This document shows, one piece after another, positions 1 through 51,543 of a stretch of 51,543 nt of DNA. Positions within the stretch are counted from its first letter, which is position 1. Every line of letters begins with the position of its first letter. The notes under the pieces are model-generated. The model saw only the letters and a program-made list of their open reading frames with translations. It searched no databases and had not been told where the DNA came from. Origin of the DNA: a virus. The stretch spans positions 1 to 51,543 of the IMG/VR virus record IMGVR_UViG_3300024054_000001; one strand, written 5' to 3'. A program made the position numbers and the translations under genes.

Positions 1-109
1 TCTCGTCGGCGACGACGGCACGACCGTGGCGCGCCTCGTCGACCGGCCGAGCGTCGACCGGTCGCTCGGATGGTTCGTCGTGGTGCGCCCCACGCGCGAG
101 ACGCCCTGA
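1..109 (+). CDS. 3' end of head-tail joining protein (duplicate of 51082-51525)
   Basis: This is the last 36 codons, in frame, of the 147-residue protein fully present at 51082-51525. It appears twice only because of the 127-bp end overlap. The stop codon TGA (107-109) overlaps the ATG of the next gene (109-111). Confidence 0.9.
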   Translation, partial: LVGDDGTTVARLVDRPSVDRSLGWFVVVRPTRETP

Positions 110-127
110 TGGGCACAGTCAACGTCC
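1..127. repeat. Terminal direct repeat, left copy
   Basis: These 127 bases are identical to 51417-51543. The genes read straight across the junction: the gene ending at 51525 ends again at 109, and the next gene starts at 109. This is what a circular contig looks like when the assembler leaves one k-mer overlap, and 127 is a common maximum k-mer. It is probably not a biological terminal repeat. It shows that the window holds the complete, circular or circularly permuted genome. Confidence 0.95.
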
Positions 128-675
128 GGCCCGAGGACTTCGCGGCGGTGTTCGAAGGGCGCGAGAAGGCGCGCGCCGATCGCGTACGCACGGCGGTCCA
201 CGAGGCAGCGATGCTTGGCGCCGAAGTCGTTGCCCGCTCCCAGGACGTCCCCGCCGACACTGGAGGGCTGAAGTCGTCGATCAAGGCGGTTGGGATTCGC
301 GAGTCCCGCTCGGAGATCATCGCCGACGCACCGCACGCGGGCATCATCGAGGCGGGTGCGCGACCGCATCTCACTCCCCTGCAGCCGCTGATCGACTGGG
401 TCAACCGGCACAAGTCTTCGTTCGGCCTGCGGCGTCCTCGAGGCGGACGCCCCGGCATCGGCGCCGGCGCGAACGAGCGCGAGTCGCGTCGACGCGAGCG
501 CCAAGCCTCGAAATACGCCGAGTACGATCGCGAAGTACTCCAGATCGCAGCGGGCATCCGCGCGAAGATCGCGCGCGAGGGTTCGAAGCCTCGCTGGTGG
601 ATGAAGAAGCATCTGCCCGAACTGCGGCGCATCCTCAGCGCGACGATCAATCGGCGAATCAAAGACGAGACCTGA
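109..675 (+). CDS. HK97 gp10-like head-tail joining / tail completion protein
   Basis: The 188-residue product resembles the HK97 gp10 / virion morphogenesis family, which acts at the neck or tail-completion stage. The recognisable core is P-x-D-T-G-G-L-K-S-S-I, followed by a DAPHAGIIEAG-R-PH stretch and a buried helix LIDWV, the family's usual pattern of a Thr-Gly turn and an acidic/aromatic patch. I chose the ATG at 109 because it overlaps the upstream stop as TGATG. The longer reading from 70 would run inside the preceding gene. The C-terminal third is very basic. The position between head-joining genes and the tail sheath fits the role. Confidence 0.8.
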   Translation: MGTVNVRPEDFAAVFEGREKARADRVRTAVHEAAMLGAEVVARSQDVPADTGGLKSSIKAVGIRESRSEIIADAPHAGIIEAGARPHLTPLQPLIDWVNRHKSSFGLRRPRGGRPGIGAGANERESRRRERQASKYAEYDREVLQIAAGIRAKIAREGSKPRWWMKKHLPELRRILSATINRRIKDET

Positions 676-678
676 TCG

Positions 679-1308
679 ATGGCCACCGACCTCGTCGAAG
701 CCGTGCGATCGCAGCTTGCGACGTACCTGCAGGCGCAGCTCGTCGGCGCGTTCGCGACGCTGAAGGTCTTCCAGGAATGGCCGACGCCGGGCCGGCCGCT
801 GCCGGAGTACTCGATCGCCGTTCTGGCGACAGATGCCCCCGACGTGCGATTCCACGCGCCGCTGGTGCGCGTGGTGACGCCGGGCGTCTCGCCGAACGGG
901 ACGGTGCGGTATTCGTACGCTCGCGCCACGCTCGACCTGCAGCTCGACGCGTGGGCGCGCTTCGCGGCGACGCGTGACGCCCTCGCCGGCGCCATGCGCG
1001 ACGTGCTCAACCGCCACCCGATCGATTCGCTCGCCCTAGCCGGGCAACTCCCGCACTTCGCTCGCCGGGGCTCGCTGGTGCTCAAGCTCTCGGGGCTGCT
1101 CGATGCCCCGTGCGAGTTCCGCTTCGGCGCCAGCGCGGCGCCGCAGGAGTCCGGACCTCCGGCGCAAGAGGGCGAATGGCGCGCGACCTGGTCGGGCCGT
1201 GCCGTGACGGTCATTCAAACCGAGGAGCAGCTCGCCCTGCTCAAGCAGCTGACGCTCGCCATCGGCGTCAACGGCTCGACCGAGAACACCGTTCTGACCC
1301 CACCGTAG
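679..1308 (+). CDS. Probable tail terminator / tail completion protein
   Basis: This 209-residue protein lies between the gp10-like gene and the sheath gene, the usual slot for the tail terminator (gpU-like) protein. It begins with an amphipathic helix (residues 1-25) followed by alternating strands, and contains a WARFAATRDALAGAMRDVL helix like those in terminator folds. I see no diagnostic motif, so the call rests mainly on gene order and size. The ATG lies 3 nt after the upstream stop. The C-terminal 50 residues are rich in Pro, Gly and Thr. Confidence 0.55.
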   Translation: MATDLVEAVRSQLATYLQAQLVGAFATLKVFQEWPTPGRPLPEYSIAVLATDAPDVRFHAPLVRVVTPGVSPNGTVRYSYARATLDLQLDAWARFAATRDALAGAMRDVLNRHPIDSLALAGQLPHFARRGSLVLKLSGLLDAPCEFRFGASAAPQESGPPAQEGEWRATWSGRAVTVIQTEEQLALLKQLTLAIGVNGSTENTVLTPP

Positions 1309-1320
1309 GAGACCGATTCC

Positions 1321-2784
1321 ATGCCGCTGTTCATCGACTCGCAGAGCCAGGCTCGAGGCCCGGGCGTCTACGCCATCGAGATCACGCCCCCGCGCGTGAT
1401 CGACGAGGTCTCGAACGGGTACATCGGCCTGGTCGGACAATTCGACTGGGGCCCGAAGCAGTCCGTCTACGTGCCTTCCGATGGCGCGGACTTCCTCGAC
1501 GTGTTCGCGCCGGCTGGCTCGGGCCGGGCGTCGACCGGCTACTACGCGACGATGCGCCGACGCGGACTGACCCTGAAGGTCGTGCGCGTACTGGGCTCGG
1601 GCTCGGCTGCAGCGAGCGACTCGGCCGCCGGGACGGGCGGCAACCTGGTTTCGACGGCCAAGTACCACGGCACGATGGGCAACTCGATCGCCCGGACGAT
1701 CGGAGCGGCCTCGGGCGGCGATGCGACCAAGCGCGACATCACGTTCACGCTGACCAACTCGGTGACGGGCACGACGACCGAGGTCTACCGCGACATCGCG
1801 ATGAACCAGACGATCGACGTCTCGCGGTCGAAGCTCCTCGCGTCGCTCGTGTTCTCCGGCGGCACGATGACGGTCTGGCCGTCGAACGGCACCGTGAATC
1901 TCGCCGGCGGATCGAACGGCGGCGCGCTGGCCTCTTCGGACTACACCGGCACGGCGGGCGCGGCCGACAAGGGCTGCGCGCTCTTCGAAACGCACGACGA
2001 CGTGCGCGTCGTCATGCACGACGACTGCGGCAACACGAACCGGGCCTCGATCAACGCCGCGTTCGCGACCCACGCGGCCACGCTGCGCGATCGACTCGCG
2101 GTGGTCTCGGGCAACTCCGACGCGGCCGACTGGTCGACCGTGAAGGGCTACCGCACCGGCTCGCTGATCAGCGAGTACGTGATCTTCAACGGCGCATGGG
2201 GGAAGTTCTACGACGACGCCGGCGTCCTGCAGACCGCACCGTGCGACGCGAACGTTGCCGCGGCGCTGGTCAACCTCGAGCCGCAGCAGTCCCACGCCTG
2301 GTGGGATCCGAAGGCCACGAAGTACTGCGATTCGATTCAGGACATCGTCGCGACGTTCTCGACGAAGTCGGACACGATCCGCGGCGAGGCCACCGAGCAG
2401 GGCATCAACCTCCCGATCCGGCTGCCGGACGGGCCCTTCGCGTTCCTGCACGACCGCACCGCCGGCACCGGCTTCGCGATCACGCGACGGATCCGGAATC
2501 ACCTGGCGCTCTCCCTCGTGCCTGGTCTGCGGAGCTACACGAACGGACCGAACACGAGCGAGGGCCTGCGCGAGATGAAGGCGATCGTCGACACGTTCCT
2601 GAGCGGCCAGATCCGCAAAGGGCGCCTGACGGCAGCGTCGACCGACGTGTCGATGAACACGGCGGCGTCGATGGCGCTCGGCCAAGCCTCGATCGGCATC
2701 GATGGCACGTCGCCCGCCGCGCGCGAGAAGATCTTCCTGCTGGTCAACGTCGGCCCGACCGTCACGGTCCGCGAGGCCGCCTGA
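1321..2784 (+). CDS. Contractile tail sheath protein
   Basis: This 487-residue protein matches the phage tail sheath family (gpFI / Mu gpL type). The N-terminus PGVYAIEITPPRVIDEVSNGYIGLVGQ is the typical start, with a GPKQSVYV segment that leads the first domain. The C-terminal half contains LPDGPFAFLHDRTAGTGFA-ITRR and NHLALSLVPGLR, followed by a long final helix-strand unit ending KIFLLVNVGPTVTV, which joins neighbouring subunits in sheaths. The start is supported by TAGGAG about 8 nt upstream. A sheath gene makes this a myovirus-type phage with a contractile tail. The tube gene follows directly. Confidence 0.93.
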   Translation: MPLFIDSQSQARGPGVYAIEITPPRVIDEVSNGYIGLVGQFDWGPKQSVYVPSDGADFLDVFAPAGSGRASTGYYATMRRRGLTLKVVRVLGSGSAAASDSAAGTGGNLVSTAKYHGTMGNSIARTIGAASGGDATKRDITFTLTNSVTGTTTEVYRDIAMNQTIDVSRSKLLASLVFSGGTMTVWPSNGTVNLAGGSNGGALASSDYTGTAGAADKGCALFETHDDVRVVMHDDCGNTNRASINAAFATHAATLRDRLAVVSGNSDAADWSTVKGYRTGSLISEYVIFNGAWGKFYDDAGVLQTAPCDANVAAALVNLEPQQSHAWWDPKATKYCDSIQDIVATFSTKSDTIRGEATEQGINLPIRLPDGPFAFLHDRTAGTGFAITRRIRNHLALSLVPGLRSYTNGPNTSEGLREMKAIVDTFLSGQIRKGRLTAASTDVSMNTAASMALGQASIGIDGTSPAAREKIFLLVNVGPTVTVREAA

Positions 2785-2829
2785 TTGCGCTCGATCCCCC
2801 CGCTTCACCCGACACACTGAGGCAAACCC

Positions 2830-3267
2830 ATGGCTGACCCGAAGCTCCCGATGCACGGCGAGAACGTGCCGGTGACCGTGTTCATCGACAACGTGCCCTA
2901 CCCGCAGGCCGACAACGCGATCTCGATCGAGATCGAGCCCGTGATGAAGGAGCACAACTACGAACTGCTCGGACAGTCGCGTGACGTGCTCGACCAGCAG
3001 CTACGCGGGTGGCGCGGGAAGGTTATGTTCCAGCACACCGACAACGTGCTCTTCAAGGCATGGCTCGTGGTGCAGGAAGCGCGCGAGGCCCGGACGCGGA
3101 TCCCCGAGATCATGATCGCGCCATCGTGGGAGATGCGCGACGGCACGACAGAGACCTGGGCGTTGCAGCGCTGCGAGCTTGTGCCGACGAAGAATGTCGG
3201 AGGCGCGACCGAGGACGCGAAGCTCTCCTGGTCGTTCAAGGCGGTCGACTACGAGCAGGTATTCTAA
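2830..3267 (+). CDS. Tail tube protein
   Basis: The 145-residue product follows the sheath gene, as the tube does in most myophages. The length is normal for gpFII / Mu gpM-type tube proteins. The sequence reads as a compact beta-sandwich: VTVFIDNVPYPQADNAISIEIEPV near the N-terminus, then RGWRGKVMFQHTDN, and a C-terminal KLSWSFKAVDYEQVF. A GAGG element precedes the ATG. Its stop TAA overlaps the next ATG by one base (TAATG), so the chaperone gene is translationally coupled. Confidence 0.85.
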   Translation: MADPKLPMHGENVPVTVFIDNVPYPQADNAISIEIEPVMKEHNYELLGQSRDVLDQQLRGWRGKVMFQHTDNVLFKAWLVVQEAREARTRIPEIMIAPSWEMRDGTTETWALQRCELVPTKNVGGATEDAKLSWSFKAVDYEQVF

Positions 3268-3803
3268 TGGCGGAGTCGATCTACCAGGCCATTCTTCCGA
3301 GCGGTCGCGCCGTGCGTTTCCGCCGGCTGCGGACGCGAGAGATGCTCGCGATTCAGCAACGCGTCGCGGTGCGGCTCGGCAAGCGCGACGATCCCGGCGA
3401 TGGAATCCGCAACGCGATGGGTAGCATCGAGATCATCGCGACGTGCACCATTGCGATCACGACCTCGCGCCCGTGGCTGTTCCTCGTCCCGGAAGCTGTC
3501 GACGCGGCCGCGGACCCGGATCCCGTCGACGCCCTCGAGGCGCTCGCCGCGGTGCCGAGTCGGAGCACGCCGCGTGAGGCGCCGAAGCGCGTCGACGTCG
3601 ATGCGATGCTCGACGCCCTGAAGCCCGAGGACTGGATCCAACTGAGCTACGGCGAGCTGATTCAACGCGACAAGCCGAAGTCGATGGACGATGTGCTCGA
3701 CAATGCCGCGGACTTTCAGCGTTTGCTCGAGCTGATCCAGAACCCCGACGGGCAGCAGGTCGAGGGTCTCCTGGGAAAAGTGCAGGCCGTTTCGTCCGCG
3801 TGA
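3267..3803 (+). CDS. Tail assembly chaperone, short (G-type) product
   Basis: The 178-residue product lies between tube and tape measure, where tail assembly chaperones are encoded. The N-terminus (residues 1-60) has the LPSGRAVRFRRLRTREML pattern common in these proteins, and residues 105-165 are helical. The reading frame carries a canonical -1 slippery heptamer near its 3' end, with zero-frame codons GGA AAA at 3774-3779. A fraction of ribosomes should therefore read on into a longer form (see 3779-3943). The normal product ends seven codons after the slip site. Confidence 0.85.
   Translation: MAESIYQAILPSGRAVRFRRLRTREMLAIQQRVAVRLGKRDDPGDGIRNAMGSIEIIATCTIAITTSRPWLFLVPEAVDAAADPDPVDALEALAAVPSRSTPREAPKRVDVDAMLDALKPEDWIQLSYGELIQRDKPKSMDDVLDNAADFQRLLELIQNPDGQQVEGLLGKVQAVSSA
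3773..3779 (+). promoter_or_regulatory. -1 ribosomal frameshift slippery site G GGA AAA
   Basis: The heptamer GGGAAAA is phased exactly as X XXY YYZ relative to the chaperone frame (codons GGA 3774-3776, AAA 3777-3779). Slipping back one base moves ribosomes into a frame that stays open to 3943. Lambda uses the closely related GGGAAAG for its gpG-gpGT shift. The position is the classical one for tail assembly chaperones, about eight codons before the zero-frame stop. Confidence 0.85.
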
Positions 3804-3943
3804 TCGCCGTTCTCTGTCGATACGGCCATCAGCGCTTGCCGGACCTTCTTGAGATGCAGGTCGACGAACTGCTGATGCTTCACAAGGAGATCCTCGCGAT
3901 CGTCGCGGCGGAGAACAAGACGATCCAACGGCCCGACGACTGA
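3779..3943 (+). CDS. Frameshift extension of the tail assembly chaperone (T part of GT)
   Basis: The -1 frame encodes 54 residues after the slip site, ending with a TGA at 3941-3943 just before the tape measure ATG. The extension reads SAGRFVRVIAVLCRYGHQRL, then a helical LLEMQVDELLMLHKEILAIVAAENK segment, typical of GT-type second parts. The full GT-like product is about 225 residues (171 zero-frame codons plus 54). An internal GTG at 3799 could also start a 47-residue protein, but the slippery site makes frameshifting the better explanation. The family role is to hold the tape measure protein in an assembly-ready state. Confidence 0.82.
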   Translation, partial: SAGRFVRVIAVLCRYGHQRLPDLLEMQVDELLMLHKEILAIVAAENKTIQRPDD

Positions 3944-3946
3944 TCG

Positions 3947-5809
3947 ATGTCCGATACTGTCTACAACGTCCGAACGGTCTACGAGGTCGATGACCGTGGC
4001 GCGGGCGCACGCGTAGGGGGCCTCGGTCGTGCATTCTCGGGGCTCTGGAACACGATCCGAAGCGTCACCGGATCGCTCTTCTCGCTGCGGACGGTTCTCG
4101 GCGGTGCATTCGGCGCCGCGGGCGTCTTCAGTGCGGCCCGCGCGATCACGCGCCTCGGCGGTGAGGCGGAGAGCACGCGGATCGCGATCGCAGGCATGCT
4201 GCAGGCTGGCGGCGCATCCTCGAGCATCGATCGAGCGATGCAGACATCCTCGGACCTCATCGAGCAGATGCGCGTTCAGGCCCGCGCTCTGCCGGGGGAG
4301 TTCCAGGACGTGCTGAATGTCTTCCGTGGCGGCCTCGGCGGCGGACTGGCCGCCGGACAAACCGCGGATCACATCCGCCAAGTGGCTGGGCAGCTGATGG
4401 CTGTCACGCAGGTCCTCGGTGTCGATTCCGAGCAGGCCGGCCGAGACTTTGCGCTCATGCTCGAGGGCCGCGCAGGCGCTCAGGTCGCCACGTTCTCTCG
4501 CTTGCGAGCGCAGATCGGCATGACAGCCGAGGCGTTCAACGCGCTCGCGCCGGCGGAGCGATTCCAGCGGATCGAGCAGGCGATGCGCGGATTCGGTCCC
4601 GCGATCGATCGATACCAGTCGTCGTGGGCGGCGGTCTCGTCGACGACCAGGGACCACCTGACGACGCTCCTACGCACGTCGACGCAGCCGCTCTTCGAGC
4701 GCCTGCGCGACACGCTCGCGCGCGTCAACGAGTGGTTCGAGCGGAACCAGACCCGGGTGCTGGCGTTTGCTTCCTCGATCGGCACGCATCTCGCGTCCGC
4801 GTTCGACCGCATCGTCGGCCTTGCGCAACGCCTCGGGGAGTTTCTCTCCCGTCTGTCGTTCGACCGGCTCCGGTCGTCGCTCACTCAGCTCGGCCCCGGT
4901 CTGCTCGCTCTTCGTGGCGTCGCGGCCCTCGGCCTCGGCGCCGCTGGCGGGGCGATCGCGCTCCCCGTGATCGCCGCGCTCACGAGCGGCGGCCCCGCGG
5001 TGGGCGAGGCGCTGCGTGCGATCGGCGAGGCCAGCCGGCCCCTGGTCACCATGCTCGGCCAGCTCTTCACGGCGACGATGCCACTGGTGACGATGCTGGG
5101 CGTTACGTTGATCGGAGCGATCACGCCGGTCATCGAAATCCTGGGCGGGCTCGGAAGTGCACTGCAGGCCTTCGGTGCGTGGGTTCGGGCGTTGCCAGGG
5201 ATGGAAGGGTTCCTCGCCAATATCCGCGCGGGAATCCAGGAGTTCAACACCGGCGCCGGGCGTTCGGACGTCGCGAACATGGCCGCGGGCGTCGAACGCC
5301 AACGCGAGCATGTCGCGAACGTCGGACGCGTGCAGGACATGCTTCGAGGCGTCCGGGAATCGATGCCGTTCGTTGGGCGCGCGCTGAGCGAAGACAACCG
5401 CACGCGGCTAGCGAATGTTCTCGAGCTGTCGTCCGGCCAGATTGCTGGCAACGAAGCCCTTCGCGGTCGCGTGTCCGCGCTCGCTGCGGTGATGTCGATG
5501 GCCCGCGGTCGTGCCGGCGTCCGTGGGGGCGTCGAGTCGATGGCGGGGCTGCTCAACACTGCCGTCGGGCAGTTGCCTTCGAGGGTCTTCAGCGGAGCGG
5601 ACATCAACATCAGCGGCGACCGAACGCAACCCACGCCGAACGTCGTCGCAGGCAGGGGAAACGTGCACGTGAGTGTCCGCGTCGAGCAGACGATCGAGAA
5701 CGCGAACGACCCGGATCGGGTGCTCATCGCGACGCGCCAGGGCGTGCTCGATGCGCTGATGCATCCGCTCGAGTCGGCGGGGCTCCTCGTCGGCTCCGAT
5801 CTGCGATGA
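3947..5809 (+). CDS. Tape measure protein
   Basis: This 620-residue protein sets tail length and is extruded during DNA entry. Residues 20-75 are glycine-rich with a hydrophobic stretch (VLGGAFGAAGVFSAARAI). Further hydrophobic segments lie in the middle (GVAALGLGAAGGAIALPVIAA and the PLVTMLG repeats). Long helices with few Cys are typical of the family. At about 1.5 angstrom per residue, the length predicts a short tail of roughly 90 nm (inference). It follows the chaperone frameshift gene and overlaps the hub gene as ATGA. I see no peptidase or lysozyme motif inside it. Confidence 0.88.
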   Translation: MSDTVYNVRTVYEVDDRGAGARVGGLGRAFSGLWNTIRSVTGSLFSLRTVLGGAFGAAGVFSAARAITRLGGEAESTRIAIAGMLQAGGASSSIDRAMQTSSDLIEQMRVQARALPGEFQDVLNVFRGGLGGGLAAGQTADHIRQVAGQLMAVTQVLGVDSEQAGRDFALMLEGRAGAQVATFSRLRAQIGMTAEAFNALAPAERFQRIEQAMRGFGPAIDRYQSSWAAVSSTTRDHLTTLLRTSTQPLFERLRDTLARVNEWFERNQTRVLAFASSIGTHLASAFDRIVGLAQRLGEFLSRLSFDRLRSSLTQLGPGLLALRGVAALGLGAAGGAIALPVIAALTSGGPAVGEALRAIGEASRPLVTMLGQLFTATMPLVTMLGVTLIGAITPVIEILGGLGSALQAFGAWVRALPGMEGFLANIRAGIQEFNTGAGRSDVANMAAGVERQREHVANVGRVQDMLRGVRESMPFVGRALSEDNRTRLANVLELSSGQIAGNEALRGRVSALAAVMSMARGRAGVRGGVESMAGLLNTAVGQLPSRVFSGADINISGDRTQPTPNVVAGRGNVHVSVRVEQTIENANDPDRVLIATRQGVLDALMHPLESAGLLVGSDLR

Positions 5810-7098
5810 CCGACGTATTCTACCCGCGAGCACTGGTGCAACTGCACGCGCGAGTGCTCGGCCAGGATGTGACCACGTCGATCGAGCCGCACCGGGTGTC
5901 GCTCACACGCCGGCCACACAACCAGGCCGACGAGGTCGAGGTCGAGATTCACGGGACGGCGCTGCCGTTCGAACCACGTCACATCGAGGACCTCTGGCTC
6001 GGCGTGTTCCTCGGAGATCCCCGGTCGATGTCTGGGCGCGTCGACACGGATCGCTTCCTGCGGTTCGTGGGCTACGCGGACGACATGGAACCGGGCAATC
6101 CGGCCGCCGAGGCGCCGCGCGTGAAGATCACGGCGCGTGATCGCAGCGCCCAACTGCGCGACTTCAAGCCGCTACCCGTCGCAGCGCAGCCCCGTTACGG
6201 CGACATGCTCGGGCAGGCGATCGAGCGCATCCTTGCAGCGGTGCCGTCGGCCGTCGGCATGGAGCTGCGCTCAAGCGAACACGCATCGATTCCGCTCGCG
6301 CCGCTGGTATCGGCCCGGGCACGTGCCGGACGTATCCCGCTGCCGAACGACTGCACGGCCTGGCAGGCCATCGAGCACGTCTGCGGCCTATGCGCTCGCG
6401 AGGTCACCATCGACCTCGAGGACGTCGTCATCCAGGTGCCCACGGCAGCCCGGTCGAGCCCCTCGGAGGCGGCGGCGAACTTCGTCTTCGGTGGCGTCCG
6501 CGGAAACCTGCTCGAGGCGAAGCGGAAGAAGAAGTTCCAGCGCAACCGCAACGGCGTGCGGGTCGTCTCGTTCGATCCGGCGACGCGACGACGCGTCGAG
6601 GCCGTCTACCCGCCCGACGGTCAGCTCCCGAGACGACATCGCGCGCGAGGACGTCGCGGCGGCGGCGGAGCACAGCCGCCGGAGCGCGACATCTTCGCCC
6701 TCGGCGACGGCATCACGTCGCACGATCAGCTCGAGGAGTACGCCCGACGCATCTACCTCGAGCGGTCGAGGCAGGAGGTCGAGGTCGAGATCGAGTGTCC
6801 GTTCCCGACGGACCAGCACATCGGTCTGCGCAACGGCGACCGCGTCTCGATCGAGATCGAGCCCGGCCTCGCCGACGACATTCGCGGCAGCGGCACGGGC
6901 GCTGTCGCGCTGCTCGAGCGGCGGCTCGGCGTCGACCGCGAAGTCGCGCAGATCCTGGTTCGCTCGGCGCGCGAGCCCACCACGAACCTCTTCTACGCGA
7001 AGACGATCACGACCGAGTTCTCGGCCACCGAGAAGACCGTCGTGAAGATCGACGCGATCAATCTGATTCTCGCCATCGACGACCGTCAAGCCGCATGA
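5806..7098 (+). CDS. Baseplate hub protein (gpD / Mu gp44-like)
   Basis: This 430-residue protein lies between tape measure and spike, the gpD/gp44 slot (T4 gp27-like). It opens with YPRALVQLHARVLGQDVT, a strand-rich start, followed by VSLTRRPHNQADEVEVEI, the common domain-1 pattern. It later has TAWQAIEHVCGLCAREVTI, typical of the middle domain of these hubs. A basic, Gly-rich loop (about residues 265-295) may be flexible. The ATG at 5806 overlaps the previous stop, which rules out the much longer upstream reading in this frame. Confidence 0.82.
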   Translation: MTDVFYPRALVQLHARVLGQDVTTSIEPHRVSLTRRPHNQADEVEVEIHGTALPFEPRHIEDLWLGVFLGDPRSMSGRVDTDRFLRFVGYADDMEPGNPAAEAPRVKITARDRSAQLRDFKPLPVAAQPRYGDMLGQAIERILAAVPSAVGMELRSSEHASIPLAPLVSARARAGRIPLPNDCTAWQAIEHVCGLCAREVTIDLEDVVIQVPTAARSSPSEAAANFVFGGVRGNLLEAKRKKKFQRNRNGVRVVSFDPATRRRVEAVYPPDGQLPRRHRARGRRGGGGAQPPERDIFALGDGITSHDQLEEYARRIYLERSRQEVEVEIECPFPTDQHIGLRNGDRVSIEIEPGLADDIRGSGTGAVALLERRLGVDREVAQILVRSAREPTTNLFYAKTITTEFSATEKTVVKIDAINLILAIDDRQAA

Positions 7099-7730
7099 GC
7101 CGTCCCGGACGATCCGCCCTCCGCGAGGTCCTGACGGGACCCGTGCTGCGCGCGATCGCGGGTATCCGTGACGCTGGCGAGCTGCTCCTCGCAGCGGTGC
7201 GGAACATCGACGGCGGCGACCACGTCGACGACCAGGGCAGCGCGGACATCTGGGTGCACTACGAGGACAGCCTCACCGGTGCGCCCGGGATCGCCCGGCT
7301 GTTCGTGCCCGGGAACATCCTGTTCGCGCTCCCCGACGCGGACGACACTGTCATGGTCGCGCGCGGACGCGATGCCGGCGGGCCTGGTGTGCCGTACTTG
7401 CTTCACGGCGACGCCGGCGACGCATCCCGCGTCCCCACGTGGCTTCGAAGCGCCGTCGGCCTGTTCACGAAGAAGCTCCTGCGGCTCGAGTCGAAGGAGG
7501 ACGACGTCGTCGTCGTCGCGGGCTCCGGCAAGTACGTCAAGCTCGGGCTGAACGCTACGCAGTTCGTTGCACTCGCGAATCTGGTCGACGCCCGGCTCTC
7601 CGCCATCGTCACGGCGTTCAACGCGCACGTTCATACGGGCGTCACGACGGGTCCCGGCTCCACCGGCACGACTGCGACGCCTCTCGGGGCGCAGGCCACC
7701 GTTGCGGCGACCGTCGGGAAGGCCGAGTGA
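7095..7730 (+). CDS. Baseplate spike protein (gpV / Mu gp45-like)
   Basis: This 211-residue protein matches the membrane-piercing spike family. An OB-like N-terminal region is followed by a beta-helical stretch (KLLRLESKEDDVVVVAGSG). Near the C-terminus is FNAHVHTGVTTGPGSTG. The H-x-H pair there is the motif that binds iron at the spike tip in P2 gpV and related proteins. Its order after the hub is standard. It overlaps both neighbours as ATGA or TGATG. Confidence 0.85.
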   Translation: MSRPGRSALREVLTGPVLRAIAGIRDAGELLLAAVRNIDGGDHVDDQGSADIWVHYEDSLTGAPGIARLFVPGNILFALPDADDTVMVARGRDAGGPGVPYLLHGDAGDASRVPTWLRSAVGLFTKKLLRLESKEDDVVVVAGSGKYVKLGLNATQFVALANLVDARLSAIVTAFNAHVHTGVTTGPGSTGTTATPLGAQATVAATVGKAE

Positions 7731-8758
7731 TGCCAGCCCCGTTCGTCATCGAGGAGCACGAGGTCCCCGACGCGATCCGTGTCGAGTTGGCGGGCGTCGA
7801 CCTGCCCTACGGGAGCGAGGGCGGCCCCGCGGCATTCGAGATGGGCGGCGATCTCGTCCGTGATCGCATCGACCTCCCCGGCCGCCCTCGGCCCATCCTG
7901 CACATTCTCGTCGCCCCCGATCGCCCGCTGAGCATTCGCGGCGCGTTCAAGGATTGGCTCCATGCTCGAGCAGGGTACGCGCGCGAGAAGCGCGACCAAC
8001 TGCTCGAGATCTACCGACGGGCGAACGTCCTCGCGCTGAGCTGGGACGGAGACGCCTGGCTGGGCGTGCTCGACAAGCCGAAGTTCGGTGTCGAGAGCGC
8101 CGGGTCGATCACGTACGAGCTGCAGTTCGAGATCCTCGAGACGTACGGCGTCCCATCGATCCCGGCCGCGGCGACGCCCTCGGCGCCGACGTCGGGGGCA
8201 ATGGCGGCGTTGCGAGCCACCGTCGAAGCCCGACGTGCCCGGATCGCCGCGCAACGCCTGCGGCGTGCCACGCGGCAGGCCATTCTGACGGCGCTCGATC
8301 TCGCCACGAACGCTGCGTCGCGCGTCGAGGATGCGATCCGCGTCGTCGAGGGCATGGCCGGCACGGCGCTCCAGCGCTTCGGCTCCGGGCTCCGGCGCGT
8401 GATCTCGACCGCACGCATCGCCCAGGACCTCGTTGGCGCCGCGCGGTCTCTCATCCGCACGGCCGTCGCCCAGACCGAGGTGACGGTGCGGACGGCGGCC
8501 GCGATCGGCTCGTGGTGGACCGAGCAGGCCGCAGTCGACATCGATCTGCTCTCGCTCCTCGACGGTCTGCGCTCGGTCCGTGCGGCCGCGCGCGCACGCC
8601 TGCGGGCCTCGACGCGACTGTACCAGGTGCGCCCGGGCGACACGCTCGAGTCGATCGCCCGTCAGCAACTGGGCGACGCATCTCGTGCGTCCGAGTTGGG
8701 CGTGCGGTCGGATCAACTCACTCCAGGCCGGCTTCTGCGATTGCCGGCGGCGGCATGA
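7730..8758 (+). CDS. LysM-containing baseplate/tail protein
   Basis: This 342-residue protein ends with a LysM domain (about residues 297-340): YQVRPGDTLESIARQQLGD, then RLLRLP. The N-terminal 140 residues form a beta-rich domain (DLPGRPRPILHILVAPDRPLS and SITYELQFEIL) resembling the N-terminal part of phage LysM proteins near the hub. The middle (residues 165-270) is a long Ala/Arg helix. T4 gp53 and many myophage proteins carry LysM at this stage of the baseplate, where it helps bind peptidoglycan or stabilise hub-wedge contacts. The exact homologue is not settled. Confidence 0.72.
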   Translation: MPAPFVIEEHEVPDAIRVELAGVDLPYGSEGGPAAFEMGGDLVRDRIDLPGRPRPILHILVAPDRPLSIRGAFKDWLHARAGYAREKRDQLLEIYRRANVLALSWDGDAWLGVLDKPKFGVESAGSITYELQFEILETYGVPSIPAAATPSAPTSGAMAALRATVEARRARIAAQRLRRATRQAILTALDLATNAASRVEDAIRVVEGMAGTALQRFGSGLRRVISTARIAQDLVGAARSLIRTAVAQTEVTVRTAAAIGSWWTEQAAVDIDLLSLLDGLRSVRAAARARLRASTRLYQVRPGDTLESIARQQLGDASRASELGVRSDQLTPGRLLRLPAAA

Positions 8759-8761
8759 TCC

Positions 8762-9442
8762 ATGGCTGCGTGGCTCCAGGCATACGCTCGGTCCGCGCTG
8801 CGGGTCTCCGCGCTGTTCGATGCGACGTTCGCCGGCATGGCGACCGCGTCAACATACGCGATCTCCCGGCAGGACCTCGCGGGAACGACCGTGGTCGTCT
8901 CCCGGGCGTGGAACACCGACACGCTCGCGGTCGAGTTGGCCCTCTCGGAGCCGCTCGTCGAGGGCATCGCATACGTCCTGACGGCGTCAGGGGTCACGGG
9001 ATCTGCCGTCGCGGTGCACCAGGCCGTCGCCGTGCAGGTCATCGGCCCGGACGTCGACGATGCCGATGATCCGGAGGCCGAGGCCTTCGGCGACGACATC
9101 GACTGGCTCGGCGCACAGCTTGGACCCGACGGCGACGCGCCTCGGCTTCGAGGGCTCGAATGCCTCCGGCGTGACCTGGTCGCTCGTGCACTCACGCGAC
9201 GAGGCGAACTCTTCCATCGTCCGACGGTCGGCGCCGGACTCACGATGAGGGTCAACGGTCCGAACACCGATGCGGAGCTGGCCGAGTTGTCGGCGGCTTT
9301 GAAGCGCGAGTGGGCGGATGACGACCGCGTGCGCGGCGTCGCAGTCCAGTCCACGGCCTCGACGAGTGGCGCCGTCACGGCCGATGCGCAGGTGCGCACG
9401 ATCGCGCTCGAGGATCCCATCCAGGTCGTGGTGCGAAGGTGA
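8762..9442 (+). CDS. Baseplate wedge protein with gp25/gpW-like C-terminal domain
   Basis: This 226-residue protein joins two parts. Residues 1-105 look like an immunoglobulin-type beta domain (TTVVVSRAWNTDTLAVEL and EGIAYVLTASG). Residues 108-225 read as a gp25/gpW lysozyme-like wedge domain: DIDWLG, then GLECLRRDLVARALTRRGELFHRPTVGAGL, the usual location of the family's conserved RR/L-T-x-x-G-E motif. It directly precedes gpJ, as gpW does in P2. The Ig-like extension is unusual for this small wedge protein. Confidence 0.72.
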   Translation: MAAWLQAYARSALRVSALFDATFAGMATASTYAISRQDLAGTTVVVSRAWNTDTLAVELALSEPLVEGIAYVLTASGVTGSAVAVHQAVAVQVIGPDVDDADDPEAEAFGDDIDWLGAQLGPDGDAPRLRGLECLRRDLVARALTRRGELFHRPTVGAGLTMRVNGPNTDAELAELSAALKREWADDDRVRGVAVQSTASTSGAVTADAQVRTIALEDPIQVVVRR

Positions 9443-9445
9443 TTC

Positions 9446-10627
9446 GTGGCGAACGCTGATCTGCCAACGACGGACGAACTGGTTGCGGTGGGGCGCACAG
9501 CGCTCCGGACCGCGCTCGATCCGGCCGGCACCGGTGCCGTCAACCTCCGGCCCGGGTCGCGCAACGACACGGCGCTCTCGGTCCTGGCAGCCATGGGCTC
9601 GCGGCTGTCCAAGTACGCGTCGGAACGGTCTGCTGCTGCCCGGGTCTCGTCCGCGGAGGATGAGGACCTCGATGCGCGCGCGGCCGATCTCTACGGCGAG
9701 GAACGCAAGGCCGCAGTGGCAGCGACGGGTCTGCTGCGATTGAAGCGCAGCGGGTCGTCAGCGACCACGATCCCGAAGGGCTCCCGGTTCGGAGTCCCAG
9801 CGACGGCGTCATCTGCAGCAGTGACGTTCGGAGCGTCGGCCGACGTCGCGTCGAGCAGCACGACCGCGGACGTTGCGGTCACGTGTCTCGAGACGGGCAC
9901 GCGCGGCAACCTCGCGAAGGCCTCGGCCTGCTCGTCGATCCTCGATCCCCTGCCCGACGCCGGGTGGTCGGTTGATGTCGTCACGATGGACGGCGCACCC
10001 ACGTCGTACGTGTTCGGCGGCGGTGCGGCCGAGGAGACTACCGACGAGTTGCGAGCCCGTCTGTTGTCGACTTCGCCGGAGACCAACCGGCGCAGGGGCA
10101 CGCGCGACGCGATCCTCGCCGGCACTCTCCGTGTTCCGGGCGTGGCCTTTGCGACGATCGTCGAGTCGCAGGATGGCATGCTGGCGGTCTTCGCCGGCGA
10201 CGCGAACTACGCGCTGCCGACGGCGCTGAAGACGGCGATTGAGACCGAGCTGCTCGACTGGCGCTGCTTCGGCGTCCCGGTGCGGGTGCTGCCGTTCACG
10301 CTCACGACGGTCACGATCGTCGCGACGATCTACATGGCCCGGCCGCTCGTGAACTACGACGCGGCGAGCATCAGGGCCGACGCGGTCGCCGCGATCAAGC
10401 GGTACTTCGACGACCGACTGTATGCCGACGAGTACTACCAGGACCGGATCGAGGCAGCGATGTTCTCCGTGAATGACGAAGTGCAGACGATCGCGAGCAC
10501 GATCACTCCTTCGACGAATGCGACGCGGCCGTCCGATGCGACGTACGCGGGCTACACGCAGTTGACTCGATACGTCGTCAGCGACGCCTCGATCCAGCTG
10601 ACCATGTCCGGACCACTGACCACCTGA
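9446..10627 (+). CDS. Baseplate J-like wedge protein
   Basis: This 393-residue protein fits the gpJ / Mu gp47 baseplate family. Seen features are NLRPGSRNDTALSVLAAMGSRL near the N-terminus, a TIPKGSRFGV segment, FGGGAAEETTDELRARLLS in the middle (the family's E-T-D-E-x-R/Y-R-x-R-hh region), and a C-terminal domain with DDRLYADEYYQDRIEAAMFSV. The start codon is GTG at 9446, 3 nt after the previous stop; no ATG lies nearby in frame. The protein forms the wedge dimer that initiates sheath contraction in this family. Confidence 0.88.
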   Translation: MANADLPTTDELVAVGRTALRTALDPAGTGAVNLRPGSRNDTALSVLAAMGSRLSKYASERSAAARVSSAEDEDLDARAADLYGEERKAAVAATGLLRLKRSGSSATTIPKGSRFGVPATASSAAVTFGASADVASSSTTADVAVTCLETGTRGNLAKASACSSILDPLPDAGWSVDVVTMDGAPTSYVFGGGAAEETTDELRARLLSTSPETNRRRGTRDAILAGTLRVPGVAFATIVESQDGMLAVFAGDANYALPTALKTAIETELLDWRCFGVPVRVLPFTLTTVTIVATIYMARPLVNYDAASIRADAVAAIKRYFDDRLYADEYYQDRIEAAMFSVNDEVQTIASTITPSTNATRPSDATYAGYTQLTRYVVSDASIQLTMSGPLTT

Positions 10628-10628
10628 G

Positions 10629-11150
10629 ATGGCTGCGCAGTATCCCAACACCACGCTCGAGGACGACACGCTCGACCTCGACTACGGCGGCCAGCCCGTG
10701 TCCGTGTTCGGCCAGCCTGCTTTCAAGTGGCTGAACTCGATCGTCCGGTTCCTCGGCCGCGCATACCTGGCCTACCTGCGAGTGCCGTACGGCACGCAGC
10801 TCGTCGTTTCGCAGAGCAGCGCCGCCGCCGGGGACGTCGCGATCTTCGACGCCGAGCGATCGCCGACCACGGTCGCGTACTACGTCTCGAAGCTCGACGG
10901 CGGATTCGTCAAACCGATGTGCTACGGCGTCTTCCTCGAGCCGTGCTCCTCGCTCGCGAAGGCACGCGTGGTCACGGCCGGCATCATCTCCCAGACGATC
11001 CACGGGCTGGCCCCGCAGGCGACGTCGAAGGACGTCGCGCTCGATTCCGGCACCGGGCGGCTGAAGGTCGCGGGCGTCGGCGACGTCGTGCTCGGCAAGC
11101 TCGACGTCAAGGGCAACGTGCTCTTCACGGGCTTCGGCGCCGAGTTCTGA
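10629..11150 (+). CDS. Baseplate-associated protein of unknown function
   Basis: This 173-residue protein sits between the J-like and I-like genes and overlaps the latter (TGATG), so it is almost certainly a virion or baseplate component. It has an aromatic, mixed N-terminal half (YGGQPVSVFGQPAFKWLNSIV) and a beta-rich C-terminal half with alternating Val/Gly (GRLKVAGVGDVVLGKLDV). I recognise no family. It could be an adaptor between wedge and tail fibre. Confidence 0.6.
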   Translation: MAAQYPNTTLEDDTLDLDYGGQPVSVFGQPAFKWLNSIVRFLGRAYLAYLRVPYGTQLVVSQSSAAAGDVAIFDAERSPTTVAYYVSKLDGGFVKPMCYGVFLEPCSSLAKARVVTAGIISQTIHGLAPQATSKDVALDSGTGRLKVAGVGDVVLGKLDVKGNVLFTGFGAEF

Positions 11151-11956
11151 TGCTTCTGCCGACCGACAACTCGGTCGCGCTCGAGCAGGACAACGACGAG
11201 CTGGTCCTCGATGCGAGCGACCGGCCGGCGCCGACGCTCGACGCGATGCTCGAGCTGCTCCCGGGCTGGGCACGCGAACTGTCGAGTCCCGTGCGCGACG
11301 GCCTGCTCGCCGCCTGGCGCGCGATGGGGAACCACCTGTGGGCTCGCATCGGCCAACTGCTCGCCGCGGGTGGGTCGCCGCGATGCGCGGAGGGTGTGTG
11401 GCTCGAGGCGTGGGGCGTCGAGTTCCGTCGTGCGAAGGTGCCAGGCGAGTCCGACGGGCAGTACCGCGCCCGGTTGCTCAATCCGCCCGACGTCGTCTCG
11501 CCCACCGCGATTCGCGAGGCGGTCGAGGCAATCGCCTCCGAGGAAGGCGTCGACGAGGTGCTCTTCCTCGAGCCCGCGATCGACGCGATGTTCGCCGCCC
11601 CGAACGACAACGGGCCGTGGGAGTGTTGGCTGCAGCCTGCAACGGGCCGTTTGTGGCCGACGGACTCGACCCGATCATCGAATCGATACGGCCTCTACGC
11701 CGTGCCCGTGACGGCCAGGGCGCTGTTCTGGATCGTCCTGCCCGGCGATCCCGGTGCCGACGCGAGCGCCTTCGCGGCGCCGAACGACTCGAGCACCATC
11801 CTCGACTTCGTCGGATCGACGTCGACGGTGTTCGTCTACGCCTTCCGCGCTGCCGACCTGCTCCTCGAGCGCATCGCCTCGGAGATCGAGGCCCGTCGTG
11901 GCGGCGGCGTCGTCTGGTTCGGACTTTACGACCCCTTCCTGCTGAACGCTGCGTGA
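11150..11956 (+). CDS. gpI-like baseplate / tail fibre connector protein
   Basis: This 268-residue protein follows the J-like gene region, the slot of gpI / Mu gp48. The N-terminal half carries LDAMLELLPGWARELSSPVRDGLLAAWRAMG, close in style to gpI-type proteins (PPG-W followed by a helix), then EGVWLEAWGVEFRRAKVPGESDGQYRARLL, which matches the P-R-x-x-G-E-S-D-x-x-Y-R-x-R pattern. The C-terminal part (residues 165-268) is an additional beta-rich domain. The ATG at 11150 overlaps the upstream stop. Confidence 0.75.
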   Translation: MLLPTDNSVALEQDNDELVLDASDRPAPTLDAMLELLPGWARELSSPVRDGLLAAWRAMGNHLWARIGQLLAAGGSPRCAEGVWLEAWGVEFRRAKVPGESDGQYRARLLNPPDVVSPTAIREAVEAIASEEGVDEVLFLEPAIDAMFAAPNDNGPWECWLQPATGRLWPTDSTRSSNRYGLYAVPVTARALFWIVLPGDPGADASAFAAPNDSSTILDFVGSTSTVFVYAFRAADLLLERIASEIEARRGGGVVWFGLYDPFLLNAA

Positions 11957-11963
11957 GAATCCC

Positions 11964-13106
11964 ATGTCAGGACCCCTGAAGAACTGGACCGACGGCGAAG
12001 GCATCGTGACGCCGGAGCTGCAGCGCGCTGCCGACGCGGCCGCCGCGGCCGACGACCTGATCCTGCGCGCTCTCGTGCCACCTGGCGCTGCCGGCGCTTC
12101 GACGTACGGCAAGCGCGTGCTTCCCCTCGTCGAGGAGACCGCCAGCGTCAACCCGCGGCAGCTCGTGTACCCGAGCGGTACTGCGGGCAAGGCGAAGGTC
12201 CGCCCGTTCCAGCTCATCGTCGGCGCGAAAGACATCGTCGCGCCCGACGTCGCGGACGTGATTCTCGCCGGCGCCCGACTCACCGAGTTCGAGAGCACCG
12301 TCTTCGGCAACACTTCGGCGAACAACCGCTGCGATGTGCTCTACGCGCTGATCCAGCGCTCGGGCACGACCGCGAGTCGCAAGGTCAAGGACCCGACGAC
12401 CGGTATCGTGTCGACGCAGTCGATCACGATCTACAAGGACGTCGCGATCTCCTTCGGGATCCAAGTGGGTTCCGAGGGCGGCGGCGCGCCGGTGCCTTCC
12501 CTCCCGTCGGACACGTCGACGGCTTGGTACGTGGCCCTCGCCGAGGTCCGACTCGCGCATCCATTCGTGGGCGGCGCGCTCACGCATGGCTATGCACTGG
12601 GCGGCGCCGGCACTGGCAGGATCGCGCAGGTTTGGCCCGGTTCGTGGATCGCCGACCAACGACTGCGACGGCACCAAGGGTTCACGTCGGTGGTCAACAG
12701 CTCGGGAGTCGTGGCTTCGGCGACGCAGACCACGGAGCGAAGCGGCGCCGGTGCGCGATGCGTCTTCACAATCCGGCAAGTCACCGGATCGGCGAACTAC
12801 TACAAGCTCGACACGACGCGCGACTGGCGCGGCCGCCTGGTCCGAGCGCGCGTGGTCAAGCTCACACCGGCGGGCACGGCCCCGCATGCGGTGACCGCCG
12901 CGGGCGCGCCGACGAGCGACCTCGACACCGGCTCGCGGATGACCGGCACCGACGGCGCGGACTTCTGGACGAGCGGCGGCTCGCCGACGCCGATCTATCT
13001 TCGCGCGAACTCATCCACGGGCGCACTCGAGATCAAGTTCGACAACGCCGGCGCGCCGGACGAGTGGGTCATCGACATCGAGGCGACGGACCAGTTCCTC
13101 GGGTAG
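11964..13106 (+). CDS. Tail fibre / baseplate appendage protein
   Basis: This 380-residue protein is the first of the appendage genes. The N-terminus (GPLKNWTDGEGIVTPELQRAADAA) is a plausible baseplate-docking helix. The rest is beta-rich with many short Gly/Thr turns. A segment AHPFVGGALTHGYALGGAGTGRIAQVWP and the C-terminal WTSGGSPTPIYLRANSSTGALEIKFDNA suggest a carbohydrate-binding or fibre-tip fold. I recognise no chaperone or enzyme motif. It ends exactly where the oppositely oriented lipoprotein gene begins (13106/13107). Confidence 0.6.
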   Translation: MSGPLKNWTDGEGIVTPELQRAADAAAAADDLILRALVPPGAAGASTYGKRVLPLVEETASVNPRQLVYPSGTAGKAKVRPFQLIVGAKDIVAPDVADVILAGARLTEFESTVFGNTSANNRCDVLYALIQRSGTTASRKVKDPTTGIVSTQSITIYKDVAISFGIQVGSEGGGAPVPSLPSDTSTAWYVALAEVRLAHPFVGGALTHGYALGGAGTGRIAQVWPGSWIADQRLRRHQGFTSVVNSSGVVASATQTTERSGAGARCVFTIRQVTGSANYYKLDTTRDWRGRLVRARVVKLTPAGTAPHAVTAAGAPTSDLDTGSRMTGTDGADFWTSGGSPTPIYLRANSSTGALEIKFDNAGAPDEWVIDIEATDQFLG

Positions 13107-13868
13107 TCACCGACAGGGGACCAACCCCATCGAGTTGAAGCACGAGCACGCGCGTCCCGATGGGCTGCAAACCATGCAGGTCGGAGCAGTGATCGAGGCG
13201 TAGAGGAAGATGCGCCAGGTTCCGACGCGCATGTCGACGCCCGGATAGATGCAGGCGGCGACCGAATCGCCGACCAGCAACCCCAGGCGCATCGCGTCGG
13301 CAAAGCAGTTGTAGTGCTCCGGGCTCGGACTCATCGGGGGCGGAAACGTCGGCTCGCGAGGGTTGTTGTCCGCGAAGCCGTCGCAGTCGTCGTCGACGCC
13401 GTCGCACCGCTCGAGCGGGTAGCCCGGTCGACGGAGTCGGTTCGAATCGTCGCAGTCGTCGGCGTTGTCGACCGTCCCGTCGGGGCACGCTGCGCCGCAC
13501 ACGACCATCACGGGTCGCGTGCGATCGCCGAACGTGTCGCGGTCGCTGTCCTGGTAGCAGGTGCGTTCGCATCGGTCCGACGGAACGTCGCCGGCGTCGG
13601 CACGGTGGCAGAACCCATCGGCGCCGCAGGTCTCGCCCGCGAAGCACGGTGGCGAGCACCGATACGCGCCGTCGGGGTACCGCCAGGCCTCATCGACGAC
13701 GTCGGTAGCGTCGAGTGGCGTCGGCGTGTCGGTCGACGCGTCGACGACGTCGACGTTCGCGTCCGTCGCGATCTCGACGCTCGCGTCGTTCGTCGTCACG
13801 TCCGTCGCTCCCGTCGTGCCGCAGCCACCGGCTGCGCAGGCAGCTACGAGGCCCCAGATGATTCGCAT
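13107..13868 (-). CDS. MopE-type Asp/Cys-repeat lipoprotein (moron)
   Basis: This 253-residue protein is the only minus-strand gene in the structural region. It begins with a short positive, hydrophobic leader ending in A-G-G-C, a plausible lipobox (Cys16). An Asp/Thr-rich linker follows (residues 22-58). Two Cys-rich units come next: CSPPCFAGETCGADGFCH, and a MopE-style calcium/metal-binding repeat, YQDSDRDTFGD then DDCDDSN and ERCDGVDDDCDG. Proteins of this kind are abundant in Myxococcota outer-membrane and surface lipoproteins. It is not needed for virion assembly and is probably expressed from its own promoter, perhaps in lysogens. A cargo role in surface modification is inference. Confidence 0.8.
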   Translation of the reverse strand: MRIIWGLVAACAAGGCGTTGATDVTTNDASVEIATDANVDVVDASTDTPTPLDATDVVDEAWRYPDGAYRCSPPCFAGETCGADGFCHRADAGDVPSDRCERTCYQDSDRDTFGDRTRPVMVVCGAACPDGTVDNADDCDDSNRLRRPGYPLERCDGVDDDCDGFADNNPREPTFPPPMSPSPEHYNCFADAMRLGLLVGDSVAACIYPGVDMRVGTWRIFLYASITAPTCMVCSPSGRACSCFNSMGLVPCR

Positions 13869-13951
13869 GCGTCGAGGGTGCGTCGCGCGCCCGCCACGCG
13901 CAACCGCCCCTGAGGGTGGAGTTTCCTTCCGATTCGCACCGTGAGCTGACG

Positions 13952-14716
13952 ATGGCCATTCGCCACAAGAAGAACGCGGGAGGCCTCAGCGTCCTCGACA
14001 TCGATGGGAAGACCATCGATCCGTCGGGCGCCGTGGCGGGCCAGGCGCTGATCTACGACTCGGTCACGGGCAAGTTCGTCCCGGGCTCGAGTCTCTCGCC
14101 GTTCCACTTTCGGCTCGACCCGACGTCGACGGCCGCCTTCGGCACGCCGCGCGCGTCGTCCGGATCGCCGCCGGCGGTCACGACGGGCACGGACACCGCG
14201 GGTCGCAAGTACGTCCGCTTCACGGCGAACACGTCGAACCCCTCCGTGATCCCGATCACGACGCCGGCGCTTTCGCTGACCGGCCGTTTCCGCATCGAGA
14301 TGCGCGCGAACTGGGGCACGGGCCAGGGCGCTTCGCAGCGCGTCGGCATCTGCTGGAACCTCGATCCCGCGTCGGGCTTCACGTGGTTCGGAGTCGGCAA
14401 TGCCTCCGCCGGCGGCGCATCGTTCGACAGCGATCTCGATGGCACGGCCGAGAACTTCACGACGTTCTCCGCCCGGCAGACGGACGCGTCCTACGAGTAC
14501 TCGCCGCTGCACGTCGAGGTGTTCATCGACTCGAGCACCGGGTACTGCACGTACACCTACGGCGGGCAGCCCTTCTACTACGGCGCGTTCCAGCAGCGCC
14601 GGAAGACCGCGCTGCGCACGTCGGGGAAGTTCGGCCTCGGCCTCTGGTCGCAGGGCAACACGGGCACGCTCGACATCGCCGAGCTGCTGATCTGGAAGAA
14701 CGAACGGGACTGGTGA
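13952..14716 (+). CDS. Tail fibre-type protein, beta-rich
   Basis: This 254-residue protein starts at the ATG at 13952, with a GTGAGC element about 5 nt upstream; an earlier GTG at 13916 would add 12 residues. The N-terminus (KNAGGLSVLDIDGKTIDPSGAVAGQALIYDSVTGKFVPG) has the common phage fibre motif in which a D-S-x-T-G-K-F phrase anchors a beta domain. Residues 55-254 look like a LamG/concanavalin-type jelly roll: ITTPALSLTGRFRIEMRANWG and LHVEVFIDSSTGYCTYTYGGQPFYY. It is a likely receptor-binding component. Confidence 0.65.
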   Translation: MAIRHKKNAGGLSVLDIDGKTIDPSGAVAGQALIYDSVTGKFVPGSSLSPFHFRLDPTSTAAFGTPRASSGSPPAVTTGTDTAGRKYVRFTANTSNPSVIPITTPALSLTGRFRIEMRANWGTGQGASQRVGICWNLDPASGFTWFGVGNASAGGASFDSDLDGTAENFTTFSARQTDASYEYSPLHVEVFIDSSTGYCTYTYGGQPFYYGAFQQRRKTALRTSGKFGLGLWSQGNTGTLDIAELLIWKNERDW

Positions 14717-14717
14717 C

Positions 14718-15164
14718 ATGGACCCCACTCGCTATGCACATCGCCTCGGCGGAGGCCACCGCAACCGCCGCGTCTGGATCCTCACCGTTGACAACACAAG
14801 CGCGGGGCGCGTCGTCACGCTGACGGCGGGCACGTGGGTGCTCGAGGGCAGCGCGATTCAGGTCTACTACTGCACGCGCGTCGCGACCAACGACACGGGC
14901 AGCCTCCACATAGATGAGTCCGCGCCGGCGGCGGGCGACTTCGCGGCGGCCGTCCAAGGCACGCCGATTGCCGGCAAGGCCTACGGCACCGGCAAGCTCG
15001 CCGAGGACAACGGGAGCAGCACGGGCTCCACGCGAGGCGCGCCCGAGGTGCCGACGGACATCAGCCGCGAGGTCGTGTTCACGGTCGCCCCAGGATCGTT
15101 CCTGAACCTCTATGTGAAGGCCGCCTCGGCGACGACCTGCAAGCTGCGCGGCCCGATCACCTGA
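14718..15164 (+). CDS. Appendage protein of unknown function
   Basis: The 148-residue product begins 1 nt after the previous stop. It is beta-rich (WILTVDNTSAGRVVTLTAGTWVLEG and REVVFTVAPGSFLNLYVKAASA), with a low-complexity Gly/Ser/Thr loop in the middle (residues 90-110). No family is recognised. The position among fibre genes suggests a small virion surface protein. Confidence 0.55.
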   Translation: MDPTRYAHRLGGGHRNRRVWILTVDNTSAGRVVTLTAGTWVLEGSAIQVYYCTRVATNDTGSLHIDESAPAAGDFAAAVQGTPIAGKAYGTGKLAEDNGSSTGSTRGAPEVPTDISREVVFTVAPGSFLNLYVKAASATTCKLRGPIT

Positions 15165-15170
15165 GCGCCC

Positions 15171-16382
15171 ATGCTCGACTCGATCATCGCCACCGGGCTC
15201 GCCGAGGAGTACGGCCTCGAGGCCTCCGACCTCGGCGGCTGCGTGCTGTGGCTCAGCGACGACTCGCGGCTCGCCACGCTCGCGCAGCCGACAGTTGCGA
15301 ACCCGAAGGACCTCTCCCAGGCATCATGGGTCAAGACCGGGATGACGAGCGTCACGCACGGTGCGGCGGACAGCGAAGGCGGCACGAGCGCGGACACGCT
15401 GGTCGAGGACACGTCGACGGGTCTCCACTACCTGCGCGAATCGGTCGGCGCAACGTACGTAGGCGGACTCTCGACCGTCGCCGAGATCGACTTGCTGTAC
15501 GCCGACTGCCCGTGGATCTGGATGCAGTGCTACAACGGCAAGTACGTCTTCTTCAACATCCAGACGCTCACCGTCGGATTCCAGAACAACGCGACCGGTT
15601 CGATTGCTCGGCTTCCGAACGGCTGGATTCGCTGCTCGATGGCATTCACGTCCACAGCCGGCGCTTCCAACTGCGACGTCGGCATGGGCAGCGCCGACAA
15701 CGTGACGAGCTACACGGGCTCCTCGCGATCGGTCCGGGCGTACAACTACCGACTGACACAGAACCGCACTGCACAGCGGCGCGATCGGACAACGAACGCG
15801 AACCACTTCACGCAGGCTGCGGATGCGGCGATGCCCCAGTGGCAGCCGACGAGTGGTCCGCTCGGACGCCCGCAGTTCACGACCGACTCGACGGACGACC
15901 ACCTGACAAACGCCGTCGAAAATACGGTGAGCGCGTACACGCTGTTCGCAGCCGCGAAGGTCTCCGACTTCTCTTCGCAGCGCGCACTGTGGAGCAACCG
16001 GCACTTGGTCGCCCCGGGCGGTGGAACACTCACGTTCTGGGGCATCCAGGCCTCGACGGGGAAACTGTTCCTGTTCCAAAACACAGCCTCGATCGGCTCG
16101 TTACTGACGAGCAATGCGATCACGGCGGGGCAACCATTCATCGCAGAACTGGCTGTCGACGGCACGGGCCGCGCGCTTGCGCTGAACGGTGTCGAGGCAA
16201 CCGACGCCGCGAACAGCACGACGACGAAGATCCCGGCCGGCTACCTCGGTCGCGACTCTGGGGTCTACACGCCCGGCGCACAGCTCGATGTTGCGATGTG
16301 GTCGCGTCGACTGTCATCGGACGATCGCTCGCGCATCAGGCAGGCCCTGGGTGCCAGGTGGGGCGTGGCGGTGACGCCATGA
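15171..16382 (+). CDS. Large tail appendage protein with lectin-like domain
   Basis: This 403-residue protein opens with DLGGCVLWLSDDSRLATL and has two beta domains. The second (residues 235-400) includes YTLFAAAKVSDFSSQRALWSN, then FIAELAVDGTGRALALNGVEAT and AMWSRRLSSDDRSRIRQALGARWG. That is the pattern of LamG/concanavalin-like proteins ending in the helix common in phage and bacterial jelly-roll adhesins. The first (residues 40-190) also looks carbohydrate-binding. It probably recognises a host surface glycan (inference). It overlaps the next gene as ATGA. Confidence 0.65.
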   Translation: MLDSIIATGLAEEYGLEASDLGGCVLWLSDDSRLATLAQPTVANPKDLSQASWVKTGMTSVTHGAADSEGGTSADTLVEDTSTGLHYLRESVGATYVGGLSTVAEIDLLYADCPWIWMQCYNGKYVFFNIQTLTVGFQNNATGSIARLPNGWIRCSMAFTSTAGASNCDVGMGSADNVTSYTGSSRSVRAYNYRLTQNRTAQRRDRTTNANHFTQAADAAMPQWQPTSGPLGRPQFTTDSTDDHLTNAVENTVSAYTLFAAAKVSDFSSQRALWSNRHLVAPGGGTLTFWGIQASTGKLFLFQNTASIGSLLTSNAITAGQPFIAELAVDGTGRALALNGVEATDAANSTTTKIPAGYLGRDSGVYTPGAQLDVAMWSRRLSSDDRSRIRQALGARWGVAVTP

Positions 16383-16642
16383 GAGCCATCGTCCTCCAAG
16401 CCGGCGACGAGGACGCGATCAACACCGCACTCGGCTACCCGACGCCCTGCTACCGCGCGAGCGACGGGCGGGTCGTGCCGGGAGTGTACTCGCTCCGGCA
16501 TCGCGACCCCGAGACCGACACGCTCGCGCGGCAGGTGCTCGTGGTCGACGACGTGGAGACAGCGCTCCCGGCACCGCTGCGGGCGCGCGTGGTCAACGTG
16601 ACGATCCAGGCTGTCGCGGTCGAGGAGCCCGTGGTCGGATGA
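16379..16642 (+). CDS. Small protein of the appendage cluster
   Basis: The 87-residue product has no recognised family. It overlaps the large appendage gene at its start and the membrane protein gene at its end (both as ATGA or GATGATG), so it is probably translated with them. The composition is mixed, with a short acidic middle (VLVVDDVETALPAPLRARVVNV). Confidence 0.55.
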   Translation: MRAIVLQAGDEDAINTALGYPTPCYRASDGRVVPGVYSLRHRDPETDTLARQVLVVDDVETALPAPLRARVVNVTIQAVAVEEPVVG

Positions 16643-16932
16643 TGCTCGTCGCCCAGGCCATCTCCGTGCCAGCGTGGCTCGTGGGGATCGCGGCGACGCT
16701 GTTCCTCGCCGCGCTCGGAGCGCTCATCACCCTCGTCGTGCGCATCACGACGCTCACGAACAAGCTCGACAACGCCATCGAGCGGCTGACCTCGCTCGAG
16801 ACTCGATTCAGCGACATCCACGACCTGCGTACGACGCAGGCGACGATGGACGTCCGGCTGACCGCGGTCGAGCGTGAGCACGATCGAGAGCCCACCGGCC
16901 GACACAACGTGCCGACCCCCGTGAGGAGCTGA
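16639..16932 (+). CDS. Single-TM coiled-coil protein (i-spanin- or holin-like)
   Basis: This 97-residue protein has one strong transmembrane segment at residues 12-36 (AWLVGIAATLFLAALGALITLVV), followed by a coiled-coil with a TTLTNKLDNAIERLTSLETRF heptad pattern and a hydrophilic, Pro-containing tail. That is the layout of inner-membrane spanins (N-terminal anchor, periplasmic coiled coil). Some small phage holin-like proteins share it. It lies in the appendage cluster, not with the lysis enzymes, and no outer-membrane partner is adjacent. The gene at 19858 may supply one. Starts at 16639 or 16642 are equally possible. Confidence 0.6.
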   Translation: MMLVAQAISVPAWLVGIAATLFLAALGALITLVVRITTLTNKLDNAIERLTSLETRFSDIHDLRTTQATMDVRLTAVEREHDREPTGRHNVPTPVRS

Positions 16933-16933
16933 C

Positions 16934-17338
16934 ATGGCCGGATCGAAGTCCAACTACCTCGAGGACAAGATCAACGACCACGTGCTCGGCGGCGGCGACT
17001 ACACGCGCCCCGCGACGGTATACGTGGCGCTGTTCGCGGTTGCACCCACCGACGCCGGCGGCGGCACCGAGGTCACGGGCGGCAGCTACGCTCGCGTAGC
17101 CGTCACCAACAACAACACGAACTGGCCCGCGTCGAGCGGCGGACTGAAGTCGAATGGCACGGCCGTGACGTTCCCGACGGCGTCGGCGAACTGGGGCACG
17201 TGCGTCGCGTTCGCGATCTTCGACGCGTCGAGCGGCGGCAACATGCTGTACTGGGCCGACCTCGCGGTCTCGAAGGCTGTGAACAGCGGGGACACGGCGT
17301 CGTTCGCGATCGGCGACATCGACGTGACGGAGGACTGA
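16934..17338 (+). CDS. Small virion structural protein (tail/head appendage type)
   Basis: This 134-residue protein belongs to a pattern seen in many unrelated tailed phages: SNYLEDKINDHVLGGGDYTRP-type start, VYVALF, GGTEV-GGSYARVAV, a WG-x-CVAFAIFDA-SGGNMLYW segment, and a C-terminal strand. The family is often annotated as a hypothetical or tail-fibre structural protein. The compact single beta domain suits a capping or decoration role. Function is not established. Confidence 0.65.
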   Translation: MAGSKSNYLEDKINDHVLGGGDYTRPATVYVALFAVAPTDAGGGTEVTGGSYARVAVTNNNTNWPASSGGLKSNGTAVTFPTASANWGTCVAFAIFDASSGGNMLYWADLAVSKAVNSGDTASFAIGDIDVTED

Positions 17339-18460
17339 GTGCAGCTCGCGTCACAGCACCGCCCGATCCGTCGCGAGTCGCCGAGCCAACAGGACGCACG
17401 CATCCGCATGGCGCTGTTGGGCGCGCGTGCAGTCGATCGCGTGATGCCGGTGCTCGACCCTCGCGGCAAGGTCGCGGCGTGGGTCTGCGGCGCACCGTGG
17501 TGGGCACGTGATCGTCGGCCGATGTGGGCACCGGCGCGGCCCGGCGATCGAGCGCACCCGCTCCAGTGCGGCTTCACGACGTACGACGACCTGATCGCCG
17601 AGACCAGCAACGCGGGGAAGATGTATCGCGTCCACTGGTCGAAGGGCGCGACGACAGCGCCCGTCGCGTCGAACTGGTACGACCTGTGGCCCGTTGGCGG
17701 GACTCCGGTCGCTGGCACGTATCCCGGCGCAGCGCGCGTTGCGACGCAGTGGAGCGACACGAGCACAGGGGCCATGTGGTGCCACGGCAACGTGTCGACG
17801 GACACGAAGCACGTGCTCTACGGATACGGCCTGTCGTCGGCCGCGCAGCCGACGCTCCTATTCGTCTACGACAGGGTCCTCACGTACGAGGCGTGTGCTT
17901 TCTCGACGTCGAACCAGACGATGACGAACGGCGTGGCCGCGCAGCGCTACATCAGCGCCGGGCAGCCTGCGCTCAAGGTCATGACGACCTGCCAGACGGC
18001 GCTGGGCGCGACGGCATCGACGTTTACGCAGCTCCGGTACACCGATCAGGACGGCAACACACTCCAGTCGATTCCGACCACGGCACCCAACAACGTGATC
18101 GTCTCGGCCGCTGCGCCGACGGCGACGCTCGGTGCGCGCATCGTCCATCCGTCCGCGTCCGGTGCGACGCTGACCGCAGGCCCGTTCATGCAGCTCGCGG
18201 CCGGCGACGGCGGAGTGCGCTTGATCAACGACTTCACGTGCTCGGGCGCGAACACCGGCACGCTTGCGTTCGTGCTGATGCACCCGATCGCGTGGTTCCC
18301 GCTCACGGGCACGGCAGGCGTGCCGGTGATGCTCGACTTCGTGATGCAGTTGGCCGGGCTGGAGAGGATCTACGACGGTGCGTGTCTCGCGCATGGCGGA
18401 TTCTGGGCGGCGGCGACGGCCGCCACGGTGAGCGGGCACCTGCAAGTCGGCTGGGGGTGA
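17339..18460 (+). CDS. Virion appendage protein of unknown function
   Basis: This 373-residue protein starts with GTG immediately after the previous stop. The first 75 residues are basic (RDRRPMWAPARPGDR). The remainder is beta-rich with small and aromatic residues (YRVHWSKGATTAPVASNWYDLWPVGG and GALFVLMHPIAWFPL-like stretches). Several Cys are scattered without a clear metal motif. Repeated tail-protein phrases such as GTPVAGTYPG occur. It is probably a structural or fibre protein by position and composition. Confidence 0.55.
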   Translation: MQLASQHRPIRRESPSQQDARIRMALLGARAVDRVMPVLDPRGKVAAWVCGAPWWARDRRPMWAPARPGDRAHPLQCGFTTYDDLIAETSNAGKMYRVHWSKGATTAPVASNWYDLWPVGGTPVAGTYPGAARVATQWSDTSTGAMWCHGNVSTDTKHVLYGYGLSSAAQPTLLFVYDRVLTYEACAFSTSNQTMTNGVAAQRYISAGQPALKVMTTCQTALGATASTFTQLRYTDQDGNTLQSIPTTAPNNVIVSAAAPTATLGARIVHPSASGATLTAGPFMQLAAGDGGVRLINDFTCSGANTGTLAFVLMHPIAWFPLTGTAGVPVMLDFVMQLAGLERIYDGACLAHGGFWAAATAATVSGHLQVGWG

Positions 18461-18463
18461 TCC

Positions 18464-19288
18464 GTGGCGCTCGTCGGGACCGTCCCCGGTCAGCGCTGGG
18501 TCACCCCGTCTGCCAGGCAGACGGGGTGGACGGCGCGCAGCGAGGTCGGCGTTGCCCAGACCGACAAGCTCCCATCGAGCGCGACGACGCCCTACAGGCT
18601 GGCGCTCAAGGCCGCCAGCGGATCGGCAGTATCGCTCGCAGCGACGACGGCCGGCGTCTGTACGGCCGCGAGCGCGCTCTCCGTCACACGCGGACTCGCA
18701 GTGGCACCTGCGGGAGCGTCGACCGCATCTGGCGCTCTCAGGCTCGCGGTCGCGCTCCAGTGCTCGAGCGCAGGCACGTCGACCGTCTCCGGCGCACTGA
18801 GCGCCGCCAGGGCGCTCGCCGCGACGTCCGCGGGCGTCTGCTCCGTCTCGGCAGCCATCGCGGTCGCTCGATCACTGGCAGCGACGGCGACGTGCGCGGC
18901 GACATGCTCGGCGGCCGTTTCGGTCACACGTGGCCTCGCTGCGGCGAGCGCGGGCTCCACGACCGTCGCAGGAGCCATCGCGGTCGCGAGGGCCCTGGCC
19001 GCGCTGAGTGCGGGCAACGCGACCGTCGCGGCGTCCGTCACGCTCGCTCGCGCGTTCGCAACGACGAGCACCGGGCACGCGACGGTTGCCGCTGCGCTCA
19101 CCGTCACGGGCAAGCAACCGCTCGCCCCGACGGTCACCGTGGCCGTCGCCTCCCGTCGATCGGTCACCGTCGCGATCGCGCAGCAGCGGTCGTTGACGAT
19201 TGGCGCGACGAATCGCCGATCCGTCACCGTCACCGGCGACGACGCACTCACCGCAGAGATCGCCGCTCGCTCACGACGTTCGAATTGA
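18464..19288 (+). CDS. Repeat-rich appendage protein (eight 20-residue repeats)
   Basis: This 274-residue protein begins with GTG. Residues 58-217 form eight tandem 20-residue units with the approximate pattern L-A-A-x-S-A-G-x-x-T-V-S-x-A-hydrophobic-x-V-A-R-x. The last part (residues 218-270) has a second short repeat built on RRSVTVAI-like phrases. The regular Ala/Val/Gly/Ser alternation suggests a beta-solenoid or fibrous shaft. The composition is extreme in Ala and Ser. Such repeats are common in phage fibres and can vary in number by recombination. Function beyond structure is inference. Confidence 0.7.
   Translation: MALVGTVPGQRWVTPSARQTGWTARSEVGVAQTDKLPSSATTPYRLALKAASGSAVSLAATTAGVCTAASALSVTRGLAVAPAGASTASGALRLAVALQCSSAGTSTVSGALSAARALAATSAGVCSVSAAIAVARSLAATATCAATCSAAVSVTRGLAAASAGSTTVAGAIAVARALAALSAGNATVAASVTLARAFATTSTGHATVAAALTVTGKQPLAPTVTVAVASRRSVTVAIAQQRSLTIGATNRRSVTVTGDDALTAEIAARSRRSN
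18635..19114 (+). repeat. Eight tandem ~60-bp coding repeats
   Basis: The units are exactly 60 bp long and in frame. They are diverged at the DNA level but clear in protein. They encode residues 58-217 of the appendage protein at 18464-19288. Confidence 0.8.
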
Positions 19289-19291
19289 TCC

Positions 19292-19615
19292 ATGGCCAGA
19301 GTCCCGGTCAACAAGCCCGCTCGCGTGACGGCGTCATTCAAGGACGAGTCGGGCAACAAGTACGATCCGTCGATCGTGAAGCTCCGCGTCGGGCTCGTCG
19401 TTCCGCGCAGCGGCCAGCGTCTCTACGAGGCGACGTACATCTACCCGGCCGGCGACGGCGACGGCACGATCGTGAAGGACTCCACGGGCGACTACCACGC
19501 CGACATCACGATGACCGAGGTCGGGTGGCTCCAGTACCAGTGGGAGGGCGACAACGTGCTCGACCCGATCGGCTGGGACCAGATCGATATCGTCAACCCG
19601 CCGTTCTCCGCCTGA
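19292..19615 (+). CDS. Small beta-domain appendage protein
   Basis: This 107-residue protein looks like a single immunoglobulin- or BppU-like beta domain: KPARVTASFKDESGNKYDPSIVKLRVGLVV, then DGTIVKDSTGDYHADITMTEVGWLQYQWEG. It reads like phage proteins that pair a polar/directive term with a quantity (K-x-S-T-G-x-Y). It starts 3 nt after the repeat protein and overlaps the next gene. Confidence 0.6.
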   Translation: MARVPVNKPARVTASFKDESGNKYDPSIVKLRVGLVVPRSGQRLYEATYIYPAGDGDGTIVKDSTGDYHADITMTEVGWLQYQWEGDNVLDPIGWDQIDIVNPPFSA

Positions 19616-19848
19616 TGTCCCTCGTCGTTTCCATCGCCCGCGGCGTGCTCACCACGCAGGACCTCGACCGCGTGAAGCGCGCCTACGGCGTCGCCGAGGC
19701 GAAGCTCCAAGAGCAGGGCTTCACGCCCACGCCCTCCGCGCTCGACCTGCGCGCCGAGTTGCGGCGTCTCGGCGAGCACCTCTCGATTCCCCACGTCCGG
19801 CAGCTCGCGACGCTCGCGAGGATCCGCCTGGCCGACTCCACCGACTGA
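19615..19848 (+). CDS. Small helical protein
   Basis: The 77-residue product is mainly helical (TTQDLDRVKRAYGVAEAKLQEQG and LDLRAELRRLGEHL). It starts at an ATG overlapping the preceding stop (TGATG). No family is recognised. It is the last gene before the lysis region. Confidence 0.55.
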   Translation: MSLVVSIARGVLTTQDLDRVKRAYGVAEAKLQEQGFTPTPSALDLRAELRRLGEHLSIPHVRQLATLARIRLADSTD

Positions 19849-19857
19849 GGTTCCACC

Positions 19858-20502
19858 ATGTTGCTGACCGCATTGTTCGAGCGCCTGATGGCGCTGGCGC
19901 ACCTGTCCGCCTACACGCAGCTCGCGTATCGTCTCGGCGCCGAGTTCGCCGCGTGGGGAGCGTTCTTCTCGCTGTTCTGGCGCGCTCTCCCACAGGCTCG
20001 CCGCGACACGATCGAGCGCTCGTGGCCTCGCCTGGTGGGGCTCGTGCGCGTGCTGATCGCGTGGGGCGTCGACCTCCGCACCGCGGCCGCTGCCGCCGGC
20101 TATCAGATTGTCGCCGGTGTGCCGAAGGCCGACGCGATCGCGCGCAAGAGTGCGACACCGCGGCCGCCCCCGCTGCCGCTCCTGCTCGCCCTCGGACTCG
20201 GTGTGCTCGCGGGATGCCCGAGACTGCCTCCCGTCGACCTGTGTCAGCCAGGCGCGCAGTCGTGCAACGGCGACCGGCCACACGTGTGCTCGCAGTCGCA
20301 GCGCTGGGCGCCGGCGTCGCCGAGGACCTGTGCGAGTGCTGGCCTCGTGTGCTGCTACACGCGCAGCCCGTTCGGGCACGACGTCTACGCGTGTGTGCGC
20401 GCGGCGGCGTGTCTGCCCGAGGGGCCGGTCGAGTCTCCCGCGGTCGGGGACGGTTCTGCTGCAGTGACGACGTCGTCGACGGCAGATGGAGGTGCGCGAT
20501 GA
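19858..20502 (+). CDS. Membrane/lipoprotein hybrid in the lysis region
   Basis: This 214-residue protein has two halves. Residues 1-105 carry hydrophobic/amphipathic helices (EFAAWGAFFSLFWRAL and RLVGLVRVLIAWG). Near residue 110 is a second hydrophobic stretch, LPLLLALGLGVLAGC, which is a textbook lipobox (L-A-G-C). The remainder is Cys-rich: CQPGAQSCNGDRPHVCSQSQRW, then three more Cys. The pattern CxPGxxxCxGDxxxxCS is common in Myxococcota lipoproteins. A holin-like membrane part fused to, or overlapping in frame with, an o-spanin-like lipoprotein is possible. An internal start near 20118 (GTG) could yield the lipoprotein alone. Function is inference from position next to the lysis enzymes. 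Confidence 0.55.
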   Translation: MLLTALFERLMALAHLSAYTQLAYRLGAEFAAWGAFFSLFWRALPQARRDTIERSWPRLVGLVRVLIAWGVDLRTAAAAAGYQIVAGVPKADAIARKSATPRPPPLPLLLALGLGVLAGCPRLPPVDLCQPGAQSCNGDRPHVCSQSQRWAPASPRTCASAGLVCCYTRSPFGHDVYACVRAAACLPEGPVESPAVGDGSAAVTTSSTADGGAR

Positions 20503-21128
20503 TCTCGCTCGTTCTCGCGATGCAGTTCGCTCGGCAGATGGCCGAGCGGTTCCACGCTCGACTCGTTCGAAAGAGCGACGCGATCGAGATGAAGCTCGTC
20601 GCGGCCGCGCTCGAGGCCGCCCGTCTGTTCGGCGCGCGTCTCCCGTCGACCGACGAGTTCCTCACGCGCTACGCCACGACGATCGGGCCCATGATCTACC
20701 TGCCCGACTCGATGTGGGACGACCCTCGCGCTCTCGTCGAGGTCGTGACGCACGAGTGCCAACACGTCCGGCAGTTCTGGCGTGGCAGCGGCGACGGCGT
20801 CGCAGGACCGACCGACAGGGACCTGCCGGGTGGATTCGGGTTCGGGTGGCTGTACCTCACTCAGGGCGAGGCGCGCGTGCGGTTCGAAGCCGAGGCGTAC
20901 GTCGCGGGCCTCGAGGCGACCGTGATCGGCATCGGTGAGCCGCTGCCGACGTCGCTCGAGCCGCTCGTCCAACCACTCGAGGGCGGCTACGCGCTCAACG
21001 ACGGCGAGATCGCGCTCGCTCGCGGTCTGCTCGAGGTCGGCGCGACGCAGGTCGCCCAGGGCGTCGCCCTCACCGACGCGGGGCAGACGGCGGTCGAGCT
21101 GCTCCGGCAGCTCGGGGTCGGGCGATGA
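20499..21128 (+). CDS. HExxH zinc-metallopeptidase-like protein
   Basis: This 209-residue protein carries TH-HECQH-V at residues 85-89, a zincin motif, within a helix. A second acidic cluster, RFEAEAYVAGLE (residues 129-139), could supply the third ligand (Glu130 or Glu132), as in gluzincins. No signal peptide is obvious, although the start MISLVLAMQFARQM is mildly hydrophobic. It lies between the lipoprotein hybrid and the amidase, with overlapping starts and stops, so it is probably a lysis- or envelope-related enzyme. Substrate is unknown. Confidence 0.62.
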   Translation: MISLVLAMQFARQMAERFHARLVRKSDAIEMKLVAAALEAARLFGARLPSTDEFLTRYATTIGPMIYLPDSMWDDPRALVEVVTHECQHVRQFWRGSGDGVAGPTDRDLPGGFGFGWLYLTQGEARVRFEAEAYVAGLEATVIGIGEPLPTSLEPLVQPLEGGYALNDGEIALARGLLEVGATQVAQGVALTDAGQTAVELLRQLGVGR

Positions 21129-21178
21129 TGCTCGACGATCCCGACCGCTTCGACGCTGCGCCGTGGTGCGCGTCGTGA
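21125..21178 (+). CDS. 17-codon mini-ORF coupling to the amidase gene
   Basis: The ATG at 21125 overlaps the stop of the preceding gene (ATGATGA). The ORF runs MMLDDPDRFDAAPWCAS and stops at 21176-21178, and its stop overlaps the GTG at 21175 as GTGA. Both junctions match the overlap style of this genome. It may be a translated peptide or simply a coupling device. Alternatively the amidase starts at GTG 21163 or 21166 and this ORF is chance. Confidence 0.35.
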   Translation: MMLDDPDRFDAAPWCAS

Positions 21179-22038
21179 GCGGCCTCATCCTCGACGGCCG
21201 CGTCGTGCCGGTGCCCGGCGTCGACGTGCACTCCTACCTCGACGACGACCGGATCCCGGAGGCCACGGATGGCTACCGGCTCCGTCGCCGTCCGGTCGGC
21301 CCGAAGCGTGACGCGGCCGACGGCCCGTGGATTCGCGCGATCGTGCTGCACACGGTGCATGGCAAGCGTGGCGGCACGCTGCGCGCCGGACTCGGTCCAC
21401 CGTCGCAGCGAGACGTCTGGTACGCGCAGTACCAGGCGCGCACGCCCCGCGACGTCTCGTGGGACTACACCGTCGACACCGACGGGAGTGTCGCTGTGTC
21501 GAACGACCCGCTGCGCCGCGCGAGCTGGCACGCCGGGGGCGTCAACCGCCTCACGATCGGCATCGAGCTGGTGCAGGAGTCCGACGGCTCGCTCTGGATG
21601 GGGCAGCTCGACGTGCTCGTGCGCGTGCTCGACGTGCTCACGCGCGAACTGCGCATCCAGCGGCAGGTGCCGTTCGTGCCCGGCCAGGGCGCGCAGCGAG
21701 ACGTGTTCCCGCGGCTGCACAAGGTCGTCTCGACGCCACGACTGCACGAAAAGCCCGGCACCGATCCGGGTGGCGCATCGCTCGTCGGGATCTACGGCCA
21801 TCGCAACCAGACGATCCAGCGCGGCGTGGGCGATCCCACCGACTGGCCGTTCGAGCGCCTGGTCGACGCCGGCTACGAGGCCATGGACATGATGCACGGC
21901 GGCGACATCGACACGTGGCGGGTGCGCCAGGCGCAGCTCGGCATCGGCGTCGACGGGATCGCGGGGCCCGCGACCGTTGCCGCGCTCGAGCACGCCGGAC
22001 ACGCCCACGGTCTCTGGGCCAGTCGGCCGGGGGACTGA
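21175..22038 (+). CDS. Endolysin: N-acetylmuramoyl-L-alanine amidase with peptidoglycan-binding C-terminus
   Basis: This 287-residue protein is a type-2 amidase, cutting the bond between MurNAc and the stem peptide. Seen features: AIVLHTVHG with the first zinc His, the WDYTVDTDGSV strand, SWHAGGVNRLTIGIELV, YGHRNQ with the second His, and DPTDWP with a final Asp ligand. The last 50 residues (DTWRVRQAQLGIGVDGIAGPATVAALE) match a peptidoglycan-binding repeat. The chosen start GTG 21175 overlaps the stop of the mini-ORF (GTGA); GTG at 21163 or 21166 would add 3-4 residues. No signal peptide is seen, so release would need a holin. It overlaps the next gene. Confidence 0.85.
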   Translation: MSGLILDGRVVPVPGVDVHSYLDDDRIPEATDGYRLRRRPVGPKRDAADGPWIRAIVLHTVHGKRGGTLRAGLGPPSQRDVWYAQYQARTPRDVSWDYTVDTDGSVAVSNDPLRRASWHAGGVNRLTIGIELVQESDGSLWMGQLDVLVRVLDVLTRELRIQRQVPFVPGQGAQRDVFPRLHKVVSTPRLHEKPGTDPGGASLVGIYGHRNQTIQRGVGDPTDWPFERLVDAGYEAMDMMHGGDIDTWRVRQAQLGIGVDGIAGPATVAALEHAGHAHGLWASRPGD

Positions 22039-22469
22039 TGGTCGCCCGCCTGCTCGTCGCCCTGCTCTCGCTCCTGCGCGGGCCGCAGTCCGCGTGCATC
22101 GAGTCCCGCCGGGATGTGATCATCGCCGCGGCCGAGGCCGGCGAGCGCGACCACGGCGTGCCGCCGGTGATCCTGCTCGTGATCGGCTTCGCCGAGAGTC
22201 ACCTCGGATGCGACGTCGGCGAGGGCGGCGGGTGGGGCGCCCCGATCTCGCGCACGCGCCGGCACACGGCCGGCACACCCGACCACGCTGCACGGGCGCT
22301 CGCCCGCAGCTACGAGGTCTGCGGCACCTGGCTCGGCGCCGTCTCGCGCTTCCGGTGCGGCCTCTGCCGCTGCCCGAGGCTGCGCGGCTACGACCCGACC
22401 GACGCGATGCGCCTGGTCGACCGCGTCTCGACGAGGGCCGGGACGCCGGCGCCGACGGGGGCGCCGTAG
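22038..22469 (+). CDS. Secreted lysozyme/transglycosylase-like protein
   Basis: This 143-residue protein has a hydrophobic leader (residues 2-14) ending near the Ala-Cys of GPQSAC. It also has an SLT-type core: AAAEAGERDHGVPPVILLVIGFAESHLGCDVGEGGGWG, where Glu of A-E-S-H would be the catalytic acid. Six Cys in the C-terminal half suggest disulphides. It overlaps the amidase stop (TGATG). It is probably the second cell-wall enzyme of the lysis region. Domain assignment is by motif only. Confidence 0.62.
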   Translation: MVARLLVALLSLLRGPQSACIESRRDVIIAAAEAGERDHGVPPVILLVIGFAESHLGCDVGEGGGWGAPISRTRRHTAGTPDHAARALARSYEVCGTWLGAVSRFRCGLCRCPRLRGYDPTDAMRLVDRVSTRAGTPAPTGAP

Positions 22470-22541
22470 CTCTCGACGCGACTCGCTCGCTCACGTACTC
22501 TTGAGCCTCACCGGTTGGTGGCGCTCGCCGATCGACCCGTA

Positions 22542-22570
22542 CGCCCGCTCCCTTCGGGGGGCGGGCGTTT
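22542..22570 (+). terminator. Intrinsic terminator between the convergent late and integrase operons
   Basis: An 11-bp stem (CGCCCGCTCCC with GGGGGCGGGCG, one G-T pair) is closed by a TTCG loop at 22553-22556 and followed by TTT. It sits just beyond the last late gene, and its other side abuts the integrase stop (22573), so it may terminate both directions. Confidence 0.8.
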
Positions 22571-22572
22571 CG

Positions 22573-23892
22573 TCATTTCACGACCCGGCGCCGCGTTCGC
22601 TGCTTCACATCTGCTACAGCGGCTCTCGTCTCACGTGGTTTCGCCAACGGCGACGCAGGCTTGGGCAGCCAGATCGCGCGACTTTTAATCCGTTGGTCCA
22701 GGGTTCGATCCCCTGAGGTCCCACTGTTTTTCTCGGCGTTTCCAGCTTCCGTCAGTCCAGGGAGTCCATGGAGTGCTGCCGAGTCCACCGAGACTGCTAC
22801 ACCGGCGCTACAGTCGATCGTCGCAGCGAGTCGTGACGCGAGCGCGTCGGTCGACAGTCGCGCGTAGACGAGTTGCAGCATCGTCGTCGTGCGGTGTCCC
22901 ATGACGGGTGCGATCAACTCGAGCGGCGCGCCCGCGTGACGCAGCCAGGTCGCGCACGTGCGTCGCAGGTCGTTCGGTGTGCACCGCGTGATCGCCGCGT
23001 CCGCGCACTCGGCGCGATCGCACTGCCAGTGCTTCGCGATCGCGGCAGGGCATCGACGCGCGACGCATCCCGCACGCCGACACGCGCGCTCGAGGTCGCG
23101 CATCGGGTTGGACCACGAGCGGAAGAGCTGGGGTGCACGGCCGCCGGCATGCTCAAGCGCGAACGCGAGCATCGCGGACTGCTCGGGTGACACGATCGGA
23201 ACCTCGCGGTCCGACAGCTCGGTCTTCGTGCCGCGGAGGTGCACGCGATCGCCGCGGGCGTCGCCGCGCTCGGCTCGACACGTCTCGCCCCACCGTGCCG
23301 ACGTCGCGAGGATGAACGCCACGCGCGCGGCTCGGTCGGGCTCGAGGGCGCCGAGAAGTCTCTGGGCCTCGGCGAGCGTGAGCGCGCGCGTCCGTGGACG
23401 GTAGCCGCTCTCGACACGCGCCGGCATCACCGCGTCGATCGCGCCCGACCAGGTCCCGCGTCGCAGCGCCAAGCGCAGCGCCGACCGCAGTGTCGTCAGC
23501 TCCTTCGCGATCGTGTGCTCGCTCGTGCGCTCGCGACGTCGCTGCGACAGGTAGCCGTCGATCGTCGCTGCGTCGAGTTGCGCGGCCGGAAGGTCCCCGC
23601 CGAGCACGCGGAGCCACTGAGCGGCGCAGCCAGCGTAGAACTTCACCGTGGCGTGACTGCGGACGCCAGCGACGGCCTGCTCGTGTCGTGCATCGACGAG
23701 GGTCTGCAGGAGCGTTGCTAGGGTCGTCGACCGCCGCGCTGCGCGGGCCGGATCTTGGGCGGCTCGTTCGAGCCCACGAGCCGCAGACTCGGCCGCTCGT
23801 CGATCATGGCAGCGGGTCGAGCGGCACTGCCGCGCGCCCGACGCGTCGTAGAACCAACACCACCAGACCGAACCTCGGCGATAGAGCCGCAT
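22573..23892 (-). CDS. int: Tyrosine-recombinase integrase with attP inside its 3' coding end
   Basis: This 439-residue protein starts at the ATG at 23892, preceded by GAGGAGG at a 7-nt spacing. The longer reading upstream lacks a ribosome site. N-terminus RLYRRGSVWWCWFYDASG resembles arm-type DNA-binding starts. Catalytic features are R200 (SARWGE), K223 (GTKTE), R310 (PNDLRRTCATW), H333 (MGH) and Y343 (LVYARL). The box II His of HxxR is Asn307 here. Residues 390-404 are encoded by the tRNA-like attP core, and residues 405-439 lie beyond it. Integration therefore changes the C-terminus, as known for phage Mx8 IntP. It is last in the leftward operon. Confidence 0.92.
   Translation of the reverse strand: MRLYRRGSVWWCWFYDASGARQCRSTRCHDRRAAESAARGLERAAQDPARAARRSTTLATLLQTLVDARHEQAVAGVRSHATVKFYAGCAAQWLRVLGGDLPAAQLDAATIDGYLSQRRRERTSEHTIAKELTTLRSALRLALRRGTWSGAIDAVMPARVESGYRPRTRALTLAEAQRLLGALEPDRAARVAFILATSARWGETCRAERGDARGDRVHLRGTKTELSDREVPIVSPEQSAMLAFALEHAGGRAPQLFRSWSNPMRDLERACRRAGCVARRCPAAIAKHWQCDRAECADAAITRCTPNDLRRTCATWLRHAGAPLELIAPVMGHRTTTMLQLVYARLSTDALASRLAATIDCSAGVAVSVDSAALHGLPGLTEAGNAEKNSGTSGDRTLDQRIKSRAIWLPKPASPLAKPRETRAAVADVKQRTRRRVVK
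22682..22723 (+). other. attP: attP core: 3' half of tRNA-Lys (anticodon TTT)
   Basis: From the anticodon loop onward the sequence forms a tRNA 3' half: loop CTTTTAA (22682-22688), stem TCCGT, 5-nt variable loop TGGTC, T-arm CAGGG-TTCGATC-CCCTG (perfect 5 bp), acceptor AGGTCCC and discriminator A at 22723. No CCA is encoded, and the 5' half is missing. The base upstream (CGCGA) does not pair with the anticodon stem, so similarity begins at the anticodon loop, typical for phage attP cores in tRNA genes. It lies inside the integrase coding sequence. Confidence 0.88.
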
Positions 23893-24086
23893 CGGATCGC
23901 CTCCTCGAGCTGCCGCGAATACTGTTGCCACCGGTCGGCCGGGACACGCAAGAACCCTCTCGCCCCACGCTCGCGCCCGGCCGCGCGTCGCAGGTGCTCG
24001 TACGCGAGCGATCGGCTGCATCCGAGCGCCGCCTGCACGTCGTCGACGCCGAGCCACTTCTGCACATGGGGGAGGGGAGCGGTCAT
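23718..24086 (-). CDS. Putative excisionase (HTH recombination directionality factor)
   Basis: This 122-residue protein is encoded just upstream of int. Residues 8-50 read as a winged-helix/excisionase HTH: KWLGVDDVQAALGCSRSLAYEHLRRA, then GFLRVPADRWQQY. The ATG at 24086 overlaps the upstream stop by 4 nt. The C-terminal half is basic and low in complexity. Its last 175 nt overlap the int coding sequence in another frame, which is long for a phage. Xis function is inferred from position and fold. Confidence 0.65.
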   Translation of the reverse strand: MTAPLPHVQKWLGVDDVQAALGCSRSLAYEHLRRAAGRERGARGFLRVPADRWQQYSRQLEEAIRCGSIAEVRSGGVGSTTRRARGSAARPAAMIDERPSLRLVGSNEPPKIRPAQRGGRRP

Positions 24087-24250
24087 CGACGCACCCATCC
24101 CGCGAGCACGTGTTCGGCGACTCGTCGCCAGCCCTCGCGCGCGCGCTCGGAGAGCGAGTGCCAGTGCCCCGGCGACCACGGCTGACGCCAATACGCGCAC
24201 TCCAGGCGCGAGGCGAGGTCGTCGAGCGGCGTGAGCGGCGGGCGGGTCAT
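24083..24250 (-). CDS. Small protein of the leftward operon
   Basis: This 55-residue protein (MTRPPLTPLDDLASRLECAY start) has no recognised family. It overlaps both neighbours by 4 nt (ATGA), which is the main support for it being a gene. It ends in an amphipathic helix (SERAREGWRRVAEHVLAGW). Confidence 0.55.
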   Translation of the reverse strand: MTRPPLTPLDDLASRLECAYWRQPWSPGHWHSLSERAREGWRRVAEHVLAGWVRR

Positions 24251-24633
24251 CGCGGATTCACCGGCTCGAGTTCTTTCGGGCCACGCCTTCCGTCCGTGCC
24301 GAGCACGATCGCCCGCAGCACGCGGGTGTGAGAGAGTCGGACATGCGGCTGCCATTCGGCGGCCGTCGCTCGCTGGATCTCGATCACGCACTCGCGGATC
24401 GCGCCCACGAGCGCACCGATCCGAGCCGGCACGACGTCTCCATCCGTGGCGCCAAGCAGCGCAATGGACGAGCGTTCCAAGTCGTCGGCCGCTTCGCGAA
24501 TCGCATCGATGCGTCGATCGAGGTCGTAATTGATCGCGCGCGCGCCCCACAGTGCGCTCGCCGTGCATTCGGGGCACGGCTTGTGGTCGTTGTACCGTCG
24601 GCGATGAGACACGCAAAGAGACCACTTGATCAT
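24247..24633 (-). CDS. Helical protein with N-terminal zinc-ribbon-like motif
   Basis: This 128-residue protein has an N-terminal C-x2-H...H-x-x-C-x-x-C cluster (SLCVSHRRRYNDHKPCPECT), possibly a zinc site, and a helical middle (AINYDLDRRIDAIREAADDL). No family is recognised. It overlaps neighbours by 4 nt on both sides. Confidence 0.55.
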   Translation of the reverse strand: MIKWSLCVSHRRRYNDHKPCPECTASALWGARAINYDLDRRIDAIREAADDLERSSIALLGATDGDVVPARIGALVGAIRECVIEIQRATAAEWQPHVRLSHTRVLRAIVLGTDGRRGPKELEPVNPR

Positions 24634-25148
24634 GACGTGTGTCTCCGCTGCGCCACGATCGCGTCGATCACATCGGTCGGAATCCGATGCCGTGCGCCCT
24701 TATGTCTGTGATCCCGGAGCACGCCTGCCGCGCGCAGCCAGCTGTGCATCGTGGCGATGCAGATGCCTCGACGCCGAGCGGCTGACCCGACTGTTTCCGT
24801 CGCTCCTCGTGCCTCGACTGCCCAACGAGCGGCGAATCGATCGACGAGGAGCTGTGCTCGCCCGTTCCGTCGCGTCCGAAACGATGTCCTGCGCACCATT
24901 GCGACGCCGGCCTCACGAAGAATCCGACGCAGCGAACGCGGATCATACCCGGTCTCGATCGCCGCGGCTGCGAGCGAGACGAAGCCTTGTGAGCGGCTCG
25001 GAAGCCCGAAGCGAGACGCGCGTCGGTAGATGGCGCAGGGCGTCCGACCGAGCAGTTCTGCCAATTGCTCGAGCGTCTTCTCGCGCCATAGAGATCGCAG
25101 CCGATCATCGTCGACGGCGGACCATCGTGGGCCGGGACGGCGGGTCAT
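24630..25148 (-). CDS. DNA-binding protein with multiple HTH segments
   Basis: This 172-residue protein starts at the ATG at 25148, overlapping the previous stop. Residues 8-50 resemble a SANT/GcrA-like helix-turn-helix (SAVDDDRLRSLWREKTLEQLAELLGRTPCAIYRRASRFGL). Two further HTH-like units follow: GYDPRSLRRILREAG, and GSAARRRGICIATMHSWLRAAGVL. The repeated layout, in an early leftward operon, suggests a transcription regulator. The target is unknown. Confidence 0.62.
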   Translation of the reverse strand: MTRRPGPRWSAVDDDRLRSLWREKTLEQLAELLGRTPCAIYRRASRFGLPSRSQGFVSLAAAAIETGYDPRSLRRILREAGVAMVRRTSFRTRRNGRAQLLVDRFAARWAVEARGATETVGSAARRRGICIATMHSWLRAAGVLRDHRHKGARHRIPTDVIDAIVAQRRHTS

Positions 25149-25414
25149 GGCCGACGTCTCCCCCGCTTCTTCTCCGGCACGTCGACGTCCCACAGCACTT
25201 GCGCTGCCGCTGCGTGGCGCATCCGGTGGGCGTAGCGTTGGGCGCGCTCGATCGCAGCAAAGAGCCTGTGAATCGTCGGGTCGTCGGCGTCGATCGAGTT
25301 GACGACGCGCAGTGCCTTTGCGTCGTCGAGCGCGGACTCGGCGGCGTTGAGGTGTTCGATCACTCGCCACATCGCGTCGTACGCGGCGCGGCGGTCGGAG
25401 GGGTCAGCCGACAT
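25145..25414 (-). CDS. Small helical protein
   Basis: The 89-residue product is almost entirely helical (RRAAYDAMWRVIEHLNAAESALDDAK and AAIERAQRYAHRMRHAAAAQVL), with a basic tail (EKKRGRRRP). No family is recognised. It overlaps its neighbours. Confidence 0.55.
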   Translation of the reverse strand: MSADPSDRRAAYDAMWRVIEHLNAAESALDDAKALRVVNSIDADDPTIHRLFAAIERAQRYAHRMRHAAAAQVLWDVDVPEKKRGRRRP

Positions 25415-25754
25415 CGCCCGCCTCCAGTCTCGCCGCGACCTCGGCGGCCACCTGCCGGATCGACCGCGCTAGCGCGCTCGCCTGTTCGATCGTGAGGCGC
25501 ACGTCTCCGCGCGAGTTGCGCGGACTCCACAGTCGCACGAGGGTGCGGCCGGCCTCGGTGATCGTCTCGACGGCGCACCGCTTGGCGCGGTACGCACTCC
25601 GAGCCTCGATCGCCGATCCAAGCTCGACCATCTCGACGAGGGTTCCCTCGATCGACTCCCAGCACGGCGATAGGTGGGTCCGTTGGTCGATGATCGAATA
25701 CCAACCATCACCACAATCGTCGAGCACGAGGTCGTAGCCTGCGGGGCCGGTCAT
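25404..25754 (-). CDS. Unknown early protein
   Basis: This 116-residue protein (TGPAGYDLVLDDCGDGWYSIID start) has a mixed N-terminal half and a helical C-terminus (LTIEQASALARSIRQVAAEVAARLE). The start ATG 25754 overlaps the previous stop by 4 nt, and the end overlaps the next gene by 11 nt. No family is recognised. Confidence 0.55.
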   Translation of the reverse strand: MTGPAGYDLVLDDCGDGWYSIIDQRTHLSPCWESIEGTLVEMVELGSAIEARSAYRAKRCAVETITEAGRTLVRLWSPRNSRGDVRLTIEQASALARSIRQVAAEVAARLEAGDVG

Positions 25755-26020
25755 CGTGGACCTCGCTTGACCCAGCGCATCGCGCCCGGCGGAGCCTCCA
25801 GGATCATGCTGATCGACTGGCCTGCGGTGGTCCACGTGCCCAGTGCCGCGCCGAGGTAGCGATCGCCGGGGCGGATCGTGCACACCGGCTCGAGATTCTG
25901 CCCGCGGACGATCCCGAGGTTGCCCGCTGGGTCCGGCGTTGGGTTCATCGGATTGATCTTCCGTGAGTCGCGGAAGCGGACCCAACGAACGGCAGCACCG
26001 CAGGATCTACAGGCGGCCAT
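25751..26020 (-). CDS. Small protein with CxxC motif
   Basis: This 89-residue protein starts at ATG 26020 (MAACRSCGAAVRWVRF), giving an N-terminal C-x2-C that could be half a zinc site. The remainder is beta-rich (GDRYLGAALGTWTTAGQSISMIL). An earlier ATG at 26050 is possible. It overlaps the upstream gene by 14 nt. Function is unknown. Confidence 0.52.
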   Translation of the reverse strand: MAACRSCGAAVRWVRFRDSRKINPMNPTPDPAGNLGIVRGQNLEPVCTIRPGDRYLGAALGTWTTAGQSISMILEAPPGAMRWVKRGPR

Positions 26021-26492
26021 CGGAACGCCTCGATCGCGAAACGCGTCCATCTCGCCGGGCGCGCTGGTACTCTGCCGAGAGGCCCGCATCCCCCAGCATC
26101 CGCATCACGCTCGCCGGGCCTGCGAGCCCGAGCGTCTGAGCCGCGCGAGTAAGATTCCACGCGTGATGCTCGAGCACGGCGCGCAGAACGCTGGCTCGCA
26201 GGACTCTTGAAACACCGTCGCTCCATCGGCTGACGAAGCTTGCGCCGACGGGCGGCCGCAGAACGCGTTTGCGGTGACCGCCGACCACGATCACGCCAGA
26301 GCGACGTGCCGCAAGGTATTCGCTCTTCAGACCGAGGATCGTGATCTCCCGGAGCACGCCTGCCGCGCCCGAGAGTTTCAGGAGTTCGGCGGCGTGCGTG
26401 AGATTCCATTCGGTCGCGATGAGGACGTCGAGCAGCATCGCCCTGCGAAGCTCCCTGTGCGCGTCGTTCGAGATCTGGATGAGCGGGAACAT
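26007..26492 (-). CDS. Protein with two Fis-type HTH repeats
   Basis: This 161-residue protein contains two copies of the same helical unit: LDVLIATEWNLTHAAELLKL and LRAVLEHHAWNLTRAAQTLGL. Each is followed by a G-A/P-x-x-V-h-R-x-h-x-x-h-G-L segment and a SEY/AEY ending. Each looks like the Fis/NtrC helix-turn-helix in which W-N-x-T-x-A-A-x-x-L is the key phrase. An internal duplication is clear. It starts at ATG 26492, overlapping the ParB-like stop by 1 nt. It is probably a DNA-binding regulator. Confidence 0.65.
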   Translation of the reverse strand: MFPLIQISNDAHRELRRAMLLDVLIATEWNLTHAAELLKLSGAAGVLREITILGLKSEYLAARRSGVIVVGGHRKRVLRPPVGASFVSRWSDGVSRVLRASVLRAVLEHHAWNLTRAAQTLGLAGPASVMRMLGDAGLSAEYQRARRDGRVSRSRRSDGRL

Positions 26493-28219
26493 CACTCCGC
26501 CTCGCCCTCGCACGCCGAGCACACATCGGCTGCGATCCACGAACACGCTTCCCCCTGCTTGGACACGCACGGCGTCGTGTCGGTGCACCCGCAATAGCCG
26601 CACGTGCGGACTTTCGCCGTCTTCGCCGCAGTCGGCTTCTTCGTGGTCTTGTTCGCCGGCGGCTTCGGCTTCTTCTTCGCGGCCGCCTTGGACTTCGCCT
26701 CGTCGGCGACCTGCTTGCGCGCCTCATCGAGCTTCACGCCGAACAGCGCGCACGCCGCGCCGAACGCGCTCCCGTTGTTGGCCTTCGCGGAATTCCACGG
26801 GCCTGCCTTGCGCGAGATCGCCAGCTCGAGCACGAGTGCCCGCAGCTCGCCGCCCTTGAGCCGCTGCAACTCGGCGTTGAGCGCCTTCTCCGCCGGGTCG
26901 CGCTGGTAGCCCTTCGCCTTCGGGATCTCGATCGCACGCCGCCGGCAGACTTCCTTGTGCGTGTCGTTCCAGCTCGTCTCGAGGATCCCCTGGCCGAGCA
27001 CTCGCCAGAACGCGTCGGAGGGCTCGCGCTTCTCGCACGCGCGGACGATGCCGGCGAGCGCGATCGAGAGTGCCAGGTTCTCCGCCCGAGCCTTCTGCTG
27101 CCGGCGCTTCTGGTCGTCGGCGAAGGTGTTGGCCTTGTTCTTCGGCAGCAGCTTGTTCGCGTCGGTCTGCCTGACCAACTCGTGCACGCGGCCGCTCGAG
27201 TCGCGCGCGATCGTCACGGGCGGCAGCTGCCCCTTGAGGATCTGCCGGTACGTGCGCCGCTTGTTGTCGGCGTAGTCGGTCTGGTCCAGGTCGAGGAACC
27301 CGGACCTGCTCTCGAGTGACGAACTGTACGGGAAAGCCTTCTTCGCCTCCGCGTCGGAGAGTACCTTGAGACCCTTCGCGCGCGCCGCGTCCGCCTTCTT
27401 CGCCCACGCCGCGTCGCGCTTCGCGCCGAAGCACGCCGGATCGGTGCACGTGTCGGGGCTCTTCACGTCAGCGAACAGCTCGGCCTGGTTGCCCGTGCGC
27501 TTCGGGCACGTGGTGCACGCCCCAGCCTTCGGCACGAGCGTCCCGTCACCGCGGTCGAACGGAGCGTCTTTCAACCCGAGCAGGAAGCCCCTGTCGAGCA
27601 TCCGCCGCACCAGCCAGGTCGCTGGCGGGGTGACCGTGTCCCCGTCGACGTCGGTTTCCTCCTCGATCGCATCGAGCAGCCGCTGCTGCAGCTCGGGCGT
27701 CGGTAGGCGCGCGACCATCAACGCCGTCGCCGGCGTCAGCCACCCCTCGTAGAACGCCTTGCGCGCGGGCTTGGACAGCGCGCAGAGCTTCATCCGCGCG
27801 TAGACCGTCGACGGCGCCTTGCCGACCTTCGCCGCGATCTCCTCGACCGACAGGCGGTGCTTCGTGTGCAGGACCTCGTAGCCTTCGGCCTCCTCGAGCG
27901 GGTGGATCTCGATGCGCTTCGAGTTCTCCACGAGTTGCATCTCGAGAGCTTCCTGATCGGAGAGCTTCCGGACGGTCGCGAGCAGCGACTTCAGTCCTGC
28001 CACCTGCGCCGCCCGAAACCGGCAATGGCCGAACACGATCTCGTAGCCCTCGCCCGACACGGGCTCGAGACGCACGAGGATTGGCTGCAACTGCCCGTGC
28101 TGTTTCAGGTCGGCCGCAAGCTCGGCGATCGCGGCCGCGGGGAACGTCTTGCGTGGATTGAAGGGCGACTCGACCAGCGCGGTGAGCGGGATCTCTTGGT
28201 ACGGCGACGGTGCAGTCAT
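26492..28219 (-). CDS. ParB/Spo0J-family protein with C-terminal Cys cluster
   Basis: This 575-residue protein starts with a ParB N-terminal domain: IPLTALVESPFNPRKTF, then a helix, and GHCRFRAAQVAGL (the G-x-R/C-R-x-R-A CTP-binding box). A KorB-type HTH region follows (RLSVEEIAAKVGKAPSTVYARMKL, residues about 130-160). The middle is long and includes a Cys cluster (CTTCPKRTG...CTDPACFGAK, about residues 230-260). The C-terminus has Lys-rich linkers and a final CGYCGCTDTTPC...C...CSAC zinc-like knot. No ParA is encoded here, so a plasmid-partition role is doubtful. Similar solitary phage ParB-like proteins act in regulation or as nucleases. Call is sure at family level only. Confidence 0.8.
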   Translation of the reverse strand: MTAPSPYQEIPLTALVESPFNPRKTFPAAAIAELAADLKQHGQLQPILVRLEPVSGEGYEIVFGHCRFRAAQVAGLKSLLATVRKLSDQEALEMQLVENSKRIEIHPLEEAEGYEVLHTKHRLSVEEIAAKVGKAPSTVYARMKLCALSKPARKAFYEGWLTPATALMVARLPTPELQQRLLDAIEEETDVDGDTVTPPATWLVRRMLDRGFLLGLKDAPFDRGDGTLVPKAGACTTCPKRTGNQAELFADVKSPDTCTDPACFGAKRDAAWAKKADAARAKGLKVLSDAEAKKAFPYSSSLESRSGFLDLDQTDYADNKRRTYRQILKGQLPPVTIARDSSGRVHELVRQTDANKLLPKNKANTFADDQKRRQQKARAENLALSIALAGIVRACEKREPSDAFWRVLGQGILETSWNDTHKEVCRRRAIEIPKAKGYQRDPAEKALNAELQRLKGGELRALVLELAISRKAGPWNSAKANNGSAFGAACALFGVKLDEARKQVADEAKSKAAAKKKPKPPANKTTKKPTAAKTAKVRTCGYCGCTDTTPCVSKQGEACSWIAADVCSACEGEAE

Positions 28220-28563
28220 GGTGTCCTCGTTGCCGGCGGCGCCGGCGGCTGAATGGAGTGGGCTCGCAGTTCGCGCCGCATCGCGATCTGCATCGCGCGC
28301 TCGAGCACTGGGCCGGCGTCGAGGCCGAAGAAGTCGAGCACGTCGACCAGCTGCAGCACCGCCAGGCCGGCGATCTGCGTGCGCTGCTCGACGGTGGCGT
28401 TCGGCCCCTGGAAGATCGTCGTGGCGATGAGCTGCCCGACCTCGACGGACTTGATCGCGGCGCAGGCGGCATGCGTGCATGCCTGGCCGGTCGACCGATG
28501 CTGCCGAAGCAGTTCGGCGAGCGTGATCTCGACAGGGACGGCAACGAGGGCGTCGACGCTCAT
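28216..28563 (-). CDS. Small early protein
   Basis: This 115-residue protein (MSVDALVAVPVEITLAELL start) is helical with hydrophobic stretches (IAGLAVLQLVDVLDFFGLDAGPVLERA). No family is recognised. It overlaps the ParB-like and coiled-coil genes by 4 nt each. Confidence 0.52.
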   Translation of the reverse strand: MSVDALVAVPVEITLAELLRQHRSTGQACTHAACAAIKSVEVGQLIATTIFQGPNATVEQRTQIAGLAVLQLVDVLDFFGLDAGPVLERAMQIAMRRELRAHSIQPPAPPATRTP

Positions 28564-29309
28564 GTCGCGGCCCCGCTGGCGACGTCGCCCTTCGGCGCCA
28601 CGGCGTGCACGGTGCACTCGAGCCCGAAGCGCTTCGCCATGTTCATGAGCGACTTGGCGTTCAGCCAGGCCATCGGGTTGCTCTCGATGTACGCCTCGCC
28701 GCCGCCGGCGGCCCAGTAGAACGGGTACTGCGTGAGCTTCGAGCGCTTCGCCTGCGGCAGCGCTTCCCACTGCTCGCGCGGCACGTGCAGCACCACCGTC
28801 GTGCTGTTCGGGAGCTTCGCACCTCGCTTCTTTTTCTCCGCCGGCGCCGGGTCTCCGGCCGCGCCTTCCTGTTCGACGACGTCGTCGTCGGCATCCTCGT
28901 CCTCGGTCTCTTCTCCCGCCGTCACGGCCATGTCGGCGACGACGGGCTGCCCGGCGAGGTCGAGTTCGCCTTGGCGCTCCTCGATCGTCATCGCGCGTTC
29001 GCTCACCACCTCGCCCGTGTCGAGCCGGACCATCTCGATCCGGTTGCCCGTGTCGATGCGCCGTTCGACGACTGGCACTTCGCGCTCCTCGGTGCCCGAG
29101 GCGATCGCGCGCCGCAGCTGCGCGATCTCGGCATCGATCTGCTCGAGCTGCTCCTTGTACTCGGAGGCCTTCTCCTTGCGCTCGTCGTCGACCCGCTCTC
29201 GCTTGTCCATCTTGCCGGCGAGTCGGCCGCCGCGCTCGAGCAGTTCGTCCGTCGTCAGCCTGCACGCGAGCAAGCGTTTCTTGTGTCCCTCGTCCATCAC
29301 AGTCATCAC
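28560..29309 (-). CDS. Coiled-coil protein with acidic linker
   Basis: This 249-residue protein starts with a long coiled coil (residues 15-75, KMDKRERVDDERKEKASEYKEQLEQIDAEIAQLRRAI). It continues with an acidic low-complexity linker (EETEDEDADDD) and ends with a small folded domain (YPFYWAAGGGEAYIESNPMAWLNAKSLMNMAKRFGL). It sits between the exonuclease and the ParB-like gene in the recombination part of the operon. Role is unknown. Confidence 0.58.
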   Translation of the reverse strand: MMTVMDEGHKKRLLACRLTTDELLERGGRLAGKMDKRERVDDERKEKASEYKEQLEQIDAEIAQLRRAIASGTEEREVPVVERRIDTGNRIEMVRLDTGEVVSERAMTIEERQGELDLAGQPVVADMAVTAGEETEDEDADDDVVEQEGAAGDPAPAEKKKRGAKLPNSTTVVLHVPREQWEALPQAKRSKLTQYPFYWAAGGGEAYIESNPMAWLNAKSLMNMAKRFGLECTVHAVAPKGDVASGAAT

Positions 29310-29977
29310 AGTCCTCCCTTCGGATCCATCAACCGGGCTTCAGGCCGGAGGCGTTCGAACAGCGGCCGCAGCACGGCGACATCGCGCGCGCAGTACTCCG
29401 CGATCTCGACGAGGCGCTCCTCGCGCCAGAGCTGCTCGACCTGGTTGCCGGCGACGCCGGCGGCCTTCGGCGACTCGATCCCGACCGACCGGCACATGCA
29501 GTCGAGCGACACGCGCCGCGTGTTCCCGAACGCCGTGACCACTTCGAGCAGATCGCAGTGCTCCGCGAAGCTGTACCGGTAGGGCAGCAGGTTCCGGGTC
29601 GGCGGAACGTTCGCGATGATCGATCGCGTTCGCAGGAACGGCGCGTCGAAGCCCCGGCTGTTCCACCCGATGATCCGGCGGTAGCGAGCAGCGATCGACC
29701 ACCAGCGCTCGAGCAGCGCCCTCTCGTCGCCCACCCACTCGATGAGGCTGTTCGTCGCCTCCACCGGCTGCCGCGCTGCCACGATCACGCGCACGAAGCC
29801 CTGCTCTTCCGCCCAGCCGATGCAGGCGACGCGGCCGGCGAACGGTGAGAGGGCCGCAGTGTCGGCCGTCGCGATCGCGGGGCTCCCGTTGCTGAGGTAT
29901 GCCCGACGCTCGTCGTCGAGCGCGTCCCAGACCGACACGGTCTCGACGTCGAAGAACAGGTTCTCCGGGCGGATCAC
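29306..29977 (-). CDS. 3'-5' exonuclease, DEDDy type
   Basis: This 223-residue protein shows the three exonuclease motifs: FDVET (Asp10/Glu12), GWNSRGFDAPFL (Asp in motif II), and YCARDV (Tyr-x3-Asp, motif III). That places it in the predicted 3'-5' exonuclease family related to the PolB proofreading domain. The start is GTG at 29977, overlapping the Bet stop as GTGA. It is next to Bet, so it probably acts in phage recombination or end-processing, although most Bet/RecT partners are 5'-3' exonucleases. Confidence 0.82.
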   Translation of the reverse strand: MIRPENLFFDVETVSVWDALDDERRAYLSNGSPAIATADTAALSPFAGRVACIGWAEEQGFVRVIVAARQPVEATNSLIEWVGDERALLERWWSIAARYRRIIGWNSRGFDAPFLRTRSIIANVPPTRNLLPYRYSFAEHCDLLEVVTAFGNTRRVSLDCMCRSVGIESPKAAGVAGNQVEQLWREERLVEIAEYCARDVAVLRPLFERLRPEARLMDPKGGL

Positions 29978-31110
29978 TGCGCACCGCCCTTCGTCGCGCG
30001 CTCGCCCTTGCGCGAGGCCCGTTGCTCGGCGTGCTTCGCGATGTCTCGGTCGATCGCGTCCTGCAACTCGTTGTGCTGCACCTCGTCGACCAGCCCGCGC
30101 TCGAGGGCGTCGGCGACGGCGCCGCGCAGTTCCTCGAGGTCCACGGGCTTGGTCGCCTTCACGAGCCCATCGCGCAACGCCTGCAGCGCGCCCGCCCGGT
30201 CCTCGTCTGTGATCGGCTTCGGCTCGGCCGGCGCCGGCGGATCGCTGTCGGTCGCGCCGGGCCCAGCCTCCTGCTCGGTCGGCGGATCGCCAGGGCGATC
30301 GCTCAATCCCCATGCAGCGTTCTCGCCCGCGGCTTCAGTCGCCGGCTCTGCCTTCGCGCGCAGCGCGTCGTATCGCGCCTTGATCGCGCGCCGGGCGGCC
30401 GCCTTCTCGGGCTGCGACAGGTCGGCCTCCTCGAGGTCACGCCGGAGGGCCTGCAGCAGGTCGAGGGAGTTCGCGCTCGATGCCGCTTCGAGCATGTGCA
30501 CGAGTGCCGGGCTCTGGGCGTTCGACGGCTTCGCCTTCGTCGCCGGCGCCGGCGTGGGCTTTGCCTCGAGGACCTCCGCGACGGGAAGCTCGTCCGTCGT
30601 GTAGAGGTCGCCGCAGTCTTGCGGGAACGCCTTCCGGATGCCGAGGGCCTCGGCACACTTCGCCAGCATCAGCAGGGGCTTCTCGGCCCACATGCGCGTC
30701 AGCCGGTCGCCCTTGTACTGGGCGTACTCGTCCCAGTGCGCGATCCCTACGAAGGGCCGGGAGATGTCGCGGCGGTAGACGCGGACCTTGCAGCAGATCA
30801 CCTGCTGTCGACGGTCGTACTCGTACTCGGGCTCGTCCTGGCCGGCGTACAGGCCCGTCCGTTCGGCGATCGCCCGCAAGCCATCGATACCGACTTGGAC
30901 CGTCCAGCGCACGCCGCCGTCTTGGTCGCGTCGCGAGACGAAGTGGCACTGCCCGAGGAACGGGTCGAGCTGCCGCCGCTCGGCGACCGAGATCAACGCG
31001 AGGAACTCTTCCTCGGATGCCCGCGGCGCGTAGATGCGCCGAATCAGAGTCTTCTGGTCCTGCGTGAACACGGGCACGGTCGTCGACCGTGCGATCTGCT
31101 GCTGCTCCAT
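29974..31110 (-). CDS. bet: Bet-type single-strand annealing protein
   Basis: This 378-residue protein matches the lambda Bet / RecT-like annealing family. Seen signatures are TLIRRIYAPRASEEEFLALI, RRQLDPFLGQCHFVSRRDQDGG, TVQVGIDGLRAIAERTGLYAGQDEP, YRRDISRPFVGIAHWDEYAQY, and MWAEKPLLMLAKCAEALGIRKAFPQDCGDLYTTDEL. The family pairs complementary single strands in phage recombination. Residues 185-378 are an unusually long, charged C-terminal extension. GGAG and AGGGAC elements precede the ATG. It is followed at once by the exonuclease gene. Confidence 0.9.
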   Translation of the reverse strand: MEQQQIARSTTVPVFTQDQKTLIRRIYAPRASEEEFLALISVAERRQLDPFLGQCHFVSRRDQDGGVRWTVQVGIDGLRAIAERTGLYAGQDEPEYEYDRRQQVICCKVRVYRRDISRPFVGIAHWDEYAQYKGDRLTRMWAEKPLLMLAKCAEALGIRKAFPQDCGDLYTTDELPVAEVLEAKPTPAPATKAKPSNAQSPALVHMLEAASSANSLDLLQALRRDLEEADLSQPEKAAARRAIKARYDALRAKAEPATEAAGENAAWGLSDRPGDPPTEQEAGPGATDSDPPAPAEPKPITDEDRAGALQALRDGLVKATKPVDLEELRGAVADALERGLVDEVQHNELQDAIDRDIAKHAEQRASRKGERATKGGAQ

Positions 31111-31131
31111 CGTTGTCCCTCCGTCGTTGAT

Positions 31132-31350
31132 TCAGTTCGGTGCCCAGACCCACCGTTCGCGCCCGTCGTCGGCGCGCTCGAGCCGAAAACCCGCGGCGCG
31201 CAGCGCGTGCCTGCAGATCGCGCTCAGCCGGGGCGAGACGACGACCAGCCACGCCGGCCGTCGGCCGATCACGCACCCGCGCACGCCCGCGCGCTCGACG
31301 TCGAATGCCACCGCGGCCGCGGCCCACACGTGCGGCGGGAACGTGCTCAT
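31132..31350 (-). CDS. Small early protein
   Basis: This 72-residue protein (MSTFPPHVWAAAAVAFDVER) has no recognised family. It overlaps the upstream gene by 4 nt and ends 22 nt before the Bet ATG. Confidence 0.5.
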   Translation of the reverse strand: MSTFPPHVWAAAAVAFDVERAGVRGCVIGRRPAWLVVVSPRLSAICRHALRAAGFRLERADDGRERWVWAPN

Positions 31351-31604
31351 CGCACAGCACTCGCCTGCTCGAGGCGCCGAAGTGGTGCCCGGTCGAGATG
31401 CTGCGCCCGGGGGGATGACGCAGGTTCGACCGACCGGGCACCACTTCGAAGCCCGAAGCAACGATTCAATGCATCGCGGACGACGGCGACGCAAACCACG
31501 CGCGCCCGCGTCGTGCCACATCGAGGGCACTCCGCGAACTCCAGCGCCTCGTCGATGAACCACCCGACCCGGGCCAGGTTCGGCAGCGTGGGCCATTCGA
31601 TCAC
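31347..31604 (-). CDS. Small protein carrying a long inverted repeat in its gene
   Basis: This 85-residue protein starts with GTG at 31604, overlapping the upstream stop (GTGA). It has a CPRCG pair in its first half (LEFAECPRCGTTRARVV). Its C-terminal 30 residues are encoded by a region containing an 18-bp perfect inverted repeat (31378-31395 and 31431-31448). Function is unknown. Confidence 0.5.
   Translation of the reverse strand: MIEWPTLPNLARVGWFIDEALEFAECPRCGTTRARVVCVAVVRDALNRCFGLRSGARSVEPASSPRAQHLDRAPLRRLEQASAVR
31378..31448. repeat. Perfect 18-bp inverted repeat
   Basis: The arm CGAAGTGGTGCCCGGTCG (31378-31395) is the exact reverse complement of 31431-31448. The arms are separated by a 35-nt loop. 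In RNA this would be a very stable hairpin inside the coding region of the 85-residue protein. It may be a transcription/translation control element or the trace of an inserted repeat. Confidence 0.9.
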
Positions 31605-31909
31605 GTGCCCGCCGGCGGCGAGGCAGGCGTCGACGGCGGTGCCGATCCGGCAAGGCGCATCGCCCGCTTCCGCCCCGCCGGCGTGAGCGCCCAGCGCGCT
31701 CCCTCGCGTTCCAGCAGCAGCTTCGCGAGCAGGCCCCTCGCCCCGAAGCACTTCGAGTCCACCTTGATCGCCGACGGCAGCGCGTAGCCCGTCAACCCGA
31801 ACGCCTCCGGGAACTTTCGCCACGCCGCGACGACCAGGTCCTCGCGCGTGAACGTTGGCGGCAGATCCAGCGCCGCAATCAAGATCAGGTCCCGGTGCGG
31901 CCATGTCAC
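31601..31909 (-). CDS. Small early protein with winged-helix-like core
   Basis: This 102-residue protein starts with GTG at 31909 (overlap GTGA). The sequence TFTREDLVVAAWRKFPEAFGL, then DSKCFGARGLLAKLLLEREGARWALTPAGRKRA, resembles a small winged-helix domain of the MarR/phage type. Function is unknown. Confidence 0.55.
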   Translation of the reverse strand: MTWPHRDLILIAALDLPPTFTREDLVVAAWRKFPEAFGLTGYALPSAIKVDSKCFGARGLLAKLLLEREGARWALTPAGRKRAMRLAGSAPPSTPASPPAGT

Positions 31910-32253
31910 GCCTCGCTCCGGGTGAAGATCGACCGCACGTGATCCCACCACTCCGGGTGCTGCTCGAGCCAGCTCGCGATGTCCGGGGGAGTTGTGCTCG
32001 CCAGCGCGTACCAGGTGTCCAACTCGATCTGGTCGACGCCCAGCGCAGTCGCGAGGTGCGCCAGCGGAACCCTCGTCGTCGCGTGCCGCCCCGCCTCGAC
32101 GTCCTCGAGGTCGCGCTCCATCCCGCACCACGACCGCCCCTGCTCGCGCAGTCGCGCGGCCAACTGCCGAACGCTCAGGCCCGCCAGCGCCCTGCGCTGC
32201 CCGATCAGCCGCCCGAGTTGGATCATCCGCGCATCGCGCTCCGCCGAACTCAC
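31906..32253 (-). CDS. XRE-family HTH regulator
   Basis: This 115-residue protein starts with GTG at 32253. Residues 10-70 read as a lambda-repressor-type HTH: LGRLIGQRRALAGLSVRQLAARL, then a turn and MERDLEDVEAGRHATTRVPLAHLATALGV. The C-terminal part is a short helical domain (DIASWLEQHPEWWDHV). It is the second gene of the leftward operon, so it may fine-tune early transcription. Confidence 0.72.
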   Translation of the reverse strand: MSSAERDARMIQLGRLIGQRRALAGLSVRQLAARLREQGRSWCGMERDLEDVEAGRHATTRVPLAHLATALGVDQIELDTWYALASTTPPDIASWLEQHPEWWDHVRSIFTRSEA

Positions 32254-32531
32254 GACACGACCTCGGGGTCGACGATCAGCTCGGCCGCGTAGCCTCGCTG
32301 CGCCATCTCGCACTGCAACTCCTGCGCGAAAGCGCCCACGTGCTGGGCAGCGCAACGGAGCGTCAGCGTCAGCGAAGCACCAGCTGCCCGGATCTCGTCC
32401 CGCCCGATCCGGAGCGCCACAGCGCGCAATGACTCGATCAACGCGTCCTCCGCCGCGTCGAAGTTCTCCTCCGCCGAAGCCTCCCACCGCAGCCTGATCA
32501 CCCCCGTGCCCTGCGTCACCGTCACGTCCAT
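32250..32531 (-). CDS. First protein of the leftward operon
   Basis: This 93-residue protein starts at ATG 32531, directly at the expected start of transcription from the PL-like promoter (7 nt after the -10 box), so the message is probably leaderless. A TTG at 32567 is the -35 box, not a start. The protein is mixed (MDVTVTQGTGVIRLRWEASAEE start), with a long helical middle. No family is recognised. It could be an early regulator by position. Confidence 0.62.
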   Translation of the reverse strand: MDVTVTQGTGVIRLRWEASAEENFDAAEDALIESLRAVALRIGRDEIRAAGASLTLTLRCAAQHVGAFAQELQCEMAQRGYAAELIVDPEVVS

Positions 32532-32567
32532 GGCGACACTTGTACTCGTGGGTACAAGCGTCGTCAA
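32532..32567 (-). promoter_or_regulatory. PL-like leftward promoter, leaderless
   Basis: On the minus strand: TTGACG (32567-32562), 17-nt spacer, TACAAG (32544-32539), 7 nt TGTCGCC, then ATG at 32531. The transcript should begin at or next to the A of the ATG. The spacer and -10 hold a perfect palindrome. The arrangement is shared base for base in its key elements with the rightward promoter at 35511. Confidence 0.82.
32539..32558. promoter_or_regulatory. Operator palindrome CTTGTAC-N6-GTACAAG
   Basis: Two 7-bp arms, CTTGTAC (32539-32545) and GTACAAG (32552-32558), are perfectly inverted with a 6-bp gap. The palindrome spans the spacer and -10 of the leftward promoter, where a bound repressor would block RNA polymerase. 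The PR-like promoter holds one perfect and one weak half-site. Confidence 0.8.
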
Positions 32568-32692
32568 TAGGAGTCACACGGAATTCGTCGACAGCCCGGT
32601 GAGCTCCTCGGCGGCTCGCCCGGACGGGCGATTCCCTGTCGGGCGCTCTCGGGAGACGATCGAACCGTCGGATCACCGATCGGAGAAGAGGG

Positions 32693-33007
32693 ATGGCGAC
32701 GGAGTTCGAAATCGTTCGGGATCATCTGCACTACATCGAGCGATCGCAGCGGCGCCTGGTCACGCTTGCCCTCGTCGCCATGCTTTTGGCGGTCGGAGCG
32801 ATCGCTTGGCACTTTCTCGCGCCGGCAGAGGCCCAGCGGGTGCGCTGGGAATATCGGATCGAGTTCTTCCTCGAAGGCGCGGTGGCGACGGGACTCAACA
32901 CCGCCGGCGAAAGCGGATGGGAAGTCGTCGACGTGCGTCGCGCGCGAACGGGTTCGGGAGAATCCGGCGAGTGGGGCAGCGAAGTCGTATTCAGGCGGCG
33001 CCGGTGA
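32693..33007 (+). CDS. Membrane-anchored DUF4177-like protein
   Basis: This 104-residue protein has one transmembrane segment (residues 22-42, LVTLALVAMLLAVGAIAWHFL) and an outer domain RWEYRIEFFLEGAVATGLNTAGESGWEVVDV. That matches the DUF4177 pattern (aromatic strand, LN-x-x-G-x-x-GWE). A GGAGAAGAGGG ribosome site lies just upstream. It is read to the right inside the immunity region, against the repressor operon, and is probably expressed in lysogens or as a moron. Function is unknown. Confidence 0.62.
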   Translation: MATEFEIVRDHLHYIERSQRRLVTLALVAMLLAVGAIAWHFLAPAEAQRVRWEYRIEFFLEGAVATGLNTAGESGWEVVDVRRARTGSGESGEWGSEVVFRRRR

Positions 33008-33038
33008 GCGTCAGCCGGCGATGCCGCAGGAGAGACGA

Positions 33039-33260
33039 ATGATTTCAGGACACGTGCGATTCATTCTGGCAACGATCTTCGCGACGCTCCTCGCGGTGCT
33101 GTCGTCCGTCCCGGAAGCATCGGCATCCGAGCGGGATGCGTCCGGCGATGGCGGCAGCGAGTCACGTGTCGAGAAGACACGCCGCGTGCGGGTGCGGGGC
33201 TACACCCGGCGCAACGGGACCTACGTTCGGCCGTACACTCGCCGCGTGCGCCGGCGCTGA
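33039..33260 (+). CDS. Small secreted basic protein
   Basis: This 73-residue protein has a clear signal peptide (residues 1-30, HVRFILATIFATLLAVLSSVPEASA) and a very basic tail containing RGYTRRNGTYVRPYTRR. That motif is found near the ends of several bacterial periplasmic proteins. AGGAGA lies 7 nt before the ATG. It follows the DUF4177-like gene and may share its transcript. Role is unknown. Confidence 0.58.
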   Translation: MISGHVRFILATIFATLLAVLSSVPEASASERDASGDGGSESRVEKTRRVRVRGYTRRNGTYVRPYTRRVRRR

Positions 33261-33265
33261 CTTGC

Positions 33266-33838
33266 CTACAGCGCGTCCCTCGGCGCCACGACGAACCTGC
33301 GCGCGTCCGTCAGCGGCACGACGCGGGCGACGTCCTCGCCGCCGTGGCGCGCCCATCGACGTAGCGTGCCGTCGTCGACACCGATCTCACCGCGACGAAC
33401 GACGCGCCCGGACCACACGACGGCGAGTTGCAGATCGAACACCTCGCCGGCGCGCAACGCGACGATGGTCTCAGTCGTGCGGAACACTCGAGCGAGAGCC
33501 GGCAGCCTGAACGGGTGCTCGTAGAACGCACGACGGAACTCGCGCCGCGGGCAGATGATCGCGGCCGCGACCGCGTTGACGAGCTGCTCATCGTGCGGCC
33601 TTGCGACGCCGGCGACGTCGAGCGCCAAGTGCCCCAGTTCATGCGCGCAGCGCCACGAGACGGCCTCGGGTGCGCCGCGCATCGACACGCGCAGGACGTC
33701 GTCGAGCTGCCCCTGGCAGCCGGCGCCGACGCGTCGCGAGAGTCTCAGGCCGAGGCCGGCGGCCAGTTCTGCAGGGTCGTGCGTGTCGAGCCTGGCGATC
33801 GCGCGCAGCTCATCGGCGAGGGAATCGGCGGTGTCCAT
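33266..33838 (-). CDS. ImmA/IrrE-family HELGH metallopeptidase
   Basis: This 190-residue protein carries the zinc motif HELGH at residues 66-70, followed by LALDVAGVARPHDEQLVNAVAAAIICPRREFRRAF, typical of the ImmA/IrrE family. In ICEBs1-type elements ImmA cleaves the phage-like repressor ImmR and triggers induction. A cleavage-prone repressor without its own peptidase is encoded at 34790-35452, so the pairing is likely. I chose ATG 33838; the longer reading adds 23 residues with no ribosome site. A weak TCCACA-N17-TACTCT-N6-ATG can be drawn upstream. The palindrome at 33922 lies about 85 bp upstream. Confidence 0.82.
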   Translation of the reverse strand: MDTADSLADELRAIARLDTHDPAELAAGLGLRLSRRVGAGCQGQLDDVLRVSMRGAPEAVSWRCAHELGHLALDVAGVARPHDEQLVNAVAAAIICPRREFRRAFYEHPFRLPALARVFRTTETIVALRAGEVFDLQLAVVWSGRVVRRGEIGVDDGTLRRWARHGGEDVARVVPLTDARRFVVAPRDAL

Positions 33839-33921
33839 CGCCCGAGAGTACGGACGGACGTGGTCGGTGTGGAGCGCGGGTCGCGGTCCCGGGGTGCGCG
33901 AAAACACCGGGCGGCGAGGGG

Positions 33922-33939
33922 TGTGGATACGTATCCACA
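33922..33939. promoter_or_regulatory. 18-bp perfect palindrome (DnaA-box-like halves)
   Basis: TGTGGATACGTATCCACA is perfectly self-complementary. Each 9-bp half matches the DnaA box TTATCCACA at 8 of 9 bases. It lies in a 146-bp noncoding stretch between the small membrane protein gene and the ImmA gene. It may be an operator for ImmA or a DnaA/replication-related site. Confidence 0.78.
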
Positions 33940-33984
33940 GGCAGAGCGTAGCGCGGGCGAGGGGTTGGGCGGGGACAGGGAATG

Positions 33985-34194
33985 TCAGGGCAATTCGCGA
34001 TGCTTCCGGCGCTGCCTAAGATCGTCAACATCGTGCAGGAAATCCCAACCGATGATCGCCGTTACGAGCAGCGCTCCGACGGCGAGGGTCGAGCCGAACC
34101 ACACAGGCCGAATCCAATGCCGTCCGATGACCATCGCCGAGCTCAGAAGCATGCCGTAGACGAGCACCCACGCTGGCGTTCGAAGGTTCTTCAT
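33985..34194 (-). CDS. Small two-TM membrane protein
   Basis: This 69-residue protein has two hydrophobic segments (PAWVLVYGMLLSSAMVIG and STLAVGALLVTAIIGWDFL). It overlaps the previous gene by 4 nt and is translated after the repressor and a larger membrane protein, so it is likely made in lysogens. A superinfection-exclusion role is possible but not shown. Confidence 0.58.
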   Translation of the reverse strand: MKNLRTPAWVLVYGMLLSSAMVIGRHWIRPVWFGSTLAVGALLVTAIIGWDFLHDVDDLRQRRKHRELP

Positions 34195-34793
34195 GGCTTG
34201 ACTTTCCTGGACTCGATCGTATGCACGTCGGCTTCGTCGCGCAACTCGGCCACTGTTGCAGGGACCGATACCGCCGCTACTCGGACCGCTGCGGGTGAGT
34301 CGCGACGATCCAAGAGCACGCGGACGCGTCGCAGCAAGTCGTCGAGTGAATCGGCCATCACGCGAACGTCTCCGCTCCGGACCAGCGTGCGTAGCGCCGC
34401 CCAAACGAAGGGCAGCGCAGGCCACCAGCCGATCAGCGCGGCGTCGATTCCATGCGCTTTCACCGCCGACGCAAAGAGCCCGAGCAGCGTCGTGAGCGTC
34501 GCTCCTGCGATCGTCACCGATCGTGCCGCGCGCCGTCGGAGGCTGTCTCGGGTCATGGTCATGTCACCGAGCGACGCCGGTAGGAGCGCGCGATCGAGGC
34601 CCTGGAGTCCGTGCGCGTCGAGTTCTTGATGTGCGACGTGGATCGCTGACAGGAAATCCGCGGTCGTGAGCTGATCGCTCCTGGTTGCGAGCGCGTCGAA
34701 AGACTCGGCCGCCGTTCGATATGGGTGTTTGATGCGAGATGCCTCGGAAAGCGCGTCGCGGACAATCTTCGCGGCCTCTTTCTCTGCGCTCAT
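34191..34793 (-). CDS. Membrane protein encoded with the repressor
   Basis: This 200-residue protein has a helical N-terminus (SAEKEAAKIVRDALSEASRIK) and two hydrophobic segments near residues 88-135 (VTIAGATLTTLLGLFASAVKAHG and AALIGWWPALPFVWAAL). A basic/helical C-terminus follows. It overlaps the repressor stop by 4 nt, so it is co-translated with it. Possible superinfection exclusion or lysogen-specific function. No family is recognised. Confidence 0.6.
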   Translation of the reverse strand: MSAEKEAAKIVRDALSEASRIKHPYRTAAESFDALATRSDQLTTADFLSAIHVAHQELDAHGLQGLDRALLPASLGDMTMTRDSLRRRAARSVTIAGATLTTLLGLFASAVKAHGIDAALIGWWPALPFVWAALRTLVRSGDVRVMADSLDDLLRRVRVLLDRRDSPAAVRVAAVSVPATVAELRDEADVHTIESRKVKP

Positions 34794-35452
34794 CGCTTCC
34801 GCCCACCCTTCTTCCTCGCCGCCTCCAGCCTCTTTGCTCCCTCCGCCGGATCCGCGCCCGCTGCCCTCGCCTTCGCCTCGGTCTCGGCGTTCAGCTCGGT
34901 GTCGGCCTGGTCCGCCCGCTCGGTGATCCCGGCCCTGTAGGGCCCGACGGCGACTTGCGCGACCACGTCCCTCGGCGTTGCCTTCCCCGCCCGCCGAACG
35001 GCCCTGGACGCCACGAGGAGATCATGTCCGAGCCGTTCCTGGTCCACACCCTCCCGCGTCAGCCTGGCGACCTCCCGGGCCGCGTCACGTGCGAGGACGA
35101 GGTCGTCGGTCGTGAAGGCCGCTGCGTCCCGTGCGAGGGCTCGAGCGAACGCCAGGGCCACGGCCTGCTCGAGAACCGTCGCGTCCCCGGATGGGGGTTC
35201 GGGGTCGCGGTGGACGACGGTGCCCGCGGGTTCGGGGGTGCCTGGGTCGCCCTTCCCGTCCGCCAGCCACTCGATCGAAACTCCGGTCGCGCGCGCGATC
35301 TTCGTGAGACTGCCGCCCCGCGAGTTGTCGCCGCCACGCTTCAGCATCTTCCCGATGCTGCCCTCGGCCAAGCCGGCTCTCCGACTCAGTTCGCGCTCGG
35401 AGATGTCGAGTCGCGTGAGCAGCACCCGAATGCGGTCCGCAACCGTGCCCAT
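34790..35452 (-). CDS. Phage repressor with N-terminal HTH and no peptidase domain
   Basis: This 220-residue protein starts with an XRE-type HTH (residues 5-62): MGTVADRIRVLLTRLDISERELSRRAGLAEGSIGKMLKRGG, then LTKIARATGVSIEWLADG. The remaining 150 residues are a helical, charged tail with no S24/LexA-like Ser-Lys site. It is therefore not a RecA-autocleaved repressor. The ATG at 35452 is favoured because a PRM-like promoter ends 7 nt upstream; a longer reading to 35548 begins inside the PR operator. Directly divergent from the Cro-like gene. Confidence 0.8.
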   Translation of the reverse strand: MGTVADRIRVLLTRLDISERELSRRAGLAEGSIGKMLKRGGDNSRGGSLTKIARATGVSIEWLADGKGDPGTPEPAGTVVHRDPEPPSGDATVLEQAVALAFARALARDAAAFTTDDLVLARDAAREVARLTREGVDQERLGHDLLVASRAVRRAGKATPRDVVAQVAVGPYRAGITERADQADTELNAETEAKARAAGADPAEGAKRLEAARKKGGRKR

Positions 35453-35488
35453 CGGCGAGACGGTATCGATCCCGCCGACAGCTGTCAC
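35453..35488 (-). promoter_or_regulatory. PRM-like promoter of the repressor, leaderless candidate
   Basis: On the minus strand: GTGACA (35488-35483), 17-nt spacer, TACCGT (35465-35460), 7 nt, then ATG 35452. The spacing is the same as in the two outward promoters (N17 and N7), although the -10 box is weak. It would make a leaderless repressor mRNA, as lambda PRM does. Supported by spacing rather than by strong hexamers. Confidence 0.5.
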
Positions 35489-35510
35489 CAGCGTCCGAGG
35501 CGCAAAGCGG

Positions 35511-35546
35511 TTGACGCCAATTGTCGTCGCGGGTACAAGTGTCGCC
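35511..35546 (+). promoter_or_regulatory. PR-like rightward promoter, leaderless
   Basis: TTGACG (35511-35516), 17-nt spacer, TACAAG (35534-35539), 7 nt TGTCGCC, then ATG at 35547. The 17-base string from GTACAAG to the ATG is identical to the leftward promoter (32545-32529). An imperfect operator (one half-site GTACAAG, one weak TTGT-containing half) overlaps the spacer and -10. Confidence 0.82.
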
Positions 35547-35846
35547 ATGAATTCATCCCTCGGTTCGCGTCTGGCCCGGTTGCGGGACCTCGCAGGCGTA
35601 TCCCAGCGAGCCCTCGGATCGGCCGCCGGTCTCGATCCGAGCCACGTGCGTCTGATCGAGACAGGTGCGCGTGAAAACCTCCACCCCGACACGATCGCCT
35701 CGCTCGCAAGCGCCCTTGGCGTGACGACGGACTGGCTGATCCTCGGGACGGGGCCCGAGCCGACGGTGGAGCAGGTGCGGGCAGCGGTTGCGGCCGCGCG
35801 CGAGCGCCTGGCAGCGGCGCCAAAGGTCACCGGGACGGAGGGCTGA
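35547..35846 (+). CDS. Cro-like XRE-family regulator
   Basis: This 99-residue protein has an HTH domain from residue 5: LGSRLARLRDLAGVSQRALGSAAGLDPSHVRLIETGARENLHPDTIASLASALGVTTDWLILG. This is the XRE/Cro pattern. It is the first gene after the PR-like promoter and starts at the transcript's first codon. It is divergent from the repressor gene, as Cro is. The N-terminus reads MNSSLGS because the longer upstream ORF is not translated from this message. Confidence 0.8.
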   Translation: MNSSLGSRLARLRDLAGVSQRALGSAAGLDPSHVRLIETGARENLHPDTIASLASALGVTTDWLILGTGPEPTVEQVRAAVAAARERLAAAPKVTGTEG

Positions 35847-35849
35847 TCG

Positions 35850-36068
35850 GTGGACGACGACGTCGCCACGATCCGGCGTGACGGGCACCTCACGCACTGC
35901 ACGGTGCTCGAGCAGCCGCCGTTCGGCGACCGCGTCGTCGTCGACCACTGCGGCGTGCGGCGCGTGTTCAAGCGCTCGCAGCGCTGGGTCGACCTCGACG
36001 GCTTCGAGCTGCTCGCACCACACACGACGACGGTCGGCACCGACGCAACGCGCAGGGAGGGCCAATGA
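35850..36068 (+). CDS. Small early protein
   Basis: This 72-residue protein starts with GTG at 35850, 3 nt after the Cro-like stop. It is small and mixed (MDDDVATIRRDGHLTHCTVLEQPPFGDRVVVDHCG), with two Cys/His positions that do not form a clear zinc motif. It overlaps the next gene by 4 nt. Confidence 0.52.
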   Translation: MDDDVATIRRDGHLTHCTVLEQPPFGDRVVVDHCGVRRVFKRSQRWVDLDGFELLAPHTTTVGTDATRREGQ

Positions 36069-36544
36069 GCGACGGAGAACGCACTGCACGCCGGAGCAGC
36101 CGGCGAGACGCCGCGAAGGCCGCGGCCGCGCGCGCATTCGATCGCACGATCCGGGGGCGTGACTTGACGAACGACGCCGCCGGCGAGGTCCTGGGCGTGA
36201 ACGCCACGCGGGCGCGCCGGTTGCGTTCGGACGATCGAGACGACCTCGACGTTTCCCCCGGCACGCACGACCTGCTGCTCGTCGATCGAGAGACCTACGA
36301 GCGCTGGCTGCTCGAGCTGGGACTCGCGCGCGAGTCGATGCACGCGCCGGCGGCGCTCGAGAAGCTCGAGCCGCAGCTCGCTCGCGCGCTGCAGCGATGT
36401 GCTCGCGTGTCGCTGCGCGGCGCGGAGGCCCTCGAGGACGGCGTCGTCACACCCGACGAGATCCCGACGCTGCTCGAGGACGCGAAGGCCCAGTTGATCG
36501 AGTTGGGCCGGCTGGTCGAGGCGCTGCAGCGGAGGATGCGATGA
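36065..36544 (+). CDS. Small early protein
   Basis: This 159-residue protein is mainly helical. The N-terminal half is basic (ARRSSRRDAAKAAAARAFD) and the C-terminus is long helices (TLLEDAKAQLIELGRLVEALQRRM). No family is recognised. It overlaps neighbours by 4 nt. Confidence 0.52.
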   Translation: MSDGERTARRSSRRDAAKAAAARAFDRTIRGRDLTNDAAGEVLGVNATRARRLRSDDRDDLDVSPGTHDLLLVDRETYERWLLELGLARESMHAPAALEKLEPQLARALQRCARVSLRGAEALEDGVVTPDEIPTLLEDAKAQLIELGRLVEALQRRMR

Positions 36545-37212
36545 TCGATCCGGCCGCCTACGTCGTCTGCGAACTCGACGGCAGCATAGTGCACACGACG
36601 ACCGACAGCGAGGACGCCACGCGCGTGCTCTCGCGCGATCCCGCACGCAGGTGCGTCGTGCGCAACGGCGCTGTGCTGCGCTGGGGCGCCGACATCAAGC
36701 CAGGGGAACGCACGAGCGCGGAGGCTTTCCTGCGCCGCGCAAGGCTGATCACAGGCCGAGCGTCCACGTCACCTGAGGAGACCCGTGCTCGCATCGCGCA
36801 TAGCGACGCGAAGCCCGACAACGTCACGCCGGCGCCGCCGGCCGAGGAGGACAACTTGCCATCGACGAACATCTCGCACGAGACCTGCCGGTTCGAAGGC
36901 TGCACATCCGAGATCGGGATGATCCGCTCGGACACTCGCAAGGAGTGGCAGGTCTTCTGTCGCAAGCATCGCAGCACGATGCGCAACCTCGAGCGTAACC
37001 GTTCGACGGCGGTGAAGACAAAGACCACGAGCAAGGCTCCGAAGCCGAAGCCTGCGTCGAAGCAGGCGACGCCGACGAAGCCAAAGAAGCCCACGCAGCG
37101 CGAGCCTCGCGTGGTCGACATCTTCGACGAGATGCGTCGCTGCGTCGCCGTGGTCGACCAGCTCGGCGGCATCGAGAAGGCGGAACAGCTTGCGTCGGTG
37201 ATCGGCCGATGA
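36541..37212 (+). CDS. Early protein with a zinc-finger-like Cys/His cluster
   Basis: This 223-residue protein has a small N-terminal domain, a central C-x4-C...C-x2-H cluster (CRFEGCTSEIG...WQVFCRKH, about residues 116-146), and a long Lys/Pro/Thr linker (TKTTSKAPKPKPASKQATPT). Its C-terminal helix (FDEMRRCVAVVDQLGGIEKAEQLAS) may bind a partner. A role in nucleic acid binding is plausible. No family is certain. Confidence 0.55.
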   Translation: MIDPAAYVVCELDGSIVHTTTDSEDATRVLSRDPARRCVVRNGAVLRWGADIKPGERTSAEAFLRRARLITGRASTSPEETRARIAHSDAKPDNVTPAPPAEEDNLPSTNISHETCRFEGCTSEIGMIRSDTRKEWQVFCRKHRSTMRNLERNRSTAVKTKTTSKAPKPKPASKQATPTKPKKPTQREPRVVDIFDEMRRCVAVVDQLGGIEKAEQLASVIGR

Positions 37213-37451
37213 CCGACGTCGCTCGCATGCCGGTGCGGCTGCGCGTCGTTCCCGACGCTGCACGCCCACGTGTGTCGCTCGCCGGCGGGCACGTGATCGT
37301 CTGCTACCGGCGTAACGTCGACCTCTCGCCGGCGCAGTGCAGGACCCATCGCTGGGCGGAATTGCGCGCCCCGGGCCTCTGCTGGCGCTGCCCCATCGGT
37401 CTCGAGCTTCAACGGCGGGACCGTGTTCCGACACCCGGAGGTGCCTCATGA
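37209..37451 (+). CDS. Small early protein
   Basis: The 80-residue product is basic in its middle and contains three Cys and one His in a loose order (QCRTH...CWRCP), possibly a partial zinc site. It overlaps neighbours by 4 nt. No family is recognised. Confidence 0.5.
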   Translation: MTDVARMPVRLRVVPDAARPRVSLAGGHVIVCYRRNVDLSPAQCRTHRWAELRAPGLCWRCPIGLELQRRDRVPTPGGAS

Positions 37452-37806
37452 TCGACCCCGTTTCTCTCGGAGCCCATCGCGATGTTCGTCGGCTCTCGCC
37501 GGCGGGCAAGCGCGTCTACCGCACCCTACTGCTGCGCGCGGGGCACCAGGTGCCCGCGAAGAGCGAGCTACGGCAACTTCCCGATCTCGAGCGCGGGCTC
37601 GAGGAACTGCTCCGCGTCGGACTCGTCGTCGCCTGGGCTGACGGTTCGTTCGAGGCCATCGGGCCCGACGAACGCGACGACGCGTCGCTGTTCGCGTTGT
37701 CGGCCGACGAGGTCGCGCGACGTGATCGGCGATCGAAGGGCTGGCTGGTCGGCCAGGTGCGCGAGATCGACCGCGAGATCGCGGCGAGGAAAGCGGGCGC
37801 GGCCGC

Positions 37807-37810
<4 letters not shown>
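37448..37810 (+). CDS. Small early protein, winged-helix-like
   Basis: This 120-residue protein (VSLGAHRDVRRLSPAGKRVYRTLLLRAGHQVPAKSELRQLPDLERGLEELLRVGLVV) reads like a small winged-helix domain. A basic helical tail follows. It directly precedes the replication gene and overlaps it by 4 nt. A DNA-binding or replication-helper role is inference. Confidence 0.55.
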
Positions 37811-38899
<1,089 letters not shown>

Positions 38900-38913
<14 letters not shown>

Positions 38914-40345
38914 GAACCACACGCCCGAGCACATCGAGCAGGCCATCCTCGGCGGTCTCATCGCGGGCATGCGCGATGGTCACGGCGTGCGAACGTTCGA
39001 CCTGGTGCACGGCATCCTCCGCGCAGAGGACTTCGCCGGCGCAGGGCACAGGCAGATCTTCGAAGCGTGTGAACGGATCAATCTTCGCGGCCTCGATGCA
39101 TCGCTGTTTGCGGTCGCGCACGAGTTGCGCGAGATGCAACTCCTGAATGTCGTAGGCGGCGAACCGAAACTGCAGCAGCTCATCGATTGCTGGCTGACGA
39201 ACGAACGCATCGAACTGCACGCATACGCGTTGCGCCGCGGCGCGCGAGCACGTCGGATCATCGCCGACTGCGAACGCGTCGCGCGGCTTGGTCGAGCGCC
39301 GGTCTCGACCGAGGACTTTCTCTCGCGTGCGTCCCAAGTCCTCGCGGACGCGCTGCACGAGGACGCGAGCGAGGCCCGCAGCCAGGCCGTCGGCGAGGGC
39401 ATTCACGACGTCGTGGTCGAGGCCGACCAGGGCATCAAGCGCGAACCGCTCAAGTGCGGAATCGAGGCGGTCGACAAACTCGCCGTGTTGAACTCGAACG
39501 CCTTCGTGGTTCTCGGTGCGCGCCCCAGTGTCGGCAAGACTGCGCTCGGCACGCAGATCGGCGTGTGTGTCGCCGCGATGAACCCAAACGCGCCCGTGCT
39601 GCTGCTCTCGCTCGAGATGCCATCGGCGGATATCTGGTCGCGACTTGCGTCTGCGGGAACGCGAATTCCCCACTCGCGAGTCCGCCATCGAGATCTCTCT
39701 CGGCAAGAGATCGAACAGGTGCGGCGCGTCGCCGAGGAGATGCGCTCCGTTCCGTTCCATTGCTACAGCGCTGGCGAAGGACGTCGACCACCGAGAATCG
39801 ATGAGATCGTCGCGTTCGCGCGTGCGTTCAAGCGACGGCAACGCGGGCTCGGAATGCTGATCGTCGACTACCTGCAAATCGTTCGCGGAGGTCGCGGCGA
39901 GTCGATGGAGAACCGGATCGCCGACATCTCGGCGACGCTGAAGTTGCTCGCGAACGAACTCAACTGCTGCGTGCTCGCGTTGTCGCAGCTCAATCGCGAC
40001 AACGAACGAGAGGGTCGCCGACCTACGGCCGCCGATCTTCGGTACTCGGGCGCGATCGAACAGGACGCCGACGCGATCGCGCTCCTGCATCGACCGGCAC
40101 AAGTGCCGCAGAGTCTATCGACAGACTCCCGAACGGATCACGAGGGCGTCGTGATCGAGCTGCTCGTGGTGAAGAACCGTCACGGTTCTCGAGGAAGGTC
40201 GGCGTTGTTCTTCCGCGAGGCGATCACTCACTTCGACGAGGCGCCCGCGGACATCAAGCCGATGAACGCCAAGAGCCCGCGGTACGGCGGCGGGCGGAAC
40301 GTTCCTGCGTCGCACGAGGAATCCGATGGAGAGCGGGCCGAATGA
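38900..40345 (+). CDS. dnaB: Replicative DnaB-type helicase
   Basis: This 481-residue protein has the DnaB layout. The N-terminal domain contains EHIEQAILGGLIAG, then FAGAGHRQIFEACERI and LNVVGGEPKLQQLI. Walker A is GARPSVGKT at residues 206-214, LLLSLEMPSADIWSRL is motif 1a/H1 region, and LIVDYLQIV is Walker B. SQLNRDNEREGRRPTAADLRYSGAIEQDADAI is the H4 region. GGAG precedes the ATG at 38900. It unwinds DNA at the replication fork, presumably loaded by the preceding protein. Confidence 0.92.
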
Positions 40346-40863
40346 GTCGACGCCCAATGCACGTGCGCGACCTGCCGCCTGGCGCGACGTTCGACGAACG
40401 CGGCCGACTCATCGCTCCGAAGGCGTCGCGCGCTGCCGCGACTCCGCGTGCTCCACGCCGGGCGAGCATCACGATTGTGCCGATCGAGCAGGGCGTACGC
40501 ATCGAAGGCCTGGGACTGCGCACGCTGGCGAACGCTCGGTTGCACCACTTCGTGCGCGCGCGCTACGTCCAACGGACGCGCACCGCAGTGCTCGCGGCGC
40601 TCAACGGTCGGACGCCGCCGCAGCTACCGTGCGTGATCGTGATCACGCGGCGAGACCCCGGGCGCGTCGACGACGACAACGCCACGAACGCCGCGAAGGG
40701 CGTGCGCGACCAGGTCGCGAAGTGGCTCGGCGTCGACGACGGCGATCCGCGGGTGGTCTGGCACGTGCGCACGGATCGAGGTCCACGCGCGGTGACGATC
40801 GAGTGGGTGTCGCAGACCGCACGCGAGGAGGGCGTCGACGATGGAGGACCTGGACACGGGTGA
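40342..40863 (+). CDS. rusA: RusA-like Holliday junction resolvase
   Basis: This 173-residue protein has the RusA signature in its second half: VIVITRRDPGRVDDDNATNAAKGVRDQVAKWLG, where Asp110-Asp112 and Asn113 form the metal site. VDDGDPRVVWHV-like strands follow. The first 45 residues are an additional basic segment. It resolves branched recombination intermediates. It overlaps the helicase stop by 4 nt. Confidence 0.8.
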   Translation: MSRRPMHVRDLPPGATFDERGRLIAPKASRAAATPRAPRRASITIVPIEQGVRIEGLGLRTLANARLHHFVRARYVQRTRTAVLAALNGRTPPQLPCVIVITRRDPGRVDDDNATNAAKGVRDQVAKWLGVDDGDPRVVWHVRTDRGPRAVTIEWVSQTAREEGVDDGGPGHG

Positions 40864-41434
40864 CGACGCGATCCGCGTCGCGGCGTTCGTGAAGGACGCG
40901 CTGCAGCTCGCGCGCTGGGATGCGCGACGAACGCGCATTGTCTCGGCGCTCGAGGGCTTCACGTCGCCGTCGGGCGCGATCGTCGAGATGGCGCGTGTGG
41001 GCGTACGCGGCTCGGGCAACCGGGGCTCGAAGGGCACCGGACGTGCTGGAGGCCCGACCGATCGGATCGACGTTGCGGTCGACGCGCTCGATGATCTGCC
41101 GAACGCTCCCGAGTGCTTCGCGGTGTACCTGCGCTGCTCGACGCGCACGCGCGCACTCGCCGATTGGATCGGCGCCGCGACAGACGGTCCACGAGCCAGC
41201 TACGAGGTGCGCTGCGACAATCGGAAGGTCACCGACGTCGCCTTCGAGGCGTACGTGGGCCTGCACTGGGGACCCGACGCCGATCGGTTGCGATGGCAGC
41301 GCAAGATCGCCGCGGGTGATTCACGCCCCGCGCTCGAGGCCGCGCATCGCCGGGGCGTCGAGATTCTCATCCGGGCAGCGCGAGAATGGCTGAGAGTTCC
41401 AGGCGATCACGAGAATCTCGCAGCGCCGCATTGA
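40841..41434 (+). CDS. Early-to-late boundary protein of unknown function
   Basis: This 197-residue protein overlaps the rusA end by 23 nt. It contains a Gly-rich basic patch (GSGNRGSKGTGRAGG), helical VDALDDLPNAPECFAVYLRCS and a C-terminal helix (RRGVEILIRAAREWL). The position just before packaging genes is one where late-gene regulators occur, but I see no motif that supports this. Confidence 0.52.
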   Translation: MEDLDTGDDAIRVAAFVKDALQLARWDARRTRIVSALEGFTSPSGAIVEMARVGVRGSGNRGSKGTGRAGGPTDRIDVAVDALDDLPNAPECFAVYLRCSTRTRALADWIGAATDGPRASYEVRCDNRKVTDVAFEAYVGLHWGPDADRLRWQRKIAAGDSRPALEAAHRRGVEILIRAAREWLRVPGDHENLAAPH

Positions 41435-41505
41435 CAGATGAATTGGGCCACGGCAGTCTCAGTTGCGGCTGGGCGATCTATGCCCACAGACGACCAGCCC
41501 ACGCG

Positions 41506-41730
41506 ATGACGAAACGACTCGACGTCGCTGCGGTTTCGACCGCGATGTGCATTCCCGCACGCACCGTCCGGCGCTGGCTCTCGTTCTGGGAGTCGCTGGC
41601 GGTGCCAGGGATCCATCGACAACGGTCACGCGGCGCGAAGGGTTGGCGATACGTTGTCGATCGTACGCTCGTGGATCGGTGGCTCCGTTGCGAGCTGCCG
41701 AATCCCCGGGCGAGACTTGCTGCCGCGTGA
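41506..41730 (+). CDS. Small HTH protein
   Basis: This 74-residue protein (MTKRLDVAAVSTAMCIPARTVRRWLSFWESLAVPGI start) looks like a MerR-type or excisionase-like HTH: A-A-V-S-T-A-M-x-I-P-x-R-T-V-R-R-W. The remainder (GAKGWRYVVDRTLVDRWL) fits a wing. An earlier ATG at 41386 would overlap the previous gene by 49 nt and seems less likely. It may help control late genes. Confidence 0.58.
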   Translation: MTKRLDVAAVSTAMCIPARTVRRWLSFWESLAVPGIHRQRSRGAKGWRYVVDRTLVDRWLRCELPNPRARLAAA

Positions 41731-41858
41731 ACGCCGGAGCCAGCTGCCGATTCGCAGCAGGCCTCTCCTCCCCCGATGACGCACCCCCGAATGGGCGGTT
41801 GGCTCGGGCGTTCATGGGGCGTCGTCGCGTTGTGAACCCCTGTGGCTCGACGTGACGA

Positions 41859-42368
41859 TTGCAGCCCAAAGCCCCACGCCGGCGACGTACGCCGATCCGT
41901 CCGCCTGCGCCCGAGCGCGTGGCGCGTGCGCTGATCGACGCCGACATGCTCGGCGACACGGGCGCAGCACGGAAGCACGGCGTGCACTTCAACACGATCG
42001 CCAACTGGCGGAAGCGTTGGGGTTCCACGCCGGCGGTGCGGCGCGTGATGAACACGCTGCGCGAACGGGCCTCGCGCGGATGGATCGAGCAGGGACGCGA
42101 CGCGCGCCTGCAACTCGTCGCGAAGGTCGCGGAGATCGCCGGCCGCGCCCGGTCGGTGAAGGACCTCAAGGCCGTCACGGACGCACTGCGACGGATCCAC
42201 GAGGTCGTGCTGTCGCACGAGATCCTCGGCGGCGCGGAGACCAAGGCCAGTGATCAGCGCGACGAGCCTGATCAACCGCGCGATGAACCTCCGGCTCCGT
42301 CGGCAGGAGAAACGCGGCGCCCCGACGGCAGCAGCGAGCCCGAGACTCCTCCGGGCGGCAACGGCTGA
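41859..42368 (+). CDS. terS: Terminase small subunit
   Basis: This 169-residue protein starts with TTG at 41859 in the only open frame here. It has an HTH (MLGDTGAARKHGVHFNTIANWRKRWG), followed by helical segments and a Pro/acidic tail (PDQPRDEPPAPSAGETRRPDG). Position before the large terminase and the HTH fit the small subunit, which binds the packaging site. Its last 119 nt overlap the large subunit's reading frame. The preceding 128 bp (41731-41858) hold no clear gene. Confidence 0.7.
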   Translation: MQPKAPRRRRTPIRPPAPERVARALIDADMLGDTGAARKHGVHFNTIANWRKRWGSTPAVRRVMNTLRERASRGWIEQGRDARLQLVAKVAEIAGRARSVKDLKAVTDALRRIHEVVLSHEILGGAETKASDQRDEPDQPRDEPPAPSAGETRRPDGSSEPETPPGGNG

Positions 42369-43740
42369 GTATCGCGAGCGGCAGGAGCAGGTCTTCGGGC
42401 TCGCACGCGAGGCGGCCGACCAGATCATCGAGCAGGCGGTCACGCTGCCCGCGGACCTGCCGCCGGCGTTCGTCGAGTGGCTCCGTGGGTGCTTCCTGCC
42501 CTACCAGTTGCGCTGGATCGTCGACGGCACCGACTTCGGCCTGGCGCTGAAGGGCCGGCAGCTCGGATACACCGACGCGACGGCTGCCCGGTGCCTTGTC
42601 CGGGCGTACCTGCTGCGTCGACCGCAGATCGTTCTGTCGGCCGCGCAGCGCAACGCCGACGAGCTGCTCGAGGCGGTGCGCAAGCACGCCGAGTTCATCG
42701 CCGCGATCGGGATGCCCGAGGTCGGGCAGCTCTGGCCCGACAAGGCATCCGAGGTCGGGTGGCGAAGACGAGGCAGCGTCACGGCGCTCGCCTCGAACCC
42801 ACGCACGGCGCGGTCGTTCCACGGCGACGTCTACCTCGACGAGTTCGCATACCACGCGGACCCCGAGGCGATCTGGCGCGCATCGGCGCCGATGGCCACG
42901 CGCGGCGACTGGGGCCTGCGCGTCATCTCGACGCCGGCGGGAGCCCAGGGCCCGTTCTACGACCTCTGCAGCGATCCGCCGGACGGCTGGTCGTTCCACC
43001 GTGTCTCCCTCGACGACGCAGAGCGCGAAGGCCTGCGCGTCGATCGTTCGAAGCTGTTGAAGCTCGTCGGCGGCGACGAGCGAGCGTTCGCCGAGGCGTA
43101 CCTCCTCGAGTTCCTCGACGCGAACCTGCAGTTCATCCCGACGGCGATGGCCGATCGGGCGCTGCACTGGGAGGGCTCACTCCCCGATCTCACCGGCGCC
43201 GAGATCTACGCGGGCCTCGACGTCGGACGCACGCAGGACCTCACGGCGCTGCTGATCGTCGCGGTCGTCGGCCAGGTCGCCTGGGTCCTCGCAGTGCTCA
43301 CGTGCAAGCGCACGGCGTTCAAGGCGCAGAAGCGGATGATCCGCGATGCGCGCGCGACGTTCGCGTGGCACACGCTGCACGTCGACGAGACCGGCCTCGG
43401 CAAGCAACTCGCCGAGGAGCTGGAGGAGGACTTCGGTTCGGAGGTCGTGCGCGTGACGTTCACGAACGACACGAAGGCGGACATGGCCACGCGCACGCTG
43501 CGATGGCTCCGTGACACGCGGGTGCGATTCCCCAAGGGCGCGCCTGGCAAGGCGCTGCACGCCGAGACCATTGCCGTGCGACGGAAGATCACCGGCAGCG
43601 GGAACGTCGTGTACGAAGTACCTCGCACCGCGAAGGGCCACGGCGATCGATTCTGGGCGCTCGCGCTCGCGCTGAAGGGCGCAGGCGAACCGATGCCGCC
43701 TCGAGAGCTGGGCGTCGAGCCCGTGTTGGCCGTGGCATGA
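42250..43740 (+). CDS. terL: Terminase large subunit
   Basis: This 496-residue protein has both activities of the packaging motor. ATPase: KGRQLGYT (residues 101-108, Walker-A-like) and DVYLDEFAY with Asp197-Glu198 (Walker B and catalytic Glu). Nuclease: GLDVGRTQD (Asp324), HVDETGLGK (Asp379), and HGDRFWALALA (third Asp). The start could be GTG 42250 or ATG 42283 (MNLRLRRQEKRG); either leaves an overlap with terS of 86-119 nt. It cuts concatemeric DNA and drives it into the head. Cos or pac type is not readable here. Confidence 0.92.
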   Translation: MISATSLINRAMNLRLRRQEKRGAPTAAASPRLLRAATAEYRERQEQVFGLAREAADQIIEQAVTLPADLPPAFVEWLRGCFLPYQLRWIVDGTDFGLALKGRQLGYTDATAARCLVRAYLLRRPQIVLSAAQRNADELLEAVRKHAEFIAAIGMPEVGQLWPDKASEVGWRRRGSVTALASNPRTARSFHGDVYLDEFAYHADPEAIWRASAPMATRGDWGLRVISTPAGAQGPFYDLCSDPPDGWSFHRVSLDDAEREGLRVDRSKLLKLVGGDERAFAEAYLLEFLDANLQFIPTAMADRALHWEGSLPDLTGAEIYAGLDVGRTQDLTALLIVAVVGQVAWVLAVLTCKRTAFKAQKRMIRDARATFAWHTLHVDETGLGKQLAEELEEDFGSEVVRVTFTNDTKADMATRTLRWLRDTRVRFPKGAPGKALHAETIAVRRKITGSGNVVYEVPRTAKGHGDRFWALALALKGAGEPMPPRELGVEPVLAVA

Positions 43741-43937
43741 TCTTCGAGCAGGCGCCCTCGCAGCCCGACCGCCGGCCGTTCTGGCAAGAGCTGGTGCTCG
43801 CGGCCGTCGCCGGCGCGGTCGTGCCTCTCGCGCACCACGCAGGCAAGGCGCTCCGCGAAACCCTCGCCGCCCGGCGCCGATCACGCGTGGCGAACACGTC
43901 CGAGTACACGTTGCCCGAGCACTCCTCCGAACAATGA
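43737..43937 (+). CDS. Small membrane-type protein
   Basis: This 66-residue protein has one hydrophobic stretch (ELVLAAVAGAVVPLAHHAG) and a basic region. It overlaps both the terminase stop and the portal start by 4 nt. Function is unknown. It may be a virion-associated or regulatory peptide. Confidence 0.52.
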   Translation: MIFEQAPSQPDRRPFWQELVLAAVAGAVVPLAHHAGKALRETLAARRRSRVANTSEYTLPEHSSEQ

Positions 43938-45436
43938 AGCTCAAGCTGCTGCAGCGGCGCCACGCCGACTTCGACGCCGAGACGCTTCAGACCTACGAGG
44001 ACCTGCTCGTGGGCGGTGCGCAGTTCCGGAAACACGCGACGCGGTATCTGATCCAGAACGACGTCGAGCCGAAGTCCGCGTTCGAGAAGCGCGCGAAGGC
44101 CTCGCACTACCTGAACTACGTCGCCCCGCTCGCGAACTTCTTCGCGTCCTGGCTGTTCAGCTCCCAGCTCACCTATCGGGCCGACGGCAGCGCCGACGAA
44201 GAGGCGTACGCCGAGTTCCAGGAGGACTCGGACGGCACGGGCACGTCGCTCGAGCGGTTCCTGCGCCAACGGTTCGTCGAAGCGCTCACCGTGCAGCGGG
44301 CGTACTGGCGCGTGGTGTTCCCGACGCCGATGACGGCTGCGACGGATCTCGCCGAATACGAAGCCCTCGGACTGAATCGACCCACGCTCGAGAAGATCCC
44401 GGCGTGCTGCGTGGTCAACTGGCGCCGAGCGGCCGACGGCTCGTTCCTCTGGCTGCTCGAGTACCGCTCCGTCGAAGAGCTGCTCGAGATCGAGAATCCC
44501 GACGCCACCGTCACCGAGACGTGGACGCTCTGGCGCGCGGACGGAACGGCTCGGCGCTGGCAGCTTCGCCGGGACAAGCGCGATCACGTGACGCCGGACA
44601 CGGACGTGCCGGAGATCGATCCGCCGCACAATCCTATTGCAGCGCTGCCGATCGTCGAACTGCAGCTTCCTCCCGAACTGTGGCTCGTCGACCAGATCGC
44701 CGACGCGCAGCTCGAGCACTTCCGTCAGCGCAACGCGCTCTCGCACGCGATTCGTCGCACGTGCTTCGCGATGCCGGTGTTCAACCTGAAGGACACCCGC
44801 AAGAAGCCGACGCTCGGCACGGGCTACTACCTGATGATCGGCCTCGAGGAGAAGGTCTCGTGGCCGGCTCCCGATGCCGCACCGTTTGCGGTCGTTGAAG
44901 CGAACGCCGCGGGATTGAAGGACGAGATTCATCGCGTCGCGGCCCAGCTCGGTCGCGGCGTCGACAACAACGCGGCCGCCGTGGGCCGCAGCGCGGAGTC
45001 GAAGCAACAGGACGACTCGGCCACCGAGATCGTGCTGCGCGCGTACGGCGGCCTGATGCGCGACGCTGCCGAGCGGACGTTCGATCTCGTGTCGCTCGGC
45101 CGTGACGACGACATCGCGTGGGATGTGTCCGGCATGGACAAGTTCCACGTGACCGACGCGAAGGCAGTCACGGACCTCGCGGTTGCGAGCGGGACGTTGC
45201 AGATCCCGTCGGCGACGTATCGCCGAGAGCTGGCGAAGCGTGTCGTCCGCGCGCAACTGCCGGACCTCGACGAGAAGACTGCGCGGACGATCGAGAAGGA
45301 GATCGAGGCGGGCATCACGAACGAGGACCTCGTTCCACCGCCGGCCCCTCCACCGCCAGGCCCCCCGAACGACGGAGGCGGCGCGCCGCCGCGCTCCGGC
45401 GCGGGTCCCGCCGACGACATGAATGGCGACACGTAG
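43934..45436 (+). CDS. Portal protein
   Basis: This 500-residue protein has the portal layout: N-terminal LQTYEDLLVGGAQFRKHATRYL, YVAPLANFFASWLFSSQL, a helical wing, then LEHFRQRNALSHAIRRTCFAMPVF and EEKVSWPAPDAAPFAVVEANAAGLKDEIHRVAAQLG, followed by SKQQDDSATEIVLRAYGGLM. That is the SPP1 gp6-like type, the ring through which DNA enters the head. The C-terminus is Pro/Gly-rich. The MuF gene starts inside its last 14 nt. Confidence 0.88.
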   Translation: MKLKLLQRRHADFDAETLQTYEDLLVGGAQFRKHATRYLIQNDVEPKSAFEKRAKASHYLNYVAPLANFFASWLFSSQLTYRADGSADEEAYAEFQEDSDGTGTSLERFLRQRFVEALTVQRAYWRVVFPTPMTAATDLAEYEALGLNRPTLEKIPACCVVNWRRAADGSFLWLLEYRSVEELLEIENPDATVTETWTLWRADGTARRWQLRRDKRDHVTPDTDVPEIDPPHNPIAALPIVELQLPPELWLVDQIADAQLEHFRQRNALSHAIRRTCFAMPVFNLKDTRKKPTLGTGYYLMIGLEEKVSWPAPDAAPFAVVEANAAGLKDEIHRVAAQLGRGVDNNAAAVGRSAESKQQDDSATEIVLRAYGGLMRDAAERTFDLVSLGRDDDIAWDVSGMDKFHVTDAKAVTDLAVASGTLQIPSATYRRELAKRVVRAQLPDLDEKTARTIEKEIEAGITNEDLVPPPAPPPPGPPNDGGGAPPRSGAGPADDMNGDT

Positions 45437-47270
45437 ACCGGCGCTGCCGGTCGAACAGCACGCCCCTGGTCTCGACGCTCCCGCGGTCCCAACCGCGCGG
45501 CAGCTCGCCGGCGTCGAGCGGATGCTCGAGCAGGCCTCGCACGAGGTCACGCAGCTCGCCCGTCCGGCGCTCGATGCGTTGCTGCCTGCCCTGGCGCAGG
45601 CCCAGCGCGAAACGGCACAAGGGCTCGCCGCGTGGCTCAAGCGCGTCGAGAACGGTGACCTGCGGTACACGGCGCAGCAGCACCGGGTCGTGCTGCTGAA
45701 TCTTGAGCGCGCCTTTCGCACGATTCGCACGCTCGACCCGACAATGTCGGCGGCCCTCGAGCGCATGGGCGTGCAGGCGGGCCGACTGTCGGTCACGCAT
45801 CTGCAGAACGAGGTCGCCCGGCTCTCGGAGATCTTCGAGGGCAGCGTCCGTCGAGTCCCGATCGACGTCGCCGGCGTGGTCGCGACCGGGCAGTCGTTCA
45901 TCATCCCTCGAGTCCGGACATCGGCCGCGCGGTATGCCGGCCAGGTCCGCGACGACATTCAGCGCGAGCTGGCTGTCGGGATCCTCCGCGGCGAGTCGAT
46001 CTCCGCGACGATCGACCGGCTCGTCCGGCACGGTGGCCCCCGAGGCGAGGTCGCGCTGCGAGGCGTCGCCGGCGAGCCCGGCGCTGTCACCGAGCACATC
46101 GCCGAGGGCCTCTTCCGTCGATACCGCTACTGGGCCGAGCGCGTCGTCCGTACGGAGACGCAGTCGGCGTACAACACGCATCTCGACCAGGGCTTTCGCC
46201 AGGCCCACCAGCTCATCCCGGACTTGGTGCGCCGGTGGGACGCGTCGCTCGATCTTCGCGTCTGCGAGATCTGCGCTGCGCTCCATGGCACGACGGCGCC
46301 GATCGGCGGGACGTTTCCCGACGGCTCGACGGGGGCGCCTCGGCACCCGAACTGCCGTTGTCGCGTCGGGGCGTGGCGCGCCGAGTGGAGCGAGATCCTC
46401 AATCCGCCTGCACCGCCGCCGCCGCCGGCCGCACCGACTGTGGTGCCAGCGACGCCCGCAGCGGCGCCGAAGCGTCGACGACGCACGCAGCCCGCCCCGC
46501 CACCGGATCCGTTCCGCGAATCGATGCGACGGGTCGCTGGTGCCCTGCGAAACATCACGCCTGCTGGCGGAAGCGATCTCGACCAGGCGCTGGTGCGAAA
46601 CCAGCTCCGCGCGCTCGTGCAGGAACTCGGGCTTGTCGATCGAGACGCGATGGCGTCGAGCGCCAATCGGTATCAGGTTCGGCCTCGATCGCGCATGCGC
46701 GGCGCTCGAGGCCTTCACAACACGGTGACCGGGCAGATCACGGTCTCGACACCCGTTCACAACGGAGCGAAGCGATTCGCGACAGCCGTCGCGACGGGCC
46801 GAGCCCCACGAGCGGTCGACGCGCACGACTTCCGGACGCTGCTCCACGAGACGGTTCACGGCCATTCGCCGATGGATCACTCGGTGTACATCGGCGTCGG
46901 ACGTGTGATCGAAGAGGTCAGCACCGAGTTGACCGCTCGGCGGATCGTGCGGCAGCGGTTCGGCGTCACGAGCGAACTGCTTCAGGCACCGCTCGGACCA
47001 GCCGACCCCAGCCGCCGCAGCTACGATCAGTGGATCGTCGCGGTGCGCCGGATCCTCGAAGCCGAGGGCTACACGGCGCGTGCGGCGATCGATGCGATGG
47101 AGGATGCGTCGATCACGCTTCGCCGATACGCCGGCCCGGTGATCGATCGGCCCGAGGAATACGCCCGGAAGTGGCTGGAAGGGCTTCCGCCACCTGATCC
47201 ACCGAACGACCGACTTGCTCGGGACGCTCGGAGGCGTAGGATCTTCGATCGACTGAAGGCTCTGCCATGA
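45423..47270 (+). CDS. MuF-type head protein fused to a C-terminal HExxH domain
   Basis: This 615-residue protein has a MuF/SPP1 gp7-like core around residues 230-330: ERVVRTETQSAYNTHLDQGF, SLDLRVCEICAALHGT, and APRHPNCRCRV. A Pro-rich linker (residues 330-375) leads to a second domain (residues 380-610) with TLLHETVHGHSP at residues 473-482, a zinc-protease-type H475-E-T-V-H479. An EEVSTELTARRIV segment 20-30 residues later could give the third ligand. MuF proteins enter the host with DNA and often carry toxin or effector domains, so a protease effector is likely. Family function of the tail domain is not known. Confidence 0.82.
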   Translation: MATRRPALPVEQHAPGLDAPAVPTARQLAGVERMLEQASHEVTQLARPALDALLPALAQAQRETAQGLAAWLKRVENGDLRYTAQQHRVVLLNLERAFRTIRTLDPTMSAALERMGVQAGRLSVTHLQNEVARLSEIFEGSVRRVPIDVAGVVATGQSFIIPRVRTSAARYAGQVRDDIQRELAVGILRGESISATIDRLVRHGGPRGEVALRGVAGEPGAVTEHIAEGLFRRYRYWAERVVRTETQSAYNTHLDQGFRQAHQLIPDLVRRWDASLDLRVCEICAALHGTTAPIGGTFPDGSTGAPRHPNCRCRVGAWRAEWSEILNPPAPPPPPAAPTVVPATPAAAPKRRRRTQPAPPPDPFRESMRRVAGALRNITPAGGSDLDQALVRNQLRALVQELGLVDRDAMASSANRYQVRPRSRMRGARGLHNTVTGQITVSTPVHNGAKRFATAVATGRAPRAVDAHDFRTLLHETVHGHSPMDHSVYIGVGRVIEEVSTELTARRIVRQRFGVTSELLQAPLGPADPSRRSYDQWIVAVRRILEAEGYTARAAIDAMEDASITLRRYAGPVIDRPEEYARKWLEGLPPPDPPNDRLARDARRRRIFDRLKALP

Positions 47271-47440
47271 CGATCGCAAACGTCCCGCTGGATGACATCG
47301 ACGCAGCCGTGCGCTTCTACCTGGAACGCAAGGCCCGCGGCGGTGTGACCGAGGACGAGATGGAGATGCTCCTCATGGCGCAGCGCGATCCCGATGCGCT
47401 GCTGCGCAGGCTCGACGAAGTCGATCCGCCCAAGCGCTGA
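47267..47440 (+). CDS. 57-residue head-region protein
   Basis: This short gene overlaps the MuF stop as ATGA and ends 110 bp before the scaffold. It encodes a small acidic, helical protein (MTIANVPLDDIDAAVRFYLE start, then GVTEDEMEMLLMAQRDPDALL). No family is recognised. The overlap and codon pattern support it as a real gene. Confidence 0.6.
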   Translation: MTIANVPLDDIDAAVRFYLERKARGGVTEDEMEMLLMAQRDPDALLRRLDEVDPPKR

Positions 47441-47468
47441 ATCACACATCGCTCCGATGCGATGAACG

Positions 47469-47500
47469 CGTCCCGCGCGCCACGGCGTGCGAGCGGGACG
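47469..47500. terminator. Hairpin before the scaffold gene
   Basis: Arms CGTCCCGC (47469-47476) and GCGGGACG (47493-47500) are perfectly inverted around a 16-nt loop that itself contains a short stem. There is no T-tract. It may attenuate transcription or protect mRNA ahead of the scaffold and capsid genes. Confidence 0.5.
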
Positions 47501-47550
47501 ACGGCACCCCCACGCCGCACGCGCACCTCGCGCGCAAAGAGGCACCCATC

Positions 47551-48345
47551 ATGGGAGACGACAAGAAGCCCGCTGGCAACGACGGCGGCGCCGACGACAA
47601 CGACATCGACTCGAAGATCGAGGAGAAGGTCAACGCCGTCGTGAACAAGGCCGTGTCGACGCACGTGAAGCGCGCGCTCGCTGGCATCGAGAAGACGATC
47701 GCCTCGACAGTGTCGAAGGCGCTCGAGGCATCGAAGCCCGGGGACGACGCGAACGACGACGACGACCAGGCCGATGACCCGCCCGAGAAGCCCACGGCGA
47801 AGAAGACGCCTGCGCCCAACGGCGCGCCGACGTCGGGCCCCGACAAGGCGACCGCGAAGCGCCTGGCCGACCTCGAGAAGCGTCTCGGCGAGTCCGAAAC
47901 GGCCCGCAAGGCCGCCGAGGACAAGGCTCGGAAGGACGCCGCGCGAACGACGCTGCGAGAGCAGTTGGCCGCCGCGAAGGTTCGGCCCGAGCTGCTGCCA
48001 GCGCTGATGAGCCACCTCGAGGCGAGTGGCGCCCTGCGCTACGACGACGAGGGCAAGCCGAAGCTCGCAATCACTCGCTCGCGCATGAAGGGCGCGGACC
48101 CTGAAGAACAGGAGTTCGATCTCGCGGCCGGCGTGAAGGACTGGCTGCAGACGAACGATGCGAAGCCGTTCCTGCCCGCTCCCGCTGGCGCCGGAGCGCC
48201 CGCACCGAAGCCCGTGTTCGGAGCGGGTCTGCAGCGACCGGCCGCAGGCGCGGCGAAGAACACCGGCATGTCCGAGCAGGACGCGCTCGCACGCACGATG
48301 GCCTCGCTCAAGAGCGCCGGCGTCGACGATCTCAGTTTCGAATGA
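47551..48345 (+). CDS. Scaffolding protein
   Basis: The 264-residue product is highly charged and helical, with an acidic low-complexity part (DDANDDDDQADDPPEKP). A coiled-coil follows (KATAKRLADLEKRLGESETARKAAEDKARKDA), then a C-terminus with SEQDALARTMASLKSAGVDDLSFE. It sits immediately before the major capsid gene, the usual scaffold position. No protease motif is seen. Confidence 0.82.
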   Translation: MGDDKKPAGNDGGADDNDIDSKIEEKVNAVVNKAVSTHVKRALAGIEKTIASTVSKALEASKPGDDANDDDDQADDPPEKPTAKKTPAPNGAPTSGPDKATAKRLADLEKRLGESETARKAAEDKARKDAARTTLREQLAAAKVRPELLPALMSHLEASGALRYDDEGKPKLAITRSRMKGADPEEQEFDLAAGVKDWLQTNDAKPFLPAPAGAGAPAPKPVFGAGLQRPAAGAAKNTGMSEQDALARTMASLKSAGVDDLSFE

Positions 48346-48404
48346 TGCTCGACCGGCTCGCCATGGTGGCGGCCGTCAGCTGACGACCAAAAAAGGATTG
48401 CACC

Positions 48405-49433
48405 ATGGCTGACACCCCAGAGTCGCTTGCGACCATCACCAACGCGATGTCGCAGAACTTTCGTCCGCGTGTCGTGCGGACGTTCAACGCACGCGCGCAG
48501 CTTCTTCGGAGCCTGCCGATCGTGGCTGGCGAGGGCAAGAACATCGCCTTCGACGCCGAGTTCAACGACTCGGGCTCGATCGCCGAGGCGTTCGCGGACG
48601 GCGCCGACGTCGCGAACTACGGTTCGGACGTGCACCTGCCGGCGACGCTCGGCTGGGCGCTGTACCGATCGAACTTCAGCGTGACGGATCTCGCGCGCTC
48701 GGTCGCGCGAACGTCGCGCAGCCCCGACGGCATGCTGCGCTTGATGGCGCGGAACTTCGAGAACTCGATCCGCAAGCTCGCTGCGTACCTGAACAGCGAG
48801 GCGTACGTCGGACCGGGTTCGGGCAACCGCATGCTTGGACTCGACGGGCAGCTCGTCGACACGGGCACCGTGCTCGGCATCGACAAGAGCACGTACTCGG
48901 GCTGGCGCGCGAAGGTGATCGACCCCGGATCGCTGACGGCGCCGACGATCGCGTTGCTGCGCGACGACATCTCCGCGATCTACGACGCGTGCGGCGAGAG
49001 CCCGGACGTCGCGTTCTGTCCCACCGCGGTGTGGAACAAGATCGCATCGCTGTTCCAGGAGAGCCGACGGCTCGTCCAGGACGTGCAGACGGCCCGCGGC
49101 CTGATCCGTCTCGACGGCTCGGCGGGAGCGATCGAGATCGACGGCTGCGTGTTCATGAAGGACAAGGACGCGACCGCGAACCGGATCTACTACCTGAACT
49201 CGAACTACGTTCGGTTCGAGTACCTGCCGCAGCAGGACGAGGGAGACATGCTCCCCGAGGCTGCCCAGATGGTGGACCTCGACGACGGCTACGGAGCCTT
49301 CCCGCTCGGGATGAAGACGTATCCGATCGCCCGCGTCGGTGCTCGACGGAAGGTCTCGACTCAGGTGTTCCTGAACCTGGTGGTCGAGAAGCCGAACGCC
49401 TGCGGCATCCGCAAGAACGTCGCGACCACCTGA
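48405..49433 (+). CDS. Major capsid protein
   Basis: The 342-residue protein follows the scaffold and has an AAGGA ribosome site about 7 nt before the ATG, strong for this genome. It reads as an HK97-fold capsid: ARAQLLRSLPIVAGEGKNIAFDAEF (E-loop region), FENSIRKLAAYLNSEAYVG (spine helix), LLRDDISAIYDACGESPDVAFCP, and a C-terminal YPIARVGARRKVSTQVFLNLVV strand. The length suits a P22/Mu-type subunit. It forms the head shell. A strong hairpin lies just downstream. Confidence 0.86.
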   Translation: MADTPESLATITNAMSQNFRPRVVRTFNARAQLLRSLPIVAGEGKNIAFDAEFNDSGSIAEAFADGADVANYGSDVHLPATLGWALYRSNFSVTDLARSVARTSRSPDGMLRLMARNFENSIRKLAAYLNSEAYVGPGSGNRMLGLDGQLVDTGTVLGIDKSTYSGWRAKVIDPGSLTAPTIALLRDDISAIYDACGESPDVAFCPTAVWNKIASLFQESRRLVQDVQTARGLIRLDGSAGAIEIDGCVFMKDKDATANRIYYLNSNYVRFEYLPQQDEGDMLPEAAQMVDLDDGYGAFPLGMKTYPIARVGARRKVSTQVFLNLVVEKPNACGIRKNVATT

Positions 49434-49440
49434 TCGTGAC

Positions 49441-49460
49441 CGGGGGCCTTCGGGCCCCCG
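49441..49460 (+). terminator. Strong GC hairpin with TTCG loop after the capsid gene
   Basis: The perfect 8-bp stem CGGGGGCC/GGCCCCCG closes a TTCG tetraloop. It begins 8 nt after the capsid stop. It lacks a T-tract, so it probably trims or attenuates transcription to keep capsid mRNA level high relative to downstream genes. Confidence 0.75.
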
Positions 49461-49494
49461 ACGCAACCGCCCCAACCACTGGAGAACCCGAATC

Positions 49495-50250
49495 ATGGCA
49501 ACCGTCCTCCGCCGCGTTCATCCGCTCTGCACCGTCATCCGCGACAGCGCGAACCTCCCGAAGAAGCAACGTGGTGCGGTCGACATCCAGCGCGGCACCG
49601 CGACGCTCGTGTCCGGCACCGTCACCGTGTCGGGTGTGCGGCTAACCGCTGCGGCCCGCATCGTCGTCACCCGCATGACCAAGGCGGGCTCCGTCGCTCA
49701 CGGTCTGCTCGAGGTCCCCGCAGGCAGCCGAACCACGGGCGCGGCGGGCCAGTTCGTCATCAACGCGATCTCGGAGGCCGCCGGCGCGGTGGTCACCTCG
49801 GACGTGTCGACCGTCGACTGGATGGTGATCAACGAATTCCCCCACAACGACATCTCGGAGCGGACGATCGTGTCGCCCAACGCGACCGATCTCGCGACGT
49901 CGCTCACGCTGATCAACGAGATTCTCGCGGTGTACGAGTTCCACCGCGTGGACGACCTGGCGCACAAGGCCGCCGACACATCGAACCCGATCGCGGCGCC
50001 GCGCGCCACCGACCTGACCACGGCCCAGACGCTCGCCAACGAGCTGAAGGCCGACTTCAACCTGCACCGCGCGCAGGCCGGCGTTCACTTCCAGAACGAC
50101 GGCGGCAACGCGATCACGTCGGCCGACGCGACGGATCAGTCCTCGCTGAACACGCTCGCCAACGAGCTGAAGACGGACATCAACGCCCACTTCGGCGCGT
50201 TCGGCGCGCCGCTGGACGTCACGCCGTCGATTCGCCTGGTGGATGCGTGA
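49495..50250 (+). CDS. Head decoration-type protein with C-terminal repeats
   Basis: This 251-residue protein follows the capsid. The N-terminal 120 residues are a beta domain (GTATLVSGTVTVSGVRLTAAARIVVTRMTK), as in head decoration or fibre bases. The last 120 residues hold three repeats that start A-T-D and contain NE-L/I-x-A-x-x-x-x-H. That type appears in phage virion proteins and is probably a small helical unit. The role as an outer capsid protein is inferred. Confidence 0.62.
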   Translation: MATVLRRVHPLCTVIRDSANLPKKQRGAVDIQRGTATLVSGTVTVSGVRLTAAARIVVTRMTKAGSVAHGLLEVPAGSRTTGAAGQFVINAISEAAGAVVTSDVSTVDWMVINEFPHNDISERTIVSPNATDLATSLTLINEILAVYEFHRVDDLAHKAADTSNPIAAPRATDLTTAQTLANELKADFNLHRAQAGVHFQNDGGNAITSADATDQSSLNTLANELKTDINAHFGAFGAPLDVTPSIRLVDA

Positions 50251-50708
50251 GCCGACTGGCGACGTACTTCCGGAACGACACGACCCGCACGCTCGACTTC
50301 GATGTCGAGGGCGAACGGTTCGTCGTTCCGCCGGGGGGCGGGTGCGAGATCCCTCGACGCTTGGCGTACGTCATTGCGTCGAGGGGCTTGCCGCTCACCA
50401 AGCTCGAGGACGGTGACGCGCTCCCCGGGGCGCTCGTCGAGCCGACCCGTGTCGCCGCGCGACCGAACCGCCCACCGCCTGGTGTGCACACCGGACGCGT
50501 CCGGCCCGAAGAACTGACCGAGAACACCGATGCCATGTTTGGCGTCGAAGACGATGAGACGGACGGCGAACCGGGCGTCGAGTCGTCCGAGCTTCCGGCG
50601 GCCGACGTGGCCGAGGAGTCCGATGGCGCAGCTGCGGTCGCAGCTGCAGTGAAGGACCTCGAAGCCCAGGGCGCGACTTTGCCCAAGGGCCGCAAGCGCG
50701 GCCGCTGA
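50247..50708 (+). CDS. Small head-region protein with acidic tail
   Basis: This 153-residue protein starts with GTG at 50247 (GTGA overlap). Residues 1-60 form a small beta domain (YFRNDTTRTLDFDVEGERFVVPPGGGCEIP). The tail (residues 95-153) is acidic then basic (DDETDGEPGVESSELP...LPKGRKRGR), as in disordered head or scaffold-associated proteins. No family is certain. Confidence 0.52.
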   Translation: MSRLATYFRNDTTRTLDFDVEGERFVVPPGGGCEIPRRLAYVIASRGLPLTKLEDGDALPGALVEPTRVAARPNRPPPGVHTGRVRPEELTENTDAMFGVEDDETDGEPGVESSELPAADVAEESDGAAAVAAAVKDLEAQGATLPKGRKRGR

Positions 50709-50715
50709 TCCGACA

Positions 50716-51078
50716 ATGGCCCTCACCGAGACGCAGAAGGCCCAGGTGCGCATGTATCTGGGCTACGAGCGCGCGCAGGACATCTATCCTGAGGTCGAGA
50801 GCAAGTTCGGGATTCTGAGTTCCGACGAGGAAGCCCAGATCATCGCGAAGATCACGTCGCTCGCGGATCTCGACACGCGGCTCGACACGATCGACACCGA
50901 CGGCACCCTCGAGGCGCTCAAGATCGACGAGATCGAACTGCGCGCCAACCCGCTCGAGCTGATCTACCGGCGCGGCCGCCAGCTCATCGCCGCGCTGGCA
51001 GGACTGATGGGCGTCGAGCCACTGCGGGACTACTACGGCGACTCGGCGCCGTGGAACGGCGCGTACGCCGTCGGGTGA
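50716..51078 (+). CDS. Head-tail connector protein
   Basis: The 120-residue protein is helical (TQKAQVRMYLGYERAQDIYPEVESKF and ELIYRRGRQLIAALAGLMGVEPL), with RDYYGDS near its C-terminus. That is typical for the small adaptor (gp6/gp15-like) of phage necks, which joins portal to tail. It follows the decoration gene and precedes the closing protein. Confidence 0.66.
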   Translation: MALTETQKAQVRMYLGYERAQDIYPEVESKFGILSSDEEAQIIAKITSLADLDTRLDTIDTDGTLEALKIDEIELRANPLELIYRRGRQLIAALAGLMGVEPLRDYYGDSAPWNGAYAVG

Positions 51079-51081
51079 TCG

Positions 51082-51525
51082 ATGGCCCTGCGCGACAACC
51101 TGCTCCCGGTTGCGAACACGCTGCGCGCGAAGGCGGAAGCCTTCGGCGTGCGGCGATACTCGGTGACGGTGCGACAGCGCACCTGGTCGGGCGGACGTCC
51201 CGGCCTCGGCACGATGACGCCGACGGACCTGACGCTTTCGCCCCGTCCGCGCGTCCGGGCGGTCTCCTCGAGGGAGATCGCGGCTTCGGGCGGGACATTC
51301 ACGCAGGGCGACCTGCGCATCGGACCGATCACGCCGTCGAATGGCGCCGGCGTCGGCTACACCGCGGCCCAACTCGCGCCGGACGTCTCGAGTGCCAACG
51401 GCGACGTGATGTACGTTCTCGTCGGCGACGACGGCACGACCGTGGCGCGCCTCGTCGACCGGCCGAGCGTCGACCGGTCGCTCGGATGGTTCGTCGTGGT
51501 GCGCCCCACGCGCGAGACGCCCTGA
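51082..51525 (+). CDS. Head closure / neck protein
   Basis: This 147-residue protein lies between the connector and the gp10-like gene. It begins with helices (ALRDNLLPVANTLRAKAEAFG) and continues as beta strands (RYSVTVRQRTWSG and GDLRIGPITPSNGAG), ending with RSLGWFVVVRPTRE. The shape and place suit a head-completion (stopper) protein. No diagnostic motif is visible. Its end repeats at 1-109. Confidence 0.6.
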   Translation: MALRDNLLPVANTLRAKAEAFGVRRYSVTVRQRTWSGGRPGLGTMTPTDLTLSPRPRVRAVSSREIAASGGTFTQGDLRIGPITPSNGAGVGYTAAQLAPDVSSANGDVMYVLVGDDGTTVARLVDRPSVDRSLGWFVVVRPTRETP

Positions 51526-51543
51526 TGGGCACAGTCAACGTCC
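51417..51543. repeat. Terminal direct repeat, right copy
   Basis: Identical to bases 1-127. It spans the end of the head-closure gene and the first codons of the gp10-like gene. Confidence 0.95.
51525..51543 (+). CDS. 5' fragment of the gp10-like gene (continues at 109)
   Basis: These bases repeat the start of the gene at 109-675 (ATG overlapping TGA). They exist only because of the end overlap of the circular assembly. Confidence 0.9.

Follow-up and report, generated by a model that had tools for sequence, protein, structure and literature searches.

A putative programmed −1 ribosomal frameshift in the proposed tail assembly chaperone gene of a family of contractile-tailed phages

The defining features of tail assembly chaperones made by frameshifting have been described for phage lambda, in which the chaperone binds the tape measure protein, its extension binds the tube protein, and neither stays in the virion (PMC5009743). 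The heptamer GGGAAAA was reported for phages TM4 and Bush, and for Bush it was described as a −1 site in the tail assembly chaperone gene (PMC4626039, PMC11749239). Frameshifting of 6% and 7% was given for two tail chaperone genes (PMC3711429), and a predictor was trained on tail chaperone frameshift genes (PMC10885494). Neither the mechanism nor this kind of gene is new, and the heptamer itself has been described before; the novelty lies in the family. No account of this tail family was found in the literature, and such searches cannot show absence.

The stretch of DNA analysed here, referred to as the window, is a linear virus record of 51.5 kb (51,543 nucleotides). Its tail genes stand in the order sheath, tube, E and tape measure (Table 1), E occupying the place of G and T in lambda and of E and E′ in P2. 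The proposed tube, located by its position and its counterpart in the relative L172, gave no match in Pfam or PHROGs. Further PHROGs matches in the window were observed for baseplate proteins (8762, 9446), portal, TerL and the major head protein. From this arrangement and the evidence below, we conclude that the ORF at 3267-3803 very probably encodes a tail assembly chaperone of the lambda G/P2 E kind, extended by programmed −1 ribosomal frameshifting.

Table 1. Locations of the tail genes and of the features around the putative frameshift (window positions unless a relative is named)
Feature	Location	Strand	Basis
Tail sheath protein, 487 aa	1321..2784	+	PHROG 279, E 3.3e-10; homologs in relatives
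Proposed tail tube, 145 aa	2830..3267	+	position after sheath; 21% identical counterpart in L172
Zero-frame ORF E, proposed tail assembly chaperone (short product), 178 aa	3267..3803	+	homologs at same place in relatives; flanked by tube and tape measure
Slip site G GGA AAA, X XXY YYZ phase	3773..3779	+	same site and phase in 8/20 readable loci; other X XXY YYZ in 7/20
−1-frame extension E′, 54 aa and stop	3779..3943	+	conserved RYG core at 3818; helical model, pLDDT 86.8
GTGA overlap, at which a GTG on the E stop might independently start the −1 ORF	3800..3803	+	weak SD, −2.5 kcal/mol
Tape measure protein, 620 aa, proposed chaperone partner	3947..5809	+	PHROG 305, E 1.1e-8; homologs in relatives
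SD-like sequences upstream of G GGG GAA	L175 about 4495-4525; L197 about 3530-3562		

The codons from the slip site onward read CTG GGA AAA GTG CAG GCC GTT TCG TCC GCG TGA. The original prediction had placed GGGAAAA in the correct frame, eight codons before the stop, and both points were confirmed: the heptamer matches the X XXY YYZ phase of the ORF, and seven sense codons separate it from the TGA at 3801-3803, which is the eighth. Read from the slip onward, the −1 frame has 54 open codons (SAGRFVRVIAVLCRYGHQ...RPDD) up to a stop at 3941-3943, shortly ahead of the tape measure ATG at 3947, as had also been predicted. The −1 translation from the slip site to 3943 is SAGRFVRVIAVLCRYGHQRLPDLLEMQVDELLMLHKEILAIVAAENKTIQRPDD, and the predicted E-E′ fusion is 225 aa long, versus 178 aa for E alone. 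The peptide KSAGR, with which the original prediction would have detected the fusion, is awkward for mass spectrometry, as trypsin cleaves exactly at the slip lysine and leaves SAGR, which is too short.

Neither the heptamer nor the open frame of the window is significant when taken alone. GGGAAAA occurs twice in the whole window versus 1.10 expected, and two or more copies were found in 34 of 100 shuffles; the second copy, at 38126-38132, does not form an in-frame slip site within any of 33 likely genes that were listed by hand. Among these 33 genes, only two in-frame X XXY YYZ sequences (Y = A/T) were present, and the one at 3773-3779 was the sole example near a 3′ end. An open stretch of 54 codons would be unremarkable at 68.7% GC. 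It is the conservation in divergent relatives, and not the window by itself, that makes the frameshift call significant. The other in-frame sequence, GGGAAAC at 5656-5662, has 48 codons of the tape measure gene still to follow, and from it the −1 frame continues for 478 codons and passes into the frame of the downstream gene (5806-7098). A slip there would fuse the tape measure with the next tail protein; the sequence is probably there by chance.

Relatives were collected by alignment rather than by single queries. With the window E, sheath or J as a single query, only one other contig was detected, IMGVR_UViG_3300044996_000727, and it was dropped as a comparator because it is identical to the window over the E region and thus uninformative. 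The proposed tube detected no relative among genome contigs, and among 50,697 phage records no isolate phage matched the window E, the window sheath, the E of L180 or the sheath of L197. An alignment of TerL led to an 85-kb contig carrying the tail region L172, with a tape measure match of 32%; its E ends with LMGKVQPVSMV, versus LLGKVQAVSSA in the window, and has GGGAAAA in the same phase. More contigs were obtained with alignments of two tape measures, two sheaths and then five sheaths. The sample thus defined comprised 21 further distinct IMG/VR contigs with the tail module, or 22 with the window, and 20 of these had a readable E region; L208 ends before the gene end, and E was not assigned in L217. 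Excluded before counting were L178 and L179 (E same as in L177), L189, L205 and L214 (contig ends before E), loci repeating the same contigs, and the identical twin of the window.

An in-frame X XXY YYZ sequence in E, followed by a −1 extension of 54-92 aa, was observed in 15 of the 20 readable loci, the window included. GGGAAAA was found in eight (window, L172, L176, L177, L180, L181, L186 and L188), AAAAAAG in two (L212 and L215), and GGGAAAG (L210), GGGGGGA (L184), TTTTTTG (L190), AAAAAAA (L209) and AAAAAAC (L213) in one each. Three more loci carry a near-slippery site, GGGGGAA in L175 and L197 and AAGAAAA in L174; the last gives the best tape-measure match to the window (38%), yet has only A AGA AAA. 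No slip site was found in L216 or L218. The distance from site to E stop is 5-8 codons in the GGGAAAA group, and the extension there is 54-89 aa long. The sites of L190, L209, L212, L213 and L215, at 23-31 codons before the stop, are less secure; two candidate heptamers are present in each of L209 and L212, and the extensions of L209, L212, L213 and L215 are without the R[YH]G core described below.

The eight GGGAAAA loci represent about four lineages, namely L172, L176, L177 and L180 (52-91% E identity), L181 and L186 (46%), the window, and L188, with E identity of 23-33% between lineages. Given local codon usage, a Gly-Lys pair would by chance be written G GGA AAA with a probability of 0.002-0.064 per locus; multiplied over one locus per lineage (window, L172, L186 and L188), this comes to about 1e-8.

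The extension was then compared as a protein. The R[YH]G core is common to all 14 aligned extensions, and a GLS..YW-like stretch precedes it in most of them, being absent in that form from the window, L210, L174 and L190. After the E stop, substitutions fall at third positions of the −1 frame in 22 of 32 cases for L176/L177, 31 of 58 for L176/L180 and 28 of 54 for L177/L180. As judged from these comparisons of sequence, E′ is a coding extension. Its structure was modelled as a confident helical domain, for which no significant match was found in PDB or BFVD. No ATG, GTG or TTG is present between the slip site and the core in 7 of the 14 core-bearing loci. An independent start of the usual kind is thus excluded as the source of the extension in those seven, where the domain could be made only by frameshifting or from an unusual start codon.

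This last observation bears directly on the possibility that the frameshift is not functional and that the −1 ORF is instead a small gene of its own, with termination-reinitiation at the GTGA overlap starting its translation at GTG 3800. The GTG overlaps the E stop and could start a 47-residue E′; overlapping gene junctions are used elsewhere in the window phage, for example at 3267 and 5806, and some of its other gene starts have an SD as weak as that at GTG 3800 or weaker. Some start codon does precede the core in the other seven of the 14 core-bearing loci, and the distant relative L218 has such a GTG-overlap arrangement. Nevertheless, the start in L181, L188 and L197 would lose the shared GLS..YW stretch, and the repeated in-frame slip heptamers would be left unexplained; together with the seven loci lacking any start, this makes a separate gene very improbable. 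Compatible with frameshifting is a combined situation, in which the fusion is made by the slip and a free E′ is additionally made from GTG 3800. Both elements are present together in the window, whose E′ is short and begins close to the core; the weakness of the SD and the absence of such a start in half of the relatives examined make the additional product unlikely, if less so than a separate gene without frameshifting. In L218 (at 7490-7500), the small −1-frame ORF apparently has its own GTG overlapping the stop and there is no slip site, and a frameshift-free arrangement is possible in this relative.

The change of frame might also come from slippage of transcription on the A run, and not of the ribosome. 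Slippage on A runs is known in other systems, but the run in the window is of four A only, and the relatives with GGGGGGA and GGGGGAA retain both phase and extension; we regard this as highly improbable. That an unremarkable heptamer in a GC-rich gene merely meets a randomly open −1 frame would agree with the count of GGGAAAA in the window (2 vs 1.1 expected). It is already contradicted by the relatives, in which site, phase and extension are conserved across wide divergence, and it can practically be dismissed. Programmed −1 frameshifting that extends the chaperone, as originally proposed, is thus supported as the best explanation by the gene order, the sites of the relatives, the −1-frame domain and the loci without a start. 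Weighing against it are the loci without a canonical site (L216, L218 and L174), the GTG at the E stop of the window and, as described below, the inconspicuous downstream RNA, the ordinary upstream signal of the window and the lack of a chaperone match in Pfam or PHROGs.

Signals that might stimulate the slip were also examined. No convincing downstream RNA structure was found: none of 12 sequences stood out against shuffles (best z −1.56, L172), and when 17 sites were ranked against the in-frame positions of their own tail regions, three (L172, L197 and L212) fell in the best 2%. Upstream, an SD-like sequence beat 90% of in-frame positions at 9 of 17 sites; part of this enrichment may come from common descent and from a conserved Glu-Val motif. 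The window is not among the nine, its SD-like signal being ordinary (0.28 of 992 in-frame positions). Ahead of the non-canonical G GGG GAA, the SD-like sequence of L175 reaches −12.2 kcal/mol, a strength matched by a fraction of its 1227 in-frame positions that rounds to 0.00; for L197 the fraction was 0.05 of 1363. This pairing of an SD-like sequence with a non-canonical slip site is a correlation only, and L174, also with a non-canonical site, is without such an upstream sequence, which counts against a general rule.

For the assignment of E and E′ to known families, 11 E and 12 E′ members were compared with Pfam and PHROGs, and no match above chance level was observed. Alignment by hhalign with P2 E, P2 E′, Mu gp41 and lambda G gave a probability below 1% each, and the E profile detected only chance-level rows among PDB sequences, all ribosomal proteins. 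By sequence criteria, E and E′ are not filed in any of these named families. The model of E is of low confidence (pLDDT 59.6). The top two VIA-align rows with this model were 2ob9 (HK97 tail assembly chaperone, Z 6.0) and 3klu (YqbN, Z 5.9); they are no more than suggestive, as Z under 8 can reflect a common arrangement. YqbN is encoded in a prophage cluster of tail genes. A plain Foldseek search with the same model returned nothing significant, and given the weakness of the model this does not speak for a new fold.

Based on these observations, we propose the following scheme. Most ribosomes would read E to the TGA at 3801 and yield the 178-aa product, and a minority would slip back by one base at G GGA AAA, the P-site Gly codon GGA re-pairing on GGG and the A-site Lys codon AAA on AAA, thereby adding the 54-aa −1-frame domain to give the 225-aa fusion. 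By analogy with lambda, the E part may bind the tape measure protein, the rarer E′ part may recruit tube subunits, and the ratio of E to E-E′ may matter for tail assembly. The actual slippage, its frequency and the chaperone function of E are what we infer. More tentatively, and with some doubt, we suggest that one related tail set has retained the −1 shift through changes of the slip sequence, and that at least two lineages (L175 and L197) use G GGG GAA outside X XXY YYZ, helped by an internal SD-like sequence 8-15 nt upstream. If true, an upstream SD-like helper would stand in for a weaker slip site in these two.

Several other features of the contigs were noted. In L172, unlike in the window, the E′ extension and the tape measure gene are separated by a 402-aa gene (7615-8823); its product looks like a baseplate J-type protein as judged by eye, and similar ORFs are found at the same place in L181 and L197. 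Between the tail genes of the window, a gene on the opposite strand (13107-13868, −) has a product rich in Cys that carries a MopE-type metal-binding motif (PF11617, E 1.8e-7) and, by eye, a lipoprotein-like start. MopE-type Cys-rich proteins are typical of myxobacteria, and this gene is a hint of a myxobacterial host. The closest TerL relatives of the window are L012 (57%) and L093 (55%), with portal matches of 48% and 44%; L012 is a contig of an uncultured deltaproteobacterium MAG and L093 a viral contig, and both end before the tail genes. A search with no positive control detected no sheath in the genome holding L012 nor in 183 genomes of its order. The region 26492-40345 of the window encodes a ParB-like protein, RecT, a CI-type HTH, an IrrE-like peptidase domain and DnaB helicase, a gene set pointing to a temperate phage that may persist as a plasmid.

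With the present reading, a tail gene which automatic gene callers would miss or cut in two is annotated correctly, and the conserved frameshift in tail genes is extended to a phage family for which the searched collection has no isolate relative. Within the family, different slip sites occur naturally at a single conserved position, and they could be used to ask which slip sequences, and which upstream helpers, are sufficient for −1 shifting.

Among the known systems, the actinobacteriophages TM4 and Bush share the heptamer GGGAAAA with the window; these are other phages of other hosts, and they are likened here by description. Mu gp41 (NC_000929), annotated as a tail assembly chaperone, is encoded between the tube and tape measure genes of a phage with a contractile tail, and the window TerL has a relative in the Mu gp28-like TerL of B3, but no similarity was found between the chaperones. 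In lambda G/GT (NC_001416, 9711-10549), GGGAAAG, the heptamer also present in L210 of the window family, stands in the same phase ahead of the tape measure gene. Lambda is a siphophage, however, its T extension is much longer (144 aa), and no similarity was found for G. The P2 pair E/E+E′ (NC_001895, 19430-19857) differs in its slip site, T TTT TTG, and in the size of E (91 aa), and neither E nor E′ has detectable sequence similarity to the window proteins. P2 and the window nevertheless have in common a contractile tail, a slip site in the same phase and a small extension, 57 aa in P2 versus 54 in the window.

Follow-up and report, generated by a model that had tools for sequence, protein, structure and literature searches.

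Results and Discussion

A lipoprotein gene of host type lies backward in the tail block

The 51,543-nucleotide stretch of viral DNA analysed here (IMG/VR record IMGVR_UViG_3300024054_000001, henceforth the window) carries, inside the tail block of a temperate phage with a contractile tail, a reverse-strand gene for a MopE-type lipoprotein; from the anatomy of the locus, this gene is most probably a moron with an effect on the outer membrane. Our best single guess at its function, on the same anatomical grounds, is the exclusion of phages that use the receptor of the neighbouring fibres. That this backward gene is real is confirmed: the frame starts with ATG, its GC content at the third codon position is 0.85, as compared to 0.84–0.91 in the adjoining genes, and the same gene is present in a second IMG/VR contig (99.99% identical), which rules out an assembly artefact of a single sample. 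The coordinates of all features are collected in Table 1.

Table 1. Features of the window and reverse-strand lipoprotein genes at comparable places elsewhere (identifiers beginning with G, C or L are our own handles)
Source	Feature	Coordinates	Strand	Remarks
Window	Contractile tail sheath	1321..2784	+	phrog_279, E=3e-10
Window	Baseplate wedge (J-like)	9446..10627	+	phrog_6, E=1e-40; upstream of lipoprotein gene
Window	Tail-block gene, 380 aa, probable fibre	11964..13106	+	by position
Window	MopE-type lipoprotein gene	13107..13868	-	253-aa ORF with PF11617 match
Window	MopE motif core CDGVDDDCDG	13378..13406	-	single match to pattern
Window	Predicted lipoprotein signal peptide MRIIWGLVAACAAGGC	13821..13868	-	residues 1-16
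Window	Other protein regions (residues)			D/T/A/V-rich linker ~17-64; Cys cluster ~70-100; D-x-D-x-D and MopE motif ~101-168; Cys-rich C-terminus 175-253
Window	Divergent gap, 83 bp	13869..13951		lipoprotein start to likely ATG (13952) of next + gene
Window	Next tail-block gene, probable fibre or adhesin	13952..14716	+	by position
Window	Tail protein	15171..16382	+	phrog_5939, E=3.2e-7; downstream of lipoprotein gene
Window	Amidase	20935-22038		far from lipoprotein gene
Window	Tyrosine integrase	22573..24057	-	PF00589, E=1.4e-9; phrog_1, E=1e-37; same strand as lipoprotein gene
Window	M78 (IrrE/ImmA-like) peptidase	33266..33907	-	PF06114, E=2e-5; lysogeny region
Window	Portal protein	43934..45436	+	phrog_145, E=1.5e-29; query for related Myxococcota prophages
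G294:C27	Lipoprotein, 199-200 aa, 22 Cys	L204:296-895	-	just past fibre genes
G372:C198	Lipoprotein, 199-200 aa, 22 Cys	L206:12195-12797	-	just past fibre genes
G375:C228	Lipoprotein, 119 aa	L226:2528-2887	-	4-nt overlap with fibre-region stop
G525:C262	Lipoprotein, 19 Cys	L229:8605-9111	-	stop abuts tail-region stop
L127 (high-GC viral contig)	MopE lipoprotein	5163-5951	-	between baseplate/fibre and tail-fibre genes
L158 (high-GC viral contig)	MopE lipoprotein	10681-11319	-	adjoins baseplate-hub gene
Mx4 (isolated Myxococcus xanthus phage)	Lipoprotein, 134 aa	L235:40560-40964	-	among + tail-block genes
G375:C27	Collagen-like lipoprotein	second set	-	4 nt after fibre-region stop
G178:C1	Lipoprotein, 19 Cys	second set	-	abuts preceding stop, past lysis region
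G342:C50	Lipoprotein, 17 Cys	second set	-	linker resembles that of the window lipoprotein

The product contains 20 cysteine residues and matches the Cu-binding_MopE family of Pfam (PF11617) at residues 138–167 (E=1.8e-7), scoring 31.7 bits against a curated cut-off of 27, while its middle part aligns well to the MopE repeats of host proteins. Together with the lipoprotein signal, this bears out the host-like MopE-type lipoprotein of the original prediction. The latter had also spoken of an Asp/Cys-repeat protein, and here the protein is indeed rich in cysteine and has one MopE motif, but this single motif is combined with a cysteine cluster and a Cys-rich C-terminus instead of forming a long repeat array. 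At the DNA level the window contains the pattern CDGxDxDCDG once, whereas 100 shuffles yielded no match. An AlphaFold2 model has a mean pLDDT of 59 and is confident only at about residues 101–150, the MopE region. The N-terminus, MRIIWGLVAACAAGGC|GTTG, displays the R/K-containing n-region, the h-region and the lipobox Cys of a bacterial lipoprotein, the cleavage site being ambiguous between C16 and C11 (VAAC). For C16, the residues at +2 and +7 are Gly and Thr, in agreement with the sorting rule of Myxococcus, which assigns to the outer membrane those lipoproteins that lack both Lys at +2 and Ala at +7 (PMC5562445); by this rule the protein should be destined for the outer membrane, as far as its sequence tells.

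The stop codon of the gene abuts that of the preceding plus-strand gene (13106/13107). If the lipoprotein is transcribed alone, its promoter must lie within the 83-bp divergent gap at its other end, where no match to a sigma-70 promoter was found; a terminator-like hairpin at 13904–13919 (+) is at chance level. Neither immediate neighbour has a family match in Pfam or PHROG profile searches, so that for these two genes "tail-fibre" is a label given by position. The predicted insertion between two tail-fibre genes thus holds as regards a reverse gene in a plus-strand tail block, while the fibre identity is positional only. In IMG/VR, the fibre and baseplate genes found relatives in the same phage only.

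Searches of phages, plasmids and IMG/VR gave no full-length homologue of the lipoprotein except in the same phage, and elsewhere the matches are confined to the host-type MopE repeat. In Myxococcota, where close homologues were to be sought, the MopE repeat does find matches but no full-length homologue was found, and the C-terminal 83 residues gave, in 282 genomes of the phylum, two marginal matches with internal stops, none of them convincing. No match was obtained in a PDB sequence search or with PADLOC, and in the open-access literature we found no paper on phage MopE proteins or on a lipoprotein slot of this kind. That the phage picked up a host lipoprotein gene by accident and has no use for it would fit a full protein without homologue and a gene with no identifiable promoter; this is nevertheless quite improbable in view of an open frame with a full coding signature, identical in two contigs, and because many phages have a gene of this type at a comparable position (see below).

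Phage lysis often employs a small outer-membrane lipoprotein, and the product could on this account be an outer-membrane spanin or another lysis lipoprotein; this is very improbable for a protein of 253 residues with a MopE motif, encoded on the reverse strand and far from the amidase. Hardly more credible is a toxin delivered by outer-membrane exchange in the manner of SitA, even though SitA proteins are lipoproteins encoded on the prophage-like Mx-alpha units (PMC5562445): no toxin domain was detected (Pfam, NCBIfam, PADLOC), the protein does not qualify as a SitA, and there is no downstream immunity gene, since the stop abuts the convergent tail gene. SitA, spanins and the PADLOC defence families were all rejected for the window lipoprotein.

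The phage and its host

The window represents a complete phage genome, as its two ends share 127 identical bases and the 99.99% identical contig spans their join. The genes for tail sheath, baseplate wedge, portal, Mu-F-like protein and terminase identify a contractile-tailed phage, and the tyrosine integrase, the M78 peptidase and a weak HTH match a temperate one. Also, the leftward early region encodes a ParB-like protein (662 aa) and RecT (window 26492–31110), and no tRNA was found in the window.

The portal protein was used to search 377 genomes (the phylum of a seed titled Myxococcales) as well as 317 and 71 genomes from two classes. Prophages with related portals were found in these sets, 28–37% identical in the best cases; their portal, scaffold, capsid, sheath, tape measure and baseplate genes are arranged in the same order as those of the window. 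A host among the Myxococcota, bacteria of soil type, is well supported by these syntenic prophages, independently of the lipoprotein. MopE motifs were present in all ten host genomes examined, from 3 to at least 150 in each, versus none of 14 control genomes; the motif was also matched in genomes of Uhrbacteria, Parcubacteria and Bacteroidota, and MopE proteins are encoded on more than 100 other viral contigs of IMG/VR (a lower bound), so that the motif alone is a weak host marker. The suggestion that the lipoprotein points to the host group is therefore sustained as to Myxococcota, through the related prophages and the abundance of MopE in the hosts, but not as to the motif taken by itself.

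With regard to the viral MopE proteins, most of those that have an N-terminus begin with a lipoprotein-like signal: a strict pattern is found, among the matches listed, in 49 of 103, and in more by eye. In the loci read, the neighbours of the phage MopE genes are not recognisable virion genes. With lipoprotein-like starts and, in these loci, such neighbours, the homologues do not look like mainly virion genes of other phages, the finding that was to count against the original prediction. Often the adjacent genes are ThyX-like, DnaJ-like or site-2-protease-like. Among the matches listed, at least 88 contigs (within L070–L188) form one linked cluster, with proteins mostly of 400–750 residues and a GC content of 0.3–0.5. 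A reverse MopE lipoprotein with, by eye, a von Willebrand-type-like region is encoded in a 388-kb viral contig (L180:7150-8382).

Reverse-strand lipoproteins recur in tail blocks

A single scan over the window, Mx4, Mx8, Mx9, the prophages and the contigs yielded 13 candidate lipoprotein ORFs, five of which overlap a better-supported gene; all eight that are left lie on the reverse strand, in or just past the tail block. The tail-fibre regions of two relatives (G234 and G031) have no reverse lipoprotein, as is expected for a moron, and other lipoproteins are found in G294, G372, G375 and G525. The window gene is in fact unrelated to its flanking genes and absent or replaced in relatives; non-homologous cargo and presence or absence among relatives uphold the predicted moron-like nature, and the integrase and M78 peptidase uphold the temperate phage implied by the lysogens of that prediction. 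The interpretation is upheld in part, expression in lysogens, receptor masking and social recognition being putative.

In Mx4, the lipoprotein ORF is annotated as hypothetical in OR576728 and is unannotated in OK085710, which places the small plus-strand ORFs p68 and p69 at this site instead. Beside the lipoprotein gene of G372:C198 there is a second, small Cys-rich one (L206:10456-10812; 118 aa, 10 Cys). The tail blocks of L127 and L158 are alike by eye, and their MopE lipoprotein genes stand at different points, after the fibre gene in the former and beside the hub gene in the latter, as if movable within the block.

A second set, not chosen for lipoproteins, comprised regions downstream of Mx4-type baseplate genes, relatives of the Mx4 baseplate protein being present in 17 of the 377 genomes. 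Eighteen such regions were read, one of which was a prophage of the first set read again. Clear reverse lipoproteins were seen in the three second-set prophages of Table 1 and in a paralogous cassette of G294, and none in L249, L258, L261, L262 and L265; the reverse genes of L251 and L255, which have a lipoprotein-like start and a less certain signal or context, were left uncounted, and L260, L266 and L267 were too short to be scored.

The spacing from stop to stop is 0 nt in the window, G525 and G178, and 4 nt in L127 and G375:C27. Homology among the recurrent lipoproteins, which are often rich in cysteine, is limited to the MopE repeats carried by L127 and L158, the paralogues within G294, and the G294/G372 pair. 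About ten independent places make up the recurrence, which is to be read as a count and not as a statistical rate; likewise, the controls Mu, P2 and phiO18P, which have no reverse lipoprotein in the tail block, are three phages and too few for a rate. We consider both the recurrent slot and the type of its cargo well supported. The findings suggest a general slot whose genes alter the surface of the host, a change that probably serves to shut out competing viruses.

As to G294, it has at least four paralogous cassettes (L250, L252, L253, L254), in which baseplate and fibre genes are followed by a reverse trio of a sigma-factor-like protein, a lipoprotein with 26–29 Cys and a secreted protein; these cassettes are possibly domesticated tail elements.

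Comparison with known systems and proposed role

In T5, the lipoprotein Llp reaches the receptor FhuA on the periplasmic side and blocks it (PMC9586334), and Rtp45 acts likewise on LptD (PMC12685063). The llp gene and the receptor-binding gene oad (pb5) are 79 bp apart and on different strands, much as the window gene is opposite to a tail gene about 80 bp away, and the two proteins have in common a predicted outer-membrane location and a proposed interference with a receptor. Unlike the window protein, Llp is a 77-aa precursor without MopE motif, and T5 is a lytic phage with a known receptor whereas the window phage is temperate. A comparison with Llp itself gave no significant match, and the window lipoprotein is placed by its sequence outside the Llp family. 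The tail-fibre genes of P2 are closely followed, on the reverse strand, by fun(Z), which is annotated as nonessential, as acting in lysogenic conversion and as blocking T5; it is, like the window gene, a single reverse gene beside fibre-region genes of a contractile temperate phage, but it has no lipoprotein annotation and we found in it no lipoprotein signal. Judged by gene arrangement, T5 llp and P2 fun(Z) are anatomical precedents for the window gene. A third case is Ltp of Streptococcus thermophilus phage TP-J34, an exclusion lipoprotein expressed by the prophage and discussed as a moron (PMC3952083), which shares with the window protein a prophage-encoded surface lipoprotein (predicted here) made of linker and effector domain, and differs from it by a Gram-positive host, a gene in the lysogeny module and an unrelated domain.

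Closer to the host, the Mx4 ORF is a reverse lipoprotein gene in the tail block of a contractile phage as well; its product has no MopE motif and no sequence similarity to the window protein, and the two phages are not detectably related. The Myxococcota MopE/Cys-rich lipoproteins (PF11617) share the motif with the window protein, whose D/A/T-rich linker resembles those of the G342 and G178 prophage lipoproteins; many host and phage MopE proteins have several motifs, whereas the window protein has one and is encoded in a tail block.

We thus propose, with about even confidence, that the window gene is a moron in a recurrent slot, whose product is an outer-membrane lipoprotein that interferes with a receptor and makes lysogens resistant to superinfection. 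Expression of the gene would be independent, with the prophage as its most likely source; the product, after export and lipid modification, would reach the outer membrane, and there would most likely interfere with the receptor recognised by the neighbouring tail fibres. Lysogens would thereby be protected from superinfection by related phages, and virions, once released, would not be lost on receptor debris, the effect that T5 Llp has in the case of FhuA. The host-type MopE/Cys-rich domain suggests that the protein interacts with a host surface protein of this class or mimics one. Counting against the proposal, the known Gram-negative exclusion lipoproteins are much smaller than 253 residues, and the comparisons with Llp and PADLOC, the search with the C-terminal residues and the promoter scan were negative.

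Expression specific to the lysogen is not required, since T5, which encodes llp, is lytic and viral contigs abound in MopE lipoproteins. A lipoprotein made early in infection, as T5 Llp is, and not in the lysogen, might shield the receptor during the lytic phase: besides the llp precedent, Mx4 is called lytic in its genome papers, and the MopE lipoproteins common in viral contigs are in many cases large and often stand beside thyX-like or other non-structural genes. We regard this as unlikely, because the window phage is temperate and the gene, being antisense to the late operon, is more likely to be expressed at other times than late in lytic growth.

The lipoprotein may also convert the surface of the lysogen without excluding phages, benefiting the phage by helping its host through adhesion, metal or calcium binding, predation or cell-cell recognition. 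The host-like domain, the large number of MopE motifs in the hosts, the diversity of the cargo, which includes a collagen-like lipoprotein, and the ability of myxobacteria to swap outer-membrane lipoproteins between cells (PMC5562445) are all consistent with such a role. It is doubtful, if by no means negligible, as a purely host-serving function leaves the placement among tail genes unexplained, which receptor-linked exclusion explains naturally, and a single MopE motif seems too little for an adhesin.

A broader and more tentative idea is that the slot is a dedicated one shared by tailed phages of Myxococcota, an exchangeable host-mimicking lipoprotein and the adjacent fibre possibly forming a cassette for receptor binding and receptor blocking. 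If so, the large MopE/Cys-rich lipoprotein families of the host would belong to the receptor landscape imitated by these phages. To our knowledge, both the receptors of Myxococcota phages and the role of these very large families are poorly understood, and a recurrent slot in which envelope lipoproteins accompany tail fibres would open the two questions to experiment; the same arrangement exists in Mx4, a laboratory phage of Myxococcus xanthus.

Follow-up and report, generated by a model that had tools for sequence, protein, structure and literature searches.

The window analysed here, the whole stretch of 51,543 nt, carries on its minus strand an integrase gene whose reading frame runs across the 3' half of a tRNA gene. 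The locus comprises the following features:

22573-23892, minus strand: int, a tyrosine integrase of 439 aa in the attP form (translation, Pfam, PHROG, AlphaFold model).
22813-23892, minus strand: integrase body, residues 1-360 (columns of alignment A3).
22724-22812, minus strand: linker from the body to the core, residues 361-389, open in frame, predicted to be disordered and not conserved in sequence.
22682-22723, plus strand: attP core, corresponding to a tRNA-Lys(TTT) 3' half; its antisense encodes int residues 390-404 (sequence, scan for T-arm and anticodon loop).
22699-22715, plus strand: T-arm of the tRNA half, CAGGG TTCGATC CCCTG, with 5/5 pairs (sequence, T-arm scan).
22573-22681, minus strand: the 35 phage-specific C-terminal residues of Int (RAIWLPKPASPLAKPRETRAAVADVKQRTRRRVVK), followed by the stop codon (translation).
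23718-24086, minus strand: small HTH ORF overlapping the start of int, a putative excisionase or directionality factor, cf. Uoi of Mx8 (phmmer).

A 127-bp repeat is common to both ends of the window, and a second contig, 100% identical and from another metagenome, spans the end junction with a single copy of this repeat. It follows that the genome is circular, with a length of 51,416 bp and one tRNA half, which is the attP form. The second contig does not include the int region, and the 3' end of int is known from one metagenome assembly. Matches to terminase, portal, capsid and tail-sheath proteins indicate a contractile-tailed phage, the host of which most likely belongs to the Myxococcota.

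The integrase matches PF00589 (Phage_integrase) over residues 171-346 (E = 9e-10, above the cut-off) and the PHROG integrase family phrog_1 (E = 2e-37). Its catalytic domain contains the R, K, R, H and Y of a tyrosine recombinase, namely R200, K223, R310, H333 and Y343, which are invariant or nearly so in alignment A3; many relatives in this alignment have His at the position of N307. In the AlphaFold model, pLDDT exceeds 90 over most of residues 1-360, the structure is confident to about residue 360, and the chain is disordered from residue 364. The core lies 47 residues past the catalytic Tyr and leaves the body unaffected.

On the plus strand the 42 bp of the core read CTTTTAA-TCCGT-TGGTC-CAGGG-TTCGATC-CCCTG-AGGTCCC-A, that is, an anticodon loop with TTT, the 3' strand of the anticodon stem, the variable loop, the T-arm, the 3' acceptor strand and the discriminator base. 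We regard it as a half gene because ARAGORN detects no complete tRNA in the window, and not as a chance resemblance because the nearest relatives of this integrase have a tRNA 3' half at the same spot; an Rfam scan of the region gave matches below threshold only. The coordinates and residue numbers proposed in an earlier sequence-only reading of this DNA proved right: the int ORF stays in frame across the antisense tRNA half, and its translation extends 35 residues beyond it. A tRNA-derived core thus lies within the int frame of the phage form, as in Mx8, which was checked in the same way. Relative to the T-arm, the window int is read in phase 1, which is rare among its integrase family.

The small ORF that overlaps the start of int has no Pfam match, and its phmmer matches immediately precede int in more than 20 loci of the integrase family. 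By analogy with Uoi in Mx8, this ORF is likely an excisionase gene.

Integration at the anticodon loop would restore a complete host tRNA; int would lose its final 35 codons, and its body would become fused to the tRNA 5' half in antisense orientation. Only a few residues would follow the core in the prophage Int, which would retain the whole catalytic body and the linker and terminate at a stop codon antisense to position 7-9 or 12-14 of the host tRNA, depending on the length of the D-loop; excision would restore the long form. As the predicted disorder begins after the body, both forms keep the whole enzyme. When the window core was completed by grafting on 5' halves taken from three actual tRNA-Lys genes of Myxococcota, the resulting lysogen integrases were of 411, 411 and 409 aa, ended in PLLYRLS or PMLYH, and stopped at tRNA positions 7-9 (TAA) or 12-14 (TGA). 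The 35-residue phage-specific end is thereby predicted to be lost upon integration and replaced by 5-7 residues, depending on the actual tRNA of the host. These grafts ruled out one further candidate outcome, in which the odd frame of the window would read through the tRNA into host DNA. The suggestion that the lysogen makes an integrase with a different C-terminus agrees with what is seen in relatives (see below) and is predicted for this phage, with the refinement that the stop would lie inside the tRNA rather than in a random read-out of host sequence. A search for a prophage of this phage joined to a tRNA-Lys(TTT) through this core found none: the exact 42-bp core had no match in 84,980 species genomes and IMG/VR, and no copy with up to three mismatches was present in 574 genomes (195 and 379, from two phyla) that had been reached from the loci of the integrase family.

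The window integrase, searched alone, has no close relatives in IMG/VR or phage GenBank, and has one weak match in a plasmid. A more distant integrase (L011, 38% identity) was the starting point for a family alignment, and searches with an alignment of first two and then twelve rows yielded 25 loci in IMG/VR and 43 loci in species genomes, the latter nearly all in Myxococcota; extra family loci came from whole-genome searches. The strongly matching members of the family target tRNA-Phe, Lys, Asn and Met. In the closest attP-like relatives the tRNA half lies inside the int frame (tRNA-Phe in L015, L016, L017, L021 and L024, and tRNA-Met in L014). The attP-in-int layout is recurrent in elements of the Myxococcota, and the window phage is one of this many-membered family rather than the second, independent example that it had been taken for. 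The overlap with the tRNA is not essential to the enzyme, since in some relatives int stops before the core (L019, L020 and L025) and others are at no tRNA (L044, L045 and L048). Two variants of the arrangement were also noticed. In a clade of four loci (L063, L066, L070 and L081) int has an early stop and a tRNA-Phe lies ~300-560 nt downstream, so that this clade has possibly lost the overlap; and in L052, near position ~6258, the int tail reads across a tRNA 3' half in sense orientation instead of antisense (NPRVGGSTPS).

Relatives display the exchange of integrase tails directly. One contig of a Myxococcota MAG (L039, G026:C142) contains an integrated element of 10,755 bp with a tRNA-Phe and int at one end and an identical copy of the 48-bp core at the other, both att sites being present. 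Its integrase has 396 aa in the integrated state (ending in VHCSTN) and 438 aa in the reconstructed excised form; the two have 390 residues in common and diverge exactly at the core. In a second case, the int genes of L050 and L075 are 97.6% identical in DNA up to the end of the core, beyond which one continues into a tRNA 5' half and the other into unrelated DNA. Both cases bear out the view that attP lies inside int and that integration extends the int body into antisense sequence of the tRNA 5' half. The 3' end of int thus differs with integration in relatives, and for the window phage the same exchange is a prediction. The L039 element (G026:C142:67255-78085), at 10.75 kb far smaller than the phage and with a resolvase-like ORF, is perhaps a satellite or an island with the same integrase.

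Among described systems, phage Mx8 of Myxococcus is the nearest in layout. In its sequence (AF396866), the T-arm half lies inside int at 6453-6469. Joining this frame to the tRNA-Asp of related genomes leaves 421 residues shared and replaces 112 residues by 13, with a computed lysogen stop (TAA) at tRNA positions 7-9, so that Mx8, which had been named as a known case, was recomputed as one. This outcome reportedly fits the original description of 1996. In both phages the attP core, inside int, consists of a 3' fragment of a tRNA, the C-terminus is swapped on integration (by prediction in the window), a small HTH excisionase gene (Uoi in Mx8, putative in the window) overlaps the start of int, and the computed lysogen stop lies inside the tRNA. 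They differ in the target, which is tRNA-Asp in Mx8 and tRNA-Lys in the window, and in the core, which in Mx8 covers approximately the T-arm and 3' end only, whereas the window core is the half starting from the anticodon. The Mx8 integrase is remote from that of the window (a blastp match of 33 aa, and 28 bits to the family profile); the two have the same layout in different integrase lineages, and this layout is either old or has arisen more than once. As summarized in a review of myxophages (PMC6070905, referring to Tojo 1996 and Magrini 1999), integration of Mx8 gives int a new 3' end and alters the specificity of the enzyme rather than inactivating it. The same principle has been reported for int/attP of Mx9 (Julien 2003, via PMC6070905).

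Two other types of systems have an attachment site inside a coding gene. In the integration-dependent immunity of mycobacteriophages of the BPs type (PMC8092301), a stop codon located at attL or close to it truncates the product after integration, and some attB sites are in tRNA genes. The altered gene there is the repressor, while the window attP lies in int; the viral form of the repressor often carries an ssrA-like tag, and no such tag ends the int tails seen in the window and its relatives. The archaeal 'suicidal' integrases of the SSV/pTN3 type (PMC8371274) also have the att site inside int, but their integration splits and inactivates the enzyme, whereas in the window integration would leave the catalytic body whole.

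The position of the stop codon in the integrated state was analysed in 30 strongly matching loci with a whole, intact tRNA adjacent to int. The int ORF ends within the adjacent tRNA in 26 of these, and in all 26 the stop is TGA, antisense to tRNA nucleotides 12-14 (T-C-A); for L125 it is printed as 13-15, as ARAGORN starts this tRNA one base early. The four exceptions are an early stop (L071), a degraded gene (L067) and two genes that read through (L072 and L130). Literature searches found no description of such a tRNA-borne stop as a family rule.

This pattern bears on the simplest rival explanation, in which attP abuts int and, in GC-rich DNA poor in stops, int has drifted into the tRNA as a matter of packing without function, both forms of the enzyme acting alike. 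We hold this possible though doubtful. It accommodates well that the linker and tail residues are not conserved and are predicted to be disordered, that several relatives lack the overlap, and that 21 of the 78 other frames on the same strand (27%) are open across the linker. The int frame itself, however, is open across the linker in 32 of 39 loci (Fisher p = 1e-8, a value that is too small as the loci are related by descent and not independent), far more often than the other frames of the same DNA, and 26 out of 30 genes end at one tRNA stop, an outcome expected by chance in roughly 10-15% of genes. A single frame is maintained throughout over linkers of 102 to 228 nt wherever int is in frame at tRNA-Phe, Lys or Asn; L056, scored as phase 2 as its T-arm was placed by offset, has a tail with the same tRNA peptide and stop. 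The D-loop of tRNA-Met is one base longer, and the integrases at tRNA-Met (L051, L125 and L134) are shifted by one phase, so that their tail peptide is quite different from those at other isotypes while the stop is identical. Since these genes change phase and yet keep the stop, it is the stop rather than the peptide that is kept. The control set consisted of 20 integrases from another subfamily in Myxococcus-like genomes; every one of these genes retains its own stop, 45-81 nt past the body and before any tRNA. The class label of ending in a tRNA changes at least 12 times on the integrase tree. Packing explains the free residues, not the kept frame; what the family maintains is a frame that stays open into the tRNA and terminates there.

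In the comparison of L050 and L053 the linker has 12 nonsynonymous and 6 synonymous changes and the body 8 and 29, and there is no clear sign of purifying selection on linker residues; the idea of conserved linker residues was not supported. The attP tails of relatives range from ~13 to 160 residues and have no common sequence. Two other roles for these tails were considered and dismissed: basic DNA-binding arms, as their net charge showed no difference from that of other frames (p = 0.41), and an ssrA-like degradation tag, as the window tail ends in VVK and the tails of relatives, compared by eye, have no common AA terminus. These variable tails, together with a stop at tRNA 12-14 that is constant across isotypes with different peptides, would fit a second rival, in which only the prophage end matters: the tRNA would serve as a constant terminator replacing a lost int stop and sparing int from variable host DNA, and the attP tail would be a by-product. 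We consider this explanation unlikely, as it leaves unexplained why other lineages have not reacquired a linker stop like those of L019 and L020, and as the review cited above reports changed behaviour of the Mx8 integrase (PMC6070905). By analogy with Mx8 and with the mycobacteriophage repressors, it is plausible that the role of the tail swap is to make the prophage Int differ from the Int of the infecting phage. The swap may give directional control of the kind proposed in the earlier reading, with one form for integration and another for excision. The candidate excisionase gene upstream suggests that the swap need not set the direction of recombination alone.

A third rival, an assembly or frameshift artefact in which the true int ends before the core, is highly improbable: the single assembly behind the int 3' end and the unusual T-arm phase of the window would allow it, but of the three same-strand frames across the window linker that of int alone is open, the same layout recurs in relatives of circular and of integrated form across many assemblies, and the window frame joined to real tRNA-Lys 5' halves ends in the tRNA, like that of Mx8.

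We therefore favour, as the likely reading, that the window carries the integration module of a temperate contractile-tailed phage, composed of a putative excisionase gene, int, and attP within int, with an Int tail that depends on integration. What is observed is the layout itself and, among relatives, a tail that depends on state and, in most of them, a stop supplied by the tRNA; the window phage would be expected to make the same exchange. The open frame would be kept because the two tails make Int act differently in each state, as published for Mx8. A broader version, which we put forward tentatively, is that integrases of this family have no stop of their own in the prophage and that the near-universal T-C-A at tRNA 12-14 (antisense TGA) supplies it; the length of Int would then report integration into a rebuilt tRNA and, if the two lengths act differently, would form an integration-sensing switch applicable to any tRNA target.

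The attP-in-int arrangement, previously known from one or two myxophages, becomes a recurrent design in Myxococcota with a simple rule, by which a fixed stop within the tRNA terminates the prophage int. The family offers many natural elements in which C-terminal exchange as a direction switch of tyrosine integrases becomes testable. For genome annotation, the 3' ends of int differ between prophages and free phages, and tRNA-antisense C-termini of int mark the attachment site to the base.

Several other genes of this phage were noticed during the analysis. The gene at 26492-28480 (minus strand) encodes a ParB-like protein with ParB_N and ParB HTH domains, in the same phage as the integrase. A long ORF at 34790-36646 (minus strand) has a CI-type HTH near residues 404-468, and is possibly a repressor fused to another domain or an ORF with a mis-set start. 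A gene at 13107-13868 (minus strand) encodes a protein with a MopE-type metal-binding motif; the phage genes around it lie on the other strand.

Follow-up and report, generated by a model that had tools for sequence, protein, structure and literature searches.

What does a phage switch look like when both of its early promoters end at a start codon? The element TTGACG-N17-TACAAG-N7-ATG occurs exactly twice in a viral DNA of 51,543 nucleotides (IMG/VR record IMGVR_UViG_3300024054_000001, the whole of which we call the window). An initial annotation had placed the two copies facing outward, each before the first gene of an operon, and proposed that they form a lambda-like switch under one repressor, with both operons made as leaderless mRNA. 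Direct reading confirms the pair, on the minus strand at 32567-32529 and on the plus strand at 35511-35549. Here, we ask what the surrounding genes, the promoters, and the putative operators say about such a switch.

A temperate phage with lambda-like gene order

The window, a virus record, bears a terminal repeat of 127 bases, and a second contig spans the end-to-end junction of the phage map. The map is therefore circular, and the window is a complete, previously undescribed temperate phage of 51,416 bp with a contractile tail. The phage is high-GC and lambda-like. No Rfam family matched in the window.

The left arm, on the minus strand, opens with an orphan gene of 93 aa (32250..32531), whose product gave a poor structure prediction (pLDDT 57). 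It overlaps by 4 bp the second gene of the operon, which encodes an XRE-type HTH protein with a weak match (31906..32253; HTH_31 6.8e-5, under the family cut-off). The arm also encodes a RecT-like annealing protein (29974..31110), a 3'-5' exonuclease (DNA_pol_B_exo2; 29306..29977), a ParB-like protein and, at its end, a tyrosine integrase (22573..23892). The right arm, on the plus strand, starts with a Cro-type HTH protein of 99 aa (35547..35846; HTH_31 4.9e-12, HTH_3 4.7e-10), and the start of cro at 35547 is supported by the position of the HTH domain, which begins at residue 5. A weakly CII-like protein, a DnaD-like helicase loader and a DnaB-like helicase (the latter two in 37807..40345) come next, then terminase, portal and capsid, with tail sheath and baseplate genes after the capsid on the circular map. 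Each element thus opens one of the early arms of a temperate, lambda-like phage, in agreement with the annotation.

Between the arms, all on the minus strand, lie a CI-type HTH protein of 220 aa (34790..35452; Phage_CI_repr 5.7e-5, phrog_2328 2.3e-13), two orphan genes and an ImmA/IrrE-like M78 metallopeptidase with the HELGH motif (33266..33838; Peptidase_M78 1.6e-5, above its cut-off). The orphans encode likely membrane proteins of 200 aa (34191..34793, no family, with a 4-bp overlap at the cI stop) and 69 aa (33985..34194, overlapping the 200-aa gene by 4 bp). The cI and cro genes are divergent, with starts 95 bp apart, and stand between the two outward early operons as in lambda. Gene content and order are lambda-like throughout: integrase, recombination, pL, lysogenic genes, cI, pRM/pR, cro, replication. 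CI is probably the repressor. It matched HTH families only, with no match to the S24 (LexA-like) self-cleavage domain at E values up to 0.01. An M78 metallopeptidase with an HExxH-like motif near an HTH repressor is the arrangement of ImmR/ImmA modules, and since CI lacks an S24 match, induction through the ImmA-like protease would be the likelier route.

Predicted promoters at the start codons of the switch genes

The predicted promoter of the left early operon, pL (32529..32567, minus strand), reads TTGACG ACGCTTGTACCCACGAG TACAAG TGTCGCC ATG, and that of the right early operon, pR (35511..35549, plus strand), reads TTGACG CCAATTGTCGTCGCGGG TACAAG TGTCGCC ATG. They have in common the 17-mer GTACAAGTGTCGCCATG, as the annotation had noted of a string identical at both sites, and 31 of their 39 positions agree. 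The 60 nt flanking them on each side match at about background, so the two units were kept alike or converged rather than being copied as a block. A blind repeat search of 32500-35600 returned the pair both as the longest inverted repeat (39 nt) and as the longest direct repeat, as expected of a near-palindrome present in two copies.

To score these sites, we scanned both strands (102,986 positions) with a plain E. coli-type sigma-70 weight matrix. pR ranked 7th and pL 8th, and the promoter of cI, pRM (35450..35488, minus strand; GTGACA-N17-TACCGT-N7-ATG), ranked 51st. The same scan gave no other good promoter upstream of cro or of the pL gene. We also ranked the 72 testable gene starts by the best sigma-70 promoter that leaves 6-8 nt between its -10 box and the start codon, using a matrix untuned to the pL/pR motif. 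The four top-ranked starts all lie inside the immunity region: cro and the pL gene, tied at 10.4 bits, then cI (7.5) and immA (7.0). The last has a candidate leaderless promoter at 33836..33873 on the minus strand (TCCACA-N17-TACTCT-N6-ATG) with a weak -35 box. Among 2,602 ATG or GTG codons that are not starts, those scoring as high numbered one for cro, one for the pL gene, three for cI and three for immA.

The -10 hexamer of pL and pR, TACAAG, has a G at the last position, where a T is normal. This is why a strict consensus scan demanding the final T, which found no promoter in 31000-37000, is blank at these sites. Without that T, pL and pR may be weak promoters or may be served by a host sigma factor that prefers other sequences. 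A count of exactly three promoters in the window was discarded: its rule had been loosened to allow the G after the motif was seen, and we rely instead on the neutral rankings of positions and gene starts.

Where would transcription begin? Both sites continue after TACAAG with TGTCGCC-ATG. Where the +1 is expected, the first base of the ATG is the one available purine, and the lytic messages are accordingly predicted to start with that codon. The -10 box ends 7 nt before the start codon of cro, the pL gene and cI, and 6 nt before that of immA, within the 6-8 nt expected of leaderless genes. All four genes start with ATG and have no effective Shine-Dalgarno sequence, with weak pairing energies of -3.8 (pR), -2.5 (pL), +0.3 (cI) and -2.2 (immA) kcal/mol; many genes within the early operons pair at -5 to -12 kcal/mol. 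Leaderless bacterial genes, commonest in Actinobacteria and Deinococcus-Thermus, have as an accepted sign in genome sequences a -10 box some 12 bp ahead of the start codon (PMC3160421). The shared spacing suggests that the lysogenic messages, that of cI and less certainly that of immA, are leaderless too. The proposal of leaderless transcripts is thus strengthened by the lone purine, the poor Shine-Dalgarno pairing and the same geometry at cI and probably immA, and the start at the A of the ATG stands as a prediction from sequence.

One could argue that pL and pR are early promoters with operators whose mRNAs do carry leaders, transcription starting upstream and the match next to the ATG serving as an operator only. 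TACAAG is indeed a poor -10 box in a region where the strict scan is blank, and the identical 17-mer could persist as an operator half-site alone. We nevertheless regard this as improbable, given that neither gene has another good promoter upstream, that both sites have the ideal 17-nt spacer, that the cI promoter has the same N17/N7 geometry without this operator, and that these genes have poor Shine-Dalgarno pairing.

Putative operators and the protein that would bind them

The annotation's perfect palindrome in the left promoter, CTTGTAC-N6-GTACAAG, is present at 32539-32558, and its symmetry reaches further than had been claimed. The extended form, GACRCTTGTAC-N6-GTACAAGYGTC, covers the -10 box and spacer of pL at 32535..32562 and matches the half-site consensus at 22/22 positions; we call this putative operator OL. 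Its counterpart at pR, OR (35516..35543), combines a perfect half-site, GTACAAGTGTC, with a degenerate partner and keeps the TTGT-N10-ACAA core. It scores 18/22, with the right half complete and the left half keeping 7/11 consensus positions; against the core palindrome it has three mismatches, all in one half. The exact half-site GTACAAGYGTC occurs three times in the 51.5 kb, always at the pL and pR sites, and the best chance score of the composite elsewhere in the window is 15/22. The two early promoters therefore share an operator sequence in the manner of lambda, whereas each side has a single recognisable operator rather than several in tandem. In the gap between cI and cro, the only candidate for a second operator was GACAGCTGTC (35477-35486), which we rejected, as by estimate it is not clearly above chance.

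These observations bear on whether the pair has any regulatory meaning at all. A short perfect palindrome is not rare by itself (P ~0.03 for any with arms of at least 7 in a 39-mer), and it could be supposed that the sites arose by chance, or that one promoter was recently duplicated, and that they have no control function in common. This is scarcely credible: identity falls to background beyond the 39 nt, both copies stand exactly at the first genes of opposite arms, and both rank high in the neutral scans.

The reading we prefer, with a probability of about 0.7, is a lambda-type switch in which pL, pR, pRM and probably the immA promoter are leaderless and one repressor acts on both pL and pR. 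The outward-facing pL and pR would flank a lysogenic module made of cI, the two orphan membrane-type genes and the ImmA-like protease gene. At each of them, a sigma-70 promoter and an operator appear to be fused, with the -10 hexamer inside the GTACAAG half-site and the palindrome over the spacer, so that binding of a protein would keep RNA polymerase off both. The lytic messages would begin at their start codons, and the cI message, less certainly the immA message, would likewise lack a leader. The binder of both sites would be one HTH protein, most likely CI and possibly Cro, and induction would go through the ImmA-like protease instead of CI self-cleavage. The sequence anatomy is clear-cut and statistically exceptional; that one HTH protein represses both sites and that induction is protease-based is what this anatomy and the neighbouring genes suggest. 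Likewise, the annotation's view of two early operons under one repressor gains from the CI- and Cro-type HTH genes and from the shared sequence; action of a single repressor at both sites is a deduction, and half of the right operator is degenerate.

The identity of the binder could differ. The palindrome may be the site of Cro (the HTH protein at 35547) or of the left-operon HTH protein (31906-32253) rather than of CI, in which case it would be autoregulatory and shut both early arms late in infection. The cro gene lies directly under pR, the phage encodes several HTH proteins, and in lambda Cro works at oL as well as at oR. The sequence does not separate CI from Cro as binder, and phages differ in this respect, since Cro of phage PY54 binds a single operator, on the cI side (PMC4488713). 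We consider this version unlikely, if not strongly so, and it overlaps with the preferred one because the binder changes and the leaderless architecture does not. It is far less probable that the palindrome is a site for a host regulator, LexA for instance, with the host SOS response triggering induction. Some temperate phages do use host LexA, and the lack of an S24 match in CI would fit; against this, the site is confined in the window to two phage early promoters, and a CI-type repressor with an ImmA-like protease alongside would suffice for immunity and induction.

Known switches, relatives and significance

The switch described here resembles that of lambda in its outward early promoters with a common operator sequence and in a cI message from pRM that is predicted to be leaderless, as is classical. 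It differs in having one good operator per side where lambda has three, in a CI without an S24 match accompanied by an ImmA-like protease gene, and in the predicted absence of leaders from pL and pR, given that the lambda N and cro messages carry them. In ImmR/ImmA modules of ICEBs1-type elements and Gram-positive prophages, an HTH repressor and an M78-type metallopeptidase also share one immunity region; here the setting is a high-GC lambda-like phage, immA lies two genes from cI with apparently its own promoter, and cleavage is putative. The immB switch of PY54 has divergent cI and cro genes whose transcripts are both leaderless from the AUG by RACE (PMC4488713), so the annotation overstated its case in calling leaderless messages unusual for lytic operons. 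The likeness to PY54 lies in this divergent layout and in leaderless messages that are predicted here; the repeated sequence at two distant early promoters, the leaderless-type pL and the possible leaderless immA set our phage apart. The paaR2/ydaS locus of cryptic prophage CP-933P also has divergent genes for a CI-type and a small HTH protein, 97 bp apart, with a leaderless CI-type message by RACE (PMC8630535), as predicted here for cI. Only the repressor transcript is reported leaderless there, and a toxin-antitoxin operon is attached. Leaderless cI messages and the leaderless cro of PY54 being already known, the novelty would lie in a leaderless-type pL and in a geometry common to the switch promoters, for neither of which we found a match in the literature searched.

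We then looked for relatives. One further contig, from another sample, carries the pR region at 100% identity. IMG/VR searches with Cro, the pL gene product, CI, DnaB and the capsid returned the identical contig, distant HTH proteins or no match, and hence no diverged relative of the switch. The DNA pattern TTGAC-N17-GTACAAG-N7-ATG matched at least 118 contig stretches, and among the matches listed the sister contig was the sole evident relative. The initial annotation had suggested searching related genomes for the operator palindrome, and a DNA search with the extended operator gave no match. The nearest RecT proteins, 49-55% identical over the best segment, are found in MAGs of Myxococcota or delta-proteobacteria, which suggests a possible Myxococcota host; no other gene points there, and a capsid search of 282 genomes of a Myxococcales MAG's phylum gave two weak matches at 26% identity.

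Two distant prophages sharing only RecT with our phage (L018 and L038) have a promoter with leaderless spacing in front of a small gene that diverges from one for a CI-type HTH protein. The promoter in L018 is TTGACA-N17-TATGAT-N7-ATG, and its small gene has no Pfam match. That in L038 is TTGACT-N17-TACGGT-N6-ATG, with a palindrome, ACCGTAC-TTTG-GTACGGT, over the -10 box, and its small gene has a weak HTH match. As these loci were drawn from a scan of about 35, they show recurrence and not frequency. The layout is not universal, since most of the Cro homologues examined (among L004-L015) lack such a promoter in a strict scan. A bolder and rather doubtful extension is that all switch promoters, lytic and lysogenic, are leaderless, so that the decision would rest on leaderless translation and could shift with the state of the host ribosomes and initiation factors, and that the fused design of operator, -10 box and start codon recurs in unrelated phages of high-GC hosts.

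If our main reading is correct, this phage would have a lambda-type switch in which both lytic arms and the repressor are expressed from leaderless messages, a class known mainly for phage repressors and for PY54 cro. One could then test whether, under stress, leaderless translation tips the decision towards one outcome. The signature, a -10 box in an operator half-site 6-7 nt before an ATG, is easily searched and may reveal the immunity regions and operators of uncultivated phages.

Genome ends and the left early arm

The first 127 bases of the window recur exactly, as a direct repeat, at its end (1-127 and 51417-51543), and a second contig spans the junction of the two ends, so that the record is complete and its map closes into a circle of 51,416 bp. 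The left early arm encodes a ParB-like protein of 575 aa (26492-28219), which adjoins the exonuclease and RecT. In L018, a phage contig that shares RecT with the window, a run of 15-nt DNA repeats codes for a pentapeptide-repeat-like protein (7131-7799).

Similar promoter-like sequences elsewhere

In L038, a prophage in an Eremiobacterota MAG, TTGACT-N17-TACGGT-N6-ATG lies at 4616-4653, with the palindrome ACCGTAC-TTTG-GTACGGT overlying the -10; the gene that follows is small, HTH-like, and divergent from a CI-type gene. The sequence TTGACA-N17-TATACT-N6-ATG in L033 (Meiothermus granaticius, 17166, minus strand), immediately 5' of a 62-aa ORF presumably resembling HicA, would be a further leaderless-type promoter.

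One viral contig family, without kinship to the window, carries nearly identical copies of TTGACATATATCGTACTCTAGCGTACAAGTCAATTTATG 5' of an ORF of about 55 aa (MKTIIFIL...), and this sequence holds an inverted repeat, TTGAC...GTCAA, near the ATG. Its members, among the matches listed, are L040, L049, L050, L063, L065, L070, L075, L083, L092, L093, L107, L124, and L137.

Genes between cI and immA

Two orphan proteins, probably membrane-associated, are encoded between cI and immA (33985-34793). Successive overlaps of 4 bp link both genes to cI, to which they are thus predicted to be translationally coupled, and both proteins are candidates for superinfection exclusion.
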